A DNA stretch of 64,000 nucleotides from Gammaproteobacteria bacterium (GTDB taxonomy: Bacteria > Pseudomonadota > Gammaproteobacteria > AKS1). The notes under the pieces were generated by a model. The model made no database searches. It saw nothing but the letters and a program-made list of their open reading frames with translations, and was not told the DNA's origin. The translations under genes were made by a program, and so were the position numbers. Location of the stretch: assembly GCA_027006175.1 (NCBI GenBank), contig JALTKS010000079.1, positions 1-64,000 of the forward strand, read 5' to 3'. Of the stretch, positions 1 through 64,000 are shown one piece after another (the stretch's first letter is position 1; every line of letters starts with the position of its first letter).

Positions 1-2
1 TT

Positions 3-551
3 GCTGTAGGTCGATTAGATGAACAGAAAGCTTATGATATTATTCTTCAGGCGTTTTCTAAAAGTAAAGCTAGAAGTGAAGGGTGGGGTCTTACAATTCT
101 AGGTGATGGACATTTAAAAGATGAGCTCGTTTGTTTAACAAAAGAACTTGGTATAAATGAATTGGTCGAATGGAAAGGTAAGGTGGATGATCCATTTTCA
201 TACTATGCATCAGGCAAGGCTTTTTTGTTACCTTCTAGGTATGAAGGTATGCCGAATTCATTACTGGAGGCAATGAGTATGGGGTTGCCTTGTGTTATTA
301 GTGACGCACTACAGGGGCCTATGGAATTTGTGAAGGATGGCGAGACAGGTTGGATTGTTCCGGTTGGTGACGTGCAAGCTCTGGCTGATTGGATGTCAAT
401 GATAATAGATCAGTCAGATGAGATTTTCCAAATAGCGCGACAAGGTAAAGAAGAAGTGTTGAGACATATGTCTATGCAAAAAAGTGTATTAATATGGAAA
501 TCAATTTTTGAATCAGTAATGTGTACTTCGAAGGTGCAAAAAACAGTATGA
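3..551 (+). CDS. Glycosyltransferase family 4, C-terminal part (5' end outside window)
   Basis: The reading frame is open from the first bases, so the gene begins before the window. The visible 182 residues form the second Rossmann domain of a GT-B glycosyltransferase. They contain an AVGRLDEQKAYD segment and a nucleotide-sugar binding region EGMPNSLLEAMSMGLP, whose first Glu is the usual E of the EX7E motif. The product presumably transfers a sugar from a nucleotide donor to a lipid-linked intermediate at the cytoplasmic membrane; the specificity cannot be read. Its TGA overlaps the ATG of the next gene (ATGA), so it belongs to the same operon. Confidence 0.9.
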   Translation, partial: AVGRLDEQKAYDIILQAFSKSKARSEGWGLTILGDGHLKDELVCLTKELGINELVEWKGKVDDPFSYYASGKAFLLPSRYEGMPNSLLEAMSMGLPCVISDALQGPMEFVKDGETGWIVPVGDVQALADWMSMIIDQSDEIFQIARQGKEEVLRHMSMQKSVLIWKSIFESVMCTSKVQKTV

Positions 552-1528
552 CTAAATGTTTGATAACAGGCGCAGATGGCTTTATAGGTTCACACTTGAC
601 TGAAATGCTTGTAGAGAAAGGTTATGATATAAAAGCATTGTCTCAATATAATTCTTTCAATAATTGGGGGTGGTTGGAAGATGTTGGTTGCAAAAATGAT
701 ATTGAGATTTTAACAGGTGATGTTCGTGACCCGCATTTTTGTAAACATATAACGAAGGATGTTGATGTTGTTTACCATCTGGCGGCATTAATTGCGATTC
801 CTTATTCCTATGTTGCACCCGATAGTTATGTGGATACAAATATAAAAGGAACATTAAATATTTGTCAGGCTGCACTTGAAAATGGTGTGTCACGAGTTGT
901 TCATACATCAACGAGTGAAGTTTATGGGACTGCTCAGTATGTACCTATAGATGAAAAACACCCTCTGCAGGCACAGTCACCTTATAGTGCAACAAAGATA
1001 GCTGCAGATGCTATGGCAATGAGCTTTTATAATGCATTTGAATTACCAGTCACCATTGCTCGGCCATTTAATACGTATGGTCCAAGACAGTCAGCAAGAG
1101 CAGTTATACCAACTATTATTACGCAAATAGCCAATGGCATGAAGGAGATTACGCTAGGTGATGTTAGTCCGACACGTGACTTTAATTATGTTGAGGATAC
1201 GTGTCGAGGTTTTATACAGCTTGGAGAATGTGAGGGTGCGCTAGGTCAAACAGTAAACATCGGTTCAAACTTTGAGATAAGTGTTGAAGATACTTTAAAT
1301 ATAATTAAAGAATTAATGAATAGTGATGTTGTATTTAAAACAGAAACTAAACGAATTCGTCCTAAGAAATCTGAAGTGTTTCGCTTGTGGTGTGACAATA
1401 GTAAGATTGAAGGATTAACAGGGTTTAAGCCAGAGGTTGATATTCGTGAGGGCTTACGACGTACAATAGAATGGTTTTCGAATGTAGAAAACCTGAAGAT
1501 GTATAAGGAAAAAATTTACAATGTATAA
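548..1528 (+). CDS. legB: NAD-dependent sugar-nucleotide 4,6-dehydratase, LegB type
   Basis: This is an extended SDR enzyme of 326 residues. It has the Rossmann motif TGADGFIG at residues 7-14 and an active site of STSE (121-124) with Y146xxxK150. In legionaminic acid synthesis LegB converts NDP-GlcNAc (GDP-linked in Campylobacter) to the 4-keto-6-deoxy sugar. I chose the ATG at 548 because it gives a standard N-terminus (MTKCLITGADGF) and an ATGA overlap with the gene before; a GTG at 521 would add nine unlikely residues. LegC follows with an 8-nt overlap, which supports the assignment. The general SDR fold is certain; the LegB name rests on the neighbours and overall resemblance. Confidence 0.87.
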   Translation: MTKCLITGADGFIGSHLTEMLVEKGYDIKALSQYNSFNNWGWLEDVGCKNDIEILTGDVRDPHFCKHITKDVDVVYHLAALIAIPYSYVAPDSYVDTNIKGTLNICQAALENGVSRVVHTSTSEVYGTAQYVPIDEKHPLQAQSPYSATKIAADAMAMSFYNAFELPVTIARPFNTYGPRQSARAVIPTIITQIANGMKEITLGDVSPTRDFNYVEDTCRGFIQLGECEGALGQTVNIGSNFEISVEDTLNIIKELMNSDVVFKTETKRIRPKKSEVFRLWCDNSKIEGLTGFKPEVDIREGLRRTIEWFSNVENLKMYKEKIYNV

Positions 1529-2669
1529 TGAATTCGTACGCTTTGTGCGAGAACTATACAATACTGATGATTTTATCCCTCTTCATGCACCTAGATTTAT
1601 AGGGAAAGAAGAAGAATACTTACTGGAAACTATCGACTCAACATATGTCTCCAGTGTCGGGGAATATGTAAATAGATTTGAAGATATAGTATCTGATTAC
1701 ACTGGTTCAAAATATGCTATAGCAACAATGAACGGTACATCAGCCTTGCATGTTTCACTACTTTTAGCAGGTGTTCAGCACAATGATGAGGTGATTACAC
1801 AATCACTTACGTTTATAGCAACATGTAATGCGATTCGTTATTGTAATGCTGAACCGGTATTTGTGGATGTTGATCGAGAAACGTTAGGTATGTCACCTTC
1901 TGGTTTATCTGACTTTTTGACTGAAAATGCTGAAGTTGGTGATGATGATCTATGTAGAAACCGTTATACAGGAAATATAATTCGAGCCTGCGTGCCTATG
2001 AATACATTTGGTCATCCAGTCGATATTAATTCTATAAAATCGCTTTGTGACAAATATCATATTACGTTGGTTGAAGATGCTGCCGAGTCATTAGGTAGTT
2101 TTAATAATGATGTACATACGGGTACTACGGGTAAGCTATCTGCACTAAGCTTTAATGGTAATAAAATTATTACTACAGGTGGCGGTGGCATGGTTTTGAC
2201 TAATGAGGAATTTATTGCGAAAAGAGCGAGGCATATAACAACCACCGCGAAAAAGAAACATCGTTGGGAATATGAGCATGATGATACAGCTTATAACTAT
2301 CGTATGCCCAATTTAAATGCTGCTTTAGGTTTGGCTCAGATGGAGTCCCTAGAATCTTTTATATTAAATAAACGCAATATTGCAAAGTTGTATAGTGAAT
2401 GGTGTTCTGAAAATGGCGTGACCTTTGTTAAGGAGGCGGAAAATACTAAGTCTAATTACTGGTTAAATGCTTTTTTATTAGATGATCGTATGCAACGGGA
2501 TGACTTTTTAGAGCATACCAACTCGTATAGTGTGATGACTCGTCCAGCGTGGACACCGATGCATAAGTTGACTATGAATAAACAATGTTTGTCAGGGGAA
2601 TTGAAAAATACTGAATATTTGGTTGACCGTCTGGTGAATGTACCTAGCAGTGTAGTTTTAAATGACTAA
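1521..2669 (+). CDS. legC: PLP-dependent aminotransferase, LegC family
   Basis: A DegT/DnrJ/EryC1/StrS aminotransferase of 382 residues. The PLP-binding lysine is K215 in SFNGNKIITTGGGG, and VEDAAESLG (about 184-192) carries the aspartate that contacts the pyridine nitrogen. LegC adds the 4-amino group to the 4-keto sugar made by LegB. The gene overlaps legB by 8 nt and legG by 8 nt, so the three are probably translationally coupled. The length fits this subfamily. Confidence 0.9.
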   Translation: MYNEFVRFVRELYNTDDFIPLHAPRFIGKEEEYLLETIDSTYVSSVGEYVNRFEDIVSDYTGSKYAIATMNGTSALHVSLLLAGVQHNDEVITQSLTFIATCNAIRYCNAEPVFVDVDRETLGMSPSGLSDFLTENAEVGDDDLCRNRYTGNIIRACVPMNTFGHPVDINSIKSLCDKYHITLVEDAAESLGSFNNDVHTGTTGKLSALSFNGNKIITTGGGGMVLTNEEFIAKRARHITTTAKKKHRWEYEHDDTAYNYRMPNLNAALGLAQMESLESFILNKRNIAKLYSEWCSENGVTFVKEAENTKSNYWLNAFLLDDRMQRDDFLEHTNSYSVMTRPAWTPMHKLTMNKQCLSGELKNTEYLVDRLVNVPSSVVLND

Positions 2670-3831
2670 AAAAAGAAAAATTTGTGTCATTACCGGAACG
2701 CGCGCTGAATATGGTTTGTTATATTGGCTGATGAAGGAAATCAATGAATCAAAGGAACTTGAATTACAGATAGTCGTAACTGGGATGCATTTGTCGCCAG
2801 AATTTGGTCTTACTTATCAACAACTAGAAAAAGATGGCTTTCAGATTGATTTTAAAGTTGATATGTTGCTTTCATCTGACTCTTCTGTCGCAACCAGTAA
2901 GTCAATGGGATTGGGTATTATTGGTTTTGCCGATGCATTTGCTATTCTAAAGCCTGATCTTCTTGTAGTGCTTGGCGATCGTTTTGAAATATTTTCTGCA
3001 GTTAGTGCCGCTATGATAGCGAGAATACCAGTGGCTCATTTGCATGGTGGAGAGACAACTGAATGTATGGTTGATGAATCTATAAGACATTCGATCACCA
3101 AGATGTCTCATTTACATTTTACATCAACCAAGACATACCATGATAGAGTCCTCCAGTTAGGCGAACAGCCAGAGCGAGTATTTAATGTTGGGGCTGTTGG
3201 TTTAGATAATATTAAGCGTCTTTCGCTTTTAACACGTGAACAATTAGAAACATCCCTTGATTTCAAGTTAGGTAAACGAAACCTGCTTGTTACATTTCAT
3301 CCGGTTACACTTGAAGATTCCACTTCTAAGAAACAATTTTCGGAACTATTGGCTGCGCTTGATGAGCTAGAGCAAGTCAACATAATTTTTACAAAAGCTA
3401 ATGCCGATACAGGTGGAAGAATAATAAATCAAATGATAGATGAATATGTGTCGAAGCATGCCGATACATCGTCTGCTTATAGTTCGCTTGGCCAACTTAG
3501 ATACCTTTCTGCGATTCAGTACGTAGATGGGATCGTAGGCAATTCATCTAGTGGGATAATCGAAGTACCGTCTTTCAAAAAAGGCACGATAAATATTGGA
3601 GATAGACAAAAGGGAAGGATAGTTTCCGATAGTGTAATTCACTGTAAGCCATTTCTATCTGATATACGAAATGCACTACAAAAATTGTTTAGTGATGAAT
3701 TTACAGGGCTACTAAATAATGTAGTTAACTTATATGGTGATGGTGATGTTACAGAAAAAATTATAAAAATACTCAGGGAGTACCCGTTGGAAAATATTAT
3801 CAAAAAACATTTTTATGATATGAAGTTTTAA
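2662..3831 (+). CDS. legG: Hydrolysing NDP-sugar 2-epimerase, LegG (NeuC family)
   Basis: A 389-residue GT-B-like epimerase of the NeuC/LegG family. Visible landmarks are TRAEYGLLYWLM near the N-terminus, LGDRFE (about 108-113), HLHGGET (about 126-132) and GNSSSGIIE (about 293-301). These enzymes invert C2 and hydrolyse the nucleotide, here predicted to give 2,4-diacetamido-2,4,6-trideoxymannose, the precursor condensed by LegI. Its position after legB and legC favours LegG over NeuC; a second NeuC-type gene lies at 20931. About 80 bp follow before the amidotransferase gene. Confidence 0.88.
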   Translation: MTKKRKICVITGTRAEYGLLYWLMKEINESKELELQIVVTGMHLSPEFGLTYQQLEKDGFQIDFKVDMLLSSDSSVATSKSMGLGIIGFADAFAILKPDLLVVLGDRFEIFSAVSAAMIARIPVAHLHGGETTECMVDESIRHSITKMSHLHFTSTKTYHDRVLQLGEQPERVFNVGAVGLDNIKRLSLLTREQLETSLDFKLGKRNLLVTFHPVTLEDSTSKKQFSELLAALDELEQVNIIFTKANADTGGRIINQMIDEYVSKHADTSSAYSSLGQLRYLSAIQYVDGIVGNSSSGIIEVPSFKKGTINIGDRQKGRIVSDSVIHCKPFLSDIRNALQKLFSDEFTGLLNNVVNLYGDGDVTEKIIKILREYPLENIIKKHFYDMKF

Positions 3832-3912
3832 TAATAATTGTGTTTAATGAGTAGATTAAATTATATTTAACAATTGTCACCAATCAAGTAACCAAATAAT
3901 CAGATAAATATT

Positions 3913-5082
3913 ATGACTATAGAAAAACGAGATCTAATTTCTTTGTATAATCTTCCGACTGAAGTGAAATTCTGTAGGAAATGTACAATATCAAATCAAC
4001 GGCCACGGATAACATTTGATAAGAATGGTGTATGCAGTGCATGTAATTTTAAGGAACATAAAAAAAATGATATAGATTGGTTAGATAGGGAGAGAGAACT
4101 AAAGGAATTATGCGATAAACATAGAAGGACTGACGGAAGTTACGATGTTATCGTTCCTTGTAGTGGTGGTAAGGATGGAAGTTTTGTTGCCTCAATGTTG
4201 AAAAGTAAATACAAGATGAACCCTTTGACAGTTACATGGGCTCCTCATATATATACTGATATAGGTAGAAAAAACCTCGACAATTTTATTCAAATAGGTG
4301 GTTTTAATAATATTTTAGGCTCGGTGAATGGAGCAATAAACCGAAGAATGTCACGTTTAGCATTTATTCACATGGGTGATAACTTTCAGCCTTTTATATA
4401 TGGTCAAACAAATTTTCCTTTGCGCATGGCAGTTCAACATAATGTTCAATTAATTATGTATGGTGAGAATGGTGAGGTTGAGTATGGTGGTGATTTAAGT
4501 AACGCTTATAAGCCAACACGTGATATTGCAGACCATGACAAACATTATTTTTCTGGTAAGCCACCTGAGTTTTGGGAGGAACATGGTGTAACCAGAAAAG
4601 ATATCTACCCGTATTTACCACCAAAGTATGATGATATAGTGAAAAATGAAACAGAAATCCATTTTATGTCGTACTATATCGACTGGGATCCACAAGAAAA
4701 CTTTTATCATTGCGTTGAAAATACTGGATTTGAAACAAATCCGACAAGGTCAGAGGGTACTTACTCAAAATATGCAAGTCTGGATGATAAGACTGATGGC
4801 TATCATTATTATCTTGCTTATATAAAGTTTGGTATTGGGCGCGCAACTAGCGATACAGCACATGAAATTCGCGATGAGAAGATAACACGCGAAGAAGGTA
4901 TTGCATTAGTTAAGAAATATGATGGTGAATTCCCCAAAAAATATTTTCGAATATTTTTAGATTACCTGGATATTACTGAAGAGCAATTTTGGGATGTTAT
5001 AGATAGCTGGCGATCTCCACATCTTTGGGAGAAAATCAATAATGAATGGAAGCTTCGACATACTATTTGGAATGAAAGTTAA
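3913..5082 (+). CDS. N-acetyl sugar amidotransferase, WbpG/PseA family
   Basis: A 389-residue PP-loop ATPase. It has two Cys pairs (C21/C24 and C41/C44), likely a zinc site, then the PP-loop CSGGKDGS near residue 80. Members use ATP and ammonia to convert an N-acetyl group to acetamidino on a sugar: PseA in pseudaminic acid synthesis, and WbpG with HisH2/HisF2 in Pseudomonas O5 antigen. HisF- and HisH-like genes follow directly and would supply ammonia from glutamine. Inside a legionaminic acid operon the likely product is an acetamidino-legionaminic acid precursor, as reported for Legionella LPS; that substrate is inferred. Confidence 0.85.
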   Translation: MTIEKRDLISLYNLPTEVKFCRKCTISNQRPRITFDKNGVCSACNFKEHKKNDIDWLDRERELKELCDKHRRTDGSYDVIVPCSGGKDGSFVASMLKSKYKMNPLTVTWAPHIYTDIGRKNLDNFIQIGGFNNILGSVNGAINRRMSRLAFIHMGDNFQPFIYGQTNFPLRMAVQHNVQLIMYGENGEVEYGGDLSNAYKPTRDIADHDKHYFSGKPPEFWEEHGVTRKDIYPYLPPKYDDIVKNETEIHFMSYYIDWDPQENFYHCVENTGFETNPTRSEGTYSKYASLDDKTDGYHYYLAYIKFGIGRATSDTAHEIRDEKITREEGIALVKKYDGEFPKKYFRIFLDYLDITEEQFWDVIDSWRSPHLWEKINNEWKLRHTIWNES

Positions 5083-5090
5083 TTTTCAAT

Positions 5091-5873
5091 ATGCGTAATG
5101 TTCGATTAATTGCAAGATTAGATGTGAAGGCCCCAAACCTTGTGAAAGGAATTCACATGGAAGGCTTGCGTAAATTAGGTGATCCTAATGACTTTGCCCT
5201 CCAATATTATGAGCAAGGAATAGATGAAATATTTTATACAGACATAGTTGCGAGCTTATACGAGCGTAATACTCTTTTTGGAATTCTTGAAAAAGCAACG
5301 GATGATATTTTTGTTCCGATAACCGTCGGTGGTGGTATACGTAGTGTTGCTGATGTTGCCGCTGCTTTAAGGTCTGGTGCTGATAAAGTAGCAATTAATA
5401 CTGCGGCCATTAAAGATAAAAAAATAATATCAGACGTGGCAAAACGTTTTGGAAGCCAATGCATGGTTCTTTCTATTCAAGCAAAATTTATCGATAATCA
5501 TTGGGTCGCTTTTTATGATAATGGTCGGGAATGCAGTGATTTAGATGTTATCGAATGGGCTAAGTTGGGACAACAACTAGGTGCTGGAGAAATAATTCTT
5601 ACTTCGGTTGATATGGAAGGAACTGGAAAAGGTTTTGATTGTTCACTTATGCGAGTTGTTACAGATGTTGTCACTATTCCAGTGATTGCAGGCGGAGGAA
5701 TGGGTAAACCTGATGATTTAGTTCGTGTAGTTAAAGAAGGAAATGTTGATGCTGTTGCAATGGCAAGCGTACTGCATTATGGAAAGCAAACAGTTGATGA
5801 TATTCGAAAATTTTGTATTAAATCAGAGATTCCAGTACGCAATTTACATGATGCAGGACTAAAAGTTGGCTGA
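5091..5873 (+). CDS. HisF-like cyclase subunit paralogue for amidotransferase
   Basis: A (beta/alpha)8 barrel of 260 residues resembling HisF. It keeps the two catalytic-type aspartates, in RLDVKAPN (about residue 11) and LTSVDMEGTGKGFD (about 135). Phosphate-binding GGGIRS and AGGGMG motifs are present. HisF normally makes imidazole glycerol phosphate, but no other his genes are here. The setting next to a WbpG/PseA-type gene matches hisF2 of Pseudomonas O-antigen loci, where it works with HisH to deliver ammonia for acetamidino formation. The N-terminal ligand loop (VKAPNLVKGIHMEGL) differs from housekeeping HisF, in line with a changed role. Confidence 0.85.
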   Translation: MRNVRLIARLDVKAPNLVKGIHMEGLRKLGDPNDFALQYYEQGIDEIFYTDIVASLYERNTLFGILEKATDDIFVPITVGGGIRSVADVAAALRSGADKVAINTAAIKDKKIISDVAKRFGSQCMVLSIQAKFIDNHWVAFYDNGRECSDLDVIEWAKLGQQLGAGEIILTSVDMEGTGKGFDCSLMRVVTDVVTIPVIAGGGMGKPDDLVRVVKEGNVDAVAMASVLHYGKQTVDDIRKFCIKSEIPVRNLHDAGLKVG

Positions 5874-6510
5874 AGCAGTAATTATTGATTATGGTATAGG
5901 GAATATTAGAAGCGTCCAACGAGGTCTGGAAAAAGTTGGTGCTTCTGTTCAAGTCACATCTAATCCAGAAACTATTGCAAGCGCTGAGCGTCTTGTTTTA
6001 CCCGGTGTTGGTGCATTCGAAGATGGTATGAGGGGTTTGCATGAGTCAGGTATGATTCCTGCTATAAGCGAATTTGTGGAAACGGGAAAACCATTACTTG
6101 GAATTTGTCTGGGCATGCAAATGTTATTGAATCAAAGCGAAGAGCATGGTTTGCATGCAGGATTAGGATTTATACCTGGCGAAGTCAAACAGATCCCTAA
6201 TAAAATTAATGATTCAGGTATTCGAAAAATTCCGCACATCGGTTGGGCTGCGCTGGAAAATAAGACCGGTCAGAGCGCCTGGGATTCTACAGTTTTAAAA
6301 GATATAAATTTGGGTGACTATTTTTATTTTGTTCATTCGTTTATGGCTGTAGTCAAAAATGACATGGATGTATTGGCTAGATGTGAATATGAAGGACTTA
6401 AAGTAACAGCTGCGATTCAAAAAGAAAATGTCATTGGTTTGCAATTTCACCCGGAAAAGAGCGGTGTCTTTGGTTTGAAGATTTTGAATGCTTTTATACA
6501 TGATTTTTGA
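5866..6510 (+). CDS. HisH-like glutamine amidotransferase paralogue
   Basis: A class I glutamine amidotransferase of 214 residues. The nucleophile cysteine lies in LGICLGMQMLL (about residues 77-87), and the His-Glu pair in LQFHPEKSG near the C-terminus. It starts at TTG 5866 and overlaps the HisF-like gene by 8 nt. Together they form a glutaminase and ammonia-channel pair that would feed the amidotransferase at 3913. This is a dedicated polysaccharide copy by context. A role in histidine synthesis is unlikely without the rest of the pathway nearby. Confidence 0.87.
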   Translation: MAEAVIIDYGIGNIRSVQRGLEKVGASVQVTSNPETIASAERLVLPGVGAFEDGMRGLHESGMIPAISEFVETGKPLLGICLGMQMLLNQSEEHGLHAGLGFIPGEVKQIPNKINDSGIRKIPHIGWAALENKTGQSAWDSTVLKDINLGDYFYFVHSFMAVVKNDMDVLARCEYEGLKVTAAIQKENVIGLQFHPEKSGVFGLKILNAFIHDF

Positions 6511-6558
6511 CAGTAATTTAGAATATAAAAACTATTATATGGCAAATAATTCAAGAAC

Positions 6559-7644
6559 ATGACATCACCCATATATATAATTGCGGAAGCCGGCGTGAAT
6601 CATAATGGTGATCGCGATTTAGCATTTAAATTGGTTGATGCAGCAATCGAGTCAAATGCAGATGCAGTAAAGTTTCAGGTATTCAAAGCAAAATCTCTTG
6701 TGACTGAAAACACTGCAAAAGCTAAATACCAACAAAAAACAACTAAGGAAAATGAGTCACAACACGATATGCTAGCGCGATTGGAATTATCGTATGATAC
6801 ATATCTTGAATTAAATGCCTATTGTAAGAAAAATGATATTAATTTTATGTCGACAGCATTCGATTCAAGTAGTCTTGATTTTTTAGTCAATGATGTTGGT
6901 CTTAAAACATTAAAAATATCATCAGGTGAAATCACTAATGGCCCATTGCTCCTGGCTCACGCTCAAACAGGCTGCGATTTAATTGTTTCAACTGGTATGG
7001 CAACTTTGGATGAGATAGAAGATGCACTTGGCGTGATCGCGTTTGGGTTTCTTTATGGAGAATCTTTACCTGATAAGTGCTCGTGTGTCGAATTTAAAAA
7101 AGCATATAGTTTACCAAAAGCACAACAATTGCTGCAAGAAAAAGTTACATTATTGCATTGCACAACAGAATATCCTGCGCCAATTGATGAGATTAATTTG
7201 AATGCAATGCTAACAGTTAAAAATGCATTTCACTTGAACGTAGGCTATTCAGATCACAGTAAGGGTATTACGATACCTGTCATGGCTGCGGCATTAGGCG
7301 CCAAAATAATAGAAAAACACTTTACATTAGACAAAACGTTGCCGGGGCCTGATCACGCTGCTTCATTAGAACCCGGTGAGTTGAGAGAAATGGTAGGTGC
7401 AATCCGAACTGTAGAACAAGCATTTGGAAGTGGTATTAAAATTCCAATGCCATCAGAAATAAACAATAAAGATATAGCACGAAAGAGTATTATCGCTGCA
7501 AAAAAAATTAAAATGGGTGAAGTATTCACAGAAGAAAATATTACTATAAAACGACCAGGAACAGGTATTAGTCCAATGCAGTTTTGGGATATCTTGGGTA
7601 AAAAAAGCCTGCGCGATTTTAGCGTTGACGAGATTATTTCTTGA
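6559..7644 (+). CDS. legI: Legionaminic acid synthase, LegI (NeuB family)
   Basis: A 361-residue NeuB-family synthase that condenses a 6-deoxy-mannosamine derivative with phosphoenolpyruvate to give a nonulosonic acid. The TIM barrel holds IAEAGVNHNGD (8-18), VKFQVFK (about 37-43), KISSGE (about 118-123) and GYSDHSKG (about 232-239). The C-terminal SAF antifreeze-like domain starts near residue 300 (RKSIIAAKKIKMGE) and contains KRPGTGISP. Being inside the leg operon supports LegI over NeuB. The following gene overlaps by 4 nt (TTGA). Confidence 0.9.
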   Translation: MTSPIYIIAEAGVNHNGDRDLAFKLVDAAIESNADAVKFQVFKAKSLVTENTAKAKYQQKTTKENESQHDMLARLELSYDTYLELNAYCKKNDINFMSTAFDSSSLDFLVNDVGLKTLKISSGEITNGPLLLAHAQTGCDLIVSTGMATLDEIEDALGVIAFGFLYGESLPDKCSCVEFKKAYSLPKAQQLLQEKVTLLHCTTEYPAPIDEINLNAMLTVKNAFHLNVGYSDHSKGITIPVMAAALGAKIIEKHFTLDKTLPGPDHAASLEPGELREMVGAIRTVEQAFGSGIKIPMPSEINNKDIARKSIIAAKKIKMGEVFTEENITIKRPGTGISPMQFWDILGKKSLRDFSVDEIIS

Positions 7645-8300
7645 ATAACGTAACTACCTTGAAGCCAATAATTATACTTGGTACAGGCGGGCATGCAAAA
7701 GTTGTTGCCGATGCATTGATTCAATCAGGTAACGAAATTCTCGGTTTTATAACTAAAGAAGCGATAGCTGAACAGTCTTTTTTAGGATATAAAATTCTTG
7801 GTGACGACGAGACGATAAAAAATTATCCACCCACTGAAGTTGTGCTGGCTAATGGCGTTGGCGCATTACCATACCAAAATTTGCGTTGGGAACTGTCAGC
7901 AGATATGAGGAGTAAGGGTTATGTTTTTGAAACTGTTATTCATCCATCTGCGATCGTTGCAGATGATGTGAAACTTGCCGAAGGGGTTCAGTTGCTGGCA
8001 AATACAGTAATTCAACCCGGTACACGAATAGGGCGAGATTGTATTATTAATACAGGAACAATACTCGATCATGATTGTTCAGTTGAACAAAATTGTCATA
8101 TTGCTCCAGCTGTGGTGTGTAGTGGTGGTGTACATGTTGGTGAAGGTACTCATTTAGGCACAGGAACAATCATAATTGAAAATATTGATATCGGAAAAAA
8201 AAGTGTAGTAGCAGCAGGTTCGGTTGTTTACCGAAATGTGCCAAATAATATTACTTTTATACAGAAACGCGAAACACGATTAGATGTAAACGAGAGATAA
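7641..8300 (+). CDS. NeuD/PglD-family sugar acyltransferase (LegH candidate)
   Basis: A 219-residue protein with an N-terminal Rossmann-like PglD_N segment (IILGTGGHAKVV, about 11-22) and a C-terminal left-handed beta-helix of hexapeptide repeats. The helix holds a His-Asp pair in LDHDCSVEQNCHIAP, the usual acetyl-transfer site of PglD. It begins at TTG 7641, overlapping the legI stop. In legionaminic acid synthesis LegH acetylates the 4-amino group after LegC, and this is the only acetyltransferase in the module, so it is the best LegH candidate. A NeuD-like O-acetyltransferase role is the alternative. Confidence 0.8.
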   Translation: MNNVTTLKPIIILGTGGHAKVVADALIQSGNEILGFITKEAIAEQSFLGYKILGDDETIKNYPPTEVVLANGVGALPYQNLRWELSADMRSKGYVFETVIHPSAIVADDVKLAEGVQLLANTVIQPGTRIGRDCIINTGTILDHDCSVEQNCHIAPAVVCSGGVHVGEGTHLGTGTIIIENIDIGKKSVVAAGSVVYRNVPNNITFIQKRETRLDVNER

Positions 8301-8303
8301 ATT

Positions 8304-9350
8304 ATGTCCGATTGGAAAAAAATTGTACTTAAATTAAATGATACTTTGCAAAAAGCTATTGAACTTCTTGACAGTGAAGCATTAGGGATAATTATGGTTG
8401 CTGATGAGCAAGGAAAATTGCTTGGAACAGTAACTGACGGTGATATTCGACGTGCCTTAATCAAGAATCATGATATGAACACACCTCTTGCTGATGTTAT
8501 GTTTAAGACTCCAACTGTAGCTTCAGTATCAGCCGATCGCGAGGCTATATTCACAATGATGAGAAGCAAGGGAATCTTGCAAGTGCCTATTGTAGGTATG
8601 GATAGGGAAATTGTGGGGCTTGAAACACTTCAGAATTATCTTGAAGTAAAAAAAATTGATAACCCAGTTTTTTTACTGGCTGGTGGTTTTGGTAAAAGAT
8701 TGCAACCATTGACAGATGATACTCCCAAACCACTTTTAATTGTTGGAAACAAACCAATTTTGGAAATAATAATTAATCAGTTTATAGAGGCCGGGTTCCA
8801 CAATTTTTATATATCAACACACTATAAAGCCGAGTTGATACGTGAACACTTTGGAGATGGAAGTCAGTGGGGTGTGAATATTAATTATGTTCATGAGGAA
8901 AAACCTTTAGGCACCGCGGGAGCTTTAGGTTTATTACCTAAAAATTTACCAGAGCTTCCAATTTTAGTGATGAATGGTGATTTATTAACTAAAGTAAATT
9001 TTGAGCGTCTGTTGAATTATCATATTGAACAAGCTGGGGTTGCGACAATGTGCGTGTGCAAATATGATTTTCAGGTTCCCTTTGGTGTCATAAAATCCAA
9101 AGATTCACAAATTGTGAGTATCGTAGAAAAGCCCGTCCATAATTTCTTTGTTAATGCTGGTATTTATGTGCTTAATAATTCGTTGTTAAAAAGTACAGAT
9201 GGTCAAAGTTATATTGATATGCCACATCTTCTGGAAACACATATTAATAATGAAGAGCCTGTAAACATGTTTCCAATACATGAATACTGGCTTGATATTG
9301 GTGGTATGGAACAGTATGAAAAAGCTCAATTGGATAGTGAGAACTTATAG
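8304..9350 (+). CDS. CBS-domain sugar-1-phosphate nucleotidyltransferase, PtmE-like
   Basis: A two-part protein of 348 residues. The N-terminal 115 or so residues are a pair of CBS domains (GTVTDGDIRRALI, then PTVASVSADREAIF). The C-terminal part is an RmlA-like nucleotidyltransferase with signature LAGGFGKRLQPLTDDTPKPL (about 125-144). This matches PtmE of Campylobacter, which makes GDP-glucosamine for the legionaminic acid route. Its presence suggests that the pathway here also uses GDP-linked intermediates. The CBS pair may sense a nucleotide; the ligand cannot be read from sequence. Confidence 0.83.
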   Translation: MSDWKKIVLKLNDTLQKAIELLDSEALGIIMVADEQGKLLGTVTDGDIRRALIKNHDMNTPLADVMFKTPTVASVSADREAIFTMMRSKGILQVPIVGMDREIVGLETLQNYLEVKKIDNPVFLLAGGFGKRLQPLTDDTPKPLLIVGNKPILEIIINQFIEAGFHNFYISTHYKAELIREHFGDGSQWGVNINYVHEEKPLGTAGALGLLPKNLPELPILVMNGDLLTKVNFERLLNYHIEQAGVATMCVCKYDFQVPFGVIKSKDSQIVSIVEKPVHNFFVNAGIYVLNNSLLKSTDGQSYIDMPHLLETHINNEEPVNMFPIHEYWLDIGGMEQYEKAQLDSENL

Positions 9351-9352
9351 TT

Positions 9353-10054
9353 GTGATCGGAAATAAACACTTACTTGCATTAATACCAGCAAGAGGGGGC
9401 AGCAAACGCCTACCTAAAAAAAATAGTTTAAGTTTTTCCGGTAAACCATTAATAGCCTGGAGTATAGAAGCAGGCTTAAAGTCAAAGTATGTCGACGAGG
9501 TAATTGTCTCTACCGATGATATTGAGATAGCTGAAATTAGTAAAAAATATGGTGCAACTGTTCCTTTTATGCGTCCAATTGAATTAGCGAGTGATACATC
9601 AAGTACAATTGATGTCGTTCGGCACGCAATTGAATATTGTAACCACAATGTTGGTAAATTTGATTATATAGTTGTACTACAACCTACTTCACCACTCAGG
9701 ACGGAAAAAGATATTGATGCCTCGGTTGAAATGCTCAGTAATAACCAAGCAAATGGTATTATCGGTGTGACAGAAATAGAACATCCAGTTGAATGGATTA
9801 ACGTGTTGCCAGATGATTTATCCATGGACAACTTTTTTTTGAATAACAATGACAATAAAAGAAGTCAGGATTTTCCTGTCAGGTATCGTGTCAATGGTGC
9901 GATTTATCTTGGAAAAATAAAAGAGATTCTGGAAAGCAATTCATTTCTGGATGCGGGTAAGGTATATGCACATATTATGGATAAAGCTTCCTCTGTTGAT
10001 ATCGATTGTAAATTAGATTTTGATTACGCAGAGTTTATAAAGAATGCAGGTTGA
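9353..10054 (+). CDS. legF: CMP-legionaminic acid synthetase (NeuA family)
   Basis: A cytidylyltransferase of 233 residues with the NeuA/LegF N-terminal signature LIPARGGSKRLPKKN (about 10-24), which binds CTP. Further landmarks are LQPTSPLRT (about 106-114) and VDIDCKLDFDYAE near the C-terminus. It activates the nonulosonic acid to its CMP form. GTG 9353 lies 2 nt after the previous stop. A second NeuA-type gene (22097) is similar in layout but clearly different in sequence, so the two probably serve different nonulosonic acids. Confidence 0.87.
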   Translation: MIGNKHLLALIPARGGSKRLPKKNSLSFSGKPLIAWSIEAGLKSKYVDEVIVSTDDIEIAEISKKYGATVPFMRPIELASDTSSTIDVVRHAIEYCNHNVGKFDYIVVLQPTSPLRTEKDIDASVEMLSNNQANGIIGVTEIEHPVEWINVLPDDLSMDNFFLNNNDNKRSQDFPVRYRVNGAIYLGKIKEILESNSFLDAGKVYAHIMDKASSVDIDCKLDFDYAEFIKNAG

Positions 10055-10060
10055 TTTAGC

Positions 10061-11620
10061 TTGATTAGTTTTGACTTAAATAATATTAAATCTTCAGAAT
10101 ATTACTGGCCTGTTTCGCGAGACCAGATAAGAAAAATTGATCTTGATGTTTTGCAATTTATAATTAATTATTCAGATAATGAGAGTGATAGTGAGGCATG
10201 CAAGTTTCTGTTAACTATTTTGCCAAAGCTCCGGCTTGAAATAATTAATATTGTTCGTGCTGAAATAATAAAAAAACAGGCGAGACTGGACGGTGTCACA
10301 CCGATGATGCCAGATTGTGCAAAAATATGGAATGCTGTCTGGAATGAACAGGAAATTGCGCAGTCCAGGTTTACTTCCGCATTTAAATATGGTGTGCCCA
10401 AAAGAAGCCTGTTGCGTACGATCGCGCGCCCAATACGAGGGATTAATAATTCTGATGGATTTAGTTACAGAGCGTTTAGCAGCATTAATTTTGATAATGA
10501 TGTGGTTTGTGTAACAAAATGCCCATTGACTATTGAACATATCAAGCATACAGACGATAGAGTAGTGTTGGTTTCATTGTCGGAATGGTTCCATCCACCC
10601 AAAAATACAAATGATTTTGGTCGAACACTATCTGATAGATTTGTATCAAGGTTTATAGGTGACTTATTTGAGCTACTGAATGATAATTATGATGTAGAGT
10701 TATCGCTTGTATCAAAACAATATCTCGAAAGTTGGTTCAAGGAGTCTGGTTTTTGGATTAACTATTATTGTGATAGGGTGCGAAGTAATAAAAAACGACT
10801 ACCTAAAAAGTTATGGATTGGTACTTCGGGAATAGTCTGGTCACGGATGCTAGCAGACGTGGTTTTGGAAGAGCAAGGTGAGGTTGTTGGGCATGATCAT
10901 GCATGGGGTGCGAATTTTTCAACAACAAATCTAATGCCGGTATTTGAAACCAACAACATTAGTAAATATGTTACATTTTCAAAAGCGCAAGTCGATATCT
11001 ATACTGATGTTAGAAAAAAGTATTTTGATGAGTCGAATCCTGTTGAAATAAGTTATTTTAATCTTGCAGCAACCACCAAACCGAAAATTTCAAACAAGAG
11101 AAACGATCTGAAAAGAATAATGTACGTTGCTTCATTTTATCCATGTGATGTTCTGGTTTCAGGTGACATGATGGATACGCAAGTGGCTGTCGATTTTCAA
11201 AAAAAACTTTTTTCTTGTTTGAACAAGTTGGGTTTTGATGTGATGATAAAACCACATCCTCAAAGTCCGCAAAAGTTACCCGATTCGTTAATCAGCGAAT
11301 TTAATGTCGAAGTTCATACAAAATCGTTTGAGGAAGAATGTGATCAAGCTGATTTGTTAATATTTGATTATCCCATGTCGACAACATGGGGGTATGCACT
11401 TGGAACTGATATTCCAATATTGTATATAGACTTTGGTTTGGCTCCCTTGCCTGAAAAAGAACTCCAGTTGTTAGAACAACGATGTTCCCGGATAGAAGGT
11501 TCGTTTGATCAGGATAATAGAGCCGTAATTGATTGGGATTTGATTAAATCGGCGATAAATTCTGCTCCTGATAAAACTGGAAGAAAATATGGGGTGGATA
11601 TACTTGGATTTAGTAGTTGA
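10061..11620 (+). CDS. Unassigned GT-B-like protein (possible glycosyl- or phosphotransferase)
   Basis: I do not recognise the family. The 519-residue protein starts at TTG 10061, 6 nt after legF. Its C-terminal half has a strand-loop reading MIKPHPQSPQKLP (about 394-406), followed by a segment rich in acidic and aromatic residues, ADLLIFDYPMSTTWGYALG (about 429-447). This pattern is seen in GT-B capsule enzymes, CDP-glycerol-phosphotransferase-like proteins and several bacterial sialyltransferases, which share an HP motif. There is no signal peptide or clear membrane segment. Lying next to CMP-legionaminic acid synthetase makes a CMP-nonulosonic acid transferase a reasonable but unproven idea. 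Confidence 0.75.
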   Translation: MISFDLNNIKSSEYYWPVSRDQIRKIDLDVLQFIINYSDNESDSEACKFLLTILPKLRLEIINIVRAEIIKKQARLDGVTPMMPDCAKIWNAVWNEQEIAQSRFTSAFKYGVPKRSLLRTIARPIRGINNSDGFSYRAFSSINFDNDVVCVTKCPLTIEHIKHTDDRVVLVSLSEWFHPPKNTNDFGRTLSDRFVSRFIGDLFELLNDNYDVELSLVSKQYLESWFKESGFWINYYCDRVRSNKKRLPKKLWIGTSGIVWSRMLADVVLEEQGEVVGHDHAWGANFSTTNLMPVFETNNISKYVTFSKAQVDIYTDVRKKYFDESNPVEISYFNLAATTKPKISNKRNDLKRIMYVASFYPCDVLVSGDMMDTQVAVDFQKKLFSCLNKLGFDVMIKPHPQSPQKLPDSLISEFNVEVHTKSFEEECDQADLLIFDYPMSTTWGYALGTDIPILYIDFGLAPLPEKELQLLEQRCSRIEGSFDQDNRAVIDWDLIKSAINSAPDKTGRKYGVDILGFSS

Positions 11621-11687
11621 GTGTTCGGCAGTAATGTTGCCCTAAATTGCTTGAAAATAAAATTTGATTGGTTGAATTGGAAATTAA

Positions 11688-13031
11688 ATGGGTAAAGACA
11701 CAAACAAAAGTAATACAAAAAGAATTTTAATACCATTGCTTTATGATTACTATATGTTCGATTATTTCAAGGATCTATCGGTTCAGCTTGTAAACGATGA
11801 GTTTGATGTGACTATACTTTCATTTGATGAGCGAGTTTTATCGGGGTATGCAAAAGTCGATAAACGAATAAAGCTTGTTAAAGGTTCGCGAATTATGCGT
11901 ATTTTATTCAATCGTTCCGGTAACCTGTTTTTCCGTAGTTTATTATGGATGTTTGGGTGGTTGTGGTGCTTGCCTCTGAAGTTTAAAAATGATTTTGTTA
12001 TTGTGCCCTGGGACAATAAACCACTTTGGTATATTATGACCAGATACCTTCCTGCAATGAGCTGTCATAACTCTACAGAATACCTTGATTTTGAATTAAC
12101 ACTTGAGCACATGCATCTTAGTGATAAGGATAAGAGTGAGAAATGGCGCAGATTATGGCTGCTTGTCGATCATATTATTGGTGGGCGGTTATTGCCCAGA
12201 GTGAATGATGAAATATTGTATTATAATGGATATGCTATTATTGATAAACTAATGGGTTTTCGATCGCCTAATTATCTTCACGGCTATTCTAGTTTAAATT
12301 ATCTTACTGTTACTGGTGAAAAAATTAAAAATAATTTGCTTGGCAATGGGTTGAATAGAAATTCTGAATTTCCAAAAGTGATCGTAACAGGTAGTCCAAG
12401 TTATGAAGGAATTATGCGGATAAAAAATAATTTTACTCAGCTAGATAAGGAAGATATTTACAAACAATATGGTATAAAAAATAATCGCAATTTATATTCC
12501 TTTTTTCTCTCACCTTCAAGCTTCACAAAAGATCAAATAGACGAAGTTGTTACGGTTGTAACTACAATAAGAAATTTTGACCAAAATAGTGCTTTCATTC
12601 TTAAGTTCCATCCAAAAACACAAAAAGGTGACCCGGATAAATTCAGAATGCAGCTAAGTGAATTATCTGATGATCTAGTGATTATTACAGATTTTGGTGG
12701 TGATGAGTTGAATGCAATAATCATACTTTCTTCCAAGTGTGTTGTTCAAAAACAAGGTACCGTAGGATTTATTGCCATGTTGTTTAACCATGCATTGATT
12801 TCCTATAACCTTGTTGACACTGATTATTTTGATGATATGTATGAGCTTGTTGGTGGTTCATTTCATTGTAAAACAAAGAACGAAATAATTCGATCGCTCA
12901 ATAAACTGGATACAGATGGCGGTAAGTCAGAGCTGAAGAAGTTGCAAAATGCCGCATGCAATGATGTTTGTTACCCTAATGATTCTCCTTGCACTGAAAT
13001 ATCGAAAATTATACAGTCGCACTTTTCCTGA
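11688..13031 (+). CDS. Unassigned GT-B-like surface carbohydrate protein
   Basis: A 447-residue cytosolic protein of unknown family. GT-B-like marks are VTGSPSYEGIMR (about 235-246), a strand-HP pair in AFILKFHPKTQKGD (about 302-315) and a C-terminal nucleotide-site-like region SSKCVVQKQGTVGFIAMLF (about 350-368). One hydrophobic patch near 85-98 could be a membrane contact. It lies between two other unassigned GT-B-like genes. The HP motif again recalls sialyltransferase-type or glycerophosphotransferase-type enzymes, but the donor cannot be decided. Confidence 0.73.
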   Translation: MGKDTNKSNTKRILIPLLYDYYMFDYFKDLSVQLVNDEFDVTILSFDERVLSGYAKVDKRIKLVKGSRIMRILFNRSGNLFFRSLLWMFGWLWCLPLKFKNDFVIVPWDNKPLWYIMTRYLPAMSCHNSTEYLDFELTLEHMHLSDKDKSEKWRRLWLLVDHIIGGRLLPRVNDEILYYNGYAIIDKLMGFRSPNYLHGYSSLNYLTVTGEKIKNNLLGNGLNRNSEFPKVIVTGSPSYEGIMRIKNNFTQLDKEDIYKQYGIKNNRNLYSFFLSPSSFTKDQIDEVVTVVTTIRNFDQNSAFILKFHPKTQKGDPDKFRMQLSELSDDLVIITDFGGDELNAIIILSSKCVVQKQGTVGFIAMLFNHALISYNLVDTDYFDDMYELVGGSFHCKTKNEIIRSLNKLDTDGGKSELKKLQNAACNDVCYPNDSPCTEISKIIQSHFS

Positions 13032-13050
13032 TATAATCAAAAGATAAAGA

Positions 13051-14463
13051 ATGAGTGTGATGATTAAGCAACCTGCTAACAGGTTTATTGATGTAGTAAT
13101 CAAGTCAAAAAATAAAGGGCGCATAAAAAAATTAGCTGTAGCTATTTTTAGGAGAATTGCCAGACAGAAATGGGTCATGCCGCTGATTATAAAGTATGTC
13201 GTCTCAGAGTTAACTCTTCTGTCAAGCAATAAAAATAGTGATAAAAAAATTCGTTTGTTAGTACTTAATGAAGAACGTTACAAGGCTGATTTGGAAGTAT
13301 TATCTGAACATCCTGATGTTGAGCTGATTTCTTTACCTTCAGCTGTGCAACATTTAATAAACTCTCTTTGGGTCTCGGAATTAAGAGAGTTATCACAAAA
13401 GAATCCAGTGGCATATTTCGAATGCAAAGAACCGGCTGTTATTGAGGTGAGAAATAAACTAGCAATATTTCTACAGGATTTTATACTCAGGTTGAAATAT
13501 AAGGTTAAATTTGATGCCCTAGTTACATGTACTTTCTATTATAGGCAAGATAAAGATTGGGAGATTGCGGCCGAAAAAATCGGGATTCCATTTTTTGCTA
13601 TCCACAAGGAAAACATGAAAGATCCGATAGTCCATAAAATAAGTATTGATGGCTACAAGAGAAAACATATTAAGTTTTATGGGCGTAGAATATTTTTATT
13701 TAATGAATTAGAGAAAAGTGTACTTCTAAATGCTGATGTGTCCACTGAAGATAAAGTATCAGTTGTTGGTGGTTTAAGGATGGATCGAATTTTTAAACGT
13801 ACTGACTCGGGTGATGTAAAAGAACCTGGGCGGAAAGTTGTACTCTTTTCATTTCATCATTGTATCGGATTGCTCGACATACCTGATGCTATTAGATATT
13901 TTAGCACGCGACGTGATGTTGGATTTGTTGAATATTTTGATTTGGTGCATGGTATGGTTGCACAGTTTGCAGCAAATAATCCAGATGTTGAAGTGGTTAT
14001 CAAACCAAAGTGGGAAGAAGAATGGAATGATCATATTCGCAATGCGATTGAAAGAGTGACTGGTATAAACCCGGATGCAATACCTAATTTAAAAATCACA
14101 GGAAAAGTACCAGCGCAAACCTTGATTGAAGAATCTACAGTAGTTGTTGGTCTTAACTCTACGACTTTACTCGAGGCAAAATTATTTGGTCGACGTGTGG
14201 TCGTCCCATTGTTGGCTGAAGCCAGGGGAAAGTATTTTGACAAACATGTATATTTTCACAAATATTTGGATACGTTCAATACGCCAGGATCACCTGAAGA
14301 GATATTGGTTGCTTTGGATGAGGAATTAAATGGTATATCACCTGTTCGTGATCTAAATCATGAAATGATTAGGGATTATCTGGGTGTTTATGATGGCAAT
14401 GTTGCTAATCGTATGGTCAATATTATGCGTTCTGAAATCAATGTTGACAAAGTACAACTTTAA
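13051..14463 (+). CDS. Unassigned GT-B-like protein, third of three in a row
   Basis: A 470-residue protein. Its second half has the order expected for a GT-B enzyme: VVGGLRMDRIF (about 235-245), VVIKPKWEEEW (about 312-322), KITGKVPAQTLIEESTVVVG (about 349-368) and NSTTLLEAKLFGRRVVVPLL (about 370-389). These resemble the UDP-sugar or CDP-polyol binding half of surface carbohydrate enzymes. No export signal is seen. The three genes from 10061 to 14463 are similar in size and fold but not obvious duplicates. Confidence 0.73.
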   Translation: MSVMIKQPANRFIDVVIKSKNKGRIKKLAVAIFRRIARQKWVMPLIIKYVVSELTLLSSNKNSDKKIRLLVLNEERYKADLEVLSEHPDVELISLPSAVQHLINSLWVSELRELSQKNPVAYFECKEPAVIEVRNKLAIFLQDFILRLKYKVKFDALVTCTFYYRQDKDWEIAAEKIGIPFFAIHKENMKDPIVHKISIDGYKRKHIKFYGRRIFLFNELEKSVLLNADVSTEDKVSVVGGLRMDRIFKRTDSGDVKEPGRKVVLFSFHHCIGLLDIPDAIRYFSTRRDVGFVEYFDLVHGMVAQFAANNPDVEVVIKPKWEEEWNDHIRNAIERVTGINPDAIPNLKITGKVPAQTLIEESTVVVGLNSTTLLEAKLFGRRVVVPLLAEARGKYFDKHVYFHKYLDTFNTPGSPEEILVALDEELNGISPVRDLNHEMIRDYLGVYDGNVANRMVNIMRSEINVDKVQL

Positions 14464-14572
14464 ACGGATTGGTTATTGTTCGTAAGGCTTTGTGATAAAT
14501 TATTATAGTAGTGCTTATAAGCAATTCATTGTTCTTAATTAATATAAACAAATACTACAACAGGAAATAATT

Positions 14573-15358
14573 GTGGATAGAAAAATACAGCTTAAAGAAA
14601 ACCAGGCTTACATAGAGAAAGAAGGGTTAGATGAGCTGATAAATTTTATGGACGGAATTGATTTTGATAGCGATGTTTATGATTCAGTGAGTGGGACGCT
14701 TTCAATACCGATGCCACCAGAGTCAAGTGATCTGGTTAGGTTGCACAAAATAATAAGACAACGAAAATGCTTTACTGCGCTTGAGTTTGGGTTAGGTTAT
14801 TCGTCAATAGTTATTGCCGATGCTTTAAAAAAGAACAAATTTGATTGGGATAATCTCGATGATAAACCAAAATTACGAAATAGATTTATGTTTCAGCTTT
14901 TTTCTGTAGATACATCTCAGCAATGGATAGATATACTCGAACAGCGTTTTCCAGAACACCTTAAGGATGTGATTACTATTAGACAGAGTGATGTTGAAAT
15001 AGGAACATTCAATGGTCAAATTTGCCACTACTATAAGAATATACCTGATGTAATCCCTGATTTTATCTATTTAGATGGACCGCATCCTAAAGAAGTACAG
15101 GGCTCAATAAATGGTATGAGTTTTAATTGTGATGAAAGAACTGTGATGTCAGGAGATTTACTGCTCATGGAACCAGTCTTTCTTCCTGGAACATTTATTC
15201 TTGTAGATGGACGTACAAATAATGCTCGTTTTTTACAGAATAATTTTAAACGTACCTACAAATCTAATTGGGATGTAGAAGGTGATATTACTACATTTGA
15301 ATTAGATGAAGAGCGTCTAGGAAAATATAACATACTCGGTTCAGACTATCTAAAATAG
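14573..15358 (+). CDS. Class I SAM-dependent methyltransferase-like protein
   Basis: A 261-residue protein beginning at GTG 14573 after a 109-bp gap. Residues 68-75 read ALEFGLGY, a likely SAM-binding motif I (E/DxGxGxG form). An FSVD at about 109-112 would be the acidic ribose contact, and DFIYLDGPHP (about 160-169) the post-II strand. The substrate is unknown; in this setting it may methylate a sugar or a glycan-linked group. The gap before it, without overlap, suggests that it may start a separate transcription or translation unit. Its stop is followed at once by the remnant of a formyltransferase gene. Confidence 0.7.
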   Translation: MDRKIQLKENQAYIEKEGLDELINFMDGIDFDSDVYDSVSGTLSIPMPPESSDLVRLHKIIRQRKCFTALEFGLGYSSIVIADALKKNKFDWDNLDDKPKLRNRFMFQLFSVDTSQQWIDILEQRFPEHLKDVITIRQSDVEIGTFNGQICHYYKNIPDVIPDFIYLDGPHPKEVQGSINGMSFNCDERTVMSGDLLLMEPVFLPGTFILVDGRTNNARFLQNNFKRTYKSNWDVEGDITTFELDEERLGKYNILGSDYLK

Positions 15359-15359
15359 T

Positions 15360-16161
15360 CTGAATTTAGCAATACTAACCTCTGATCAAAATAGACATAA
15401 ATGGCTTGTTCATCAATTGCTGCTGAATGGGCATAGTCTAAAGTTGGTTGTATCTGAAAAAAGGTTGTTGCCTAAGTCAGAAGGTGATGCCGATTCAATT
15501 TTAGTCGCCACTCATTTCAAATCATTTATTGATGCTGAAGAAAGGTTTTTTCCTCAGGCGGATAAATTTCCAGCTGAAGTTATCGAATTGATATCAACAG
15601 TTTCTGGAGGTCTGGGAAAGCCAGATATTCAAAAAAAAAATCATCAGTTCAAATGTTGATTATATAGTTGTGTTTGGTAGTAGCCTCATTCGTGAACCAT
15701 TATTGAGCGCTTATTCAGGTCGCATGATTAATTTACATCAAGGATTGTAGCCATACTATAGAGGTTCTGGTACTAATTTTTGGCCATTCTATAATAATGA
15801 AATCGAATATGTTGGGGTTACATTACATTATATTGATAAAGGAGTTGATACTGGTGATATGATTGCACATGCTCGACCTAATATTCAACCAGGTGATGAT
15901 CAATACATTATAGGTTGTAAAACCATTCAGTCATCAGTTGATTTGTTATTGCAGGCTTTATCAATACTAGAACAAGGTCATGTATTGAAAACGACAGCCC
16001 AGCAGGAAAAAGGAAAATTATATAAACGAAATGATTTTAATGCTGATTCAGTACGTACAGTTCTTAACTTGCTCGATAAGGGAATCGTAGAGGAGTATTG
16101 CATGCTGGTTGCTCAAGGGCAGGCACCTAAAATAAAATTATTGGATCTAGAGCTCGCATGA
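15360..16161 (+). pseudogene. Sugar formyltransferase pseudogene (frameshift at A10 plus in-frame TAG)
   Basis: Read in one frame with one base removed at an A10 run (15631-15640), the segment encodes a continuous formyltransferase-like protein. It has an N-terminal LNLAILTSDQNRHKWLVHQL, then DYIVVFGSSLIREPLL, INLHQGL-stop-PYYRGSGTNFWP, and VGVTLHYIDKGVDTGDMI. The HxGLxPYYRGSGT and DxGD motifs are those of the Formyl_trans_N fold, which moves formyl from 10-formyl-tetrahydrofolate to an amino sugar. The lesions are a +1 A in the homopolymer, a TAG at 15748-15750 where serine is usual, and CTG (15360) where a start is expected. The last codon overlaps the deacetylase ATG. As read, the gene is inactive. 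Confidence 0.82.
15631..15640 (+). repeat. A10 homopolymer at the frameshift of the formyltransferase remnant
   Basis: Ten consecutive A bases lie inside the formyltransferase remnant. Nine would restore the frame into the conserved part that begins at DYIVVFGSS. Such tracts slip during replication and can switch surface-glycan genes, or they may reflect a sequencing or assembly error. The separate TAG at 15748 means that slippage alone would not restore the full protein. Confidence 0.8.
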
Positions 16162-17195
16162 TACCAATATTATTAGCTGTCAATTTCCACTATGTTGGTA
16201 TGAAAGGTTTACCTTTTCCCGGACTTCATAGCTTGGATGAGAGTGAGTTAAAAATAATACTTGAGGATTTAGGAAAAACATTTGATTTTGTTAAATCTGA
16301 TACTTTGGTCAAACTTATTGATAAAAATCAAAAAATATCCAGTCCTTTATGTGCCATTACTTTTGATGATGGTCTGTCATGTCAATATACTTCCGCTTTA
16401 CCGGTTCTTGAAAACATGAAAATTCCGGCAACATTTTTTGTTCCTGGACTACCGTACTTAGAAAGTAAAGTTTGTACGATTCATAAATTACACTGGTTAC
16501 GTGCACATATGAGTCAAACGGAATTACATAAAAATTTGCTTAATAAATATACATCGATGATCGGAAAAGAAGTGGATATTGAAGGCATTAGTGATATTGA
16601 AGTATTGAGTGTTTTACCAAATGATGATTTGGAAATTGGAAAATTAAAGTACTGGCTCCATTACATAATTAATGAAAATGAAAACGAATTAATAGTCGAT
16701 TCTTTGTTTAAGGATATTGTTGATTCGGAAAAAGAATTTGTTGAGAGCTTTTACATGAGTAAGTCAATGTTAAAAAAGTTAAATGCTATGGCAGGACACA
16801 GGGTTGGTGCTCATGGATACACACATAGACCACTAGCTACTTTGTCAGATGCAGATGTTATTAATGAAGTAAATAAAACAAAAGATGCACTTTCTGCGGC
16901 TATAGGTGATAGTATAGACGCTTTTAGTTATCCACATGGTAGCTATTCAGCAGTCAATCAAAGAAATTCAGAAATAGTTTTAAATGCAGGCTTTAAATAT
17001 GCATTCACAATGGAACGCGGATTTAATTCGACATTACAACAACCAGGTTTGTTGGCACGTATTGATTGCATTGAAACTTCGGTTGGCAAGTGTGCATTGT
17101 ATGAATATACATGTGATCTTCCTGTTTCGTTAAATGACAACTATCCAGTTTTCCGTGAACGTTACCTTGATGAGCCGGATATTCCTGTTACCTGA
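16158..17195 (+). CDS. Polysaccharide deacetylase (NodB-homology) family protein
   Basis: A carbohydrate esterase 4 type protein of 345 residues. It has motif 1 TFDDG (about 71-75, with the catalytic and metal-binding aspartates), the metal-binding HxxxH motif as HGYTH (about 219-223) and motif 3 YPHGSY (about 257-262). A stretch of about 90 residues inserted between motifs 1 and 2 is unusual for the core domain. No signal peptide is seen, so it may act in the cytosol on a precursor. The 4-nt overlap with the formyltransferase remnant recalls ArnA/ArnD, where a NodB-type enzyme removes a formyl group; this comparison is only suggestive. Confidence 0.85.
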   Translation: MIPILLAVNFHYVGMKGLPFPGLHSLDESELKIILEDLGKTFDFVKSDTLVKLIDKNQKISSPLCAITFDDGLSCQYTSALPVLENMKIPATFFVPGLPYLESKVCTIHKLHWLRAHMSQTELHKNLLNKYTSMIGKEVDIEGISDIEVLSVLPNDDLEIGKLKYWLHYIINENENELIVDSLFKDIVDSEKEFVESFYMSKSMLKKLNAMAGHRVGAHGYTHRPLATLSDADVINEVNKTKDALSAAIGDSIDAFSYPHGSYSAVNQRNSEIVLNAGFKYAFTMERGFNSTLQQPGLLARIDCIETSVGKCALYEYTCDLPVSLNDNYPVFRERYLDEPDIPVT

Positions 17196-17257
17196 TTTAT
17201 TCATTTCGTGTTTATTTTTATTAATTATCTAAATTAAAGTTATATAGAAGGAGTAAG

Positions 17258-18484
17258 ATGAAATATTACGTTGAATTGCCTGAGTTATGGGCTACTGAGT
17301 TTTTAGAAAATGATCCGGATTGTGCGGGTTATTGGGTGAGCAGTCTGACGCAGTCTTGGCAAAAAGGTTACCCCGATAATTGTACAGTTCCATGGACAAA
17401 TTATGTTGATGTAGTACGAAGATTAAGGCTACATAGTGATAAGAAAATAATTGTAGATGTTGATATGTTATATAACGAACCAAGTATTGCAGCTACCGTG
17501 GCGCGCGAATTATACGAGGCAGGTTGTAATACGATTGTTGTTGAATCCAAACGCTTTCCTAAAGTTAATAGTTTAACTCCGGATTCAATGGTGTTAAGTA
17601 CACCAGAAGAATTTTGTCGGCTATTAAATAAAGTAAAAACTACAGTGCCAGAGTTAGAGGTTATCGCTAGAAATGAATATCTTGCCACAACAAAAGATGT
17701 TGATGTAACAGCTAGAATTGCTAAGCGTGCTTTGCATGCTGGAGCAGATGGTGTGGTTATACATTGGGGTGGTGATTCAAATACAGAGCTCCTGAAAAAA
17801 ACGCTAAAAAAATTAAAAGCAGATGGTGTGCAGACAGGTATTATACCAACTAAATATCTGGATCAGGTTGTCGATGGTGATTTTGAAGACCTAGCCGACT
17901 TTAGTATTTTAGGTAACATATGTTCATCATATATTCGACATATTTTCAGCCAACAAAGCGTGTCATCGTTACTGAAGATTCCTTGTGAATTCAAGTCCAT
18001 ACTTGATCGTGTTAATAGTCACGAACCAGCGGGGCATAACACGCTGGTTGTGTTGGGTGCAAAAGCGACAAAAGATGGTTCGTATATGTTGTCAAACAAA
18101 GACGTTGCTAAACAATTTACAGATAAACTGAGCGACTATTACTCAGTCGTACTTGTTGTAGGAGAAGATGCGGATATATCAGTTGATGAGAATGACAAGA
18201 TTCATGTTGTTCGAGTAGCTGATTCTCTCGGTGAAGTACATTCCCTCTCATCTGCAATGGAACTGTTAAATACTGAAAGTGTAACGGTTGCGTACGCAGA
18301 TATTGAAGACTTCGGTATGAATAATATGGGCACAAATGGATTGCTGTTTGATGGTGATGTATATGCAGGGGTTATGAATGTTGCATCGGATGTTTTGTTA
18401 TCGATGGTGGCTTCGGTTGATCCCACTGCTTCCATATTGGAAATGGCTTCAATAAATAATGTTAAATCAACAGTCATTAATTAG
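17258..18484 (+). CDS. Phosphoenolpyruvate mutase with extra C-terminal domain
   Basis: Residues 1-275 form the PEP mutase/isocitrate lyase barrel. PEP mutase residues are conserved: D40 (GYPDN), D67 and D69 (VDVDMLYN), E96, K98, K102 and N104 in ESKRFPKVNS (family: EDKxxPKxNS), and IPTKY near 200. The enzyme turns PEP into phosphonopyruvate, the entry step to C-P compounds. Residues of about 285-408 are extra. They look like a worn MobA/RmlA-like nucleotidyltransferase (TLVVLGAKATKDG, then DSLGEVHSLSSAMEL and VTVAYADI), without the usual GxGxR...KP signature. A good ribosome-binding site (AGAAGGAG) precedes the ATG, 7 nt upstream. The next two genes complete the 2-aminoethylphosphonate route. 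Confidence 0.87.
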   Translation: MKYYVELPELWATEFLENDPDCAGYWVSSLTQSWQKGYPDNCTVPWTNYVDVVRRLRLHSDKKIIVDVDMLYNEPSIAATVARELYEAGCNTIVVESKRFPKVNSLTPDSMVLSTPEEFCRLLNKVKTTVPELEVIARNEYLATTKDVDVTARIAKRALHAGADGVVIHWGGDSNTELLKKTLKKLKADGVQTGIIPTKYLDQVVDGDFEDLADFSILGNICSSYIRHIFSQQSVSSLLKIPCEFKSILDRVNSHEPAGHNTLVVLGAKATKDGSYMLSNKDVAKQFTDKLSDYYSVVLVVGEDADISVDENDKIHVVRVADSLGEVHSLSSAMELLNTESVTVAYADIEDFGMNNMGTNGLLFDGDVYAGVMNVASDVLLSMVASVDPTASILEMASINNVKSTVIN

Positions 18485-18493
18485 GGTGGCGCA

Positions 18494-19801
18494 TTGACTG
18501 CAAAACGCATAATGGTCGATATGTCTGTGACGTTAATTCATCACGGACATGTTCGGTTGATAAAAAAAGCTGCAGAGCATGGTGATGTTATTATTGGGTT
18601 AACATCTGATGAACAGATCCTGGATATGAAAGGTTATGAGCCTGAGCTTTCATTCCAACACCGAAAGGAAATACTAGAATCAATAGAAGCCGTTAAGGAA
18701 GTTGTTGAAACACCATGGCTGATAACTGAGGAAGTACTTGATTCTTATTCAATAGACCTTCTGGTTCATGGCAATGATAATTCAAATCCAATTGCTAAAA
18801 ATAGACTGTTGGTTCTTCCTAGAACAGATGGTGTTAGTAGCACTGAATTACGCCAAAGAGCACTAAAATCGATCACAAATATTAATAATAACAAACTAAT
18901 GTTAACGCCGGGTCCGGCTGTTGTTCTTCATGAAAATTTGATGGGGCTTGTTCCTGTGTTTGGTAGAGGTGATGAAGAATACCAGAAAGTGGAGAAAACC
19001 GTTCTTAGCTGGGTTAAAAATCTATCCGGTCAGGATAATATTGTTATGGCTCAAGGCTCAGCAACCTTTGCAATTGAATTGGCATTGCATTCATTTGTGT
19101 CAGGAAAAGTTTTGTTGGTAAGCACAGGATTTTATAGTGACCGGTTAAAAGAGTTACTTCCTGAGAACTGTGAGTTGACCACTATAAAATATGATGAGTT
19201 ATCAAGTATTGAGGGTAAATTTGACTGGCTATTGTCCGCATATACAGAAACCAGTCATGCCTTTAAAGTTGATCTTAAGCTTATACGAGATAAAGCAAAT
19301 TCTTTAGGAGCTAAATTGTTTGCAGATGCGACAGGTTCAATTGGTCTGGAGGATAAGCACGATTTATGTGACTTAATCGCTTTTAGTTCCTGTAAAGGAC
19401 TATTTGGATTAACGGGAGCTGCATTTGTTGCGTATAAAAGTAAACTCGATATTATAAAAAATGATGGCTTCTATACAAACTTAGAAACACATATCAACCA
19501 TCAAGTAACAGGGCCATATCATGCGGTCGCTTCGCTTTATAACGTTATCGATATTCATGATGTGCTAAAAAATAGAGTAGAAGAGAGTAAAAGAGCAGTT
19601 ATTGAAACATATGCGAAATATATTACTCGCCTGGAAAATCAGCCACTTTTGTGTACTTACCTTGAAGGTGATGTTATGAGAAAAGATGACAATATTGTAT
19701 TGTACACGCCAAGAAGTGATTTATCTGGCTCTGTTATTTGCCATTTCGGTGAAATACATCGCCGTAATGTAAATTTAATTAATAGAATAGATATAAAATA
19801 A
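18494..19801 (+). CDS. Fused cytidylyltransferase and 2-aminoethylphosphonate transaminase-like protein
   Basis: Residues 1-125 are a TagD/ECT-like nucleotidyltransferase with HxGH at H16-H19 (TLIHHGHVRL) and the second motif GVSSTELRQ (113-121). Residues of about 135-435 are a class V aminotransferase close to 2-aminoethylphosphonate:pyruvate transaminase: it opens with LMLTPGP and has the likely PLP lysine in SSCKGLFG. Predicted roles are amination of phosphonoacetaldehyde to 2-aminoethylphosphonate and its activation with CTP to the CMP ester. In many capsule loci this TagD-like domain is instead fused to PEP mutase, so the partner has been exchanged here. It starts at TTG 18494, 9 nt after the mutase gene. 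Confidence 0.83.
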   Translation: MTAKRIMVDMSVTLIHHGHVRLIKKAAEHGDVIIGLTSDEQILDMKGYEPELSFQHRKEILESIEAVKEVVETPWLITEEVLDSYSIDLLVHGNDNSNPIAKNRLLVLPRTDGVSSTELRQRALKSITNINNNKLMLTPGPAVVLHENLMGLVPVFGRGDEEYQKVEKTVLSWVKNLSGQDNIVMAQGSATFAIELALHSFVSGKVLLVSTGFYSDRLKELLPENCELTTIKYDELSSIEGKFDWLLSAYTETSHAFKVDLKLIRDKANSLGAKLFADATGSIGLEDKHDLCDLIAFSSCKGLFGLTGAAFVAYKSKLDIIKNDGFYTNLETHINHQVTGPYHAVASLYNVIDIHDVLKNRVEESKRAVIETYAKYITRLENQPLLCTYLEGDVMRKDDNIVLYTPRSDLSGSVICHFGEIHRRNVNLINRIDIK

Positions 19802-19843
19802 TTGATTGATTATGTTTGTTCTTATTAAAAGTAGGAATTATAA

Positions 19844-20929
19844 GTGCTAGACACAAAAGAATTTGTAAATAAATTATATGATGAAGGTTATACACACTTG
19901 TGTGTTGTTCCATGTAGTTTTGCAAAAAACCTGATAAATGCCTCAATTAATAATAATGATAAATTGGAGTATGTGCCATGTGCGAGTGAAGCAGTTGCAT
20001 GCTCGATTGCTGCTGGCATGAAAATGTCAGGAATGAGACCTATTGTTATTGTTCAATCATCAGGTCTTACCAATATGGGAAGCTGTATTACAAGCATGCT
20101 TAAACCATACGAGATTACATTCCCAATTATTGTTAGCTGGAGAACGTATAAATCGGGTGATAGTGAGATACAACATGAGCATTTGGCAACGAAACTACCT
20201 GACCTTGTGTCAGCGTATGGTTATGAGCATACATTATTAGATAACGAGAATCTGGGTAATGCGATAAAACAAATAACTGTAAGTGAGAGTGCTAGAATTA
20301 TTTTGCTATTACAGAAAAACACATTTACAACAGTTAAGCTTGATGATGAGTTCAAACTTGATCTTTCAGAATTACCACTAAGAAGCTCATATTTAAAATA
20401 CCTCGGTAACGTATTTAATAGTTCAGATTATATTTTTATTGGTACGACTGGAAATACGGCAAGAGAAATGTACAGTTATATGCCAAATACAGATAATGTT
20501 TATATGGCAGGAAATATGGGCGGAGCCCTAAGCCTGGGGCTTGGGATGGCTAAGTCAGGAAATAAAATTATAGTATGTGGTGGTGATGCTGAGTTTGTGA
20601 TGCATATGGGTGGGATGACCACCGCAGGTCGTTATAACGATAGTGAATTAAATTTGGTATATATATTATTTGATAATCAGTCAAACAAGAGTACCGGTGG
20701 GCAGCGATCGTATCAGGAGCATTTAGATTACATCGGTTTAGCTAAGTCTTCTGGTCTATCAGTTAGTGATAAAATTATAAGAGATAACAAAAGTTTTGAA
20801 ATTGAAATAAAAGATGCCATTGCAAACGGTGGTATTAGTTTTATGCATGTGAAATGCTCTTACGATCCAGAAACACCAAGACCACCTCTTGCAGTTGTTA
20901 AAAGAAATAGCATAATCAAAGGAAGTTAA
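19844..20929 (+). CDS. Phosphonopyruvate decarboxylase
   Basis: A thiamine-diphosphate enzyme of 361 residues. The N-terminal half holds the conserved glutamate in CASEAVACSIAAGM (about 46-59). The C-terminal half holds MAGNMGGALSLGLGMA and the ThDP-Mg motif GGDAEFVMHMGGM, ending at DNQSNKSTGG. It decarboxylates phosphonopyruvate to phosphonoacetaldehyde, the step that pulls the unfavourable mutase reaction forward. GTG start at 19844; 1 nt separates its stop from neuC. With its two upstream neighbours it gives a complete AEP pathway. Confidence 0.9.
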   Translation: MLDTKEFVNKLYDEGYTHLCVVPCSFAKNLINASINNNDKLEYVPCASEAVACSIAAGMKMSGMRPIVIVQSSGLTNMGSCITSMLKPYEITFPIIVSWRTYKSGDSEIQHEHLATKLPDLVSAYGYEHTLLDNENLGNAIKQITVSESARIILLLQKNTFTTVKLDDEFKLDLSELPLRSSYLKYLGNVFNSSDYIFIGTTGNTAREMYSYMPNTDNVYMAGNMGGALSLGLGMAKSGNKIIVCGGDAEFVMHMGGMTTAGRYNDSELNLVYILFDNQSNKSTGGQRSYQEHLDYIGLAKSSGLSVSDKIIRDNKSFEIEIKDAIANGGISFMHVKCSYDPETPRPPLAVVKRNSIIKGS

Positions 20930-20930
20930 T

Positions 20931-22082
20931 GTGAAACGACGTATTTGTGTTGTTGTAACTGCTCGACCATCCTATTCAAGAATTAAATCTGCATTACTCG
21001 CTATAAAAAAGCATCCTGATCTTGAGTTACAGCTGGTTGTTGCTGCTTCTGCATTACTTGAGAGATATGGTTCTGTTGTTGATGTAATGCGCGAGGATGG
21101 TCTTGAACCAGATGCGCAGGTTTATATGGTTGTCGAAGGAGAAAATCTGGTTACAAGTGCTAAATCAACCGGGATTGGTATAGTCGAACTTGCAACTATT
21201 TTTGATAATTTAAAGCCTGATGCTGTATTGAGTATTGCTGATAGGTATGAAACTATAGCTACAGCAATCACTGGTTCTTATATGAATATACCTGTTATCC
21301 ATGTGCAGGGCGGAGAAGTAACAGGCTCTATTGATGAGAAAGTAAGACACGCCGTGACAAAATTATCTAATGTACATCTTGTATCGAATAAAGGTGCATA
21401 CGATAGGGTTGTAAAGATGGGTGAAGTAGAAGGTTCAGTATATATTACTGGCTGTCCTTCAATTGATTTAGCAAAAGATGTTATGAATGGTATGACATAT
21501 GAGGATTTTGACGACCTGAAACGTGGTGTAGGTGCACATATTGATTTTAACTCGGATTATATTATGGTAATGCAGCATCCGGTTACAAATGAATGGCAAG
21601 AAGCACAAATGCAAATGACGGAAACACTCAAGGCAATCGAGAAATGTGAGTATCCAGCATATTGGTTTTGGCCAAATGTCGATGCTGGTTCGGATGCTGG
21701 ATCAAAGGCTATTCGAACCTTCCGCGAACAAGGTCGTTGTAAAAATATTCGCTTCTTGAAAAATCTTCCTCCAGAAGCGTTTTTATATGTGCTGAAAAAA
21801 TCAATGTGTCTTGTTGGCAATTCAAGTGTAGGGATCAGGGAGTCATCATATTTAGGTATACCTGTTGTAAATATAGGTTCTAGACAAGCTGGTCGTGAAC
21901 GCAGCGCTAATGTTATCGATGTCGATTATGATGAAAATTATATTTTAGAGGCAATAAAAACTCAGGTTACAAATGGACATTATGCTTCAAGTGATATTTA
22001 TGGGGATGGTTCAGCTGGAGAAAGAGTTGCAGATGTATTAAGCAAAGTAGAATTTAATATCGATAAGAAAATAACATATTAA
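20931..22082 (+). CDS. neuC: UDP-GlcNAc 2-epimerase (hydrolysing), NeuC type
   Basis: A second hydrolysing NDP-sugar 2-epimerase of 383 residues. It has TARPSYSRIKSAL at the N-terminus, SIADRYET (about 103-110), HVQGGEVTGS (about 124-133) and VGNSSVGIRESSYLG (about 297-311). NeuC converts UDP-GlcNAc to ManNAc for sialic acid synthesis. The HVQGGE and RPSYSRIK forms and the neuA-neuB genes right after it separate it from legG at 2662. GTG start one base after the decarboxylase stop. Confidence 0.88.
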   Translation: MKRRICVVVTARPSYSRIKSALLAIKKHPDLELQLVVAASALLERYGSVVDVMREDGLEPDAQVYMVVEGENLVTSAKSTGIGIVELATIFDNLKPDAVLSIADRYETIATAITGSYMNIPVIHVQGGEVTGSIDEKVRHAVTKLSNVHLVSNKGAYDRVVKMGEVEGSVYITGCPSIDLAKDVMNGMTYEDFDDLKRGVGAHIDFNSDYIMVMQHPVTNEWQEAQMQMTETLKAIEKCEYPAYWFWPNVDAGSDAGSKAIRTFREQGRCKNIRFLKNLPPEAFLYVLKKSMCLVGNSSVGIRESSYLGIPVVNIGSRQAGRERSANVIDVDYDENYILEAIKTQVTNGHYASSDIYGDGSAGERVADVLSKVEFNIDKKITY

Positions 22083-22096
22083 TACTTGGATTATGT

Positions 22097-22819
22097 GTGA
22101 CGAATAAAATACTGGCAATTATTACAGCTCGAGGTGGCTCAAAAGGAGTTCCGAGAAAAAATATAAATCAGCTGGCAGGTAAACCTCTTATTGTTCACAC
22201 AATTGAGCGTGCATTAGCGGTTAAACCAGAACTATTATGTGTCTTAGTAAGTACAGATGATGAAGAAATAGCCGAGATTAGTCGGAAAGCTGGTGCGTAT
22301 GTGCCATTTTTACGTCCCAATGAATTTGCAACAGATGAAGCAGCATCATTTGATGTGGTTAAGCATGCAGTCGAATATTATGAAGGTAAGCATGATTCGT
22401 TAATAGATTGGTCGCTTATATTACAGCCGACTACGCCTCTTAGAACAACTCATGATATATCTACCGCGATACAACTAACAGTCCGTAGAGAAACCGATAC
22501 GATAGTTTCAGTTTATGATGCCGAGGACACACATCCCGGGAAAATGAAAAAACTAGATAAAGATGGATTATTGATACCATTTATTTCAGATGCACCATGG
22601 TTATCTAGAAGGCAGGATTATACACCTAAGGCTTATTGTACAAATGGTGCTATATATATGACACGTAGAGATGTTCTTTTTGAAAAATCAACTTTAATTG
22701 GTGAAAGAGTTGTTCCATATGTTATGCCAGCAGCCAGATCGATTGATATAGATACACAATTAGACTTTGATATTGCAGACATATTGATGACGCGTCAATT
22801 ACAAGAAAATAAAATATAA
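22097..22819 (+). CDS. neuA: CMP-sialic acid synthetase-type cytidylyltransferase
   Basis: A 240-residue NeuA-family enzyme. The CTP-binding signature is IITARGGSKGVPRKN (about 8-22), followed by LQPTTPLRT (about 111-119), CTNGAIYMT (about 181-189) and SIDIDTQLDFDIAD near the end. It activates a nonulosonic acid with CTP. Its flanks (neuC and neuB) suggest Neu5Ac or a close relative as substrate. GTG start at 22097. Confidence 0.87.
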   Translation: MTNKILAIITARGGSKGVPRKNINQLAGKPLIVHTIERALAVKPELLCVLVSTDDEEIAEISRKAGAYVPFLRPNEFATDEAASFDVVKHAVEYYEGKHDSLIDWSLILQPTTPLRTTHDISTAIQLTVRRETDTIVSVYDAEDTHPGKMKKLDKDGLLIPFISDAPWLSRRQDYTPKAYCTNGAIYMTRRDVLFEKSTLIGERVVPYVMPAARSIDIDTQLDFDIADILMTRQLQENKI

Positions 22820-22837
22820 CTTTATCAATAACTATAA

Positions 22838-23893
22838 ATGACAAAACAAATAAAAATCAATAACAATCTAATTGGTAACAACCATCGTACATTTATAATA
22901 GCCGAAGTAGCACAGGCTCATGATGGTTCACTTGGGATGGCTCATGCTTTTATTGATATGGCAGCAGAAGCTGGTATAGATGCAATTAAATTTCAGACAC
23001 ATATTGCATCAGCTGAATCAACATTAGATGAAACATTTCGAGTTGCTTTCAGCCATCAGGATCAGACGCGTTATGATTATTGGAAACGAATGGAGTTTAC
23101 TCAAGATCAATGGCAAGGATTAGCCAGACACGCAAATGACAATGGTTTGGTTTTTCTTAGCTCGGCTTTTTCTCTAGAGGCGGTGAATCTTTTAAAGGAA
23201 TTGGATATGCCTGCTTGGAAAATTGGTTCGGGTGAGTTTCGATCAACCTCACTTATCGATACGATGCTTGATACGGGTAAACCGATCTTGCTTAGTACAG
23301 GAATGAGTAATTGGGATGAGATCGATAACTCAGTAGCTTATATAAAGGATAAGGGAAATGATGTTGCTATTTTCCAATGTACTAGTCAATACCCAACGCC
23401 ATTAGACAAGGTGGGTTTGAATAATATTGATGAAATACGAAATAGATATAATTGTGTTGCAGGACTGTCTGATCATTCGGGCACTATTTGGCCGTCAATA
23501 TCTGCTATGGCTAAACGTGTAGATATTGTAGAAGTACATATTACAATGCATCCAAAAGCATTTGGTCCTGATGTTTCTTCTTCTTTGACAACCAGTCAGT
23601 TAAAAACTGTAGTAGAAGCAAGAGATGCTTTTGCAATTATGCATAATAATCCTATTAGTAAAGATATGATGGCTTCTGAAATGCGTGAAATGCGTAACCT
23701 ATTTACAAAGAGCGTTGCACCTAAACGTGATTTGAGTGCAGGAGAAGTTCTAGAAGCGGGTATGTTAACATTGAAAAAACCTGGTACGGGCATTCCTGAA
23801 ACTGAAATGACTAAATTATATGGTAAGAAGTTATTGCATGATGTGCCATGTAATGTTTTATTAAAATACTCAGATATTATAGATAGAAATTAA
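22838..23893 (+). CDS. neuB: N-acetylneuraminate synthase-type enzyme
   Basis: A 351-residue NeuB family protein. Barrel motifs are IIAEVAQAHDGSLG (about 21-34), AIKFQTH (about 49-55), KIGSGEFRST (about 128-137) and GLSDHSGTIWP (about 209-219). The C-terminal SAF domain contains SVAPKRDLSAGE and KKPGTGIPE. It condenses ManNAc (or a derivative) with PEP. Compared with legI it has AQAHDG where LegI has GVNHNGD, in keeping with a different substrate class. Its TAA shares the A of the next ATG (TAATG). Confidence 0.87.
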   Translation: MTKQIKINNNLIGNNHRTFIIAEVAQAHDGSLGMAHAFIDMAAEAGIDAIKFQTHIASAESTLDETFRVAFSHQDQTRYDYWKRMEFTQDQWQGLARHANDNGLVFLSSAFSLEAVNLLKELDMPAWKIGSGEFRSTSLIDTMLDTGKPILLSTGMSNWDEIDNSVAYIKDKGNDVAIFQCTSQYPTPLDKVGLNNIDEIRNRYNCVAGLSDHSGTIWPSISAMAKRVDIVEVHITMHPKAFGPDVSSSLTTSQLKTVVEARDAFAIMHNNPISKDMMASEMREMRNLFTKSVAPKRDLSAGEVLEAGMLTLKKPGTGIPETEMTKLYGKKLLHDVPCNVLLKYSDIIDRN

Positions 23894-25008
23894 TGGCGCT
23901 GAATATACAGGTCCATATTCTGACAGCCGGCTTTGAGTCTCCCAATGGTTGTGCATTCCTTTTTCCTTTGATCCGTTTCCAAAGAAGCCTTTGTGATCTA
24001 GGGATCAATATAAGAATCTTTAATAATGTCGAAATTGCGGTTCAGAACTGTGATATTTTATTAATTGAGAATAAGTTTTATGGTGTCCGGTGGGCGGTTG
24101 AACGTGATTCAGTACTAGCCGAGCTCTTATGGTGTAAAGAACAGGTAGGGGCTCTTATTTATGTTGACATTACTGATAGTACAGGTTGGGATCATGCGGA
24201 TGCTTTACCTTTTGTAACGGCATATTTGAAGAATCAACTGTTAGTTGACCGAAATAGGTACCTTTCTCCGATGTATGGTTATCGACCATTTTCAAACTAT
24301 TTTCATGAACAGTTTTCAGTTGTTGATGATAACCCCGCATACTCTAAACCAATTAATGATCCTGATTTATTAGGGCGACTTGGTGTTGGTTGGAATTCCG
24401 GGTTTGCTGATTGGTCTTTATATGGACCAATGAGAATGGCTTTATATAGACGAACACAGTGGTTAGTTTTATTGGGTGAACCCAAAGGTTGGAACAGGCC
24501 ATCAATTTCACGTAATAATGACATGACGTGTCGTTTTGGCATTAGTTATGCACGAGAAACAGTATCATGGCAGCGAAAAGAAATTAGAGAAATAATGAAG
24601 GGAAAACTTGCCACGGATAAATTAAACAGGCGAGGATATTTTAGAGAGCTATGCAATTCCAAGGTGGTTGTATCACCTTTTGGTCTTGGAGAAATTACAC
24701 TTAAAGATTTCGAAGTATTTATTACTGGTGGCCTCTTGTTTAAACCTGATATGTCACATATTGAAACATGGGCTGATTTATTTGTTGATGGTGAAACAAT
24801 GGTTTCACATCGCTGGGACTTGAAAGATTTTGAGGAAAAATTAGATGAAATCTTATCTGATTATGGAAATTTTGTAGATATTGCATATGAAGGACAGCGG
24901 CGATATCGAAAATCAATGATAGGCAAACAGGCAGGAGAACGCTTTGCAAATCATTTTCATGGATTATTAACACGTGATTGGGAACAACCATGGGTAGCCA
25001 ATGATTGA
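23893..25008 (+). CDS. CgeB-like glycosyltransferase family protein
   Basis: A cytosolic protein of 371 residues. The C-terminal part contains KVVVSPFGLGEITLKDFEVF (about 257-276) followed by GGLLFKPDMSHIETW, the arrangement in CgeB-type and related GT-B proteins where a family of EX7E-like residues contacts the donor. The N-terminal half is weakly conserved and has CDILLIENKFYG. I call it a probable glycosyltransferase; donor and acceptor are unknown. It overlaps neuB by 1 nt and the next gene by 8 nt, so it probably works with the asparagine-synthase-like neighbours on the same glycan. Confidence 0.7.
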   Translation: MALNIQVHILTAGFESPNGCAFLFPLIRFQRSLCDLGINIRIFNNVEIAVQNCDILLIENKFYGVRWAVERDSVLAELLWCKEQVGALIYVDITDSTGWDHADALPFVTAYLKNQLLVDRNRYLSPMYGYRPFSNYFHEQFSVVDDNPAYSKPINDPDLLGRLGVGWNSGFADWSLYGPMRMALYRRTQWLVLLGEPKGWNRPSISRNNDMTCRFGISYARETVSWQRKEIREIMKGKLATDKLNRRGYFRELCNSKVVVSPFGLGEITLKDFEVFITGGLLFKPDMSHIETWADLFVDGETMVSHRWDLKDFEEKLDEILSDYGNFVDIAYEGQRRYRKSMIGKQAGERFANHFHGLLTRDWEQPWVAND

Positions 25009-26863
25009 TTCTCCTGATTTTGGTTTCACACTAAATTTCAATAGTAAGTTATTAGATAGTGAGAGTGATATTTCTAATGGCGAACGTATTAAGCGTCTTC
25101 GTATTGAGGTGTCAGACATGCATCCGGAATTTCGATGGATAGAACATATAGATTGGCGAATCGGTGTATTTGGAAATCCAATTGCTTCGGGTGCAAGAAG
25201 TGATAAAGCAGTTCAGGATGTATTTATACGTACTGAAAACATACCTGAATTTTCTCGTTCCTTAAATGGATCATTTTTAATAGTACTTTATAATCATAAA
25301 AGGCAGAAACTTCATATAATAAGTGATAGGTTTTCTTCTCTCTCTATGTACTACGCGATGGATGGTAATGATTTTCGCGCTACTATGTTTCTATCAGATT
25401 TAATTTATATGCGACGCGAAGCTGGATTGAAGATAGATATTGACTCTTCTGCTGTCTTTGAATTTGTTGCGATGCGGCGCTTATTTGGTGTTCATACGTA
25501 TGAGAAGAATTGCTTTTATCTTGATTCAGCATCTATTTTATCAGTCGAATCGGGTGATTTGAAACCATACATAAGTAAGTATTGGGTGCCTGACTTTTCG
25601 AAAAGTGCACCATCTGGTCGTGAACTTGTTAGTACTATTTCTAGTTCTTTGGCTAATACATTAAAGTTACATATGTCTGATGAAGATGAACGTAGTTTCG
25701 GTTTGTTTTTGAGTGGTGGTCTGGATGCGCGTGCTGTACTAGCCGCTAGCATTGATTCTGGTTCGAAGCCTCCACTTTGTGTAACAACTTGTTTGAAAAA
25801 TAATAATGAGTCTAAAGTGGCTGCTGAGGTTGCAGCAATTATCGGCACAGACCATTGCTTTATTCCTCGCCCAGTCGATTTATATGAAGGGAATTTAGAT
25901 ACTGCAGTACGTCTATGTAGCGGTATGCATAGTTTTGTTGAATGCCAGTTTTTGGACTACGGTAAACGATTCCCCGTTCCTGTTGATAGCATGATGATGG
26001 GCTTGGTTTTGGATGTTTTTTTAGCGGGTCTTTACCTTCCTAAAGAAGAAGTTAAGTTATTTGGAAGAAAGAGTCTTCACTATAGGTTGAGGGCGATAGG
26101 CAATGATTTTGTTAGCGATTTCATGACAAGTGTTTCATATCGTTTGAAAACACTGGATCCATTTATCTTATTGCAAAAAGATAAGCGCTCTAAAATGAAG
26201 AATGCCTTACAAAAAAGTCTTGCTGATGTTGCTGACCGTGGTAGAAAATTAGGCGCAACTGGCTATCAGCTTTGGGAGTATATGCACCACCATAATTTCT
26301 CACGTCATTATTCTTTTCCTATGATGACATCAATCCGCTCATGGGCTGATTGCAGAAGCCCCGGTTTAGAAAACAATTTATTTGAACTTGCTATTTCAAT
26401 GAGCGCTGAGCAAAAGGTAAATGCAACCGCCTATATTCATGCTACTAGCTTACTTAGTAAAAGTGTAATGAAGGTTCGAAATGCTAATACTAATTTGCCT
26501 GCATGGATGCCGTTACCAATGCAGTCATTAGCGAAGGCCTTCTTAATAGTTGGGAATCGTCTTTTTGGCACGCCTTATCCACAAAGCCCTGGTGTAAATG
26601 ACCGATCATGGCCCATGGTAAACACCTCTATGGCAGCATCAGCTGAAATAACAAAGGCAATTCAGGAATTACCAGACTCTGACGAACTTAATGCTCTTGA
26701 TATTTTTGATATGTCTGTGATTAGACAAATTGTAAGAGAGCATGAGTCAGGAACTGTCGATCATGGTACGGCATTGGCCGTGTTATTGACTGTTAGTCGT
26801 TTTCTGTGGATGGCACAGAATTCTGTGAACAAATTTAAACCTTGTCGAAGTTGGGAGATGTAG
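25001..26863 (+). CDS. Asparagine synthase-like protein lacking the glutaminase cysteine
   Basis: A 620-residue AsnB-like protein with an altered N-terminal domain. It begins MIDSPDF, so the catalytic Cys2 of glutamine-hydrolysing AsnB is missing, yet a remnant of the fold (LNGSFLIVLYNHKRQKLHII) is present around residues 88-107. The synthetase half keeps the PP-loop as FLSGGLDARAV (family: SGGxDS), with Asp in place and Ser replaced by Ala-Arg. It could catalyse an amide or cyclisation chemistry without its own glutaminase, or use ammonia from a partner. The next gene is an intact AsnB. The exact reaction is unknown. Confidence 0.75.
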   Translation: MIDSPDFGFTLNFNSKLLDSESDISNGERIKRLRIEVSDMHPEFRWIEHIDWRIGVFGNPIASGARSDKAVQDVFIRTENIPEFSRSLNGSFLIVLYNHKRQKLHIISDRFSSLSMYYAMDGNDFRATMFLSDLIYMRREAGLKIDIDSSAVFEFVAMRRLFGVHTYEKNCFYLDSASILSVESGDLKPYISKYWVPDFSKSAPSGRELVSTISSSLANTLKLHMSDEDERSFGLFLSGGLDARAVLAASIDSGSKPPLCVTTCLKNNNESKVAAEVAAIIGTDHCFIPRPVDLYEGNLDTAVRLCSGMHSFVECQFLDYGKRFPVPVDSMMMGLVLDVFLAGLYLPKEEVKLFGRKSLHYRLRAIGNDFVSDFMTSVSYRLKTLDPFILLQKDKRSKMKNALQKSLADVADRGRKLGATGYQLWEYMHHHNFSRHYSFPMMTSIRSWADCRSPGLENNLFELAISMSAEQKVNATAYIHATSLLSKSVMKVRNANTNLPAWMPLPMQSLAKAFLIVGNRLFGTPYPQSPGVNDRSWPMVNTSMAASAEITKAIQELPDSDELNALDIFDMSVIRQIVREHESGTVDHGTALAVLLTVSRFLWMAQNSVNKFKPCRSWEM

Positions 26864-26870
26864 TCACTTA

Positions 26871-28703
26871 ATGTGTGGATTTGCTGCGTTATTTGAACCT
26901 CATAGAGTTTTTGATGATGGGTTATTGCGCCAGATGGATAGGGATTTATTTCATCGTGGTCCAGATTCAGGCGGGGTGGTTTCTGAGTCTGGCTGTGCTT
27001 TAGTATTTAGACGTTTAGCGATCATTGATCTTGATTCTGTTAGTGACCAACCGATGGTCGATCCTTCTGGTCGTTATGCAATGGTATTCAATGGCGAGAT
27101 TTATAATTACCAACAACTGCGTACGGAAATGAAAAACTTGGGCGACATCTTTTATACAAAGGGTGATGCAGAAGTTATTCTGCGTGGTTTTATACGCTGG
27201 GGTAAGGCTATATTTTCTCGACTTGAAGGAATGTTTGCAGTTGTTATTTGGGATCGACAACAAAAGAGTGGTATCGCTGCTCGTGATCCACTTGGGATCA
27301 AACCACTATATATGGCTCGCGACCATGATTTAATCGCATTTGCTAGTGAGATGCGTCCTTTACGACGATTGGTCGGTTCGAGACCAGATCTTTCTGCATT
27401 GTCTGAGTTATTGATGTATCGTTTCGCGGCGGGACGATTGAGCAATTTGCAAAATATTGATTTGGTTTCTGGTGGTTCTCTGATTGAATTTGAGCCAATG
27501 AAGAGCTTAGTTCGAGAAGAGAGCTATTGTGATTTTCTAGACACTTTTCAACCACAGCATGACATGAGTGAGTCTGATGCTATAGAGATATCTCGTGAAG
27601 CCTTGTTTGACTCTATTGAAACACATCTACAAAGTGATACAGGTTATGCAATACAGCTATCAGGTGGTGTTGATTCAAGCCTTGTGTCTGCGATAGTCAA
27701 AAACCGCCATCCTGAACGACCCTTGAGGACATATGGTATAAATTTACAACCATTACCTCAAGATGAACGTAAATACCGTGAGATGGTGATAAAACGTTAT
27801 AAGCTTGATCATCATGAAATTAAACTAAACGGGCTGGATTTTGCAGATTCCTTACCTAAGGCAATTGCACACATGGAGGGGCCATCAGCACATTACGGTT
27901 GTGTATTATTAATGCGCCTGTGCGAGCATATTAGTGAAACAGATAAGGTTGTGTTGACTGGAGAAGGCGCTGATGAGCTTTTTGGTGGTTATGCTCGTTA
28001 TGGTCAATGGAAAGAATTACAAAGTCTTGGTAAAAAAGCGCGGTTGATTCCAAGTCTATTATGGCCGTTACTCAAACGTTATCGTGGAGCGAAGAGATTT
28101 TCACAACATGATCCTGCGATTGTTTCATCTATATATTTCGATTTTTTAAATCTGAAACCATTATTTCCGGATTTGTTTTCCACTACTGGTTGGCGTGAAA
28201 ATGTAGCTGGACGATTTGGTGATTTTCGAGACCGTATGATGGCCGTTGATCAATCAAGCTATCTATCATCGCTACTGATGCGACAGGATAAAATGGCTAT
28301 GGCAGCATCGGTTGAGGCAAGAGTGCCTTTTACTCATCTGCCACTATTTGGCGTAGTTAATAGTATACCTCGAGATATACGCATCCCAGGTGGTGTAACA
28401 AAACCTTTATTAAAAAAAATTGCTGAACCTTGGTTGCCTAATGACCTCTTGTATAGAAGAAAAGTAGGGTTAAATCTACCACTTAATGATTGGTTACGTA
28501 AACCGGAGTTGCTGGGGCGTTATGTCGATGATCTGGTTTCACATGATGGGCGTTTGGCAGAATTTGGTGAAAGGACTAAATTAATTAAGTTAGTAGAAGC
28601 TTTTCGAAAAGGTAAACAGTCTAATGATATGCCACCTTTAATGAATTTGGTTAATCTGGAAATATGGTTACGATCGCTTGATATGATTTCTGTTACGAGG
28701 TAG
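26871..28703 (+). CDS. Glutamine-hydrolysing asparagine synthase family amidotransferase
   Basis: A 610-residue AsnB-type protein. It begins MCGF with the nucleophile Cys2, and has HRGPDSGG (about 29-36), NGEIYNY (about 74-80) and the synthetase PP-loop QLSGGVDSS (about 263-271). True AsnB makes asparagine, but in O-antigen loci paralogues such as WbpS amidate uronic acids to uronamides. Two UDP-sugar dehydrogenases in this locus would supply uronic acids, so glycan amidation is the favoured reading. Seven nt separate it from the previous AsnB-like gene. Confidence 0.87.
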   Translation: MCGFAALFEPHRVFDDGLLRQMDRDLFHRGPDSGGVVSESGCALVFRRLAIIDLDSVSDQPMVDPSGRYAMVFNGEIYNYQQLRTEMKNLGDIFYTKGDAEVILRGFIRWGKAIFSRLEGMFAVVIWDRQQKSGIAARDPLGIKPLYMARDHDLIAFASEMRPLRRLVGSRPDLSALSELLMYRFAAGRLSNLQNIDLVSGGSLIEFEPMKSLVREESYCDFLDTFQPQHDMSESDAIEISREALFDSIETHLQSDTGYAIQLSGGVDSSLVSAIVKNRHPERPLRTYGINLQPLPQDERKYREMVIKRYKLDHHEIKLNGLDFADSLPKAIAHMEGPSAHYGCVLLMRLCEHISETDKVVLTGEGADELFGGYARYGQWKELQSLGKKARLIPSLLWPLLKRYRGAKRFSQHDPAIVSSIYFDFLNLKPLFPDLFSTTGWRENVAGRFGDFRDRMMAVDQSSYLSSLLMRQDKMAMAASVEARVPFTHLPLFGVVNSIPRDIRIPGGVTKPLLKKIAEPWLPNDLLYRRKVGLNLPLNDWLRKPELLGRYVDDLVSHDGRLAEFGERTKLIKLVEAFRKGKQSNDMPPLMNLVNLEIWLRSLDMISVTR

Positions 28704-28735
28704 TTATACCAATGGTCTTGAATAAAACAATCTGA

Positions 28736-29908
28736 ATGAGTATTTCAGTTTTATACGTATTAGCAAATCTGGATGTTGGTGGGGCAGAACGGCACATCGC
28801 TCAGATTATACCTAAGCTTAACCCATCAATAGTGAAGCCAACATTATTCACTCTTATTTACAAAGGTGTACTTTCTGCGGAGATTGAGAATAAAGGTGTA
28901 ATCATTATTGGTTCTGGTGATGAATATAATTGGCGCAACATGTCTAAACTAAAACGAGTTTTACACATGTTCCATAGTTTAAAAGAATTGTTCTTTTTAT
29001 TGCGACGTAATAGACCTGATGTTGTACATTTTTTTCTTCCAATGCCATATCTTTTAGGAGGTATCGTATCACTACTTGCTGGTGTAAATTTTTGTGTAAT
29101 GAGTCGGCGTAGTTTGAATTATTATCAAAGACATTATTTTGGTGCTGCTCGGATTGAACGCTGGTTACATAAACGAATGGTTCGTATTTTAGGTAATTCG
29201 CAAGCGGTTTTGGATGATCTGCGTAATGAAGGTGTCTCTGAGCATAAGTTAGGTTTAATTTATAACGGTGTTGATATACCGGTCACTATAGACAAATGTG
29301 AGCGAGATGACTTACGTCAGAAAATTGGCATTGAAAGCGAAGATTTAGTAATAATCATTGTCGCTAACCTTATACCTTATAAAGGGCATAAGGATTTGTT
29401 GTATGGTCTAGCTAAAACCTCAATGCTACTACCAGAAAACTGGAAATTAGTCTGTGTAGGCCATGATGGTCACGGAATAATGGCAGATTTAGTTAAATTA
29501 TCTATTGCACTTGGTATCACTGAGCATGTGGAATTTATTGGTGGACGTTCTGATGTCTCTGATTTATTACAGGTATCTGATGTTGCAGTTTTGTGTTCGC
29601 ATGAAGAAGGATTCTCTAACGCAGTACTAGAAGGCATGGCAGCTGGGTTACCATCAGTGGTAACGGATGTTGGAGGAAATGCTGAAGCTATTAGAGATGG
29701 TGTTGACGGATATGTGATTCCAGCAAACAACCCAGAAATTTTAGGTAAGAAAATTGCGGATTTATTGTGTGATGAAAAATTGCGAAAAATGATGGGGGGC
29801 AGTGCTCGTCTTCGTGCTCAAACAAGTTTCTCTGTTGAATCTTGTGTACAGGCTTATGAAAAAATGTATCAGAAAATTACTTCTAAAAAGAGTCAGAACA
29901 AAAACTGA
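28736..29908 (+). CDS. Glycosyltransferase family 4 protein
   Basis: A 390-residue GT4 enzyme with complete GT-B landmarks. These are an N-terminal glycine-rich acceptor loop LDVGGAERHIAQ (about 13-24), YNGVDIP (about 179-185), LIPYKGHKDLL (about 216-226) and EEGFSNAVLEGMAAGLP (about 289-305) with the EX7E pair. It transfers a hexose-type residue from a nucleotide donor; the sugar is not predictable. It sits between two asparagine-synthase genes. Confidence 0.88.
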   Translation: MSISVLYVLANLDVGGAERHIAQIIPKLNPSIVKPTLFTLIYKGVLSAEIENKGVIIIGSGDEYNWRNMSKLKRVLHMFHSLKELFFLLRRNRPDVVHFFLPMPYLLGGIVSLLAGVNFCVMSRRSLNYYQRHYFGAARIERWLHKRMVRILGNSQAVLDDLRNEGVSEHKLGLIYNGVDIPVTIDKCERDDLRQKIGIESEDLVIIIVANLIPYKGHKDLLYGLAKTSMLLPENWKLVCVGHDGHGIMADLVKLSIALGITEHVEFIGGRSDVSDLLQVSDVAVLCSHEEGFSNAVLEGMAAGLPSVVTDVGGNAEAIRDGVDGYVIPANNPEILGKKIADLLCDEKLRKMMGGSARLRAQTSFSVESCVQAYEKMYQKITSKKSQNKN

Positions 29909-29972
29909 TAATGATCATGATTAATTTATATCTAATATATAGAAATACTTCATATACAGTGAATAGTAAGTA

Positions 29973-31901
29973 ATGTGTGGTTTAACCGGCTTCTGGAATC
30001 CTTCATCTAGTTGGGGTGTAGAAAAAAGTCAATTTTTTTTACGCGAAATGGCGGATAAAATAAAATCCAGAGGTCCTGATAGTCAAGGGATTTGGTACGA
30101 TCAAACAACAGGGATTGGTTTTGCACATCAACGGTTATCAATTGTTGATTTATCCTCTGCAGGTCAACAACCAATGCACTCCTCATCTGGTAATAGTGTG
30201 ATTGCCTATAATGGCGAAATCTATAATACGGCTGATATGCGGCAGGAACTTGAAATAAACGGTATCCAGTTTCGTGGTCATTCTGATACTGAAGTGCTGC
30301 TAGAAGGTTGTGAGTATTGGGGTGTGGAAGCAATGGTTAACCGTTGCATTGGAATGTTTGCTTTTGCATTTTGGGATCGTAAATTACGACGGCTTACGTT
30401 GGTTAGAGATAGAGTAGGTATTAAACCTCTATACTGGGGAAGATGTAATGGTGTCTGGTATTTTGGCTCACAACCTAAGAGTATTACTGCGAACCCTAAC
30501 TTTGATGTAAGAGTTAACCGTGATGTCATGGCAAGGTTTATCCAGTATGCATATGTATCTGCACCAGACTGTATTTATCAAGATTTGCAACAACTTCGCC
30601 CTGGCCATCTGCTTCATATTGATGAAAATAATGATACCAATATGGTGCGTTATTGGGATTTGCCTAATATTGCCATTATACAGTCCGATAAAATTAGCGA
30701 GGCATCTTATAATGATCTAGTTGGTGAGCTTGAGGCATTACTTTTAGATGCCGTTGATCGCAGAATGATTGCTGAAGTACCATTAGGTGCATTTTTGTCC
30801 GGTGGTGTGGATAGCTCGTTAGTGGTTGCGCTGATGCAAGCTAACTCGACACAAAAAGTAAGAACATTTTCTATTGGTTTCAATGAGCAAGGTTATAATG
30901 AAGCCGACTATGCGAGTGAAGTGGCAAAGCACTTAGGTACAGACCACACTGAAATGTATGTAAGTCATCAGCAAGTGCTTGATCTGGTACCACGCATTGC
31001 GGAAGCATATGATGAGCCTTTTGGTGATTCATCACAGTTGCCTACACAAATGTTATGTTCACTGACCCGTAAAGAAGTTACTGTTGCGCTATCAGGAGAT
31101 GGTGGTGATGAACTATTTGCTGGTTATAACCGATATTTGGTTTCTGAACATTTGCGTAAGGGCTACGCGAATTTTCCACGAAGTTTACGAAAGCTATCTG
31201 CTGGTTTCTTACGTTCAATTAAACCATCAGCATGGGATAGTATTGGTAAATTGATTCCACGAGGCAAACGTCCCGCGATGCTTGGTGATAAGTTACACAA
31301 ACTTGCGGCAGTCATTGGGCTTGATGATTTTGAGCAAGTGTATCCGGCGCTTTTAGAATATTGGTCGCATGCTGTTGTACCAAGAGCAGGTGACCCTATT
31401 TCACCGATAGGTTGGTCAGAAGGGGCTTCAGCCGTTAGTAACACAACGATGCGTATGCAATTAATGGATATGTTGAGTTATCTTCCTGACGATATTTTGA
31501 CTAAGGTTGATAGGGCAAGTATGGATGTCAGTCTTGAAGCAAGAGTCCCATTACTCGATCATCGTGTTGTTGAATTTTCATTGAGGTTGCCACAGTCAGC
31601 AAAGCTGGTTAATGGACGAGGCAAATTGATTCTCAGAGATGTCCTTGATCGGTATGTTCCGCGTGAATTAATTGATCGTCCTAAAATGGGGTTTGGTGTA
31701 CCGTTAGATGCCTGGCTACGTGGGCCACTTAGGGATTGGGCTGAGGATCTGCTAGATCCGATTAATCTACGAGATGATGATATGTTTGATGTAGCACCAA
31801 TTCGTCGCCGTTGGGATGAGCATCTTTCAGGGCAGCGAAATTGGCAATATTCATTATGGAATGTATTAATGGCTCAATCATGGAGACGTAACTGGTTATA
31901 G
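29973..31901 (+). CDS. Second glutamine-hydrolysing asparagine synthase family protein
   Basis: A 642-residue AsnB paralogue. Cys2 follows the initiator Met (MCGLTGFW). RGPDSQGIW (about 33-41), YNGEIYNT (about 75-82), the PP-loop FLSGGVDSSLV (about 268-278) and ALSGDGGDELFAGYNRY (about 368-384) are all present, so both half-reactions look intact. It is the third AsnB-like gene within 7 kb. As with its relatives in O-antigen clusters, amide formation on a uronic acid is more likely than asparagine supply; this is inferred from position. Confidence 0.87.
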   Translation: MCGLTGFWNPSSSWGVEKSQFFLREMADKIKSRGPDSQGIWYDQTTGIGFAHQRLSIVDLSSAGQQPMHSSSGNSVIAYNGEIYNTADMRQELEINGIQFRGHSDTEVLLEGCEYWGVEAMVNRCIGMFAFAFWDRKLRRLTLVRDRVGIKPLYWGRCNGVWYFGSQPKSITANPNFDVRVNRDVMARFIQYAYVSAPDCIYQDLQQLRPGHLLHIDENNDTNMVRYWDLPNIAIIQSDKISEASYNDLVGELEALLLDAVDRRMIAEVPLGAFLSGGVDSSLVVALMQANSTQKVRTFSIGFNEQGYNEADYASEVAKHLGTDHTEMYVSHQQVLDLVPRIAEAYDEPFGDSSQLPTQMLCSLTRKEVTVALSGDGGDELFAGYNRYLVSEHLRKGYANFPRSLRKLSAGFLRSIKPSAWDSIGKLIPRGKRPAMLGDKLHKLAAVIGLDDFEQVYPALLEYWSHAVVPRAGDPISPIGWSEGASAVSNTTMRMQLMDMLSYLPDDILTKVDRASMDVSLEARVPLLDHRVVEFSLRLPQSAKLVNGRGKLILRDVLDRYVPRELIDRPKMGFGVPLDAWLRGPLRDWAEDLLDPINLRDDDMFDVAPIRRRWDEHLSGQRNWQYSLWNVLMAQSWRRNWL

Positions 31902-31916
31902 TTAAAATAATTAAAT

Positions 31917-32663
31917 ATGGATTTTATTAAATCACTGATATCAATAGCATCTGATCCAATTAGTCACGTATTATTTTTTTTAGTACTAAGTTGGAAATTT
32001 CGATCACTTCATAAGTATTTTCCTCTCGCTATTCTTTATTTAATGTTAGTGGCAACTCCTATATTGAATAAAGGCTTGTTAAGTCTATGGTCTGTATCAG
32101 ATAGTGTAAACAATGATATAACATATGATGCTACTGTATTGCTTTTAGGCGTTACAGATTTTAAGTGGCATATGAAATATATACCTGATAAGCGAAACGG
32201 CTATTGTAATCTTAATCAAAATGCGAGTCGTGTCGGTTATCTATTGCGCAAATATAGAGAAGGACATGTTTCGCGTGTTTTTTTGGGACAAAATAATATT
32301 AATGGATTTAATGAAACGGCATGCGTGAGAGATATGTTGTTGCAGCAAGGTATAGATGAAAAGAATATCTTTATTATGGGGAATGTGAGTAGAACTTTAG
32401 ATGAAATTCGTGAACTTAAAAAAGTTATTAATCAATTTTCATCAAAGAGGGTGTTGCTAATTACATCTAGTCAGCATATGCGTCGTGCTCTAGCATTTGC
32501 TTCAGCGCAAGGATTTAATGTTGACCATTATTCAACAGATAAAGTTGATATTAAGTATCAATTCAAAGAACTTATCCCAAGTTCAAAATGGCTCGTCAAT
32601 ACGTCATCATTATTGTATGAAATACTTGCCTATAGTGGTTATAGGCTTACTGGTAAGTTGTAA
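31917..32663 (+). CDS. YdcF/SanA-like DUF218 membrane protein
   Basis: A 248-residue protein with an N-terminal hydrophobic region (about 15-60, one or two membrane spans) and a C-terminal DUF218 domain. The domain shows TYDATVLLLGV at its start, NVSRTLDEIRELK (about 155-167) and the family motif LLITSSQHMRRALAF (about 179-193). DUF218 proteins (YdcF, SanA, ElyC) are linked to envelope and lipid-carrier matters, but the reaction is not known. Its place inside the operon suggests a link with undecaprenyl-linked glycan handling. Confidence 0.75.
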   Translation: MDFIKSLISIASDPISHVLFFLVLSWKFRSLHKYFPLAILYLMLVATPILNKGLLSLWSVSDSVNNDITYDATVLLLGVTDFKWHMKYIPDKRNGYCNLNQNASRVGYLLRKYREGHVSRVFLGQNNINGFNETACVRDMLLQQGIDEKNIFIMGNVSRTLDEIRELKKVINQFSSKRVLLITSSQHMRRALAFASAQGFNVDHYSTDKVDIKYQFKELIPSSKWLVNTSSLLYEILAYSGYRLTGKL

Positions 32664-32796
32664 CTGGTTTTAGAGAAAATTAAGTATTAGTAAATTTATT
32701 CCATGGTATATCAGGATAATTGCAAAATTAATCCTTTCACGTTTACCGTTTAGTTATAAATCATGGTCACGCATCGGTTTATTTCGTCATGGCGCA

Positions 32797-33546
32797 ATGG
32801 ATGATTTCAGTTATGCCTGGGAGGTTCTAAATAAACATACCGCTGTATTGAATAAAAAGGATGGCTGGTATGGTTTGGAATTAGGACCTGGAGATGGGCT
32901 CTTATCTGCTTTTCTTTCACCTGCAGTTGGTTCATCTGGCTTGGTGCTAGTTGATGCAGGTGATTTCGCACACAGAGATGCAGACTTGTACCGTAAACAG
33001 ATTTCTCAATTTAACGAATCTATTCCAGATAACCGTCTACCAAATTTCCCTGAAAATAAAGATGTAAATGCTTTACTTGACGGTGTTGGTGGACGTTATT
33101 ATTCGCAAGGGCTTGAATCATTACGACAGCTTGAAAGCGATTCATTTGATTTAATATATTCACAAGCAGTACTTGAACATATTCGACGAGATGAGTTTGA
33201 GGCTACAATGCGGGAGTGCCATCGTTTGTTGCGTAAAGATGGCATTATGAGTCATGTTGTTGATTACAAGGATCACTTAGGTGGCGCGCTTAATAATATG
33301 CGGTTATCAAGCAAAATTTGGGAACGTGATTGGTTTGCTTCAGATAGTGGTTTTTATACAAACCGATTAAGAATGTCTGAAATGATTTCTATTTGCAATG
33401 ATGTTGGTTTTAATGTTGAGAGTCGTAATATTCGCCGATGGGAATCCATGCCTATAAAAAGAAGGCAATTAGCAAAAGAGTTTCAGCATCTTTCTGATGA
33501 TGAGCTGCTTGTTTCTGGAACACATATATTGATGGTATCAAAATGA
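32797..33546 (+). CDS. SAM-dependent methyltransferase, N-terminus uncertain
   Basis: A class I methyltransferase. It has motif I GLELGPGDGLLSAF (about 26-39), SFDLIYSQAVLEHI (about 114-127) and RECHRLLRKDGIMSHVVDY, which is typical of the Methyltransf_11 type. From ATG 32797 it has 249 residues, but the frame stays open back to 32674. That upstream stretch reads like protein of this family (KLILSRLPFSYKSWSRIGLF just before the ATG). It holds no ATG, GTG or TTG, so either ATT 32686, about 9 nt after an AGAGA, is used, or the original start has been lost. The substrate is probably a sugar in the glycan. Confidence 0.78.
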   Translation: MDDFSYAWEVLNKHTAVLNKKDGWYGLELGPGDGLLSAFLSPAVGSSGLVLVDAGDFAHRDADLYRKQISQFNESIPDNRLPNFPENKDVNALLDGVGGRYYSQGLESLRQLESDSFDLIYSQAVLEHIRRDEFEATMRECHRLLRKDGIMSHVVDYKDHLGGALNNMRLSSKIWERDWFASDSGFYTNRLRMSEMISICNDVGFNVESRNIRRWESMPIKRRQLAKEFQHLSDDELLVSGTHILMVSK

Positions 33547-33572
33547 TATTTCTATTAGCCGGTTATTATTGA

Positions 33573-34697
33573 ATGAAACGGTTGTTATTTATTGTTACTG
33601 AAGATTGGTACTTTGTTTCTCATCGTCTTGATCTGGCTATCGCGGCAATAGATTCTGGTTATACTGTTGCATTATTAAGTAATATATCGACACATCGCGG
33701 TCTTATCGAATCAAAAGGCATTGAAATAATCGATTGGTCATTAGATAGGCGATCTCGCAATTTTATTTCAGAGTTCAGATCTATAATAGGTGTGGTAAAA
33801 GCAATTCGTCATTTTAAACCTGATGTTGTACATGCAGTGGCAATGAAGCCAGTTCTTTATACTGCATTGGCAACTCGAATCACAGGAATTAAGGCACGTG
33901 TGTACGCGCTAGCTGGACTTGGTTTTATTTTTAGTTCACAAAAGAAAATGGCTCGTTTACTGAAACCTTTTTTTGTTGTTGCTTTTCGCTGGGCATTGAA
34001 GGGGCATAAATCACGATTAATTTTACAAAATCAGGATGATGTGGCTTTGTTGCTCAATTACCGGGTTATTGAAAAAAACAGGATTTGTCTAATTCGTGGA
34101 GCAGGTGTTAATACAGAATTATTTTCTCCTCAAAATAAATTATCTGCTATTCCTTTGGTTGTGTTATCAGGCAGGTTGCTTTGGGCAAAAGGCCCTGAGG
34201 TATTTGTAAAATGTGCCCGGTTATTGAAATCTAAAGGAATATCTGTGCGTTTTGCCTTGGTTGGCGAACCTGACGCACATAACCCAGAGTCAATTCCTGT
34301 TACACAGTTACACGAATGGGTTAATGAAGGTGTTGTTGAATGGTGGGGCAGGAGAAATGATATGCCAGATGTTTTACGTCAGGCAGCGATTGTCTGTTTA
34401 CCAACAACGTATGGAGAAGGTCTTCCTAAAGCGTTACTCGAAGCGGCAAGTTGCGGTTTACCCATTGTCACTTACGATGTGCCTGGTTGTCGAGAGATAG
34501 TTATTAATGACGTAAATGGTTATCTCATTCCAAAAAATGATGAACAGGGATTATTTGCCGCAGTAGAGATGTTGCTAAATGATTCATTATTACGAGAACA
34601 AATGGGGAAGGCGGGCAGAGAACTTGTTTTAAATGAATTTTCACAAAAGAAAGTTGCTGATGAAACGATAAAAGTGTGGGATGGACTGACAAGTTGA
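33573..34697 (+). CDS. Glycosyltransferase family 4 protein
   Basis: A 374-residue GT-B enzyme. The N-terminal acceptor domain has TEDWYFVSHRLDLAIAA (about 9-25) and VVHAVAMKPVLYTALA (about 86-101), seen in glycosyltransferases of O-antigen loci that act near WbpL-type initiators. The donor domain has VLSGRLLWAKGPEVFV (about 198-213) and TYGEGLPKALLEAASCGLP (about 280-298). A sugar cannot be named with certainty. Its end overlaps the start of the large membrane protein gene by 22 nt. Confidence 0.87.
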   Translation: MKRLLFIVTEDWYFVSHRLDLAIAAIDSGYTVALLSNISTHRGLIESKGIEIIDWSLDRRSRNFISEFRSIIGVVKAIRHFKPDVVHAVAMKPVLYTALATRITGIKARVYALAGLGFIFSSQKKMARLLKPFFVVAFRWALKGHKSRLILQNQDDVALLLNYRVIEKNRICLIRGAGVNTELFSPQNKLSAIPLVVLSGRLLWAKGPEVFVKCARLLKSKGISVRFALVGEPDAHNPESIPVTQLHEWVNEGVVEWWGRRNDMPDVLRQAAIVCLPTTYGEGLPKALLEAASCGLPIVTYDVPGCREIVINDVNGYLIPKNDEQGLFAAVEMLLNDSLLREQMGKAGRELVLNEFSQKKVADETIKVWDGLTS

Positions 34698-37096
34698 GAA
34701 TTTCGTATTCGCTCTCATTTATGGTTAATTTCTTTTCGATGACACTGTTGATGATAGGTTTTGGTATTTCAGGTATGCCTGAACTTGCTGCGGATATTGG
34801 TATAGTACATGGTGCCACGTTAGCTCTTTTCTATGCTTTTTCAGGCAATGTCAGGAGCATGGTATTAAATAGAGATAAAGCGATATCAATAGCATCTATT
34901 CTTGTAGGAAGGCTTTTGTTAGTACTCCCTCTTTCAGTAATTTCATTCTATCTTGTTGTTTCAGCGTCATCTGTTGAGATCATACTTGCAATAATATTGG
35001 TTGCGAGGCGAGCATTTGAATGGCTTAGCGAAGTTTATTTGAGTGATATTGAGCTCAGTAATAATGAAGCTATGTCCAATAATTATATTATCGTCCAAGC
35101 TATTTTATTAACACTTACTTTTATTGCTGGACTTAATAGTTCAGTGTATTTCATGTACATGTTAGGAGTATGGGCCTTATCCCCACTGGTTTACTGTGTA
35201 AGATATATATTAAAGAATACCTATGTGAAATTAACTATGTCTGAAACATGGTTGCAACTTGTTCCACATATAGGCTCAACAGCTATTATTGGTATTACAG
35301 TTTACATATTCAGGTTATTAATAATATTATTTACAAATAAAGCAATGGCGGGTGATTTATTTACTGCTTTTGCAATTGGAGGATTACTAGGTTCTGTTTT
35401 TGCTAATGGTATAGGTCCAGCCATTGCTAAACATGAAAGTGATTCAAAAAAAGGCTATTTACCATCTTTTCTGAAGTTATCACTTGCAGTTGTATTTTTA
35501 CTGGCAATTGGATTGTTAACTGTCTCTATTCTCTTGCCGGATGGGTTGTTACAACTAACAGGTAAATCATCAAGCTTCTGGTTGGCAACTTCTTTATCGT
35601 TAGTTGGTGGCGTGATTATGGTTTTCGCGCAGAGAATCAGATTCCGATGTTTACAGCATGATACTGATCATGACTTGTTTGGCCCTGATGTTTTAATTAA
35701 CTTGCTTATTGTTTTATTAATACCATTTATATTCTATACGGTAGGACCCAATGGTCTTGTTATATTGTATCTTGGAAGCGCAATTATAAATTTATTATTT
35801 TATATGAGTTCGTATAGAGAATACGGAAAATCAAATAGAGCACATTTTCTAGGTATCAATGTTTCTTCATGGAAAGTAATAATATCATTTTTATTACTTT
35901 TTCCGATATTCATTCAGATAAGTAGCGGTATTTTTGTTTCGGATCTTATTGATTACAAGTCATCAGGCTTATTGAGGACATTACCGTTACCAATAGCTAT
36001 TGGGGCATGTTTTTATGGGATATTATTATTAGGTCGTTATAGAAAAGCATATAAAGGGTCAGTTTTAATATTTATCTCATTTATTGCTATGGTTACGGCG
36101 ATATTGTTAGGAGATTTATCTTCGGATGAAGATGTTAGATTTAGATTTTTATTGCTTCTGCAGTATATTCTACCAATGTTTGGTTTAATTCTTGGGGAAA
36201 TGTATGGAAATGATTCAGATGCAGAATATAGCAAAGGGTTCTTGTATGTTTTAATTATATTAGTGCCAGCACAGTTGTTTCTTACATTTTCCGCAGATAG
36301 TATACGATTGATTACAAATGTTTATTATTTTAGTGTTTATCAGAATTATCAATATGTTGTCGTTGTCTTGGTCTCTGCATACTTGATTTCATTTGCTACG
36401 TTATTAGAAAATAATCGTTATCGTTTATTATTGCTAACATTATGGCCACTCCTTGGGCTTTATGTTATCGCTGTATTGTCAAAATTAGCAATAATACTTT
36501 TTTTAAGTGCTAGCATTTTAATGCTGGTATATAAATTTAGAGCATTCAGGGGTGGCATTGGTGTTCTAGTATTTGTTATACCGATTATTTATATATCAAC
36601 ATTTAATGAAAAAAACCTAATATACGATTCACTTAATTATATTACTGGGGCTGCTGGTAAGTCTTTAGTTGAAATAGACAGTATTGCACAGAGACTAGAT
36701 TACTGGTCTTTTTACTTCAATGGTATAATAGAAGGTGCAAAAGAGTTCTTGGTTGGACATGATAAAATTCTTAATAGAGGTTCTTATCCTAGCGCGCATA
36801 ATTACTATTTAGGCTTCTGGTATAATTTTGGTTTGTTGTCTTTGGTCCCTGTATTGTTGCTGATTTTATTTACGTTAATACGAATCATTAAAGGGCGAAA
36901 GGATATATTGGGTTCTTTTGAGATTTTGGTTTTAGTCAGTGTAGTCATGTTTTTATTGTTTTTTGATAACTTCTTTAAGGTTGGTCTCAGGCAGCCATAC
37001 TCTGGTATTTTTTCATTTTTTGTATGGGGGCTTCTGCTTGCAAAACTTAGTACGCTAAGAACAAATAAGTTTATTCCTGATGAAAGAATGTTGTAA
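34676..37096 (+). CDS. Fused Wzx-like flippase and Wzy/WaaL-like polymerase or ligase
   Basis: An 806-residue integral membrane protein, about twice the size of a Wzx or Wzy. Residues 1-380 look like a flippase (MATE/PST type) with some twelve hydrophobic segments, including a glycine-rich one, TAFAIGGLLGSVFANGIG. Residues of about 400-806 add about twelve more segments and the Wzy_C/O-antigen ligase pattern: RLDYWSFYFNGIIEG (about 673-687), then SAHNYYLGFWYNFGLLSLV (about 707-725) with the key HN pair. It would flip lipid-linked units and join them on the periplasmic side. Starts are GTG 34676 or TTG 34694. No separate Wzx is seen in the window. Confidence 0.78.
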   Translation: MGWTDKLRISYSLSFMVNFFSMTLLMIGFGISGMPELAADIGIVHGATLALFYAFSGNVRSMVLNRDKAISIASILVGRLLLVLPLSVISFYLVVSASSVEIILAIILVARRAFEWLSEVYLSDIELSNNEAMSNNYIIVQAILLTLTFIAGLNSSVYFMYMLGVWALSPLVYCVRYILKNTYVKLTMSETWLQLVPHIGSTAIIGITVYIFRLLIILFTNKAMAGDLFTAFAIGGLLGSVFANGIGPAIAKHESDSKKGYLPSFLKLSLAVVFLLAIGLLTVSILLPDGLLQLTGKSSSFWLATSLSLVGGVIMVFAQRIRFRCLQHDTDHDLFGPDVLINLLIVLLIPFIFYTVGPNGLVILYLGSAIINLLFYMSSYREYGKSNRAHFLGINVSSWKVIISFLLLFPIFIQISSGIFVSDLIDYKSSGLLRTLPLPIAIGACFYGILLLGRYRKAYKGSVLIFISFIAMVTAILLGDLSSDEDVRFRFLLLLQYILPMFGLILGEMYGNDSDAEYSKGFLYVLIILVPAQLFLTFSADSIRLITNVYYFSVYQNYQYVVVVLVSAYLISFATLLENNRYRLLLLTLWPLLGLYVIAVLSKLAIILFLSASILMLVYKFRAFRGGIGVLVFVIPIIYISTFNEKNLIYDSLNYITGAAGKSLVEIDSIAQRLDYWSFYFNGIIEGAKEFLVGHDKILNRGSYPSAHNYYLGFWYNFGLLSLVPVLLLILFTLIRIIKGRKDILGSFEILVLVSVVMFLLFFDNFFKVGLRQPYSGIFSFFVWGLLLAKLSTLRTNKFIPDERML

Positions 37097-38325
37097 TGAG
37101 AATACTAATCGTTTCTCAATACTTTTGGCCAGAATCCTTTAGGGTTAATGATATAGCAAGCGGTTTGATTGATCTTGGTCATGAGGTGACTGTGCTAACA
37201 GGAAAACCTAATTATCCACAAGGTCGATTTTATTCTGGATACGGAGTTTTTTCTATGCCAAAAGAAGCTCATGAAGGTATTAATATTATTCGAGTACCTA
37301 TTTTGCCGAGAGGTAAGAGTGGTATATTAAAATTGGCACTTAACTATATTTCATTTGCTGTAAGCGCATCACTTATTGGGCCATTTAAGTGTAAAGGCAG
37401 GTATGACTGTATTCTTGTATATCAGATGTCTCCAGTTATACAGGGAATTCCGGCTATAGTTTTGAAAAAAATATATAAAAGTCCTGTTTTTTTCTGGGTA
37501 CAGGATTTATGGCCAGAAAGTCTGTCTGCCGTAGGCGTAGTGAAAAAGAAGTGGCTACTATCTTTTCTCGAAATGATTGTAGGGTGGCTTTATCGATCAA
37601 GTGACAAAGTCCTTATTCAATCTGAAGCATTTAATCAACATGTGTTACAACACAGTGTCAATAAAAATGACATATATTACTTTCCTAATAGTGCAGAAGA
37701 TTTATATAAGCCAGTAGCACCAGATTGCACAAAGGATATTGCAGAAATTATACCAAATGGATTTATTGTTATGTTTGCTGGTAATGTTGGTATTGCTCAG
37801 GATATGCGAAATTTACTTAAAGCCGCAGAACTTATTAAATCAAATAAAAATATTCATTGGGTGATTGTTGGCGATGGCAGAAAATATGGTTGGCTTAAAG
37901 AAGAAATCCATAAAAGGAAATTAAGTGATACAGTCCATTGCTTGGGGCGCTATCCTGTAGAAATGATGCCACAATTTTTTTCTTATGCAGATGTTATGTT
38001 GGTTAGTCTAACTAAAGATCCTATTTTTTCTTCAACAATACCTGCAAAAATACAATCATATATGGCATGTGGTAAACCCATCATAGCCGCGCTTGATGGT
38101 ATAGGTGCGGAAGTTGTTATAAAAGCAAAAGCAGGCATGGTGTCAGAAGCAGAGAATGCGGATAAATTGTCGCATGTTGTCGTAGAAATGGCATCAATGC
38201 ATCAGACGAAGCTGGCTGAAATGGGGAGGAATGCGTTGAGTTATTATAATTCTAATTTTGATAGAAAGATGCTTCTAAATCGTTTGGTATCCTGGATAGC
38301 CAAAAACAAGAAGGCGCAGCGTTGA
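37096..38325 (+). CDS. wbuB: Glycosyltransferase, WbuB-like (L-fucosamine transferase)
   Basis: A 409-residue GT4 enzyme. The N-terminal signature VSQYFWPESFRVNDIASGL (about 5-23) with TGKPNYPQGRFYSGYG is typical of WbuB/WcaI-type transferases. Further marks are VQDLWPESL (about 135-143) and a donor site near SSTIPAKIQSYMACGKP (about 313-329). WbuB is known to transfer L-FucNAc. The fnl-type genes for UDP-L-FucNAc follow, which strengthens the name. Its ATG overlaps the previous stop (TAATG), and its own stop overlaps fnlB by 4 nt. Confidence 0.85.
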   Translation: MRILIVSQYFWPESFRVNDIASGLIDLGHEVTVLTGKPNYPQGRFYSGYGVFSMPKEAHEGINIIRVPILPRGKSGILKLALNYISFAVSASLIGPFKCKGRYDCILVYQMSPVIQGIPAIVLKKIYKSPVFFWVQDLWPESLSAVGVVKKKWLLSFLEMIVGWLYRSSDKVLIQSEAFNQHVLQHSVNKNDIYYFPNSAEDLYKPVAPDCTKDIAEIIPNGFIVMFAGNVGIAQDMRNLLKAAELIKSNKNIHWVIVGDGRKYGWLKEEIHKRKLSDTVHCLGRYPVEMMPQFFSYADVMLVSLTKDPIFSSTIPAKIQSYMACGKPIIAALDGIGAEVVIKAKAGMVSEAENADKLSHVVVEMASMHQTKLAEMGRNALSYYNSNFDRKMLLNRLVSWIAKNKKAQR

Positions 38326-39176
38326 TGAAAATTCTTGTTATGGGAGCAAGCGGAATGATAGGTAGTGCCATGTTACGCGTATTGGCGCAGCATGAAACAT
38401 GGGAAGTCTATGGTACAGCAAGAGAATCCGCTATAAGAAGTTGTTTCCCGGAAGCTGTTGCAACAAATATATTTACAAATATTGATTGTGAGAATACAGA
38501 TATTTCATTATTGTTTAAAAAGCTTATGCCATCAGTAGTTATAAATTGTATAGGTCTTACTAAACATTTGCCTGAAGCTGACGATCCTCTGAGAGCAATT
38601 CCTCTAAATTCTTTGTGGCCCCATCGTTTAAACAAATATTGTGAAGAATATAATGCTCGATTGATACATATAAGTACAGATTGTATTTTTTCTGGCGATA
38701 AAGGTAATTACTCAGAAAAAGAACCATCTGATGCGCAGGATATTTATGGTAAATCAAAGTTTATAGGTGAAGTTATTGATTCGCGGGCTGTAACATTGCG
38801 TACATCTACAATTGGCCATGAAATTTCTACTAAAAATGGTTTGCTTGAATGGTTCTTATCTCAGGAAGAGAAATGCAAAGGTTTTGCAAAGGCAATTTTT
38901 TCTGGTTTACCAACAGTCATTCTTGCCGAGCTTATACGGGATTATGTCATACCTAATAAATACTTGTCGGGTTTGTATCATGTTTCCGGCCCCGCAATTT
39001 CGAAATATGATTTATTAAATATAATTGCAAAAGAATATAACAAGGTTATTGATATTGAATACGATGAGTCTTTTAAAATTGATCGTTCATTAAATGCTGA
39101 AAAGTTTAATAAATTAACTGGTTTTGTTACACCTGATTGGAATAGTCTCATAAAATATATGTATGCTCATCAATGA
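38322..39176 (+). CDS. RmlD-like NAD(P)-dependent sugar reductase (FnlB candidate)
   Basis: A 284-residue SDR enzyme. The Rossmann motif is MGASGMIGSAM (about 7-17). The active site has ISTDCIFSG (about 116-124) and YGKSKFIGE (about 140-148, YxxxK). It resembles RmlD and the reductase domain of FnlB/WbjC/Cap5F, which reduces the 4-keto intermediate to the L-talo or L-fuco sugar. FnlB/Cap5F has a second, cupin-type domain (about 370 residues in all) that is missing here, so this may be a shorter reductase giving a related L-sugar. It is separated from fnlA and fnlC by two inserted genes. Confidence 0.78.
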   Translation: MMKILVMGASGMIGSAMLRVLAQHETWEVYGTARESAIRSCFPEAVATNIFTNIDCENTDISLLFKKLMPSVVINCIGLTKHLPEADDPLRAIPLNSLWPHRLNKYCEEYNARLIHISTDCIFSGDKGNYSEKEPSDAQDIYGKSKFIGEVIDSRAVTLRTSTIGHEISTKNGLLEWFLSQEEKCKGFAKAIFSGLPTVILAELIRDYVIPNKYLSGLYHVSGPAISKYDLLNIIAKEYNKVIDIEYDESFKIDRSLNAEKFNKLTGFVTPDWNSLIKYMYAHQ

Positions 39177-39306
39177 TGCAGAGTTTAATGATTATAGTGT
39201 GTTCCTCATTTTTACGCACTTACTGATATATTTCTTTGGGATTATTCTATAACAGGTGGTTATGTTTTAGGTGTATTGTAATGGTAATTAATTTAGGGAA
39301 ATTAAA

Positions 39307-40095
39307 ATGGTCATCCGTAATAACATAAAAGAACTATCAATATATGGTTTTGTTTTTCTCGTTCTGCTGGTTGGTGTTTGGTTATATAGGATGAGTGTTA
39401 ATCCGAATCTGGATTTAATAACCAAGAATGTTTCAGTACCTGAAAACTTTGTTTTAACTGTTGATAATATAAGAGAGTATATAAATAAAAATAGTGTCAA
39501 TATAATTGATGATGATTTTTGGTCATATCAATCAGATCATGAGCGTGTTGCTGGTATGATGATTGATTACGAATCTGGATTGAGTACATATAAGCCGCAT
39601 CTTGAATGTTCAGCACGTGCTAGTTTATTTAAGACTTTATTGAAGCGAATGGGATATAAATCCAGAGTTGTCTATGTCTGGACCCACCTTGATGAATTTC
39701 CTTCTCATACTTTTTTGGAGGTTTTTAACAATGAAACAAAAAAATGGGAAGTATCTGATGCCGATTATAATTTGTATTATGAAGATATTTCTACCAAGCA
39801 AAGATTGTCTGTTAACGATTTATTAAGGCTTGATCAATCCATGTATCACCCTTGTGGAAAAGACACTGGTTGTGGATGGGACATACAAACTAAAGGTAAT
39901 GATCCGGCTAATAATTTAAAAAAATATATGGCTCTCGCATCATATTCAGATGATGATGGTCGCATAACGGTGGTTAATGTAAATCGATTTTCTTTGGAAA
40001 AGCCAGCATTGTCAAAAGGTGAAAAGAAGCGGCTTTGTGATATATTTTCCTGGATTTGTAGTGCAAGAATAATTGAGTATCCACTATATAAATAG
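39307..40095 (+). CDS. Membrane-anchored transglutaminase-like protein, copy 1
   Basis: A 262-residue protein with one N-terminal membrane span (about 12-27) and a periplasmic domain. C101 in HLECSARASLFKTLL, H134 in PSHTFLEV and D151 in KWEVSDADYN match the Cys-His-Asp triad of transglutaminase-like (papain-fold) proteins. Such proteins act as peptidases, amidases or acyl-transfer enzymes. Two cysteines in HPCGKDTGCGW may form a disulfide. Its substrate is unknown. The gene is followed by a near-identical copy, and the pair sits inside the L-FucNAc gene set. Confidence 0.78.
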   Translation: MVIRNNIKELSIYGFVFLVLLVGVWLYRMSVNPNLDLITKNVSVPENFVLTVDNIREYINKNSVNIIDDDFWSYQSDHERVAGMMIDYESGLSTYKPHLECSARASLFKTLLKRMGYKSRVVYVWTHLDEFPSHTFLEVFNNETKKWEVSDADYNLYYEDISTKQRLSVNDLLRLDQSMYHPCGKDTGCGWDIQTKGNDPANNLKKYMALASYSDDDGRITVVNVNRFSLEKPALSKGEKKRLCDIFSWICSARIIEYPLYK

Positions 40096-41046
40096 TTTAG
40101 GGGTTTAAAGTAAGTTTAATAATATGAGTATGTTTAAAATTTATCGCTAAATAAATACAGATAAATTTAGCAAATTGATTGTGTTTATTATACTTGGTTG
40201 GAGTAGCGACATAAGATATCTTCATGGCCATCAATTGTTCAATGTTTATTTAGGAAGGATGAACAAAAATGCTCAATCGTAATAACATAAGAAAATTATT
40301 TATATACGGTTTTGTTTTTCTCGTTCTGCTGGTTGGTGTTGGGTTATATAGGATGAGTGTTAATCCGAATCTGGATTTAATAATCAAGAATATTTCAGCA
40401 CCTGAAAACTTTGTTTTAACTGTTGATAATATAAGAGAGTATGTAAATAAAAATAGTGTCAATATAATTGATGATGATTTTTGGTCATATAAATCAGATC
40501 ATGAACGTGTTGCTGGTATGATGATTGATCACGAATCTGGATTGAGTACATATAAGCCGCATCTTGAATGTTCAGCACGTGCTAGTTTATTTAAGACTTT
40601 ATTGAAGCGAATGAGGTATAAAGTTAGGGTTGTTAATGTTTGGACCCACCTTGATGAATTTCCTTCTCATACTTTTTTGGAGGTTTTTAACAATGAAACA
40701 AAAAAATGGGAAGTATCTGATGCCGATTATAATTTGTATTATGAGGATATTTCTACCAAGCAAAGATTGTCTGTTAACGATTTATTAAGGCTTGATCAAT
40801 CCATGTATCATCCTTGTGGAAAAGACACCGGTTGTGGATGGGATATACAAACTAAAGGTAATGATCCGGCTAATAATTTAAAAAAATATATGGCGCTCGC
40901 ATCATATTCAGATGATGATGGTCGCATAACGGTGGTTAATGTAAACCGATTTTCTTTGGAAAAGCCAGCATTGTTAAAAGGTGAAAATAGGCGGTTTTGT
41001 GATGTATTCTCAAAGTTCTGTAGTGCAAGAATGATTGAGTATCCAT
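39316..41046 (+). repeat. Direct tandem duplication of about 0.77 kb (two transglutaminase-like genes)
   Basis: The unit at about 39316-40082 recurs at about 40278-41042 with an offset near 962 bp. The middle is almost identical, for example from the codons for WTHLDEFPSH through to those for VNRFSLEKPAL. A short downstream match (aaatagtttaggg) also follows both copies. The 173-bp spacer between the genes shows no clear counterpart upstream of copy 1. Confidence 0.9.
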
Positions 41047-41048
41047 GA
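40269..41048 (+). CDS. Membrane-anchored transglutaminase-like protein, copy 2
   Basis: A 259-residue twin of the previous gene. It keeps the membrane span and the Cys-His-Asp triad (same positions) and differs by scattered changes, mostly near the N-terminus, around residues 117-124 and in the last 25 residues. The central part is nearly the same at the DNA level, so the duplication is recent or the copies are kept alike by gene conversion. A purine-rich ribosome-binding site (AGGAAGG) precedes the start region; ATG at 40269. Function unknown beyond the fold. Confidence 0.78.
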   Translation: MLNRNNIRKLFIYGFVFLVLLVGVGLYRMSVNPNLDLIIKNISAPENFVLTVDNIREYVNKNSVNIIDDDFWSYKSDHERVAGMMIDHESGLSTYKPHLECSARASLFKTLLKRMRYKVRVVNVWTHLDEFPSHTFLEVFNNETKKWEVSDADYNLYYEDISTKQRLSVNDLLRLDQSMYHPCGKDTGCGWDIQTKGNDPANNLKKYMALASYSDDDGRITVVNVNRFSLEKPALLKGENRRFCDVFSKFCSARMIEYP

Positions 41049-41088
41049 TCGAATTTATATAACAATAAATAGTTTAGGGCTTGATAGT

Positions 41089-42099
41089 ATGTTTAAGAAT
41101 AAGATATTAATGATAACTGGTGGGACAGGCTCTTTTGGTACGACTGTTTTAAGGCGATTCCTTTCTACTGAAGTTAAAGAAATACGTATATTTAGTCGTG
41201 ATGAGAAAAAACAAGAAGAAATGCGTATTGCATTCAGTCACCCTAAATTAAAATTTTATATTGGAGATGTTCGCGATTACGATAGTATTAATCAAGCAAT
41301 GAGAGAGGTTGATTACGTATTTCATGCCGCTGCTTTAAAACAAGTACCTTCCTGTGAGTTTTACCCAATGGAGGCAGTACGAACAAATATTGAAGGTACT
41401 GAGCATGTTATAAATGCCGCCATCGCCAATACTGTAAAACGTGTTATCGTTTTAAGTACTGATAAGGCTGTCTATCCTATTAATGCAATGGGTATTTCTA
41501 AAGCAATGTCTGAAAAGCTCGTAGTTGCTAAATCACGTTTGCAAGGTAAAACAGATACTGTTCTCTGTGCAACGCGCTATGGCAATGTAATGGCATCACG
41601 AGGATCGGTTATTCCTCTTTTTGTTTCACAGATTAAGGATGGTAAACCATTAACGGTTACTGATCCCAATATGACACGTTTTTTAATGTCATTGGAGGAT
41701 TCAGTTGATTTGGTATTATATGCATTCGAGCATGGTGAGCAGGGTGATATATTTGTGCAAAAAGCTCCGGCTTCGACCGTAGCAGATCTGGCTCAAGCAC
41801 TGAATGAAATATTTGGTGGAAAAGAAAAACCAAGAGTTATTGGTACGCGTCATGGTGAGAAATTATATGAATCGCTTATTTCAAGAGAAGAAATGGCGCA
41901 TGCAATTGATATGGGAGATTACTACAGATTGCCAGCAGATAATCGTGATCTCAATTATGCAAAATATTATAGTGATGGTGAAAAGGTTATTACTAAAGCT
42001 AAAGATTATACATCACACAGCACAAATAGACTTAATGTAGAAGAAATTAAAGCGTTGCTTATGAAGCTTGATTTTATTAAGGAAGAATTAAATGCTTAA
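41089..42099 (+). CDS. fnlA: UDP-GlcNAc 4,6-dehydratase/5-epimerase, FnlA/WbjB/Cap5E type
   Basis: A CapD-family SDR of 336 residues. The Rossmann motif is TGGTGSFGTTVL (about 9-20). The active site is LSTDKAVYPINAMGISK (about 122-138), with Met where most SDRs have Tyr, as usual for inverting dehydratases. It starts UDP-L-FucNAc synthesis with 4,6-dehydration and C5 epimerisation. I chose ATG 41089 because the protein then begins MFKNKILMITGG; the frame is open further back to 41035, which would overlap the previous gene. Confidence 0.87.
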   Translation: MFKNKILMITGGTGSFGTTVLRRFLSTEVKEIRIFSRDEKKQEEMRIAFSHPKLKFYIGDVRDYDSINQAMREVDYVFHAAALKQVPSCEFYPMEAVRTNIEGTEHVINAAIANTVKRVIVLSTDKAVYPINAMGISKAMSEKLVVAKSRLQGKTDTVLCATRYGNVMASRGSVIPLFVSQIKDGKPLTVTDPNMTRFLMSLEDSVDLVLYAFEHGEQGDIFVQKAPASTVADLAQALNEIFGGKEKPRVIGTRHGEKLYESLISREEMAHAIDMGDYYRLPADNRDLNYAKYYSDGEKVITKAKDYTSHSTNRLNVEEIKALLMKLDFIKEELNA

Positions 42100-43219
42100 G
42101 ATCATGACAATTGTTGGTACTCGACCAGAAATCATTAAACTAAGCCGAGTGATGGCAGAACTCAATAAGTATACCAATCATATTTTAGTTCATACCGGTC
42201 AGAATTATGACTATGAATTAAATGAAATATTTTTTAACGAGCTAGGTGTTGAAAAACCAGATTACTATTTGGATGCGGCACAAGGTTCAGCGGCCCAAAC
42301 CATTGGCAATATTATTGCAAAGAGCGATGAGATATTTGAAAAAGAGAATCCTGATGCTATTCTGGTTTTGGGAGATACAAATAGTTGTTTATCAGTGATT
42401 TCAGCTAAGCGTAGAAAGATACCTGTTTTTCACATGGAAGCAGGTAATCGTAGTTTTGACGAGCGTGTTCCAGAAGAAATTAATCGTCGTATTGTTGATC
42501 ATACCAGTGATATTAACCTGACTCATACCGAACATGCTCGTCGGTATTTAATAAGAGAAGGAATTAAGCCAGAGACTATTATTAAGACTGGTTCCCCAAT
42601 GAAGGAAATTCTTGATTATCATGCTAAAGATATTGATGCATCAAATATTCTCAGTAAGATGGGTTTGAAAACGAAAGAGTTCTTTATTGTTAGTATTCAT
42701 CGTGAAGAAAATGTTGATAATCCAGGTAATTTTAAGGATCTTTTAGATTCATTGACTGCAATCGCGGATAAATACAAGTCTCCTATCATTGTCTCAACGC
42801 ATCCAAGAACCAAAATGCGTCTGGAAGAACTTGATAAAGTTGAATTACATGATTTGATAAGCTTTGTTAAACCTATGGGATTCTTTGACTATGTGAAACT
42901 TCAAAAAGAGTCGCGATGTATTATCTCTGACAGTGGCACCATTACTGAAGAAGCAACAATTTTAAATCTACCTGCAGTTACTATCAGGCAAGCCCATGAG
43001 CGTCCAGAAGGGATGGACGAAGGTGTTTTAATTATGTCCGGTCTTAAGCAGGAAAGTGTTCTGAATGCTATTGATATTGTCACGGAACAGCATAACAAGA
43101 ATGTTAGAAATTTTCGAGTTGTTGAAGACTATGATGTTGATAATGTTTCTAAGAAGATGCTTAGAATTATTTGTAGTTATACTGATTATGTAAACAGGAC
43201 TGTCTGGTCAAAAACCTGA
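42092..43219 (+). CDS. fnlC: Non-hydrolysing UDP-sugar 2-epimerase, FnlC/WbjD/Cap5G type
   Basis: A 375-residue epimerase of the WecB fold. Marks are IVGTRPEIIKLSRVM (7-21), VHTGQNYD (about 34-41), LGDTNS (about 92-97), HMEAGNRSFDERVPEEINRR (about 111-130) and ISDSGTITEEA (about 273-283). The AGNRSFD form is found in the FnlC group, which makes UDP-L-FucNAc or UDP-L-QuiNAc at the last step. It overlaps fnlA by 8 nt and so forms a unit with it. Ordinary WecB (ManNAc for ECA) is less likely here. Confidence 0.87.
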   Translation: MLKIMTIVGTRPEIIKLSRVMAELNKYTNHILVHTGQNYDYELNEIFFNELGVEKPDYYLDAAQGSAAQTIGNIIAKSDEIFEKENPDAILVLGDTNSCLSVISAKRRKIPVFHMEAGNRSFDERVPEEINRRIVDHTSDINLTHTEHARRYLIREGIKPETIIKTGSPMKEILDYHAKDIDASNILSKMGLKTKEFFIVSIHREENVDNPGNFKDLLDSLTAIADKYKSPIIVSTHPRTKMRLEELDKVELHDLISFVKPMGFFDYVKLQKESRCIISDSGTITEEATILNLPAVTIRQAHERPEGMDEGVLIMSGLKQESVLNAIDIVTEQHNKNVRNFRVVEDYDVDNVSKKMLRIICSYTDYVNRTVWSKT

Positions 43220-43229
43220 TAATTTATCT

Positions 43230-44690
43230 ATGAGGTCAAGTGTATTCTTAAATCGTTATTTATATGTGGTGTATCTATTAATTTCTATCATTACAGGTGC
43301 AGCACTCCTGAAATATAACGGTCAGTCTTATATTTATTTATTATTTACACTAATCATGAATTTTGCATTGTTTTCTGGCTTTAGAAAAGGTGCAATATTT
43401 TTTGATGCGTTTATTGGTGCTTTTTTTTGGTTAGGTTTCTGGCTAAAGTTGACAGTACGACTTGTTTTTTTAGATGGACAGTTCTCTGAAAGTGTTGGTA
43501 ATTTTTCTGGAGAAGGCGAGGCATATGATCGTGTTTTACTCGTTGTTTCTTGCGGGGTTTTTGGCTTGATTATTGCGAGCTATCTGAGAGAAAGGTTCAT
43601 ATTTAAATATCCAGATGAGATCGAAACTGTAGGAAATGCTGGAATATTTGAGTTTTATAAAAAAAATAGAATGATTGTATTGGTTCTATTTGTCACATTA
43701 TTCTCCGGTGTTGCTGTATCTAATTTGTATTTCGGTATATATCAGCGAGGTGAGATTGCACAGACTATATTGCCATTTGGTTTGAGTGGTGTTTACAAAT
43801 GGTTACTATTATTCGGGCTGGCATCTTTTACAGCTATAATATTAAGATTTGAGTTCTTCATTAATAAATCAACTACGTATCTTGTTGTTATAATAGGGAT
43901 GTTAGAAAGTTTTCTTAGCAGTGTTTCTTTGTTCAGCCGAGGGATGATATTAAATACAAGTGCTTTAGTTTATGGTGTGATGCGTAGCTTAAAAACGTAT
44001 AAGACAAATTCCAGTATCAAGTTTTTGATTGTTTCATTTGTTATATTTATAGCGTTCTTTGTTAGTTCGATTTTTCTCGTGACCCAGTTTCGTACTAATA
44101 ATGAACTTGCCATGTATCAGGTTACTAATAACCAGATATCATCACTTGCATTAAGCGAGGAGGTATCTAGGAACCTTATTGTTACGGGGCGTAACGTAAA
44201 GATGCTTTTTCTTGATCGATGGGTTGGGATAGAAGGGGTTATGGCTATCTCCAGCTACCCGAAACAGGGGTGGGAACTGTTTTTTAGAGCGCTTTCTGAA
44301 AACTATTCTGAGAATGAGTCCGGGTTTTATGATGTGATTATTAACTCATCGTATTTAAATATAGATAAGTCTAAATATCATTATCAGTCGCTACCGGGTA
44401 TGATTGCCTTTTTGTTTTATTCAGGGTCGTATTTGTTTTTATTTTTTTCTATGGTTGTCTTGGGCTTTATCGCAGTATTTATAGAAATATTAACGTTTAA
44501 AATGGGTGGTAAGAATTTAATATTGTGCGCATTAATAGCACAGGTCGTTGCATATAGGTATAGTCATTTTGGTTACGTCCCTAAGCAGAGTTACTTGTTA
44601 TTTGGCGCGATATTTTTAAACTTATTCCTTGTCTACATGACAAATAAGTGGCTATGTTATTTTTATAAGAATAAAAAAAGCTATATTTGA
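43230..44690 (+). CDS. Probable O-antigen polymerase-like membrane protein
   Basis: A 486-residue protein with about twelve hydrophobic segments along its length and a large loop at about 290-390 (from the FRTNNEL region to the SKYHYQS region). Low sequence conservation with such a loop is typical of Wzy polymerases. Key Arg residues could be those in SLFSRGMILN and TGRNVKML, but this cannot be shown here. A second polymerase-like half exists in the fusion at 34676, so one may polymerise and the other may act as ligase or on a different repeat. Confidence 0.65.
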   Translation: MRSSVFLNRYLYVVYLLISIITGAALLKYNGQSYIYLLFTLIMNFALFSGFRKGAIFFDAFIGAFFWLGFWLKLTVRLVFLDGQFSESVGNFSGEGEAYDRVLLVVSCGVFGLIIASYLRERFIFKYPDEIETVGNAGIFEFYKKNRMIVLVLFVTLFSGVAVSNLYFGIYQRGEIAQTILPFGLSGVYKWLLLFGLASFTAIILRFEFFINKSTTYLVVIIGMLESFLSSVSLFSRGMILNTSALVYGVMRSLKTYKTNSSIKFLIVSFVIFIAFFVSSIFLVTQFRTNNELAMYQVTNNQISSLALSEEVSRNLIVTGRNVKMLFLDRWVGIEGVMAISSYPKQGWELFFRALSENYSENESGFYDVIINSSYLNIDKSKYHYQSLPGMIAFLFYSGSYLFLFFSMVVLGFIAVFIEILTFKMGGKNLILCALIAQVVAYRYSHFGYVPKQSYLLFGAIFLNLFLVYMTNKWLCYFYKNKKSYI

Positions 44691-44736
44691 AAGCAATAAT
44701 TGTAATGCCAAAATATTTAATTAATTGTAGAAAAAG

Positions 44737-45690
44737 ATGAAGAGTATTCTTATTACGGGTGCTAATGGCTTTCTCGGGCGTGCTTTGAGCTTATATATGC
44801 TTGAGCAAGGCTGGGATGTTAGAGGCGTTGTTAGAACGGAAGAATTAGCAGTGACTCTCCCTAAGGGAGTGCAGCCTTATGTTATCGAGGATATTGGTCC
44901 TAATGTAAACTGGACTAAGGTGCTTGTCGATATTGATGTTGTTGTGCATCTTGCTGCAATAGTCCATGTCCTAAAGAACAATGATATGGCTGAATATGAC
45001 AATTATATGAAAGTTAATTGTTATGGAAGTGAAGCTTTGGCTATTGCAGCTAGAGATGCAGGCGTTAACAAGTTTATTTACCTTAGTAGCATCCGCGTTA
45101 ACGGTAAAGTAACAACTTCAATTCCATTTTCAGAAAAAGATGTTCCCGAACCTACCGATTGTTATGCTACATCAAAATGGGAGGCTGAAAAGAAACTTAA
45201 TGCATTAATGTCAGATGATAAAATGGGTATAGTTATTGTACGGCCACCGCTTGTATATGGACCTTCCTCGAAAGGAAATTATATTAGGTTGCAGAATATT
45301 ATTAATAAAGGTATTCCATTGCCTTTATTAAAGATAAAAAACAAACGAAGTATGATAGGGATACGAAACCTTGTCGATTTTATTTTCTCTGTGATTAATA
45401 CTGACAAAGCATCAGGTGAGACGTTTGTTATATCTGATGATGATGATATGACGTTACCATATTTGATTAGCACTATGTCTAATGAATTAGGTAAACAGCC
45501 TCGATTATTCTTTTTTCCAAGAACGCTCATGTATTTTTTAGCAAAGTTATTAAGAATGGAACAGACCTGGGAGCGATTATTTTGTTCGTTACAAATTGAT
45601 ATAAGCAAAGCTAAAAACTTGTTAGACTGGGTGCCACCTTATTCTACTAAGGAAGAAATACGGTACTCCATTAGTAAGAATGCTAAGTGA
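44737..45690 (+). CDS. wbpV: UDP-4-keto-6-deoxy-GlcNAc reductase, WbpV-like
   Basis: An SDR enzyme of 317 residues. ITGANGFLGRALSLY (6-20) is the nucleotide-binding turn. YLSSIRVNGK (about 116-125) and DCYATSKWEAEKKL (about 140-153) hold the Ser and YxxxK. It resembles WbpV, which reduces the WbpM product to UDP-D-QuiNAc, and also FucNAc-type reductases (WbpK). It is followed by wbpL with an 11-nt overlap, as in Pseudomonas O-antigen loci, and by wbpM at the end of the locus. Confidence 0.83.
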   Translation: MKSILITGANGFLGRALSLYMLEQGWDVRGVVRTEELAVTLPKGVQPYVIEDIGPNVNWTKVLVDIDVVVHLAAIVHVLKNNDMAEYDNYMKVNCYGSEALAIAARDAGVNKFIYLSSIRVNGKVTTSIPFSEKDVPEPTDCYATSKWEAEKKLNALMSDDKMGIVIVRPPLVYGPSSKGNYIRLQNIINKGIPLPLLKIKNKRSMIGIRNLVDFIFSVINTDKASGETFVISDDDDMTLPYLISTMSNELGKQPRLFFFPRTLMYFLAKLLRMEQTWERLFCSLQIDISKAKNLLDWVPPYSTKEEIRYSISKNAK

Positions 45691-46702
45691 TTTGATGCTT
45701 AATATGTTCTTGCTATTAATACTTTCTTTCTTAACTACTTTGCTTGGTAGTTATTATTTAATTAGATATAAGAATCTTGTTGGTGTATTTGCAGTCCCTA
45801 ATGATAGAACACTCCATGAGATGCCGACACCAAGAACCGGTGGTGTTGCAATAGTCTTCTCGATTATCCTCTATGCTTCTTTCATATACCCAATCGATAA
45901 TATTTTTATGTTCATCCTTTTGGGTCTGGCACTGGTAGCATTTATTTCTTTTATTGATGATATCTACACGATTAGTCCACTTATACGTTTAATTATCCAT
46001 GTATTGGCTTCCTTTTTATTGATAAAAGCAGGTTTCAGAATAGATTCAATTGATGTTGCCGGCTATGTGATTTCTTTTCCTGAGATTTTGAGCATATTGG
46101 TGACCGTATTATCAATTATATGGTTAATAAACTTGTATAATTTTATGGACGGTATTGATGGTATTGCAGCAGGGATAGCGGTAATAGGTTTTGGCACTTT
46201 TGCAGTAATGGCATATATAGCAGGAAATATTGATTATATGGCTGTCTGTCTGGTGTTAGTGAGTGCCTCCCTAGGGTTTCTTATCTTTAATTTTCCTCCC
46301 GCAAAAATATTTATGGGTGATATTGGGGCGTCATCCCTTGGTTTTCTGGTTGCCGCTATGTCCTTATGGGCAGATAAGGAAAATATATTTCCTATCTTCG
46401 CATCAATTATTGTTTTTTCACCTTTCATTATTGATGCAACTGTTACCATCATCCTTCGATTAATGCGGAAAGAAAGAGTCTGGAAGGCACATAATAAGCA
46501 TTATTATCAAAGACTTGTTAAGATAGGCTTAGGTCATAAAAATACTGTGTTGTGTGAATATGGTTTAATGCTTATTTCGGCTATTATTGCTGTCGCTTAT
46601 TTTTTAGCGGATGACAATAATCGAATATATTTATTGATTACGTATATAGCGTTATATAGCGGATTGATCTATTGGGTGCATCGAATAACAGTAAATGAAT
46701 AG
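45680..46702 (+). CDS. wbpL: Initiating glycosyl-1-phosphate transferase, WbpL-like
   Basis: A 340-residue WecA/WbpL-family enzyme with about ten membrane spans. It carries the cytosolic motifs FIDDIYTISP (about 93-102), LYNFMDGIDGIAAG (about 153-166), PPAKIFMGDIGASSLGF (about 208-224) and, near the end of the active region, RVWKAHNKHYYQRL with its HxH-like pattern. It transfers QuiNAc- or FucNAc-1-phosphate to undecaprenyl phosphate, so it starts the lipid-linked unit. ATG 45680 lies inside the wbpV end; a second ATG at 45695 also fits. Confidence 0.88.
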   Translation: MLSDLMLNMFLLLILSFLTTLLGSYYLIRYKNLVGVFAVPNDRTLHEMPTPRTGGVAIVFSIILYASFIYPIDNIFMFILLGLALVAFISFIDDIYTISPLIRLIIHVLASFLLIKAGFRIDSIDVAGYVISFPEILSILVTVLSIIWLINLYNFMDGIDGIAAGIAVIGFGTFAVMAYIAGNIDYMAVCLVLVSASLGFLIFNFPPAKIFMGDIGASSLGFLVAAMSLWADKENIFPIFASIIVFSPFIIDATVTIILRLMRKERVWKAHNKHYYQRLVKIGLGHKNTVLCEYGLMLISAIIAVAYFLADDNNRIYLLITYIALYSGLIYWVHRITVNE

Positions 46703-46752
46703 ATTGAGAGTATTATGTTTTCTAAAGTGTTAAATATTTTGGGTGTTTTTGT

Positions 46753-48105
46753 GTGAAGATTTCTATCGTAGGTACAGGATATGTAGGTTTGGTTACTGGC
46801 GCATGTTTGTCTGAAGTAGGTAATGATGTTTTATGTATTGATGTTGATGAAACCAAGATCGGTCAACTTAAAAGTGGCGTTATTCCGATTTATGAACCTG
46901 GCTTGGAGTCAGTTGTAAAAACGAATATTGCAAAGGGTAATCTTTCATTTAGTTCAGATATACAAACAGGTGTGAAGCATGGAGATATTATTTTTATAGC
47001 CGTAGGCACACCTCCAGATGAGGATGGCTCTGCTGATCTTAAACATGTATTAGATGTGGCTAAGAATATTGGCGAATACATTGATGGATATAAGGTTGTT
47101 GTTAATAAATCAACTGTTCCTGTTGGTTCTGCGGATAAAGTAAGGAAGTCAATTTCTGAGGCTATGAATGAATCGGGGGTTTCTGGTGATTTTGATGTAA
47201 TTTCAAATCCTGAATTCCTCAAAGAGGGATCAGCTGTTGATGATTTTATGAAACCCGATCGTATCATTATTGGTTCTGATAATGAGAAAGCAACAGAATT
47301 GATGCGAAAGTTATACTCCCCATTTGCACGTAATCATGAAAAAATTATTTCAATGGATATTCGTTCAGCAGAGTTAACTAAATATGCGGCGAACGCGATA
47401 TTGGCAACTAAAATAAGCTTTATGAATGAAATGGCTAATCTGGCAGAAAGATTGGGTGCTAATATTGAGAATGTTAGAAAAGGAATAGGTTCCGATCCAA
47501 GAATTGGTTATCACTTCATCTATGCTGGCTGTGGTTACGGAGGGTCATGTTTCCCAAAAGATGTAAAAGCATTAATCAGTATTGCAAGTGAAGTTAATTA
47601 TGATGCCAGCGTTTTAGAGGCTGTTGAGGAAGTTAATGAGAATCAAAAGCATAAGTTAGTCACTGAAGTGCAGAATTATTTTGGTTCTAAGCTTGAAGGT
47701 AAAACATTTGCTTTGTGGGGTTTATCATTTAAGCCTAATACAGATGATATACGTGAGGCACCTAGTCGAGTGTTCATTGATGAACTGATTGATTTGGGGG
47801 CAAATATTCAGGCGTATGATCCTGTGGCAATGGAAAACATTAAAGACATTTATAAAGAATGTAATAAACTATCACTCCATGAATCAGCATCAGATGCATT
47901 GAAAAATGCGGATGCATTAGTCATTGTGACTGAATGGAATGCATTCAGGAGTCCTGATTATTCAGAGATTAAATCAAAACTAAAATCTCCAGTGATCTTT
48001 GATGGTAGAAATTTATATGATATCGATGAAATGAATGAATTGGGGTTTGAGTATTTCTCAATTGGGCGTCCTAAAATAAATTACATGCGAAATAACGATG
48101 AATAA
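46753..48105 (+). CDS. ugd: UDP-glucose 6-dehydrogenase
   Basis: A 450-residue UDP-glucose/GDP-mannose dehydrogenase family protein. The NAD motif is [19 protein letters not shown] (4-22). The catalytic cysteine lies in [13 protein letters not shown] (about 258-270), and the central domain has [15 protein letters not shown] (about 153-167). It oxidises UDP-glucose to UDP-glucuronate. GTG start. With the epimerase at 49403 it would give UDP-GlcA and UDP-GalA for the glycan. It overlaps the next dehydrogenase by 8 nt. Confidence 0.9.
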
Positions 48106-49375
48106 AAGTAAAATATCAATAGCAATTATTGGCCTAGGTTACGTTGGCCTACCATTGGCAGTTGAATTTGGTAAAAAATACAGAACGGTTGGTTTTGATT
48201 TAAATCAGGCTCGTATTGATGAGTTGAATAGTGGTGTCGATAGAACAAATGAGGTTGAAGATGGTGAGTTAGCATCGGCTGATAACCTTGTCTGTACAAC
48301 AGAAATTAGTGATATACGAGAGTGTAATTTCTATATTGTTACTGTGCCTACGCCTGTTGATGAAGATAAAAAACCAAATCTTGATGCGTTAAGTAGTGCC
48401 AGCAAAACAGTTGGCAGTGTGTTGGGTAAAGGTGATTACGTCGTATATGAGTCAACTGTTTATCCTGGGGTAACAGAAGAGCATTGTTTACCCATTCTTG
48501 AGCAGGTATCCGGTCTTAATTGTAATAGTGATTTTTATCTTGGTTATAGCCCAGAGAGAATTAATCCTGGCGACAAAACACATCGCTTACCTACAATTAA
48601 GAAGGTGACTTCCGGTTCAACCATTGAGGCAGCTGAATTTATTGATGGGCTTTATGCTGAAATAATTACAGCTGGCACATATAAAGCAAGTTCTATTCGA
48701 GTCGCTGAAGCAGCAAAGGTGATCGAAAATACGCAACGGGATGTCAATATCGCATTGATTAACGAATTGGCGATGCTGTTTAATAAATTAGATATCAATA
48801 CAATTGATGTGCTTGAGGCTGCGGGTACAAAATGGAACTTTCTTCCTTTTAGACCAGGTCTGGTTGGTGGTCACTGTATCGGTGTTGACCCATACTATTT
48901 GACTTATAAAGCTCAAGAGGTTGGTTTTGACCCAAAAATTATTCTTTCTGGAAGAGAAACAAATGATGGAATGGGTGAGTATGTCGTTGAGCAAGTTATT
49001 AGTTTAATGCAGAAAAAAACTATCACCATAGAAAATGCTCGTGTTTTAATAATGGGTTTTACCTTTAAAGAAAATTGCCCTGATGTCAGAAATACACGTG
49101 TTATTGATATGATCGAAGTTTTTAAAACCAAAGAAGTTAATGTTGATATCTATGAACCATGGGGTGATGCTAAAGAAATTGAATCTGAGTATGGTATTAC
49201 GCCAATTAGTACACCTCTGGAAAGTACTTATGATGCAATCATCATGGCTGTTGCGCATGATGAATTTAAGGCAATGAGTTTAGATAAAATAAAGTCATTC
49301 TGCCATGATGATAATTCTGTAATTTATGATATCAAAAATATTTTGCCAGCAACGATGATCGATGGCAGTTTGTAA
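48098..49375 (+). CDS. UDP-N-acetylhexosamine 6-dehydrogenase, TviB/WbpO type
   Basis: A 425-residue nucleotide-sugar dehydrogenase of the TviB group. It has [16 protein letters not shown] (about 9-24), [15 protein letters not shown] (about 84-98), [11 protein letters not shown] (about 147-157) and the catalytic-cysteine segment [17 protein letters not shown] (about 254-270). TviB and WbpO make UDP-GalNAcA or UDP-GlcNAcA, possible substrates for the AsnB-like amidotransferases upstream. Which epimer is used cannot be told from the sequence. Confidence 0.85.
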
Positions 49376-49402
49376 TAACCTAACTATATAGAAGAAAATT
49401 CC

Positions 49403-50410
49403 ATGAAAGTATTAATTACAGGTGCAGCAGGTTTTATTGGTTCCGCACTATCCTTGCGGTTGCTTGAAAGAGGCGATGAGGTAATTGGTGTTGATAATCT
49501 TAATGATTATTACGATGTCGAATTAAAGAAAGCGCGCCTTGCAAGAACCACTTCTCACGAGAACTATCACGATGTACGAATTAGTATTGAAGATCGTGAT
49601 GCAATTGCCAGGACGTTTGCTGAATACAAACCTGAAAGAGTTGTTAATCTTGCTGCACAAGCGGGTGTTCGCTATTCATTAGAAAATCCACATTCTTATG
49701 TTGATACCAACCTGGTCGGTTTTGTGAATATTCTGGAAGGTTGTCGTCATAATGATGTTGAACATCTTGTGTATGCATCGAGTAGTTCGGTTTATGGCTC
49801 GAATACCAATATGCCATTCTCGGTGCATGATAATGTTGATCACCCAGTGAGTATTTATGCGGCATCGAAAAAAGCCAATGAATTAATGGCACATTCTTAC
49901 AGCCATTTATTTAACTTGCCGACTACCGGCTTACGATTCTTTACGGTTTATGGGCCTTGGGGAAGACCTGATATGGCATTGTTTTTATTTACTAAAAACA
50001 TTCTTGCCGGCAAGCCGATTGATGTGTTTAACCACGGTAAACATCGTCGAGACTTTACTTATATTGATGATATTGTTGAAGGTGTGGTGAGAGTGCTGGA
50101 TCGCGTTGCACAACCGAACCCCGATTGGAGTGGTGATGAGCCAGATTCAGCAACCAGCTATGCACCGTACAGACTCTATAATATAGGTAACAATAATACC
50201 GTTGAATTGTTGCACTATATTAAAGTATTAGAAGATTGTCTGGGTAAAAAAGCAGATATGAATATGTTGCCATTACAAAATGGTGATGTGCCTGCCACTT
50301 ATGCTGATGTTGAGGCATTAGTATCTGATATTGGTTATAAACCTGAAATTAAGGTAGAGCAGGGAATTGAGAATTTTGTGAAGTGGTATAAGGATTACTA
50401 TAAGGTTTAA
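49403..50410 (+). CDS. UDP-glucuronate 4-epimerase-like SDR
   Basis: A 335-residue extended SDR. It has [17 protein letters not shown] (5-21), [15 protein letters not shown] (about 33-47, typical of UDP-GlcA 4-epimerases), YASSSSVYG (about 115-123) and [15 protein letters not shown] (about 146-160). [16 protein letters not shown] (about 177-192) is also characteristic. It would convert UDP-GlcA made by Ugd to UDP-GalA. The base composition is richer in G+C than upstream, in common with wbpM. Confidence 0.88.
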
Positions 50411-50432
50411 TAATAGAGATGAAAATAAGCTA

Positions 50433-52307
50433 ATGCAGTTTTCAATGTTTCAACGAACCTATGTTGTCATCTTACATGATGTGTTAATGGCAACAGTTGC
50501 CTGGACGTTTGCATATCTCCTGCGCTTTGAGTTTAACTTCACTGTGCTCGAGAGTGCATCATACTGGCAAGTATTACTTATTATTTTACCGGTTCACTTA
50601 TCTGTCTCATACGGTTTTGGACTGTATAGGGGTTTATGGCGTTTTGCCAGTATTCCTGATTTATGGAATATTATTAAAGTTGTTGCAATCAGTGCTGTAT
50701 TACTGGTGACGGTTTTATTTTTAATTAATCGCGTTGAAGGCGTGCCGCGCTCGTCATTAGCTGTTTATCCGTTGTTGTTAATTTTCTTATTGGGTTCACC
50801 TCGCTTACTGTATCGAATCTGGCGCGATGGGCAGTTACGTAGTGATGGTCCGATTGGTAGTAAACGGGTTGTTATACTCGGCGCGGGTCAGGCAGGGGAA
50901 TTAGTCGCACGTGAAATGCTCCGTGGCAACGAATATGTTCCTGTCGCTTTTTTGGATGATGAACCTCGTTTACGTGGCTCAAAACTTCATGGTTTATCTG
51001 TCATTGGTGGCATTAATGATTTACCGGATATTGCACAAAAAAAATCGGCTGATTTAGCGGTCATTGCAACAGCAACGGCAACAGGCCCGCAAATGCAAAA
51101 AATCGTTGCCAGTTGTGAAAAAGCGAATATTCCTTTTAGAACCTTACCAAATGTTGCGGATCTTATTTCAGGTCGTGCAACGGTTAGTTCGTTACGCGAA
51201 GTATCCATTGATGATTTGCTTGGGCGTGATCCCGTTAATCTGAGTAAAGAATCCATTACGCAATCATTATTTGGCAAAGTCGTCATGGTCACGGGAGCAG
51301 GTGGTTCAATTGGCTCTGAGTTATGCCGTCAAATATTAATTTACAAACCGGCAAAGTTAGTTGTATTTGAAATCGGTGAATTTAACTTATATCAAATAGA
51401 ACGAGAGTTAATAGGTTTATGTGAACATACAGAATTTCATGCTGTGCTGGGGGATGTGTGTGATATCAGTGCGATTGATCACTGTATGAGCGAACATCAG
51501 CCGCAAGTTATTTTCCATGCCGCGGCTTATAAGCATGTGCCTTTATTGCAAAATCAGGCAAGACAAGCAGTACGTAATAATATCTTAGGTACCCGTAATA
51601 TGGCGCTAGCGGCAGATAAACACGGCTGTGATAATTTTGTCATGATCTCGACAGATAAAGCGGTTAATCCCACGAATAATATGGGTGCCAGCAAACGTAT
51701 CGCCGAGATATTTTGTCAGAACCTTAATCAACGCTCCAAAACAAATTACATTACGGTTCGCTTTGGTAATGTTCTCGGTTCTGCTGGCAGTGTCGTACCA
51801 TTATTTAAAGAACAAATTGCAAAGGGCGGCCCTGTCACGGTCACACACCCTGAAATAACCCGCTACTTCATGACCATACCTGAAGCCTGTCAACTGATTA
51901 TGCAAGCAGCAGTACAAGGAGAGGGCGGGGAAATCTTTGTGCTGGATATGAGTGAGCCTGTAAAAATTGCTTACCTTGCTGAACAGATGATTATTCTCTC
52001 AGGCAAAACGCCGGGTGATGATATCGAGATTAAGTACACGGGACTTCGTCCTGGTGAAAAACTCTATGAAGAGCTGTTTCATGAACAAGAACAGCTAAGT
52101 GCAACCACTCATGAAAAGATATTACTGGCTAAAACACGAATTGTTGATTGGAATGAGCTGCAAACTGATTTCTCAGCAATGGAGTCAGCGAGCCAGACAT
52201 TTGATGAAGAAACCTTAATATCACTCATTAAAAAGCTCGTTCCAGAAATGACAGAGTCACAGGCCAAAGATAATGTCATTAATTTCGAAAAAATGAAGAA
52301 ATCTTAA
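50433..52307 (+). CDS. wbpM: UDP-GlcNAc 4,6-dehydratase, WbpM type
   Basis: A 624-residue membrane-bound CapD/WbpM enzyme. Four membrane spans fill residues 1-115, followed by a first Rossmann domain (VVILGAGQAGELVAREML, about 147-164). The catalytic SDR domain begins at MVTGAGGSIGSELC (about 285-298), with STDKAVNPTNNMGASKR (about 405-421), where Met replaces the usual Tyr. It makes UDP-4-keto-6-deoxy-GlcNAc for WbpV. As in Pseudomonas, it is the last gene of the O-antigen locus; a tRNA follows 73 bp later. Confidence 0.92.
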   Translation: MQFSMFQRTYVVILHDVLMATVAWTFAYLLRFEFNFTVLESASYWQVLLIILPVHLSVSYGFGLYRGLWRFASIPDLWNIIKVVAISAVLLVTVLFLINRVEGVPRSSLAVYPLLLIFLLGSPRLLYRIWRDGQLRSDGPIGSKRVVILGAGQAGELVAREMLRGNEYVPVAFLDDEPRLRGSKLHGLSVIGGINDLPDIAQKKSADLAVIATATATGPQMQKIVASCEKANIPFRTLPNVADLISGRATVSSLREVSIDDLLGRDPVNLSKESITQSLFGKVVMVTGAGGSIGSELCRQILIYKPAKLVVFEIGEFNLYQIERELIGLCEHTEFHAVLGDVCDISAIDHCMSEHQPQVIFHAAAYKHVPLLQNQARQAVRNNILGTRNMALAADKHGCDNFVMISTDKAVNPTNNMGASKRIAEIFCQNLNQRSKTNYITVRFGNVLGSAGSVVPLFKEQIAKGGPVTVTHPEITRYFMTIPEACQLIMQAAVQGEGGEIFVLDMSEPVKIAYLAEQMIILSGKTPGDDIEIKYTGLRPGEKLYEELFHEQEQLSATTHEKILLAKTRIVDWNELQTDFSAMESASQTFDEETLISLIKKLVPEMTESQAKDNVINFEKMKKS

Positions 52308-52339
52308 TAAAAACGACCCATTAGGGGCACTTGGTGCTT

Positions 52340-52355
52340 GACCCCACACGGGGTC
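52340..52355. other. Perfect inverted repeat after wbpM
   Basis: GACCCC and GGGGTC are separated by ACAC, giving a 6-bp GC-rich stem in the gap between wbpM and tRNA-Asn. No T run follows on either strand, so it is not a standard intrinsic terminator. It may still slow transcription at the end of the locus or be a remnant of one. Confidence 0.4.
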
Positions 52356-52380
52356 CTCAGTACCATACCGCCTCTGTAAT

Positions 52381-52456
52381 TCCTCGGTAGCTCAGTTGGT
52401 AGAGCGGGTGACTGTTAATCACTAGGTCGGCGGTTCGAGCCCGTCCCGAGGAGCCA
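52381..52456 (+). tRNA. tRNA-Asn (GTT)
   Basis: A full cloverleaf is visible. The acceptor arms TCCTCGG and CCGAGGA pair over seven bases. The D arm reads GCTCAGTTGGTAGAGC. The anticodon loop CTGTTAA has anticodon GTT between GGTGA and TCACT. The T arm is GGCGGTTCGAGCCCGTC, and an encoded G-CCA forms the 3' end. It marks the downstream limit of the polysaccharide locus and could have been an integration point, though no attachment repeat was found. Confidence 0.96.
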
Positions 52457-52467
52457 TACAAAGTAAA

Positions 52468-52495
52468 GGGCTAGCGTATTCGCTAGCCCTTTTTT
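52468..52495 (+). terminator. Rho-independent terminator after tRNA-Asn
   Basis: GGGCTAGCG and CGCTAGCCC form a perfect 9-bp stem with a TATT loop, followed by six T. It ends the tRNA transcript. The A-rich left side (AAAGTAAA) would give a weaker T stretch for minus-strand transcription from fimT, so it may work both ways. Confidence 0.92.
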
Positions 52496-52501
52496 GTGGT
52501 T

Positions 52502-53059
52502 TTATCCATCACCACACCCTAAATCAGACCCATCTGGTCTCACCGTTGAGATACGTGGTCGCCCCGTATTGGAGATAATCACGGCTTTGGCATATTCAGG
52601 GTAGTCGGGATCACAAAAGACATAAGTACCGTTACTGCCGGGTGATTGACCAGTATTTTGGTAAACAATTCGCCTGCGGCGACCGGAGGTGATGTTGATA
52701 CCATTTTCTTCACCTTTTTCAACGAAGAGAAGATCATCTCGACCATCTAATTCACGGTTAGCATTGTAGTCGGCGAAGATGATCCAGCCTTGCTCCCAAC
52801 CAGCCGTTCTTTCGCAAGACTCACCGTCTGAGCTTCGACACATAACCGCTCTGACACCGCGTTTAATGGCTTCGCTGCGGGTATAGTGTAAATGCCCGAC
52901 AAAGGTATTGATTTCAGTGGTTAAACGATTGCGCTGAACCATCTTGTGAAAGGCAGGAATTGCCGTAGTGGTTAAAATTGCGCTAATACCAAGACTTATC
53001 ATCATTTCAAGCAGGGTAAACCCGCGCTGGAAACGAAAAGTGTGGATATCCATATCCAT
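52502..53059 (-). CDS. fimT: Type IV minor pseudopilin, GspH/FimT family
   Basis: A 185-residue prepilin. The leader ends at G13/F14 in RGFTLLEMMISLGISA, with Glu at mature position 5 (E18), so it is cut by prepilin peptidase and then inserted by its hydrophobic helix (about 14-38). The C-terminal GspH-type globular part has WEQGWIIFADYNANRELDG (about 88-106). It may prime or cap type IV pili or a related secretion pseudopilus. Other pilus genes are not nearby. It lies downstream of the aminotransferase gene on the same strand. Confidence 0.87.
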   Translation of the reverse strand: MDMDIHTFRFQRGFTLLEMMISLGISAILTTTAIPAFHKMVQRNRLTTEINTFVGHLHYTRSEAIKRGVRAVMCRSSDGESCERTAGWEQGWIIFADYNANRELDGRDDLLFVEKGEENGINITSGRRRRIVYQNTGQSPGSNGTYVFCDPDYPEYAKAVIISNTGRPRISTVRPDGSDLGCGDG

Positions 53060-53145
53060 CTCCCATCCATTTGAAGCGTCCTAATCCTTGGACGAATCAA
53101 TAGTACGGGGTTAGCAAGAAAATGTTTGTAGGATGAGGCTTATAT

Positions 53146-54327
53146 TTACCTAAGCAATTCGCTAATGCGGCTGACAGCCGATGCCAACATTTCCATGCTG
53201 GTGGCGTAGGAAAGACGCATATGACCGGGCGCACCGAAGGCAGAACCGGGAACAAGTGCTACTTTAGCGTCATCCAATAATTTTGCGGTGAATTCAATAT
53301 CATCCTTGCAGCCAAGTGCCTGCATGGCTTCACGCATATCGGGAAATGCGTAGAAGGTGCCATCGGATGGTAAACAGGTAACGCCGGGTAAATCGTTTAA
53401 TGCAGCGAGCAGCCAGTCGTGACGTTCTTTAAATGCCACCGTCATGTCAGACACGCACTGTTGGTTGCCATCAAGTGCCGCGGTAGCAGCTGCCTGAGCG
53501 ATAGAACAGGCACCAGAAGTACTTTGTGACTGTACTTTCTTCATCGCTTTAATGAGATCAGCCGGACCAGCGGCATAGCCGATACGCCAACCGGTCATTG
53601 AATAGGCTTTAGATACCCCATTTAGCACAATTGTGCGGTCATAGAGTTCAGGGCATACGGTCACAATGTTGCAGAAGGGCTCATCTGTCCAGAGAATATG
53701 TTCGTACATATCATCCGTGGCAATCAATACCTGTGGATGACGAAGCAAGACGTCTGCCAATGCTTCTAATTCGGCACGTCGATATGAGACACCCGTTGGA
53801 TTAGAAGGGCTATTAAGGACTAATAAACGGGTTTTATCGGTGATAGCCGCTTCAAGCTGTTCAGCCTGAAGTTTAAAATTCTGCTCGATACCGGCACTGA
53901 CAATAACCGGTTTAGCATCGGCTAATAACACCATATCGGGGTAAGAAACCCAGTATGGTGCAGGGATGATGACTTCATCACCATCATTGAGCATGGCTTG
54001 AGCAAGGTTATAAAAGCTTTGCTTGCCGCCAGAAGAAACAAGAATCTGTTCAGCGCTATAATCAAGTGCGTTATCACGCTTAAATTTGTTAATAACCGCC
54101 TGTTTTAAACCAGCCGTACCGTCAACAGGTGGGTATTTGGTCTGACCATCCGCAATGGCTTGCACGGCAGCGGCTTTGATATGCTCGGGGGTGTCGAAGT
54201 CAGGCTCACCGGCACCAAGATTAATAATATCTTCACCGGCAGCACGCAGTGCTTTGGCACGGGCATCGACCGCAAGGGTCGGCGATGGTTTAACGCGCTG
54301 AACGCGTTGTGAAAGCTTAATATCCAA
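53146..54327 (-). CDS. PLP-dependent aspartate-type aminotransferase
   Basis: A class I aminotransferase of 393 residues, the length of the Thermus-type aspartate aminotransferases (AspC/AspB, subgroup I-gamma). Marks are INLGAGEPDFDTPEHIK (about 35-51), SPSNPTGVSYRR (about 172-183), ATDDMYEHI (about 203-211) and the PLP lysine in NGVSKAYSMTGWRIGY (about 236-251). It exchanges amino groups between aspartate or a related acid and 2-oxoglutarate; a prephenate-type specificity is possible. It is divergent from uvrB with 104 bp between them and is not part of the glycan locus. Confidence 0.9.
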   Translation of the reverse strand: MDIKLSQRVQRVKPSPTLAVDARAKALRAAGEDIINLGAGEPDFDTPEHIKAAAVQAIADGQTKYPPVDGTAGLKQAVINKFKRDNALDYSAEQILVSSGGKQSFYNLAQAMLNDGDEVIIPAPYWVSYPDMVLLADAKPVIVSAGIEQNFKLQAEQLEAAITDKTRLLVLNSPSNPTGVSYRRAELEALADVLLRHPQVLIATDDMYEHILWTDEPFCNIVTVCPELYDRTIVLNGVSKAYSMTGWRIGYAAGPADLIKAMKKVQSQSTSGACSIAQAAATAALDGNQQCVSDMTVAFKERHDWLLAALNDLPGVTCLPSDGTFYAFPDMREAMQALGCKDDIEFTAKLLDDAKVALVPGSAFGAPGHMRLSYATSMEMLASAVSRISELLR

Positions 54328-54386
54328 AACGACTCATTCCTAATTAATGCGCCTATTATGACATAAACGGCGCGAATTTTAGCCGG

Positions 54387-54402
54387 CTGTAATATACTGC
54401 AT
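54387..54402 (+). promoter_or_regulatory. Degenerate LexA-box-like site before uvrB
   Basis: CTG-N10-CAT with an AT-rich centre (CTGTAATATACTGCAT) lies 30 bp before uvrB and contains a TATACT that could be a -10 element. The LexA consensus would be CTG-N10-CAG, so one half-site base is off. uvrB is an SOS gene in other gammaproteobacteria. The call rests on one imperfect match. Confidence 0.35.
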
Positions 54403-54431
54403 CGCTGAACTAAAAACCATGTATTGAGACC

Positions 54432-56432
54432 ATGTCACGACAATTTGAACTGCATACAGATTATACCCCATCTGGCGATCAACCAACCGCTATTAAAGCT
54501 ATGGTAGAAGGTTTAAATGATGGCGAAGCGGGGATGACACTTTTAGGGGTGACCGGCTCGGGTAAAACCTTCAGTATCGCTAATGTTATTGCTGAGGTGC
54601 AGCGCCCAGCCATCATTATGGCGCCGAATAAGACGCTGGCGGCCCAGCTCTATGGGGAAATGAAGGAGTTTTTCCCGAATAATGCGGTGGAATACTTCGT
54701 TTCTTATTATGACTATTACCAGCCAGAAGCGTATGTACCCAGTTCAGATACCTTTATTGATAAAGATGCGTCTATCAATGAACACATTGAACAAATGCGC
54801 CTGTCTGCCACCAAGGCGATTCTGGAACGCAAAGACACGATTATTGTTGCATCGGTGTCGGCCATTTATGGTTTGGGTGATCCAAAACTCTACATGGGCA
54901 TGTTGCTACACTTTGTAAAAGGGGAGCCGATTGAGCAGCGCGCCATTTTGCGCAAATTGGCGGAACTGCAATACACCCGTAACGATGTCGAACTGCGCCG
55001 CAGTACCTACCGTGTGCGAGGAGAGGTGATTGATATCTTTCCCGCAGACTCCGATCGTGAAGCCGTGCGCGTTGAGTTATTTGATGATGAAATTGAACAA
55101 CTCAGTTACTTTGATCCATTAACGGGTGAAATTTTACGTCGCGTTCCCAGACTAACGGTTTACCCTAAAACGCATTACGTTACGCCACGGCAAGTTTTGT
55201 TGGATGCGATTGAAGAGATTAAACTTGAACTGAAAGAACGTCTCGAGCACCTACGCACACACGATAAATTGGTTGAAGCACAACGACTCGAACAGCGCAC
55301 CCAGTTTGATATTGAAATGATTAACGAGCTGGGCTATTGCTCGGGTATTGAAAACTACTCACGCTATTTATCAGGGCGAGAACCCGGTGCAGCACCGCCT
55401 ACGTTATTTGATTATTTACCGGATGATGCCATCCTGGTGATCGATGAATCACATGTCACCGTGTCGCAAATAGGCGCGATGTATAAAGGTGATCGTTCGC
55501 GTAAGGAAACACTGGTGGAATACGGGTTTCGTTTGCCGTCTGCCCTGGATAATCGTCCGATGCGTTTTGATGAGTTTGAAAAAATATCACCACAAACTAT
55601 TTATGTGTCAGCAACGCCGGGTGATTATGAGAAAGAACACTCCGGCGCAATTATCGATCAAGTTGTACGGCCAACAGGTTTAACCGATCCGGATATTGAA
55701 ATCAGACCCGTAGCGACACAGGTCGATGACTTGTTATCAGAAGTTAAAATTCGTGCAGACAAGAATGAACGGGTATTAGTGACAACACTAACTAAACGTA
55801 TGTCTGAAGATCTTACTGATTATTTAGCAGAACATGGTGTGCGTGTTCGATACCTTCATTCTGATATTGATACGGTTGAACGAACGGAAATTTTACGTGA
55901 TCTGCGTTTAGGTGAGTTTGATGTGTTGGTCGGCATTAATTTATTACGAGAAGGGCTGGATTTACCGGAAGTATCGCTAGTTGCCATTCTGGATGCTGAT
56001 AAAGAAGGCTTCTTGCGTTCTGAACGATCGCTTATTCAAACGATTGGTCGAGCAGCGCGTAATCTGGAAGGCAGGGCGATTTTGTATGCCGATCGTATCA
56101 CTGGCTCAATGCAAAAGGCGATTGATGAAACAGATCGACGTCGTAAGAAACAGGAAGCACATAATAAGAAGCATGGTATTACCCCGAAGAGTGTTAAAAG
56201 AGCGGTGATGGATGTGATGCAGGCGGGTTATTCTGATGTGAAGGGCAGTGTGAAACAATTTGCGAAAGTGGCTGAAGAGGTGATTGAGTATAATGCGATG
56301 TCACCGGCGCAATTAGAAAAGAGTATTACTAAAATGGAACAAGAGATGTACAAACATGCCCAGAATCTGGAGTTTGAAGAGGCAGGGAAGATTCGGGATA
56401 AAATTGCGCATATTCGGGATTTGCAGCGGTAA
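54432..56432 (+). CDS. uvrB: Excinuclease ABC subunit B
   Basis: A full-length UvrB of 666 residues. The Walker A is [11 protein letters not shown] (about 37-47). The damage-binding beta-hairpin region is [12 protein letters not shown] (about 92-103), and the Walker B is VIDESHV (about 336-342). Helicase motifs V and VI read [20 protein letters not shown] and QTIGRAARN. The C-terminal UVR domain (about 625-660) binds UvrC. It takes part in nucleotide excision repair with UvrA and UvrC. It is a housekeeping gene that separates the main glycan locus from gmd-fcl-manC. Confidence 0.98.
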
Positions 56433-56458
56433 AAAGAGGTACTTGGTGAGTTTCCGGA

Positions 56459-56543
56459 GTCTGCCATTATAAATTGCTTGCTACCTCAGGGAATCTCCCT
56501 TTGGTCGATTCAATTCGGTATCAAGCAATTTATAATGACAGAC
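56459..56543. repeat. 85-bp imperfect palindromic element between uvrB and gmd
   Basis: Two 27-nt arms at 56459-56485 and 56517-56543 are inverted copies matching at 25 of 27 positions, with weaker pairing extending outward. The 31-nt spacer contains a small nested hairpin (GGGA-ATC-TCCC). The stem is AT-rich in its outer half. There is no trailing T run, so a plain terminator is unlikely. It looks like a small palindromic repeat or MITE-like element; no second copy is seen in the window. Confidence 0.8.
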
Positions 56544-56598
56544 TACTAGATTTGTTAAATATGATAATATTCATAAAAATAAAGTTAATGGACAAATA

Positions 56599-57687
56599 AT
56601 GGCAAAAGTCGCACTTATATCGGGAGTCACGGGGCAAGATGGTGCCTATTTAGCAGAGTTTTTGCTTAAAAAAGGCTATGAAGTTCATGGCATTAAGCGC
56701 CGTGCTTCATCATTTAATACAGATCGTATTGATCACCTGTATCAAGATCCTCATGTGGAGAACCGGAAGTTTGTTCTCCATTACGGTGATTTGAGTGATT
56801 CCACGAATTTAATTCGTATTATTCAGGAAGTGCAGCCGGATGAAATTTACAATCTGGGTGCGCAGAGTCATGTGGCTGTATCATTTGAGAGTCCAGAATA
56901 CACCGCTGATACAGTGGGGCTTGGTGCACTTCGTATTCTTGAAGCAATTCGTGTTGCGGGTCTGGAAAAGAAAACCAAATATTATCAGGCATCAACCTCT
57001 GAATTATTTGGTGATGTACAAGAAATTCCTCAAAAAGAAACCACGCCGTTTTATCCGCGTTCGCCGTATGCCGCTGCAAAACTGTATGCATATTGGATAA
57101 CCGTTAATTACCGCGAAGCGTATGGCATGTATGCCTGTAACGGTATTTTGTTTAATCACGAATCCCCTGTGCGTGGTGAAACATTTGTAACGCGCAAGAT
57201 TACCCGGGCGATGGCGCGTATTAGTTTGGGGCTTCAGGATTGCGTCTACCTCGGTAACATGAATGCTCTCCGGGATTGGGGGCATGCAAAAGATTATGTT
57301 GAGATGCAGTGGTTGATGTTGCAACAAGATGAACCGGATGATTTTTGTATTGCAACCGGTGTTCAATATTCAGTGCGGGATTTTTGTAATGCAGCTTACG
57401 GCCATTTAAATAAAACGATTCGCTGGGAAGGCGAGGGCGTTGATGAAAAAGGTTATGATTCAGAAACAGGTCAATGTATTGTTGCTGTTGACCCACGTTA
57501 TTTCCGCCCAACAGAAGTTGAAACATTATTAGGCGATCCATCAAAGGCAAAAGAAAAATTAGGCTGGACACCAAAAATCACGTTTGAAGAAATGGTGCAT
57601 GAAATGATGGAGCATGATCTGGAGCTTGCCAAGCGTGATTCATTAGTGAAAGAGCATGGGTTTAAAGCGTATGACTATCATGAATAG
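56599..57687 (+). CDS. gmd: GDP-mannose 4,6-dehydratase
   Basis: A 362-residue SDR close to Gmd. The coenzyme motif is [16 protein letters not shown] (about 8-23), with [16 protein letters not shown] (about 34-49) specific to the family. The active site is STSELFG (about 132-138) and [15 protein letters not shown] (about 152-166). [16 protein letters not shown] (about 190-205) is also typical. It makes GDP-4-keto-6-deoxy-mannose, the substrate of the next gene. The preceding 166-bp gap holds the palindromic element and probably the promoter of gmd-fcl-manC. Confidence 0.96.
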
Positions 57688-57724
57688 TTTATTGAGCCTA
57701 TCAAAGTAGATATCAGTTTTGAAA

Positions 57725-58693
57725 ATGGAAAAAAATAATAAAATTTACGTGGCGGGACACCGAGGTCTGGTTGGTGCCGCAATATTGAGACAGCTTGATC
57801 GCGAGGGTTTTTCAAATATTGTAACGCGTACACACGCCGAACTGGATTTATGTCATCAATCTGCTGTACAAACTTTTTTTGAAAAAGAAAAACCCGAATT
57901 TGTAATATTAGCAGCAGCTAAGGTGGGGGGTATTCATGCTAACAATACATACCCTGCTGATTTTATTTATAAGAACATGATGATCGAGGCGAATGTTGTC
58001 GATGCTTCATATCAAAACAATGTTAAACAGTTGTTGTTTCTAGGGAGTTCCTGTATTTACCCGCGTTTGGCAGAACAGCCTATGCGAGAAGAGTCGTTAT
58101 TAACCAGCGAACTTGAATCAACCAATGAGCCTTATGCTATTGCCAAGATTGCCGGTATTAAGCTTTGTGAATCGTATAATCGTCAATACGGTACCGATTA
58201 CCGTTCAGTCATGCCAACCAATTTATATGGGCAAGGTGATAACTTTCATCCAGAAAACTCTCATGTTATTCCTGCCTTGATAAGACGTTTCCATGAGGCA
58301 AAACTTAATGGCGATAAGCAAGTGTCCGTTTGGGGAACAGGAAATGCCAAACGTGAATTTTTGCATGTGGATGATATGGCGGCGGCATCACTGTTTGTTT
58401 TGCAATTAGATGATGATGTATATAAAGCGAATACGGAAGCCATGTTGTCACACATTAATATCGGTACAGGGCTGGATTGCAGTATCCGCGATATGGCGGA
58501 AACAATAAAAAAAGTAGTCGGTTTTGAAGGTGAGTTGGTTTTTGATACCTCCAAACCGGATGGCCCACCAAGAAAATTATTAGATGTATCTCGGTTAAAG
58601 GCCATGGGCTGGCAATCATCTATATCACTCGAACAAGGACTTTCGTTGACATACCAGTGGTTTGTCGAGAATGAAGGGCGCTTTCGAGCCTAA
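57725..58693 (+). CDS. fcl: GDP-L-fucose synthase
   Basis: A 322-residue SDR. The coenzyme motif is [16 protein letters not shown] (about 7-22). The catalytic region reads [14 protein letters not shown] (about 104-117) and [19 protein letters not shown] (about 134-152). It epimerises and reduces the Gmd product to GDP-L-fucose. I prefer ATG 57725; TTG 57719 would add two residues. It follows gmd by 37 bp and precedes manC by 15 bp. Confidence 0.95.
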
Positions 58694-58708
58694 TATGAGA
58701 GTTTTTAA

Positions 58709-60124
58709 ATGATACCCGTTATTTTATCCGGTGGCTCAGGTAGTCGTTTGTGGCCATTGTCACGAGAAAGTTATCCGAAACAGTTTCTGCCATTAACTTC
58801 AGAACAATCGATGTTGTGCGAGACCTTGCAGCGTCTTGATGGTGTCGATAATTTATCTAAGCCAATCGTTGTTTGTAATGAGCAGCATCGTTTCCTTGTT
58901 GCCGAACAATTACGTGGTATGCAGGTTTTACCGCACTCTATTGTATTAGAGCCAGAAGGGCGCAATACTGCTCCTGCTGTTGCGATTGCGGCGTTGGCTA
59001 TTATGGAGCAAGGTGAAGATGCATTGATGTTGGTGCTACCGGCTGATCACGTGATTGAAGATATTAGTGCTTTCCACCAAACCCTGGCTGTCGCACGTCA
59101 ATCTGCAGAGCAAGGTAAACTGGTAACATTTGGTATCGTTCCGACTGCGCCTGAAACAGGTTATGGTTATATTAAATCAAATCAAACTTATGATGCTTTA
59201 GCTGAATTGAATGCTGTCCCAGTAGCGCAATTTGTTGAAAAGCCTGATATGGCTACGGCAGAATCCTATGTTGCGTCAGGAGATTATTTCTGGAACAGCG
59301 GCATGTTTTTGTTTAAAGCGAGTTGTTTTCTATCTGAGTTAGAGCAACAAGCGCCTGAGATGTTAAACCTATGTCGTCAGGCTTTCTCCGGTGCGACTCA
59401 TGATATGGATTTTGTTCGTCTTGATAATGAGGCATTTATTAGCATCAAGGCTGATTCGATTGATTATGCGGTGATGGAGAAAACCGATAAAGCGGTAGTG
59501 GTACCATTGAATGCAGGCTGGAATGATATTGGCTCATGGTCAGCCTTATCGGATGTTTCAAATAAAGATGAACAAAGCAATGTGGTCAGCGGTGATGTGC
59601 TGATTGAAAGTAGTCAGAACTGTTATGTTCGCTCTGAGCATCGTCTCGTTGCAGCATTGGGTGTACAGGATCAGGTGATTATTGAAACAGCTGATGCGGT
59701 TTTAGTTGCATCGACAGATAAAGCACAAGAAGTAAAACGGATTGTTGAACGTTTGAAGCTGGATGAACGTTCAGAACGATTGCATCATCGTCGTGTTTTT
59801 CGCCCTTGGGGTAATTATGAAAGTATTGATGAGGGTGAACGTTTTTTAGTTAAGCGCATTGTTGTTAATCCGGGTGCAAGCTTGTCACTACAAATGCACG
59901 AGCATCGGGCAGAACATTGGGTTGTTGTCACTGGCACAGCGAAAGTAACCCGTGGTGATGAGGTAATGGAATTACATGAGGATGAGTCAACCTATATCCC
60001 GGTTGGAATGAAACACCGCCTGGAAAACCAGACGAATGTACCACTTGAAATTATTGAAGTGCAAACCGGTGGTTATTTAGGTGAAGATGACATCGTTCGA
60101 TTTGATGATGTTTATGGTCGATAA
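58709..60124 (+). CDS. manC: Mannose-1-phosphate guanylyltransferase/mannose-6-phosphate isomerase
   Basis: A 471-residue type II bifunctional protein. The guanylyltransferase domain begins with ILSGGSGSRLWPLSRESYPK (4-23) and has VEKPD and FWNSGMFLF further on. The C-terminal cupin isomerase domain contains FLVKRIVVNPGASLSLQMH and HRAEHWVVVTGTAKV. It makes GDP-mannose, the starting point for gmd and fcl. The set lacks a phosphomannomutase here, which must be elsewhere. Confidence 0.95.
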   Translation: MIPVILSGGSGSRLWPLSRESYPKQFLPLTSEQSMLCETLQRLDGVDNLSKPIVVCNEQHRFLVAEQLRGMQVLPHSIVLEPEGRNTAPAVAIAALAIMEQGEDALMLVLPADHVIEDISAFHQTLAVARQSAEQGKLVTFGIVPTAPETGYGYIKSNQTYDALAELNAVPVAQFVEKPDMATAESYVASGDYFWNSGMFLFKASCFLSELEQQAPEMLNLCRQAFSGATHDMDFVRLDNEAFISIKADSIDYAVMEKTDKAVVVPLNAGWNDIGSWSALSDVSNKDEQSNVVSGDVLIESSQNCYVRSEHRLVAALGVQDQVIIETADAVLVASTDKAQEVKRIVERLKLDERSERLHHRRVFRPWGNYESIDEGERFLVKRIVVNPGASLSLQMHEHRAEHWVVVTGTAKVTRGDEVMELHEDESTYIPVGMKHRLENQTNVPLEIIEVQTGGYLGEDDIVRFDDVYGR

Positions 60125-60148
60125 ATTATTGCAAGGTAAGACAGGAAA

Positions 60149-62548
60149 TTGAAAAAACGTAGAGGCCTGGTTTTTTTATGGTTCATCTTGTTGATGGCTT
60201 TGTTTTACTTCGTTCCGGATATTAGTTTCGAAGATAATACCTCTCCTCAACCGAGCAGCATGGATTTGTCATCTGTTTTACTTTCCCCTGTTAATTATGA
60301 GAAACAGGTAAAACCTGTTCTTGAAAAGCGCTGTGTCGTTTGTCACGGCTGTTATGATGCGCCTTGTCAGTTAAAGCTATCATCCAGTGAAGGGATAAAG
60401 CGCGGTGCCAGTGAAACACGGATTTATGAGCCACGCCGAATCAAAAGCATTCCACCCAGCCGTTTATTTATTGATGCAAAGAGCACAGAAGAATGGCGAA
60501 CACGAGGTTTTTTTCCTGTTATCAACGAAGGTGAGAAAAGCGTTGAAAATAATTTAAGAGATTCTGTTCTGTATCAATTGCTTAGGCATAAAAAAGAAAA
60601 TCCTCAGCCTACTTCAAAGAAATTGCCAGATGATTTTACGCTCTCGTTAAATCGTGAACAGACATGCCCGGATTTAAAATCAGTGAGTAAGTTCAAGACT
60701 GAACATCCAATGTGGGGCATGCCTTATGCCATGCCTAATCTGCATGATTCTGAGTATCAAACATTAGTGTCATGGATAGCGCAAGGTAGTCCATTATCCA
60801 CAAATGTTGAACCATCGTTGGACACAAAAAAGCAAATTATGTCATGGGAGAATTTTCTCAACACAGACACAAACAAACAAAAATTAGTGAGTCGCTATTT
60901 ATATGAACATTTATTTCATGCACATATTCATTTTTCTGGAACGGGAAATCGCGAGTTCTATCGACTGGTTCGTTCTTCCACGCCAACAGGGTTAGCTATT
61001 AATGAGATAGCAACATTACGACCTCATGATGATCCGGGTGTAAAACCATTTTACTATCGGTTATTGCCATACCAGCCTAGTATTGTAACGAAAAATCACA
61101 TCGTCTATGAGTTTTCTGACAAACGAATGCAGCGGTTTCGAGAGTTATTTTTACAACCTGAATATGAAGTAAGTTCGGCACCTTCCTACGCCCCGGAGAT
61201 TACATCAAATCCTTTCAAAGTTTATGCTGAAATTCCAGCCGTATCACGCTACCGATTTATGCTGGATGACGCGCATTTCTTTATTGAGGGCTTTGTTAAA
61301 GGACCGGTCTGCCGTGGACAATTGGCGTTAAATGTTATTGAAGATCAATTTTGGGTAGTTTTCTTTAATCCCGACAAACCGATTATTACTAACAACAGTC
61401 AGTTTATTGAAAAAATGTCATCTGATTTAGAGTTGCCTGATGACTTTAATAGCAAGTTGGATTTATTTCGTATCTGGACAGATTATTGGAAGAAACAACG
61501 ACGTTACATGGAAGCAAAACAGGCATGGTTCAAAAAAATGGGCACCCATAAACTTGAGCATGCAATGGATTTCCTTTGGGATGGTGATAATGGTAATCCA
61601 AATGCAGCATTAACTGTTTTCAGGCACTTTGATAGTGGTTCGGTTTCTTATGGTCTGGTTGGTAGTGAACCAGAGACCACATGGGTGATTGATTTTCCGT
61701 TGTTAGAGAGAATTCATTATCTACTGGTTGCTGATTTCAATGTTTATGGGAATATTGGTCACCGCTTGGGAACGCGCATTTATATGGATTTCTTACGCAT
61801 GGAGGGAGAAGATTCTTTTCTTGCTTTTTTGCCGGTAAATCGACGTAAAGAAATACGTGATAAATGGTATATAGGACAACGCCAGAAAATTGAAAGTCTG
61901 TTTTCCGCACCACAAGAGTGGCTAAAGACGGAATCAGTGAGTGATTATAAAACCAAGGATCCTCAAAAAGAACTTTATCAACGAATTAAAGCACGACTCG
62001 CTAGTGCGGTTAATTTTTCCAGGCCGATGAATCACTGCGCTAGTATGAACTGTTCCTCTTCACCTCCCGCGGAGGTTGTCGAACGGGCTGATCGCGCTAT
62101 GAGCGAGATTGCAGAACTGCAAGGGCGGCAACTGCATGCCTTTCCTGATGTTGCTTTTGTACGCGTGACGACAGATAGCCCATCCAATGATCTCACTTAT
62201 AGTTTGATTAGAAATAAGGCCTATAAAAATGTGACGTCATTTCTGGCCGATGAACGTGAGCGAGATCGTGCCGATATTGAAAAAGATACCATGACAGTAG
62301 TGAAATGGCTCGAAGGCTCTTACCCTAATTTCTTTTTTACGGTGGATCTGGCCGATATAGATGAATTCTCAAAACGCTGTGCGGCAATACAAAACAAGAA
62401 TGACTATGAAAAGTTTGTCGACAAATACGGTGTTAGAAGAACGAACCCGATGTTCTGGGAAATGGCAGACTGGTTTCAGGATAAATATAAACAAAACAAA
62501 CCCATTACGTCAGGGCTCTTTGATCTGAATCGTTATCAGAATCACTAG
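60149..62548 (+). CDS. cti: Fatty acid cis/trans isomerase
   Basis: A 799-residue Cti. It has an N-terminal signal or anchor helix (about 7-22) and a cytochrome c-type haem motif, CVVCH (C62, C65, H66). The rest is the periplasmic catalytic region, with RIKSIPPSRLFIDAKS, SRYLYEHLFHAHIHF and DFPLLERIHYLLVADFNVYGN. Cti converts cis to trans unsaturated fatty acids of membrane phospholipids under solvent or heat stress, without ATP. TTG start. Its stop overlaps the stop of the opposite gene in a CTAG palindrome. Confidence 0.93.
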   Translation: MKKRRGLVFLWFILLMALFYFVPDISFEDNTSPQPSSMDLSSVLLSPVNYEKQVKPVLEKRCVVCHGCYDAPCQLKLSSSEGIKRGASETRIYEPRRIKSIPPSRLFIDAKSTEEWRTRGFFPVINEGEKSVENNLRDSVLYQLLRHKKENPQPTSKKLPDDFTLSLNREQTCPDLKSVSKFKTEHPMWGMPYAMPNLHDSEYQTLVSWIAQGSPLSTNVEPSLDTKKQIMSWENFLNTDTNKQKLVSRYLYEHLFHAHIHFSGTGNREFYRLVRSSTPTGLAINEIATLRPHDDPGVKPFYYRLLPYQPSIVTKNHIVYEFSDKRMQRFRELFLQPEYEVSSAPSYAPEITSNPFKVYAEIPAVSRYRFMLDDAHFFIEGFVKGPVCRGQLALNVIEDQFWVVFFNPDKPIITNNSQFIEKMSSDLELPDDFNSKLDLFRIWTDYWKKQRRYMEAKQAWFKKMGTHKLEHAMDFLWDGDNGNPNAALTVFRHFDSGSVSYGLVGSEPETTWVIDFPLLERIHYLLVADFNVYGNIGHRLGTRIYMDFLRMEGEDSFLAFLPVNRRKEIRDKWYIGQRQKIESLFSAPQEWLKTESVSDYKTKDPQKELYQRIKARLASAVNFSRPMNHCASMNCSSSPPAEVVERADRAMSEIAELQGRQLHAFPDVAFVRVTTDSPSNDLTYSLIRNKAYKNVTSFLADERERDRADIEKDTMTVVKWLEGSYPNFFFTVDLADIDEFSKRCAAIQNKNDYEKFVDKYGVRRTNPMFWEMADWFQDKYKQNKPITSGLFDLNRYQNH

Positions 62549-62979
62549 TGCTGTTGTTGGCGGATTATTTCTAATAGTTTTGGAAGTTTTGTTTTAAGTT
62601 GTTCTTTAGAAATGAATTCCTGGGGCATGTTTATTTTATAAATGCCATTTTTATCGGGCTCTGTTAATAGCCATAAGCCTTGTTGTCCCACCTTAAAGTT
62701 TATGTCATCGCCTCTTTGGGCAGAATTTTTATGTGTTGAAACATATATTAATACTATTTCTTGTATATTACCCTTAAGAATTGTATCAATATTTAGAACG
62801 CCAAGTGATGATTTCGTTTTATTAATTGTTATGTGTGTTGTGCCAATGTAAGTAGCTTCAACTATAAGAGACGAGTTCTTAACTAACGTAGCATCTGGTA
62901 CGGCGAGCCACATTGCATCAGAGTGAGCAGATGCAATTATTACCCATGAAGCGAGTAATAATAGAATAGATCTTTTCAT
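62545..62979 (-). CDS. Small secreted protein of unknown function
   Basis: A 144-residue protein with a clear signal peptide (charged MKR, hydrophobic 4-16, then ASAHS-type cleavage near residue 20). The mature part has beta-rich segments such as SLIVEATYIGTT and GLWLLTEPDKNGIYK and no cysteines. I do not recognise the family with certainty. It is convergent with cti, and its stop lies in the shared CTAG. A 37-bp gap separates it from the upstream protease gene on the same strand, so they may be co-transcribed. Confidence 0.75.
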   Translation of the reverse strand: MKRSILLLLASWVIIASAHSDAMWLAVPDATLVKNSSLIVEATYIGTTHITINKTKSSLGVLNIDTILKGNIQEIVLIYVSTHKNSAQRGDDINFKVGQQGLWLLTEPDKNGIYKINMPQEFISKEQLKTKLPKLLEIIRQQQH

Positions 62980-63016
62980 TTAAATCTCAAATAATGAAGT
63001 TATTAAATAGTCACGA

Positions 63017-63805
63017 CTATGCTGATGTACGTAGGCGTTTAAAAAAGCCGAGTAAGCCAATCGCTGTTAGGAATAAAAATGGTGCAGCAGGAATTGGTAC
63101 GATGGAAGGGGCACCATAAATTGATTGAATACCCGCAATATCATCATCACTAAGACGGAAGTTTGGAGCAGTATAAGTGGCGAACATTACAGAGCCTACA
63201 ACCGTACTGTGACCTAAACCGATTGCATGCCCAATTTCATGTAATAGTACTGTTGCCAAGTCAATAGTGTTAATCCAATCTTCACTATCATCAAGATGTA
63301 TATCACCAGCCACAGAGCCATTTGAAAAAGTTGTTTGTGAGCCCGGACCGTAGGCATGTGCTAGTTCTTTACCGGCTCCATCAATGTATATTGCTCCAAT
63401 ACGAATATCACCAAATGATGCACTACCAGTTTCAGAAAGGCCAAAATCAACACCACTATCAGCAACTTGCCCAAGATTAGTGAAACCAGAAACACTCGCC
63501 CACATATTAAATGCATCGTTAATAAGTTCAGGGATAACTATGCCAGGATTCAGGGCATCCAGACTAGTTGTTGTTGCTGTTCCATGAGTGTCACTTGCTA
63601 TTGGGTTTGATGAAATACCTTCACCAATAATACTCCAGGTAGCGCCACCTGCTGTTGCAGGCGTACTGCTGGATGTTGGGTGTCGGGCCGTGTTTGCGCC
63701 TGGGTTCCAGGCCGAATCTAAGACAGCAAAACTATGTGCAGATGTTGAAAAGGACAAAAATGCTGAAAAAGCGATTAGTTTTAATGTATTTGAGTTAAGT
63801 ATCAT
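63017..63805 (-). CDS. Matrixin-like zinc metalloprotease with VPxPA C-terminal sorting tail
   Basis: A 262-residue exported protein. The signal peptide is about residues 1-26. The catalytic zinc motif [12 protein letters not shown] lies at 189-200 (H189, E190, H193, H199), followed by a Met-turn candidate at M207, as in matrixins. The C-terminus has VPIPA (236-240), a hydrophobic helix and KRLR, the pattern of PEP-CTERM/VPLPA sorting signals processed by an exosortase. The protein would therefore be anchored or released at the surface. The substrate is unknown. Confidence 0.85.
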
Positions 63806-63941
63806 TTTAGCAGCCTTCTTTCCATAGTTGGTTTTTGTATGATAGTTTCGATACTAATATATATTTCAGGTTTTCACTATACTTTTGCGGGATATTTGAC
63901 ACAACTGTTAAAGAAAGTAGAATGCCGTCTGCTTAAGCAAT

Positions 63942-64000
63942 AGTCGCGTAGCTCAGTTGGTTAGAGCACCACCTTGACATGGTGGGGGTCGGTGGTTCGA
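63942..64000 (+). tRNA. tRNA-Val (GAC), 3' part outside window
   Basis: The first part of a tRNA is visible: the D arm GCTCAGTTGGTTAGAGC and an anticodon arm with CCACC and GGTGG around TTGACAT (anticodon GAC). The T arm starts with GGTGGTTCGA. The window ends inside the T loop. The acceptor start at 63942 is deduced from the spacing before the conserved TA. Confidence 0.9.

Follow-up and report, generated by a model that had tools for sequence, protein, structure and literature searches.

A candidate pathway to activated 2-aminoethylphosphonate, with a divergent PEP mutase homologue, in a bacterial glycan locus

What a set of phosphonate-type genes contributes to a bacterial glycan locus was the question raised by positions 17258-20929 of the window, the whole 64,000-nucleotide stretch from a Gammaproteobacteria bacterium (GCA_027006175.1, JALTKS010000079.1:1-64000) that was analyzed. 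An ORF scan found three plus-strand ORFs filling exactly this interval: a PEP mutase (PepM) homologue (17258..18484; 408 amino acids, with a barrel at residues ~20-215 and a C-terminal domain at ~250-408); a fusion of a cytidylyltransferase and a 2-aminoethylphosphonate (AEP) transaminase (CyT-AEPT; 18494..19801; 435 amino acids, with PF01467 at residues 5-122 and a class V domain at ~132-435); and a TPP-dependent phosphonopyruvate decarboxylase (Ppd; 19844..20929; 361 amino acids). The gaps between them were 9 and 42 nt, respectively, and 1 nt lay between Ppd and the following NeuC-type gene. The best family match of each protein was the corresponding enzyme of the AEP pathway, the scores of PepM, the transaminase, and Ppd all being below the curated equivalog cut-offs. 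The gene set from PEP to AEP that a preliminary description had placed in this interval was recovered in these scans for all three enzymes; the CTP-activation domain that it had also proposed was found (PF01467), on the transaminase gene and not on that of the mutase. Judged by their sequences, the three adjacent genes very probably make and activate AEP, a C-P compound with which cell-surface sugars are decorated. A promoter/terminator scan gave results no better than those of shuffles.

We read the interval as a phosphonyl-tailoring (Pnt-type) module (probability of roughly 0.7), by which AEP would be made, activated to CMP-AEP, and placed on the glycan of the locus by a candidate transferase. 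The divergent PepM would isomerize PEP to phosphonopyruvate, Ppd would convert this to phosphonoacetaldehyde, the transaminase domain would yield AEP, and the fused PF01467 domain would form CMP-AEP from AEP and CTP; a putative transferase would then attach AEP to the surface glycan of the locus, which also carries two nonulosonic acid pathways. The weakest links of this predicted pathway are the transferase (LicD was absent from the genome) and the mutase activity.

The PepM homologue passed the broad Pfam cut-off (PF13714; E=2e-19), and scored 86.3 bits with TIGR02320 (PEP_mutase; cut-off, 319.55), compared with 32.8 bits for the phosphonopyruvate hydrolase model and 27.5 bits for the PrpB model. 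The mutase model was ahead of the hydrolase and lyase models by >50 bits in all three bacterial members: the window and two related loci, L032 (from a Thiotrichaceae MAG) and L033 (from a Candidatus Parabeggiatoa MAG, likewise Thiotrichaceae). Identity to ordinary mutases was ~30%. D40, D67, D69, E96, K102, and N104, listed as kept in the preliminary description, were indeed present and aligned with D58, D85, D87, E114, K120, and N122 of the Mytilus enzyme (1m1b), as did R138 and H169 with R159 and H190 (numbering taken from that alignment); these metal and substrate ligands were invariant in all four full-length relatives, including that of a phage. On the other hand, residues 96-105 read ESKRFPKVNS and departed from the diagnostic EDK(X)5NS motif: Mytilus D115, the second motif residue, corresponded to S97, and Ser was found at this position in 3/3 bacterial members. 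In ordinary PepM rows of the same class, the motif was EDKxxPKxNS in 21 and EDKTGLKKNS in three (from two genomes), whereas EDQxxPKRCG was seen in two lyase-type rows. The hydrolase-like L025 (DTS) is set apart from mutases by the N of their NS pair. This comparison indicated that the ESK-type PepM retained the mutase spacing and N104-S105, where lyases have Cys-Gly, and lacked the lyase Cys; the residues argue for a predicted mutase function. The earlier claim stood as to the residues, while it had been silent on S97, the unusual C-terminal domain, and the distance from ordinary PepM.

The C-terminal region (17978..18481, plus strand) was common to L032, L033, and Vibrio phage Va2, and its ~160 amino acids (residues 250-408) matched no Pfam or NCBIfam model. 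A MobA-like remnant was considered for this domain; when its profile was compared with MobA-like tails from ordinary PepM fusions, the alignment followed the expected order, but the resemblance to MobA-like nucleotidyltransferases was weak (probability 3.9%), no Pfam match was seen, and this origin lacked significant support. The AlphaFold model of PepM, for which one alignment row from an annotated record was left out, was weak (pLDDT 53), its top PDB matches being PEP mutases; the PepM barrel was the only fold confirmed in the search with AlphaFold models. In two trees, the clade of the window and the Va2 protein were joined with full support, away from lyases. Clustering of the mutase with lyases, which had been named as one outcome that would speak against the pathway, was absent in these best trees; however, a forced grouping with methylisocitrate lyases was not rejected (p-AU 0.17), the branches being long. 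Purifying selection on PepM was strong (dN/dS ~0.10), and no second PepM was found in the genome of the window.

The matches of the two other proteins were similarly distant. TIGR03301 (PhnW-AepZ) was the best model for the transaminase domain, with 54 bits against a cut-off of 361, and 7e7g was the best PDB match (E=8e-9); the domain comprised ~300 amino acids, compared with ~370 in known AEP transaminases, and SSCKG, including the presumed PLP lysine K301, was invariant in the aligned relatives of the fusion. The cytidylyltransferase domain at the N-terminus of this gene (PF01467; E=8e-14) carried an HHGH motif and had ethanolamine-phosphate cytidylyltransferase as its top PDB match. The AlphaFold model of the fusion (pLDDT 47) was too poor for a check of the active site. 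Ppd contained the TPP-binding domains PF02775 and PF02776 and scored 184.6 bits with TIGR03297 (cut-off, 312.5); the sulfopyruvate decarboxylase models scored lower (86 and 75 bits). A sulfonate pathway (sulfopyruvate/taurine) was rejected because Ppd outscored these models and PepM was present.

The surroundings of the cassette bear on the fate of the predicted CMP-AEP. A legionaminic-type nonulosonate pathway was encoded at 521..10054 (plus strand): LegB and LegC (both above their curated cut-offs), NeuC-like, an amidination set of WbuX, HisF/WbuZ-like, and HisH proteins, and NeuB-like, NeuD, sugar-1-P nucleotidyltransferase, and CMP-nonulosonate synthetase-like genes. Family scans revealed a second set of NeuC-type epimerase, CMP-nonulosonate synthetase-like (NeuA), and NeuB-like genes at 20931..23893 (plus strand), and its NeuC-type gene, starting 1 nt after Ppd, is therefore probably co-transcribed with the cassette as a member of its operon by spacing. 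Given these two sets, two nonulosonic acids are likely; the preliminary description had placed the cassette within such a locus, and the gene content agreed with it. Three large, probably GT-B-type ORFs (10061..14463, plus strand) are candidate nonulosonate or phosphonyl transferases; among them, the only significant Pfam match was that of 10061-11620 to A-2_8-polyST, and this ORF also aligned weakly with a PF04464 protein in a pairwise comparison. Reading of the downstream sequence revealed a flippase-like and polymerase-like ORF and many glycosyltransferases in the window. An 806-amino acid ORF at 34676-37096, without a Pfam match, appeared as a flippase-like protein fused to a polymerase/ligase-like membrane protein, and tandem, near-identical transglutaminase-like ORFs were present within the glycan locus at 39307-40095 and 40269-41048. 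Just 5' of a polysaccharide deacetylase gene, a formyltransferase-like gene (15360-16161) was degraded by a frame change at ~15631-15640 and an in-frame TAG at ~15748; the pathway that it served has probably been lost.

The cassette recurred in other genomes and is, therefore, not a chance arrangement. A search of related loci, which the preliminary description had proposed, detected PepM, CyT-AEPT, and Ppd in L032 and L033, using an alignment that paired the window and phage PepM; single-sequence PepM scans of genome and viral contigs gave no match. Both loci had the gene order of the window plus one extra gene between CyT-AEPT and Ppd (a methyltransferase in L032, an ORF without a Pfam match in L033), and flippase-like genes, as read from the sequence, adjoined the cassette in both. 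Identities to the window were 65% for PepM, 61-62% for CyT-AEPT, and 57-58% for Ppd, and the ESK motif was retained in all three loci. The dN/dS values of the L032/L033 gene pairs were 0.10-0.14; dS was saturated for CyT-AEPT and Ppd of the window, and values are given only where dS was estimable. The fusion was found in 2/43 genomes of the Parabeggiatoa order, those of L032 and L033, and relatives in the same genus as the window genome were without this PepM; this patchy spread would fit the transfer of a surface-glycan cassette. In L033, a B12-binding radical SAM protein (8321-9979) located directly 5' of PepM recalls CMP-phosphonate methylation of the Fom3 type. A second, ordinary-looking Ppd and a full-length AEP transaminase-like ORF were also observed in the Parabeggiatoa genome, apart from the cassette (L060; genome G749, contig C550).

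Plasmids contained only ordinary homologues, and class, phylum, and order searches returned ordinary PepM or no further cassette, with the exception of genome G1111. On a 1.54 Mb contig, this genome contained LicD, a canonical CyT-PepM (EDKTGLKKNS; 418 bits), Ppd, CyT-AEPT, and then a PF04464 glycerophosphotransferase-like gene. Ppd and CyT-AEPT of G1111 were 62 and 66% identical to those of the window, respectively. Since these two proteins are orthologous and the mutase of G1111 is canonical, the divergent PepM appears to fill the mutase slot of the module, which is our strongest argument for its role as a mutase. G1111 also links the predicted module to LicD-type tailoring; by combining this Ppd/CyT-AEPT pair with a canonical mutase, it provides a natural complementation design. 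The flippase-like genes of L032 and L033 and the LicD of G1111 place these relatives in a glycan setting as well.

Against this background, the divergent PepM may instead be a hydrolase or lyase of the PEP mutase/isocitrate lyase superfamily, leaving the AEP pathway incomplete. ESK in place of EDK, the low similarity, and the p-AU value of the lyase grouping would agree with such an assignment, which is nevertheless improbable in view of the margin of the mutase model in the three bacterial members, the retention of N104-S105 without the lyase Cys, and the lack of another PepM in the genome; furthermore, in bacteria this protein always occurs with Ppd and CyT-AEPT, whose orthologues elsewhere pair with canonical PepM. 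Less probable still is a cytidylyltransferase whose substrate is phosphoethanolamine or a different alcohol phosphate, next to a catabolic transaminase or an unrelated class V enzyme, with coincidental neighbors. Its top PDB match points in this direction, AEP being the C-P analogue of the substrate of that enzyme; however, the domain has an AEP transaminase-like fusion partner, linkage with PepM and Ppd is seen across four genomes, and, according to PMC6697681, Fom1 has a PF01467 domain with phosphonate activity.

The alternative with a slightly better chance than a non-mutase PepM, although still unlikely, accepts the formation of CMP-AEP and directs AEP to a lipid, via a CDP-alcohol phosphotransferase encoded elsewhere in the genome, or leaves it as a free metabolite, rather than attaching it to the polysaccharide of the locus. 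No LicD homologue was found in the genome and no CDP-alcohol phosphotransferase in the window, while three genes for the latter were present elsewhere in the genome and one was located ~4 kb upstream of the cassette in L033. Bacteria often have two CDP-alcohol phosphotransferases for ordinary phospholipids; therefore, three are a weak sign. The cassette lies within a glycan locus and is separated by 1 nt from a nonulosonate gene, which favors decoration of the locus glycan with AEP, as in the Pnt-type reading.

The AEP pathway and its logic are already known. The Pnt pathway consists of Ppm-Ppd-AEPT-PntC (Rice et al. 2019, PMC6697681), and the same report describes AEP activation by CTP and the fusion of a nucleotidyltransferase with AEPT as demonstrated in it, a phosphonate-active PF01467 domain in Fom1, and, by citation, an AEP-bearing capsular polysaccharide of Bacteroides fragilis. 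The same four activities are predicted here in a glycan neighborhood, and the fusion of the window resembles Tde1415 of Treponema denticola; however, the activating domain is of the PF01467 (Fom1/TagD) type, whereas Pnt has a LicC/MobA-like PntC, and the window has a divergent ESK PepM in a genome without LicD. PepM shares the barrel fold and aligned metal/substrate residues with canonical PEP mutases (Mytilus 1m1b and Streptomyces 5unc), but differs by its low identity, the replacement of D115 by Ser, and the additional C-terminal domain without a family match. As in Fom1 (5x3d), the fused CyT-PepM of the fosfomycin pathway, a PF01467-type cytidylyltransferase is linked to a PepM pathway, fused here to the transaminase and in Fom1 to the mutase. 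AEP, the predicted end product, would be a charged surface decoration as in the B. fragilis capsule, while the present cassette adjoins two nonulosonic acid pathways. A PF01467-AEPT fusion was not described in the sections covered of PMC6697681, and no description of ESK-type PepM loci was found in the open-access literature. As far as searched, new features are a PepM of the ESK type that carries the additional C-terminal domain, the joining of PF01467 to AEPT, and a mutase that is exchanged around a conserved Ppd/CyT-AEPT pair. According to PMC6697681 and PMC8931226, two published counts of phosphonate producers rest on EDK(X)5NS PepM sequences, and surveys filtered in this manner would drop ESK loci. 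If the ESK mutase is active, published counts omit a real lineage, and the motif positions that are needed must be redefined.

Phage relatives extend this comparison. The cultured Vibrio phage Va2 (L031, MW073017.1) encodes relatives of Ppd (7131-8231; 36-38% identity) and PepM (11932-13236; 35% identity), the latter full-length with the same C-terminal domain, and both genes flank ribonucleotide reductase genes. This PepM differed from that of the window in that EDK was retained and NS was preceded by one additional residue, and the Va2 genome yielded neither a transaminase nor a cytidylyltransferase relative; further viral scans yielded no more Va2-like copies. It is conceivable, although we hold this at somewhat below even odds, that PepM of the ESK type with its C-terminal domain forms, with the Va2 protein, a separate and unrecognized C-P bond-forming branch that motif censuses have missed, common to bacterial glycan loci and phage, with a non-LicD transferase placing AEP on a nonulosonic-acid glycan. 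The phage copies of PepM and Ppd also raise the question of how phages use C-P chemistry. Two IMG/VR contigs (L034, 7502-13121; L035, 8074-10741) carried an ordinary PepM, a split Ppd, an iron-type alcohol dehydrogenase, and a cytidylyltransferase, and L034 additionally contained LicD-like and nonulosonate (NeuB-like) genes; these phage-like gene sets suggest the activation of hydroxyethylphosphonate by phages.

Follow-up and report, generated by a model that had tools for sequence, protein, structure and literature searches.

Positions 34676-37096 on the forward strand of the 64,000-nucleotide stretch of DNA analysed here (the window) encode a two-domain membrane protein, FUS, a real and conserved fusion that is as yet unannotated and whose two constituents are each of a known kind. 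FUS is probably a naturally occurring union of a flippase of the Wzx type and a transferase of lipid-linked sugars of the WaaL/Wzy_C type, working in an O-antigen-type pathway whose repeat units include L-FucNAc. The frame was described in an earlier sequence-only reading as 806 uninterrupted residues, and it is indeed open throughout, with 806 codons from a GTG and no internal stop. GTG 34676 is merely the first possible start, however. Since the N-termini of the homologues align close to the residue whose codon is TTG 34694, and since this TTG shares bases with the stop of the glycosyltransferase gene before it (TTGA), the working length of the protein is probably about 800 residues, counted from TTG 34694. 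Searches of Pfam, NCBIfam and PHROGs with the window protein gave no match, so that HMM annotation alone could not decide its identity, and a sequence search of the PDB with the protein and with a profile returned nothing useful.

The AlphaFold2 model of FUS, computed on an alignment of 29 rows (the window protein and 28 full-length relatives), has a pLDDT of 84.2 and a pTM of 0.88, with 12 helices between residues 9 and 383; a second domain, also helical, begins at residue 396. A Foldseek search of the PDB matched one part of the model to MATE, MurJ and WzxE and the other part to WaaL, none with an E-value below 0.001, perhaps because the two domains dilute the match; the fold claim is carried by VIA-align Z-scores. 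For the N-terminal half (residues 1-387; 34676-35836, forward strand), these were 14.4 for MurJ, 13.8 for MATE, and 13.4 and 13.1 for WzxE (365 aligned, 4.2 Å). Z-scores below about 13 can reflect a common arrangement of helices in helical proteins, but all the matches are members of the MOP superfamily (Wzx/MurJ/MATE), which makes the assignment safer than the Z-scores alone. The model also has the 12 or more helices in two lobes that define the MOP fold.

In sequence, the resemblance of this half to Wzx is marginal. Neither PF01943 nor PF13440 matched the N half alone, or any of the 29 members at E ≤ 1. A profile of the N half compared with eight Wzx proteins gave a collinear match with E = 0.0018, and every other such comparison gave 0.12 or worse. 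In this weak alignment, the invariant Arg213 (35312-35314, forward strand; 29 of 29 members) falls on Arg239 of WzxE, reported to be the one positive residue of that protein that is fully conserved, which has been proposed to hold the pyrophosphate as a pair with Arg44 (PMC11706664). The flippase-like character that had been proposed for the first half is supported, mainly by the fold, with the arginine correspondence beside it.

The C-terminal half (residues 388-796; 35837-37063, forward strand) is a WaaL/Wzy_C-type GT-C domain by model, structural alignment and profile. VIA-align superimposed it on WaaL (PDB code 7tpg, chain 7tpg_B) with Z = 21.0 (328 aligned, 5.2 Å). A profile of this half matched a set of seven WaaL-type proteins, one of them E. 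coli WaaL and the other six encoded in FUS-bearing genomes, with E = 3e-6, placing His708 on His338 of E. coli WaaL, and it matched the Wzy_C proteins of related clusters with E = 1e-6. The HN pattern of Wzy_C/WaaL proteins that the earlier reading had seen is present at residues 708-709 (SAHNYYLGFWYNFG), in the form HN-x9-G. The sequence-only reading had staked its proposal on fold similarity in both halves, and both have it: to MOP for residues 1-387 and to WaaL for residues 388-796. WaaL is the only such O-antigen enzyme among the PDB matches listed, and the fold match therefore cannot tell Wzy from WaaL.

Besides His708 (36797-36799), the key residues of the C half are Arg673 (36692-36694) and Arg772 (36989-36991), all on the forward strand. 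Across the alignment, His708 is kept in 25 of the 29 members, Arg701 in 28 and Arg772 in all. Both His708 and Arg673 have been lost in one clade (L019, L022 and L028), and a further fused protein (L026) has glutamine at position 708 and adjoins a stand-alone C half with an intact motif. The HN motif is accordingly kept in most members and is not indispensable everywhere. The Pfam model PF04932 gave the C half of the window protein 6.7 bits, below the cut-off of 31.7, and matched four of the 29 members at E ≤ 1 (best E = 3.5e-8).

Scans of viral contigs, genome contigs and plasmids with the single FUS sequence found no match, and a three-sequence profile was needed to find relatives. With this profile, a single scan across the genomes of bacteria and archaea returned 30 loci, 28 of which give full-length FUS with 29-41% identity to the window protein and with invariant columns across both halves. 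Matches of 469 and 474 residues (L043 and L044) were set aside as ordinary distant Wzy_C proteins. The sources include Pseudomonas, Burkholderiales, Herbaspirillum, Hydrogenophaga, Methylophilaceae and Chromatiales, and also Planctomycetota, Verrucomicrobiota, Elusimicrobiota and genomes labelled ‘Deltaproteobacteria’. Within the window's class, FUS matches were found in four of 369 genomes, counting the window's own, and one of these is a C-terminal remnant only; one Pseudomonas-type genus has full FUS in six of 298 genomes. The protein is therefore rare but widespread. That the frame is an artefact of assembly or annotation joining two genes, a danger that the earlier reading had itself named, has a negligible probability and was ruled out: the 28 homologues are independent, come from unrelated assemblies and have one open frame each, the joint is conserved in all 29 proteins, and nothing was found in favour of an artefact. 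A form kept joined in several phyla is not a sequencing error, and the search for the same fusion in other genomes, which that reading had recommended, was answered by these proteins.

The fusion is old as well as real, judging from the divergence of its homologues and from separate trees of its two halves, whose distances correlate across the 29 fused proteins (r = 0.85) and have similar means (2.69 for the N half, 2.48 for the C half). Three stand-alone C halves (L026, L034 and L037) fall among the fused ones at two places in an unrooted tree whose deep branches lack resolution. This suggests that they split off from fusions, or were duplicated out of them, rather than preceding them. Apart from one fragment, no stand-alone N half was found.

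Other architectures occur as well. In an Elusimicrobiales genome, a protein of 1208 residues (L032:9926-13552) joins the flippase and Wzy_C-type domains to a C-terminal GT4 domain. This third domain is related (28% identity, E = 4e-19) to the glycosyltransferase gene directly upstream of FUS in another locus (L027), so that related glycosyltransferases lie beside FUS in one case and form part of its chain in the other. A 976-residue protein (L026:180-3107) carries a MurJ-type flippase (PF03023, residues 503-936) behind a polytopic half of about 500 residues that looks PMT-like by eye, and is possibly another flippase-transferase fusion. Broken or partial copies of FUS lie beside an intact one in two loci (L021:8701-11171 and L035:9929-10390), the mark of repeated duplication or recombination at that spot.

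The earlier statement that the locus holds no other flippase stands, as the only other strongly polytopic frames of the window are a 486-residue protein, TM486 (43230-44690), and a WecA-like protein (45680-46702). Genome-wide, PF01943 had no match in the window genome, and PF13440 a single one, in a 529-residue frame whose sequence looks MurJ-like. By these two models, which support the point without proving it, the genome has no other Wzx-type flippase. The same holds for at least seven genomes in all (window, L012, L014, L015, L018, L020 and L024), where PF01943 found nothing and the matches to PF13440 are at most MurJ-like: two genomes (L015 and L024) have none, and those of L012, L014, L018 and L020 seem MurJ-like by frame length and matched region. 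A separate Wzx is encoded within about 17 kb in about a dozen related clusters (for example L011, L016, L019, L025 and L035), and the N half is therefore not always the sole flippase. Since some genome records are incomplete drafts and a divergent Wzx can escape Pfam, its role as a working flippase is supported rather than proven. The clusters with their own Wzx, together with the existence of stand-alone C halves and the near lack of stand-alone N halves, could be read to mean that the N half has degenerated as a flippase and is kept as a scaffold or substrate-recognition module, with the separate Wzx flipping and only the C half active. We regard this as unlikely, because it has to contend with the genomes that lack another Wzx-type flippase, with the similar rates of divergence of the two halves, and with nine charged residues of the N half that are invariant in all 29 members (Arg60, Arg79, Arg111, Glu115, Glu119, Glu126, Arg213, Arg322 and Asp338).

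FUS marks one pathway, that of L-FucNAc. A GT4 glycosyltransferase gene (33573-34697) lies directly upstream and overlaps the FUS start. Downstream on the same forward strand are a WbuB/WcaI-like GT4 protein, the candidate L-FucNAc transferase (37096-38325; found in 22 of the 28 FUS loci by tblastn with the sugar genes of the window), a FnlB-like RmlD-type reductase for L-FucNAc synthesis (38322-39176; 24 of 28), a FnlA-like UDP-GlcNAc 4,6-dehydratase/5-epimerase (41035-42099; 22 of 28) and a FnlC/WecB-like 2-epimerase (42092-43219; 23 of 28). Of the 26 loci whose flanks could be used, 25 carry at least one L-FucNAc gene (FnlABC or WbuB). Beyond these lie a WbpV-like SDR protein whose role is inferred from its position (44737-45690), the WecA/WbpL-like phosphoglycosyl transferase (PF00953; 45680-46702) and a WbpM-like dehydratase (PF02719; 50433-52307), with WbpM in 17 of the 28 loci.

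Several further features of these loci deserve mention. Tandem duplicate proteins of about 260 residues, 91% identical, are encoded between FnlB and FnlA (39307-40095 and 40269-41048); they have one N-terminal helix and, by eye, a transglutaminase-like Cys/His/Asp pattern, and the first copy has no Pfam match. Two asparagine-synthase-type amidotransferases belong to the same cluster (26871-28703 and 29973-31901), and a 799-residue frame of the window (60149-62548) has no NCBIfam match and only a weak PHROG match. In one genome (G364), a 63-residue C-terminal remnant of FUS (L004:1357-1719) immediately precedes WbuB-FnlB-FnlA-FnlC, and the fusion seems to have been lost from this locus.

TM486 (forward strand; AlphaFold2 pLDDT 82) lies 6 kb downstream of FUS in the window and adjoins it in most relatives. 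It matched nothing in Pfam or NCBIfam. Its modelled fold has weak matches to FtsW (Z = 9.8) and WaaL (Z = 6.3), and Foldseek found nothing significant; profile comparison likewise gave no match to either half of FUS, and we dropped the idea that TM486 is a relative of one of them. Relatives with 42-53% identity occur in 17 of the 28 FUS loci, usually as the next gene. In the set of 298 Pseudomonas-type genomes, TM486 has five strong matches, which lie immediately downstream of FUS in five of the six genomes with full FUS, a count that uses a strong/weak score cut chosen after the list was seen and that ignores kinship among the genomes. In the remaining genome FUS occurs twice, and one copy is split.

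The proposal that a fusion would link flipping directly with polymerisation or ligation stands insofar as the two halves are joined; polymerisation by FUS is one of two versions, with TM486 as a second candidate polymerase or ligase. We narrowly favour a polymerase for the C half. Most genomes with FUS also have separate Wzy_C genes of WaaL size (for example 385-424 residues in six genomes), which argues for the polymerase, as does the O-locus of genome G767, where one Wzx and FUS are the only polytopic candidates in the cluster. In the other version, the N half would act as Wzx and TM486 as the Wzy polymerase, with the C half serving as a WaaL-type ligase dedicated to chains with that reducing end. 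The best fold match of the C half, the weakly FtsW/WaaL-like fold of TM486 and its place behind FUS in the Pseudomonas-type genomes fit this version, as does the window genome, which has no other Wzy_C protein above the cut-off (a genome of the same genus, G002, has three). The separate WaaL-sized genes kept in most other FUS genomes speak against it, and so do three clusters (G767, G757 and G765, the last starting at a contig end) that have FUS without TM486 or another polymerase candidate nearby; we consider it possible but the less probable of the two. A location of stand-alone C halves in an LPS-core (waa) locus, which would favour a ligase, was rejected for L037, which lies among genes for c-di-GMP proteins and an aldehyde dehydrogenase. 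The superfamily also includes the PglL enzymes (PMC10030265), and FUS might in principle be a flippase joined to an oligosaccharyltransferase that moves the glycan to protein. This is very improbable, as almost all of the informative neighbourhoods are sugar clusters of the O-antigen type and no pilin or sequon protein was seen as a regular neighbour, although the window does hold a prepilin-like frame (52502-53059).

With the flippase-polymerase as the preferred version, the pathway may run as follows. The WbpL/WecA-like and WbuB enzymes would assemble a unit on undecaprenyl-PP, placing L-FucNAc close to the lipid end, and the N half of FUS would flip this unit to the periplasmic face. From its tethered position next to the exit, the C half would use the unit as a donor or an acceptor, joining it to the growing chain or, as a ligase, joining the chain to lipid A-core. 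TM486 would supply the other transfer or an accessory one. Hand-over of the substrate between the halves is likewise what we infer. More tentatively, and with somewhat less than even confidence, FUS may be the core of a dedicated export-assembly machine for L-FucNAc-linked O-antigen, in which an obligatory tether holds flipping and chain building together, the substrate is handed over directly, TM486 is a conserved component, and the triple fusion with its glycosyltransferase would build, flip and join.

A working complex of Wzx, Wzy and Wzz is an open proposal drawn from mutant complementation (PMC10030265), and a flippase and a transferase that are covalently linked in nature provide direct evidence, from evolution, of such coupling. 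We found no report of a natural Wzx-Wzy or flippase-ligase (WaaL) fusion in the open-access literature searched, to which the architecture is new. As a single chain, FUS is an object for structure determination and assay and offers a direct way to test whether both steps are physically coupled. It is also an unannotated family that marks L-FucNAc O-antigen loci and is useful for O-typing, and TM486 is a second such family, its partner.

Compared with Wzx (for example E. coli WzxE; PF01943/PF13440), FUS shares the 12-helix MOP fold, an arginine equivalent to Arg239 and an O-antigen-type cluster, but it goes unrecognised by Pfam and NCBIfam, has marginal sequence similarity and carries a second, catalytic-type domain. 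With WaaL and other Wzy_C proteins (PF04932), it shares an alignment over the whole C half, the HN-x9-G motif with its histidine at the His338 position and, in most members, the preceding arginine motif. Unlike WaaL, the window protein lies below the Pfam cut-off and sits behind a flippase, and the histidine is lost in one clade. The C half also resembles the SEDS-related Wzy polymerases in reaction class and cluster context, and many beta-type Wzy proteins carry Wzy_C (PMC12502699). As the earlier reading had noted, however, Wzy and Wzx are normally described as separate proteins (PMC12004945, PMC10030265), whereas in FUS the two kinds of domain share one chain.
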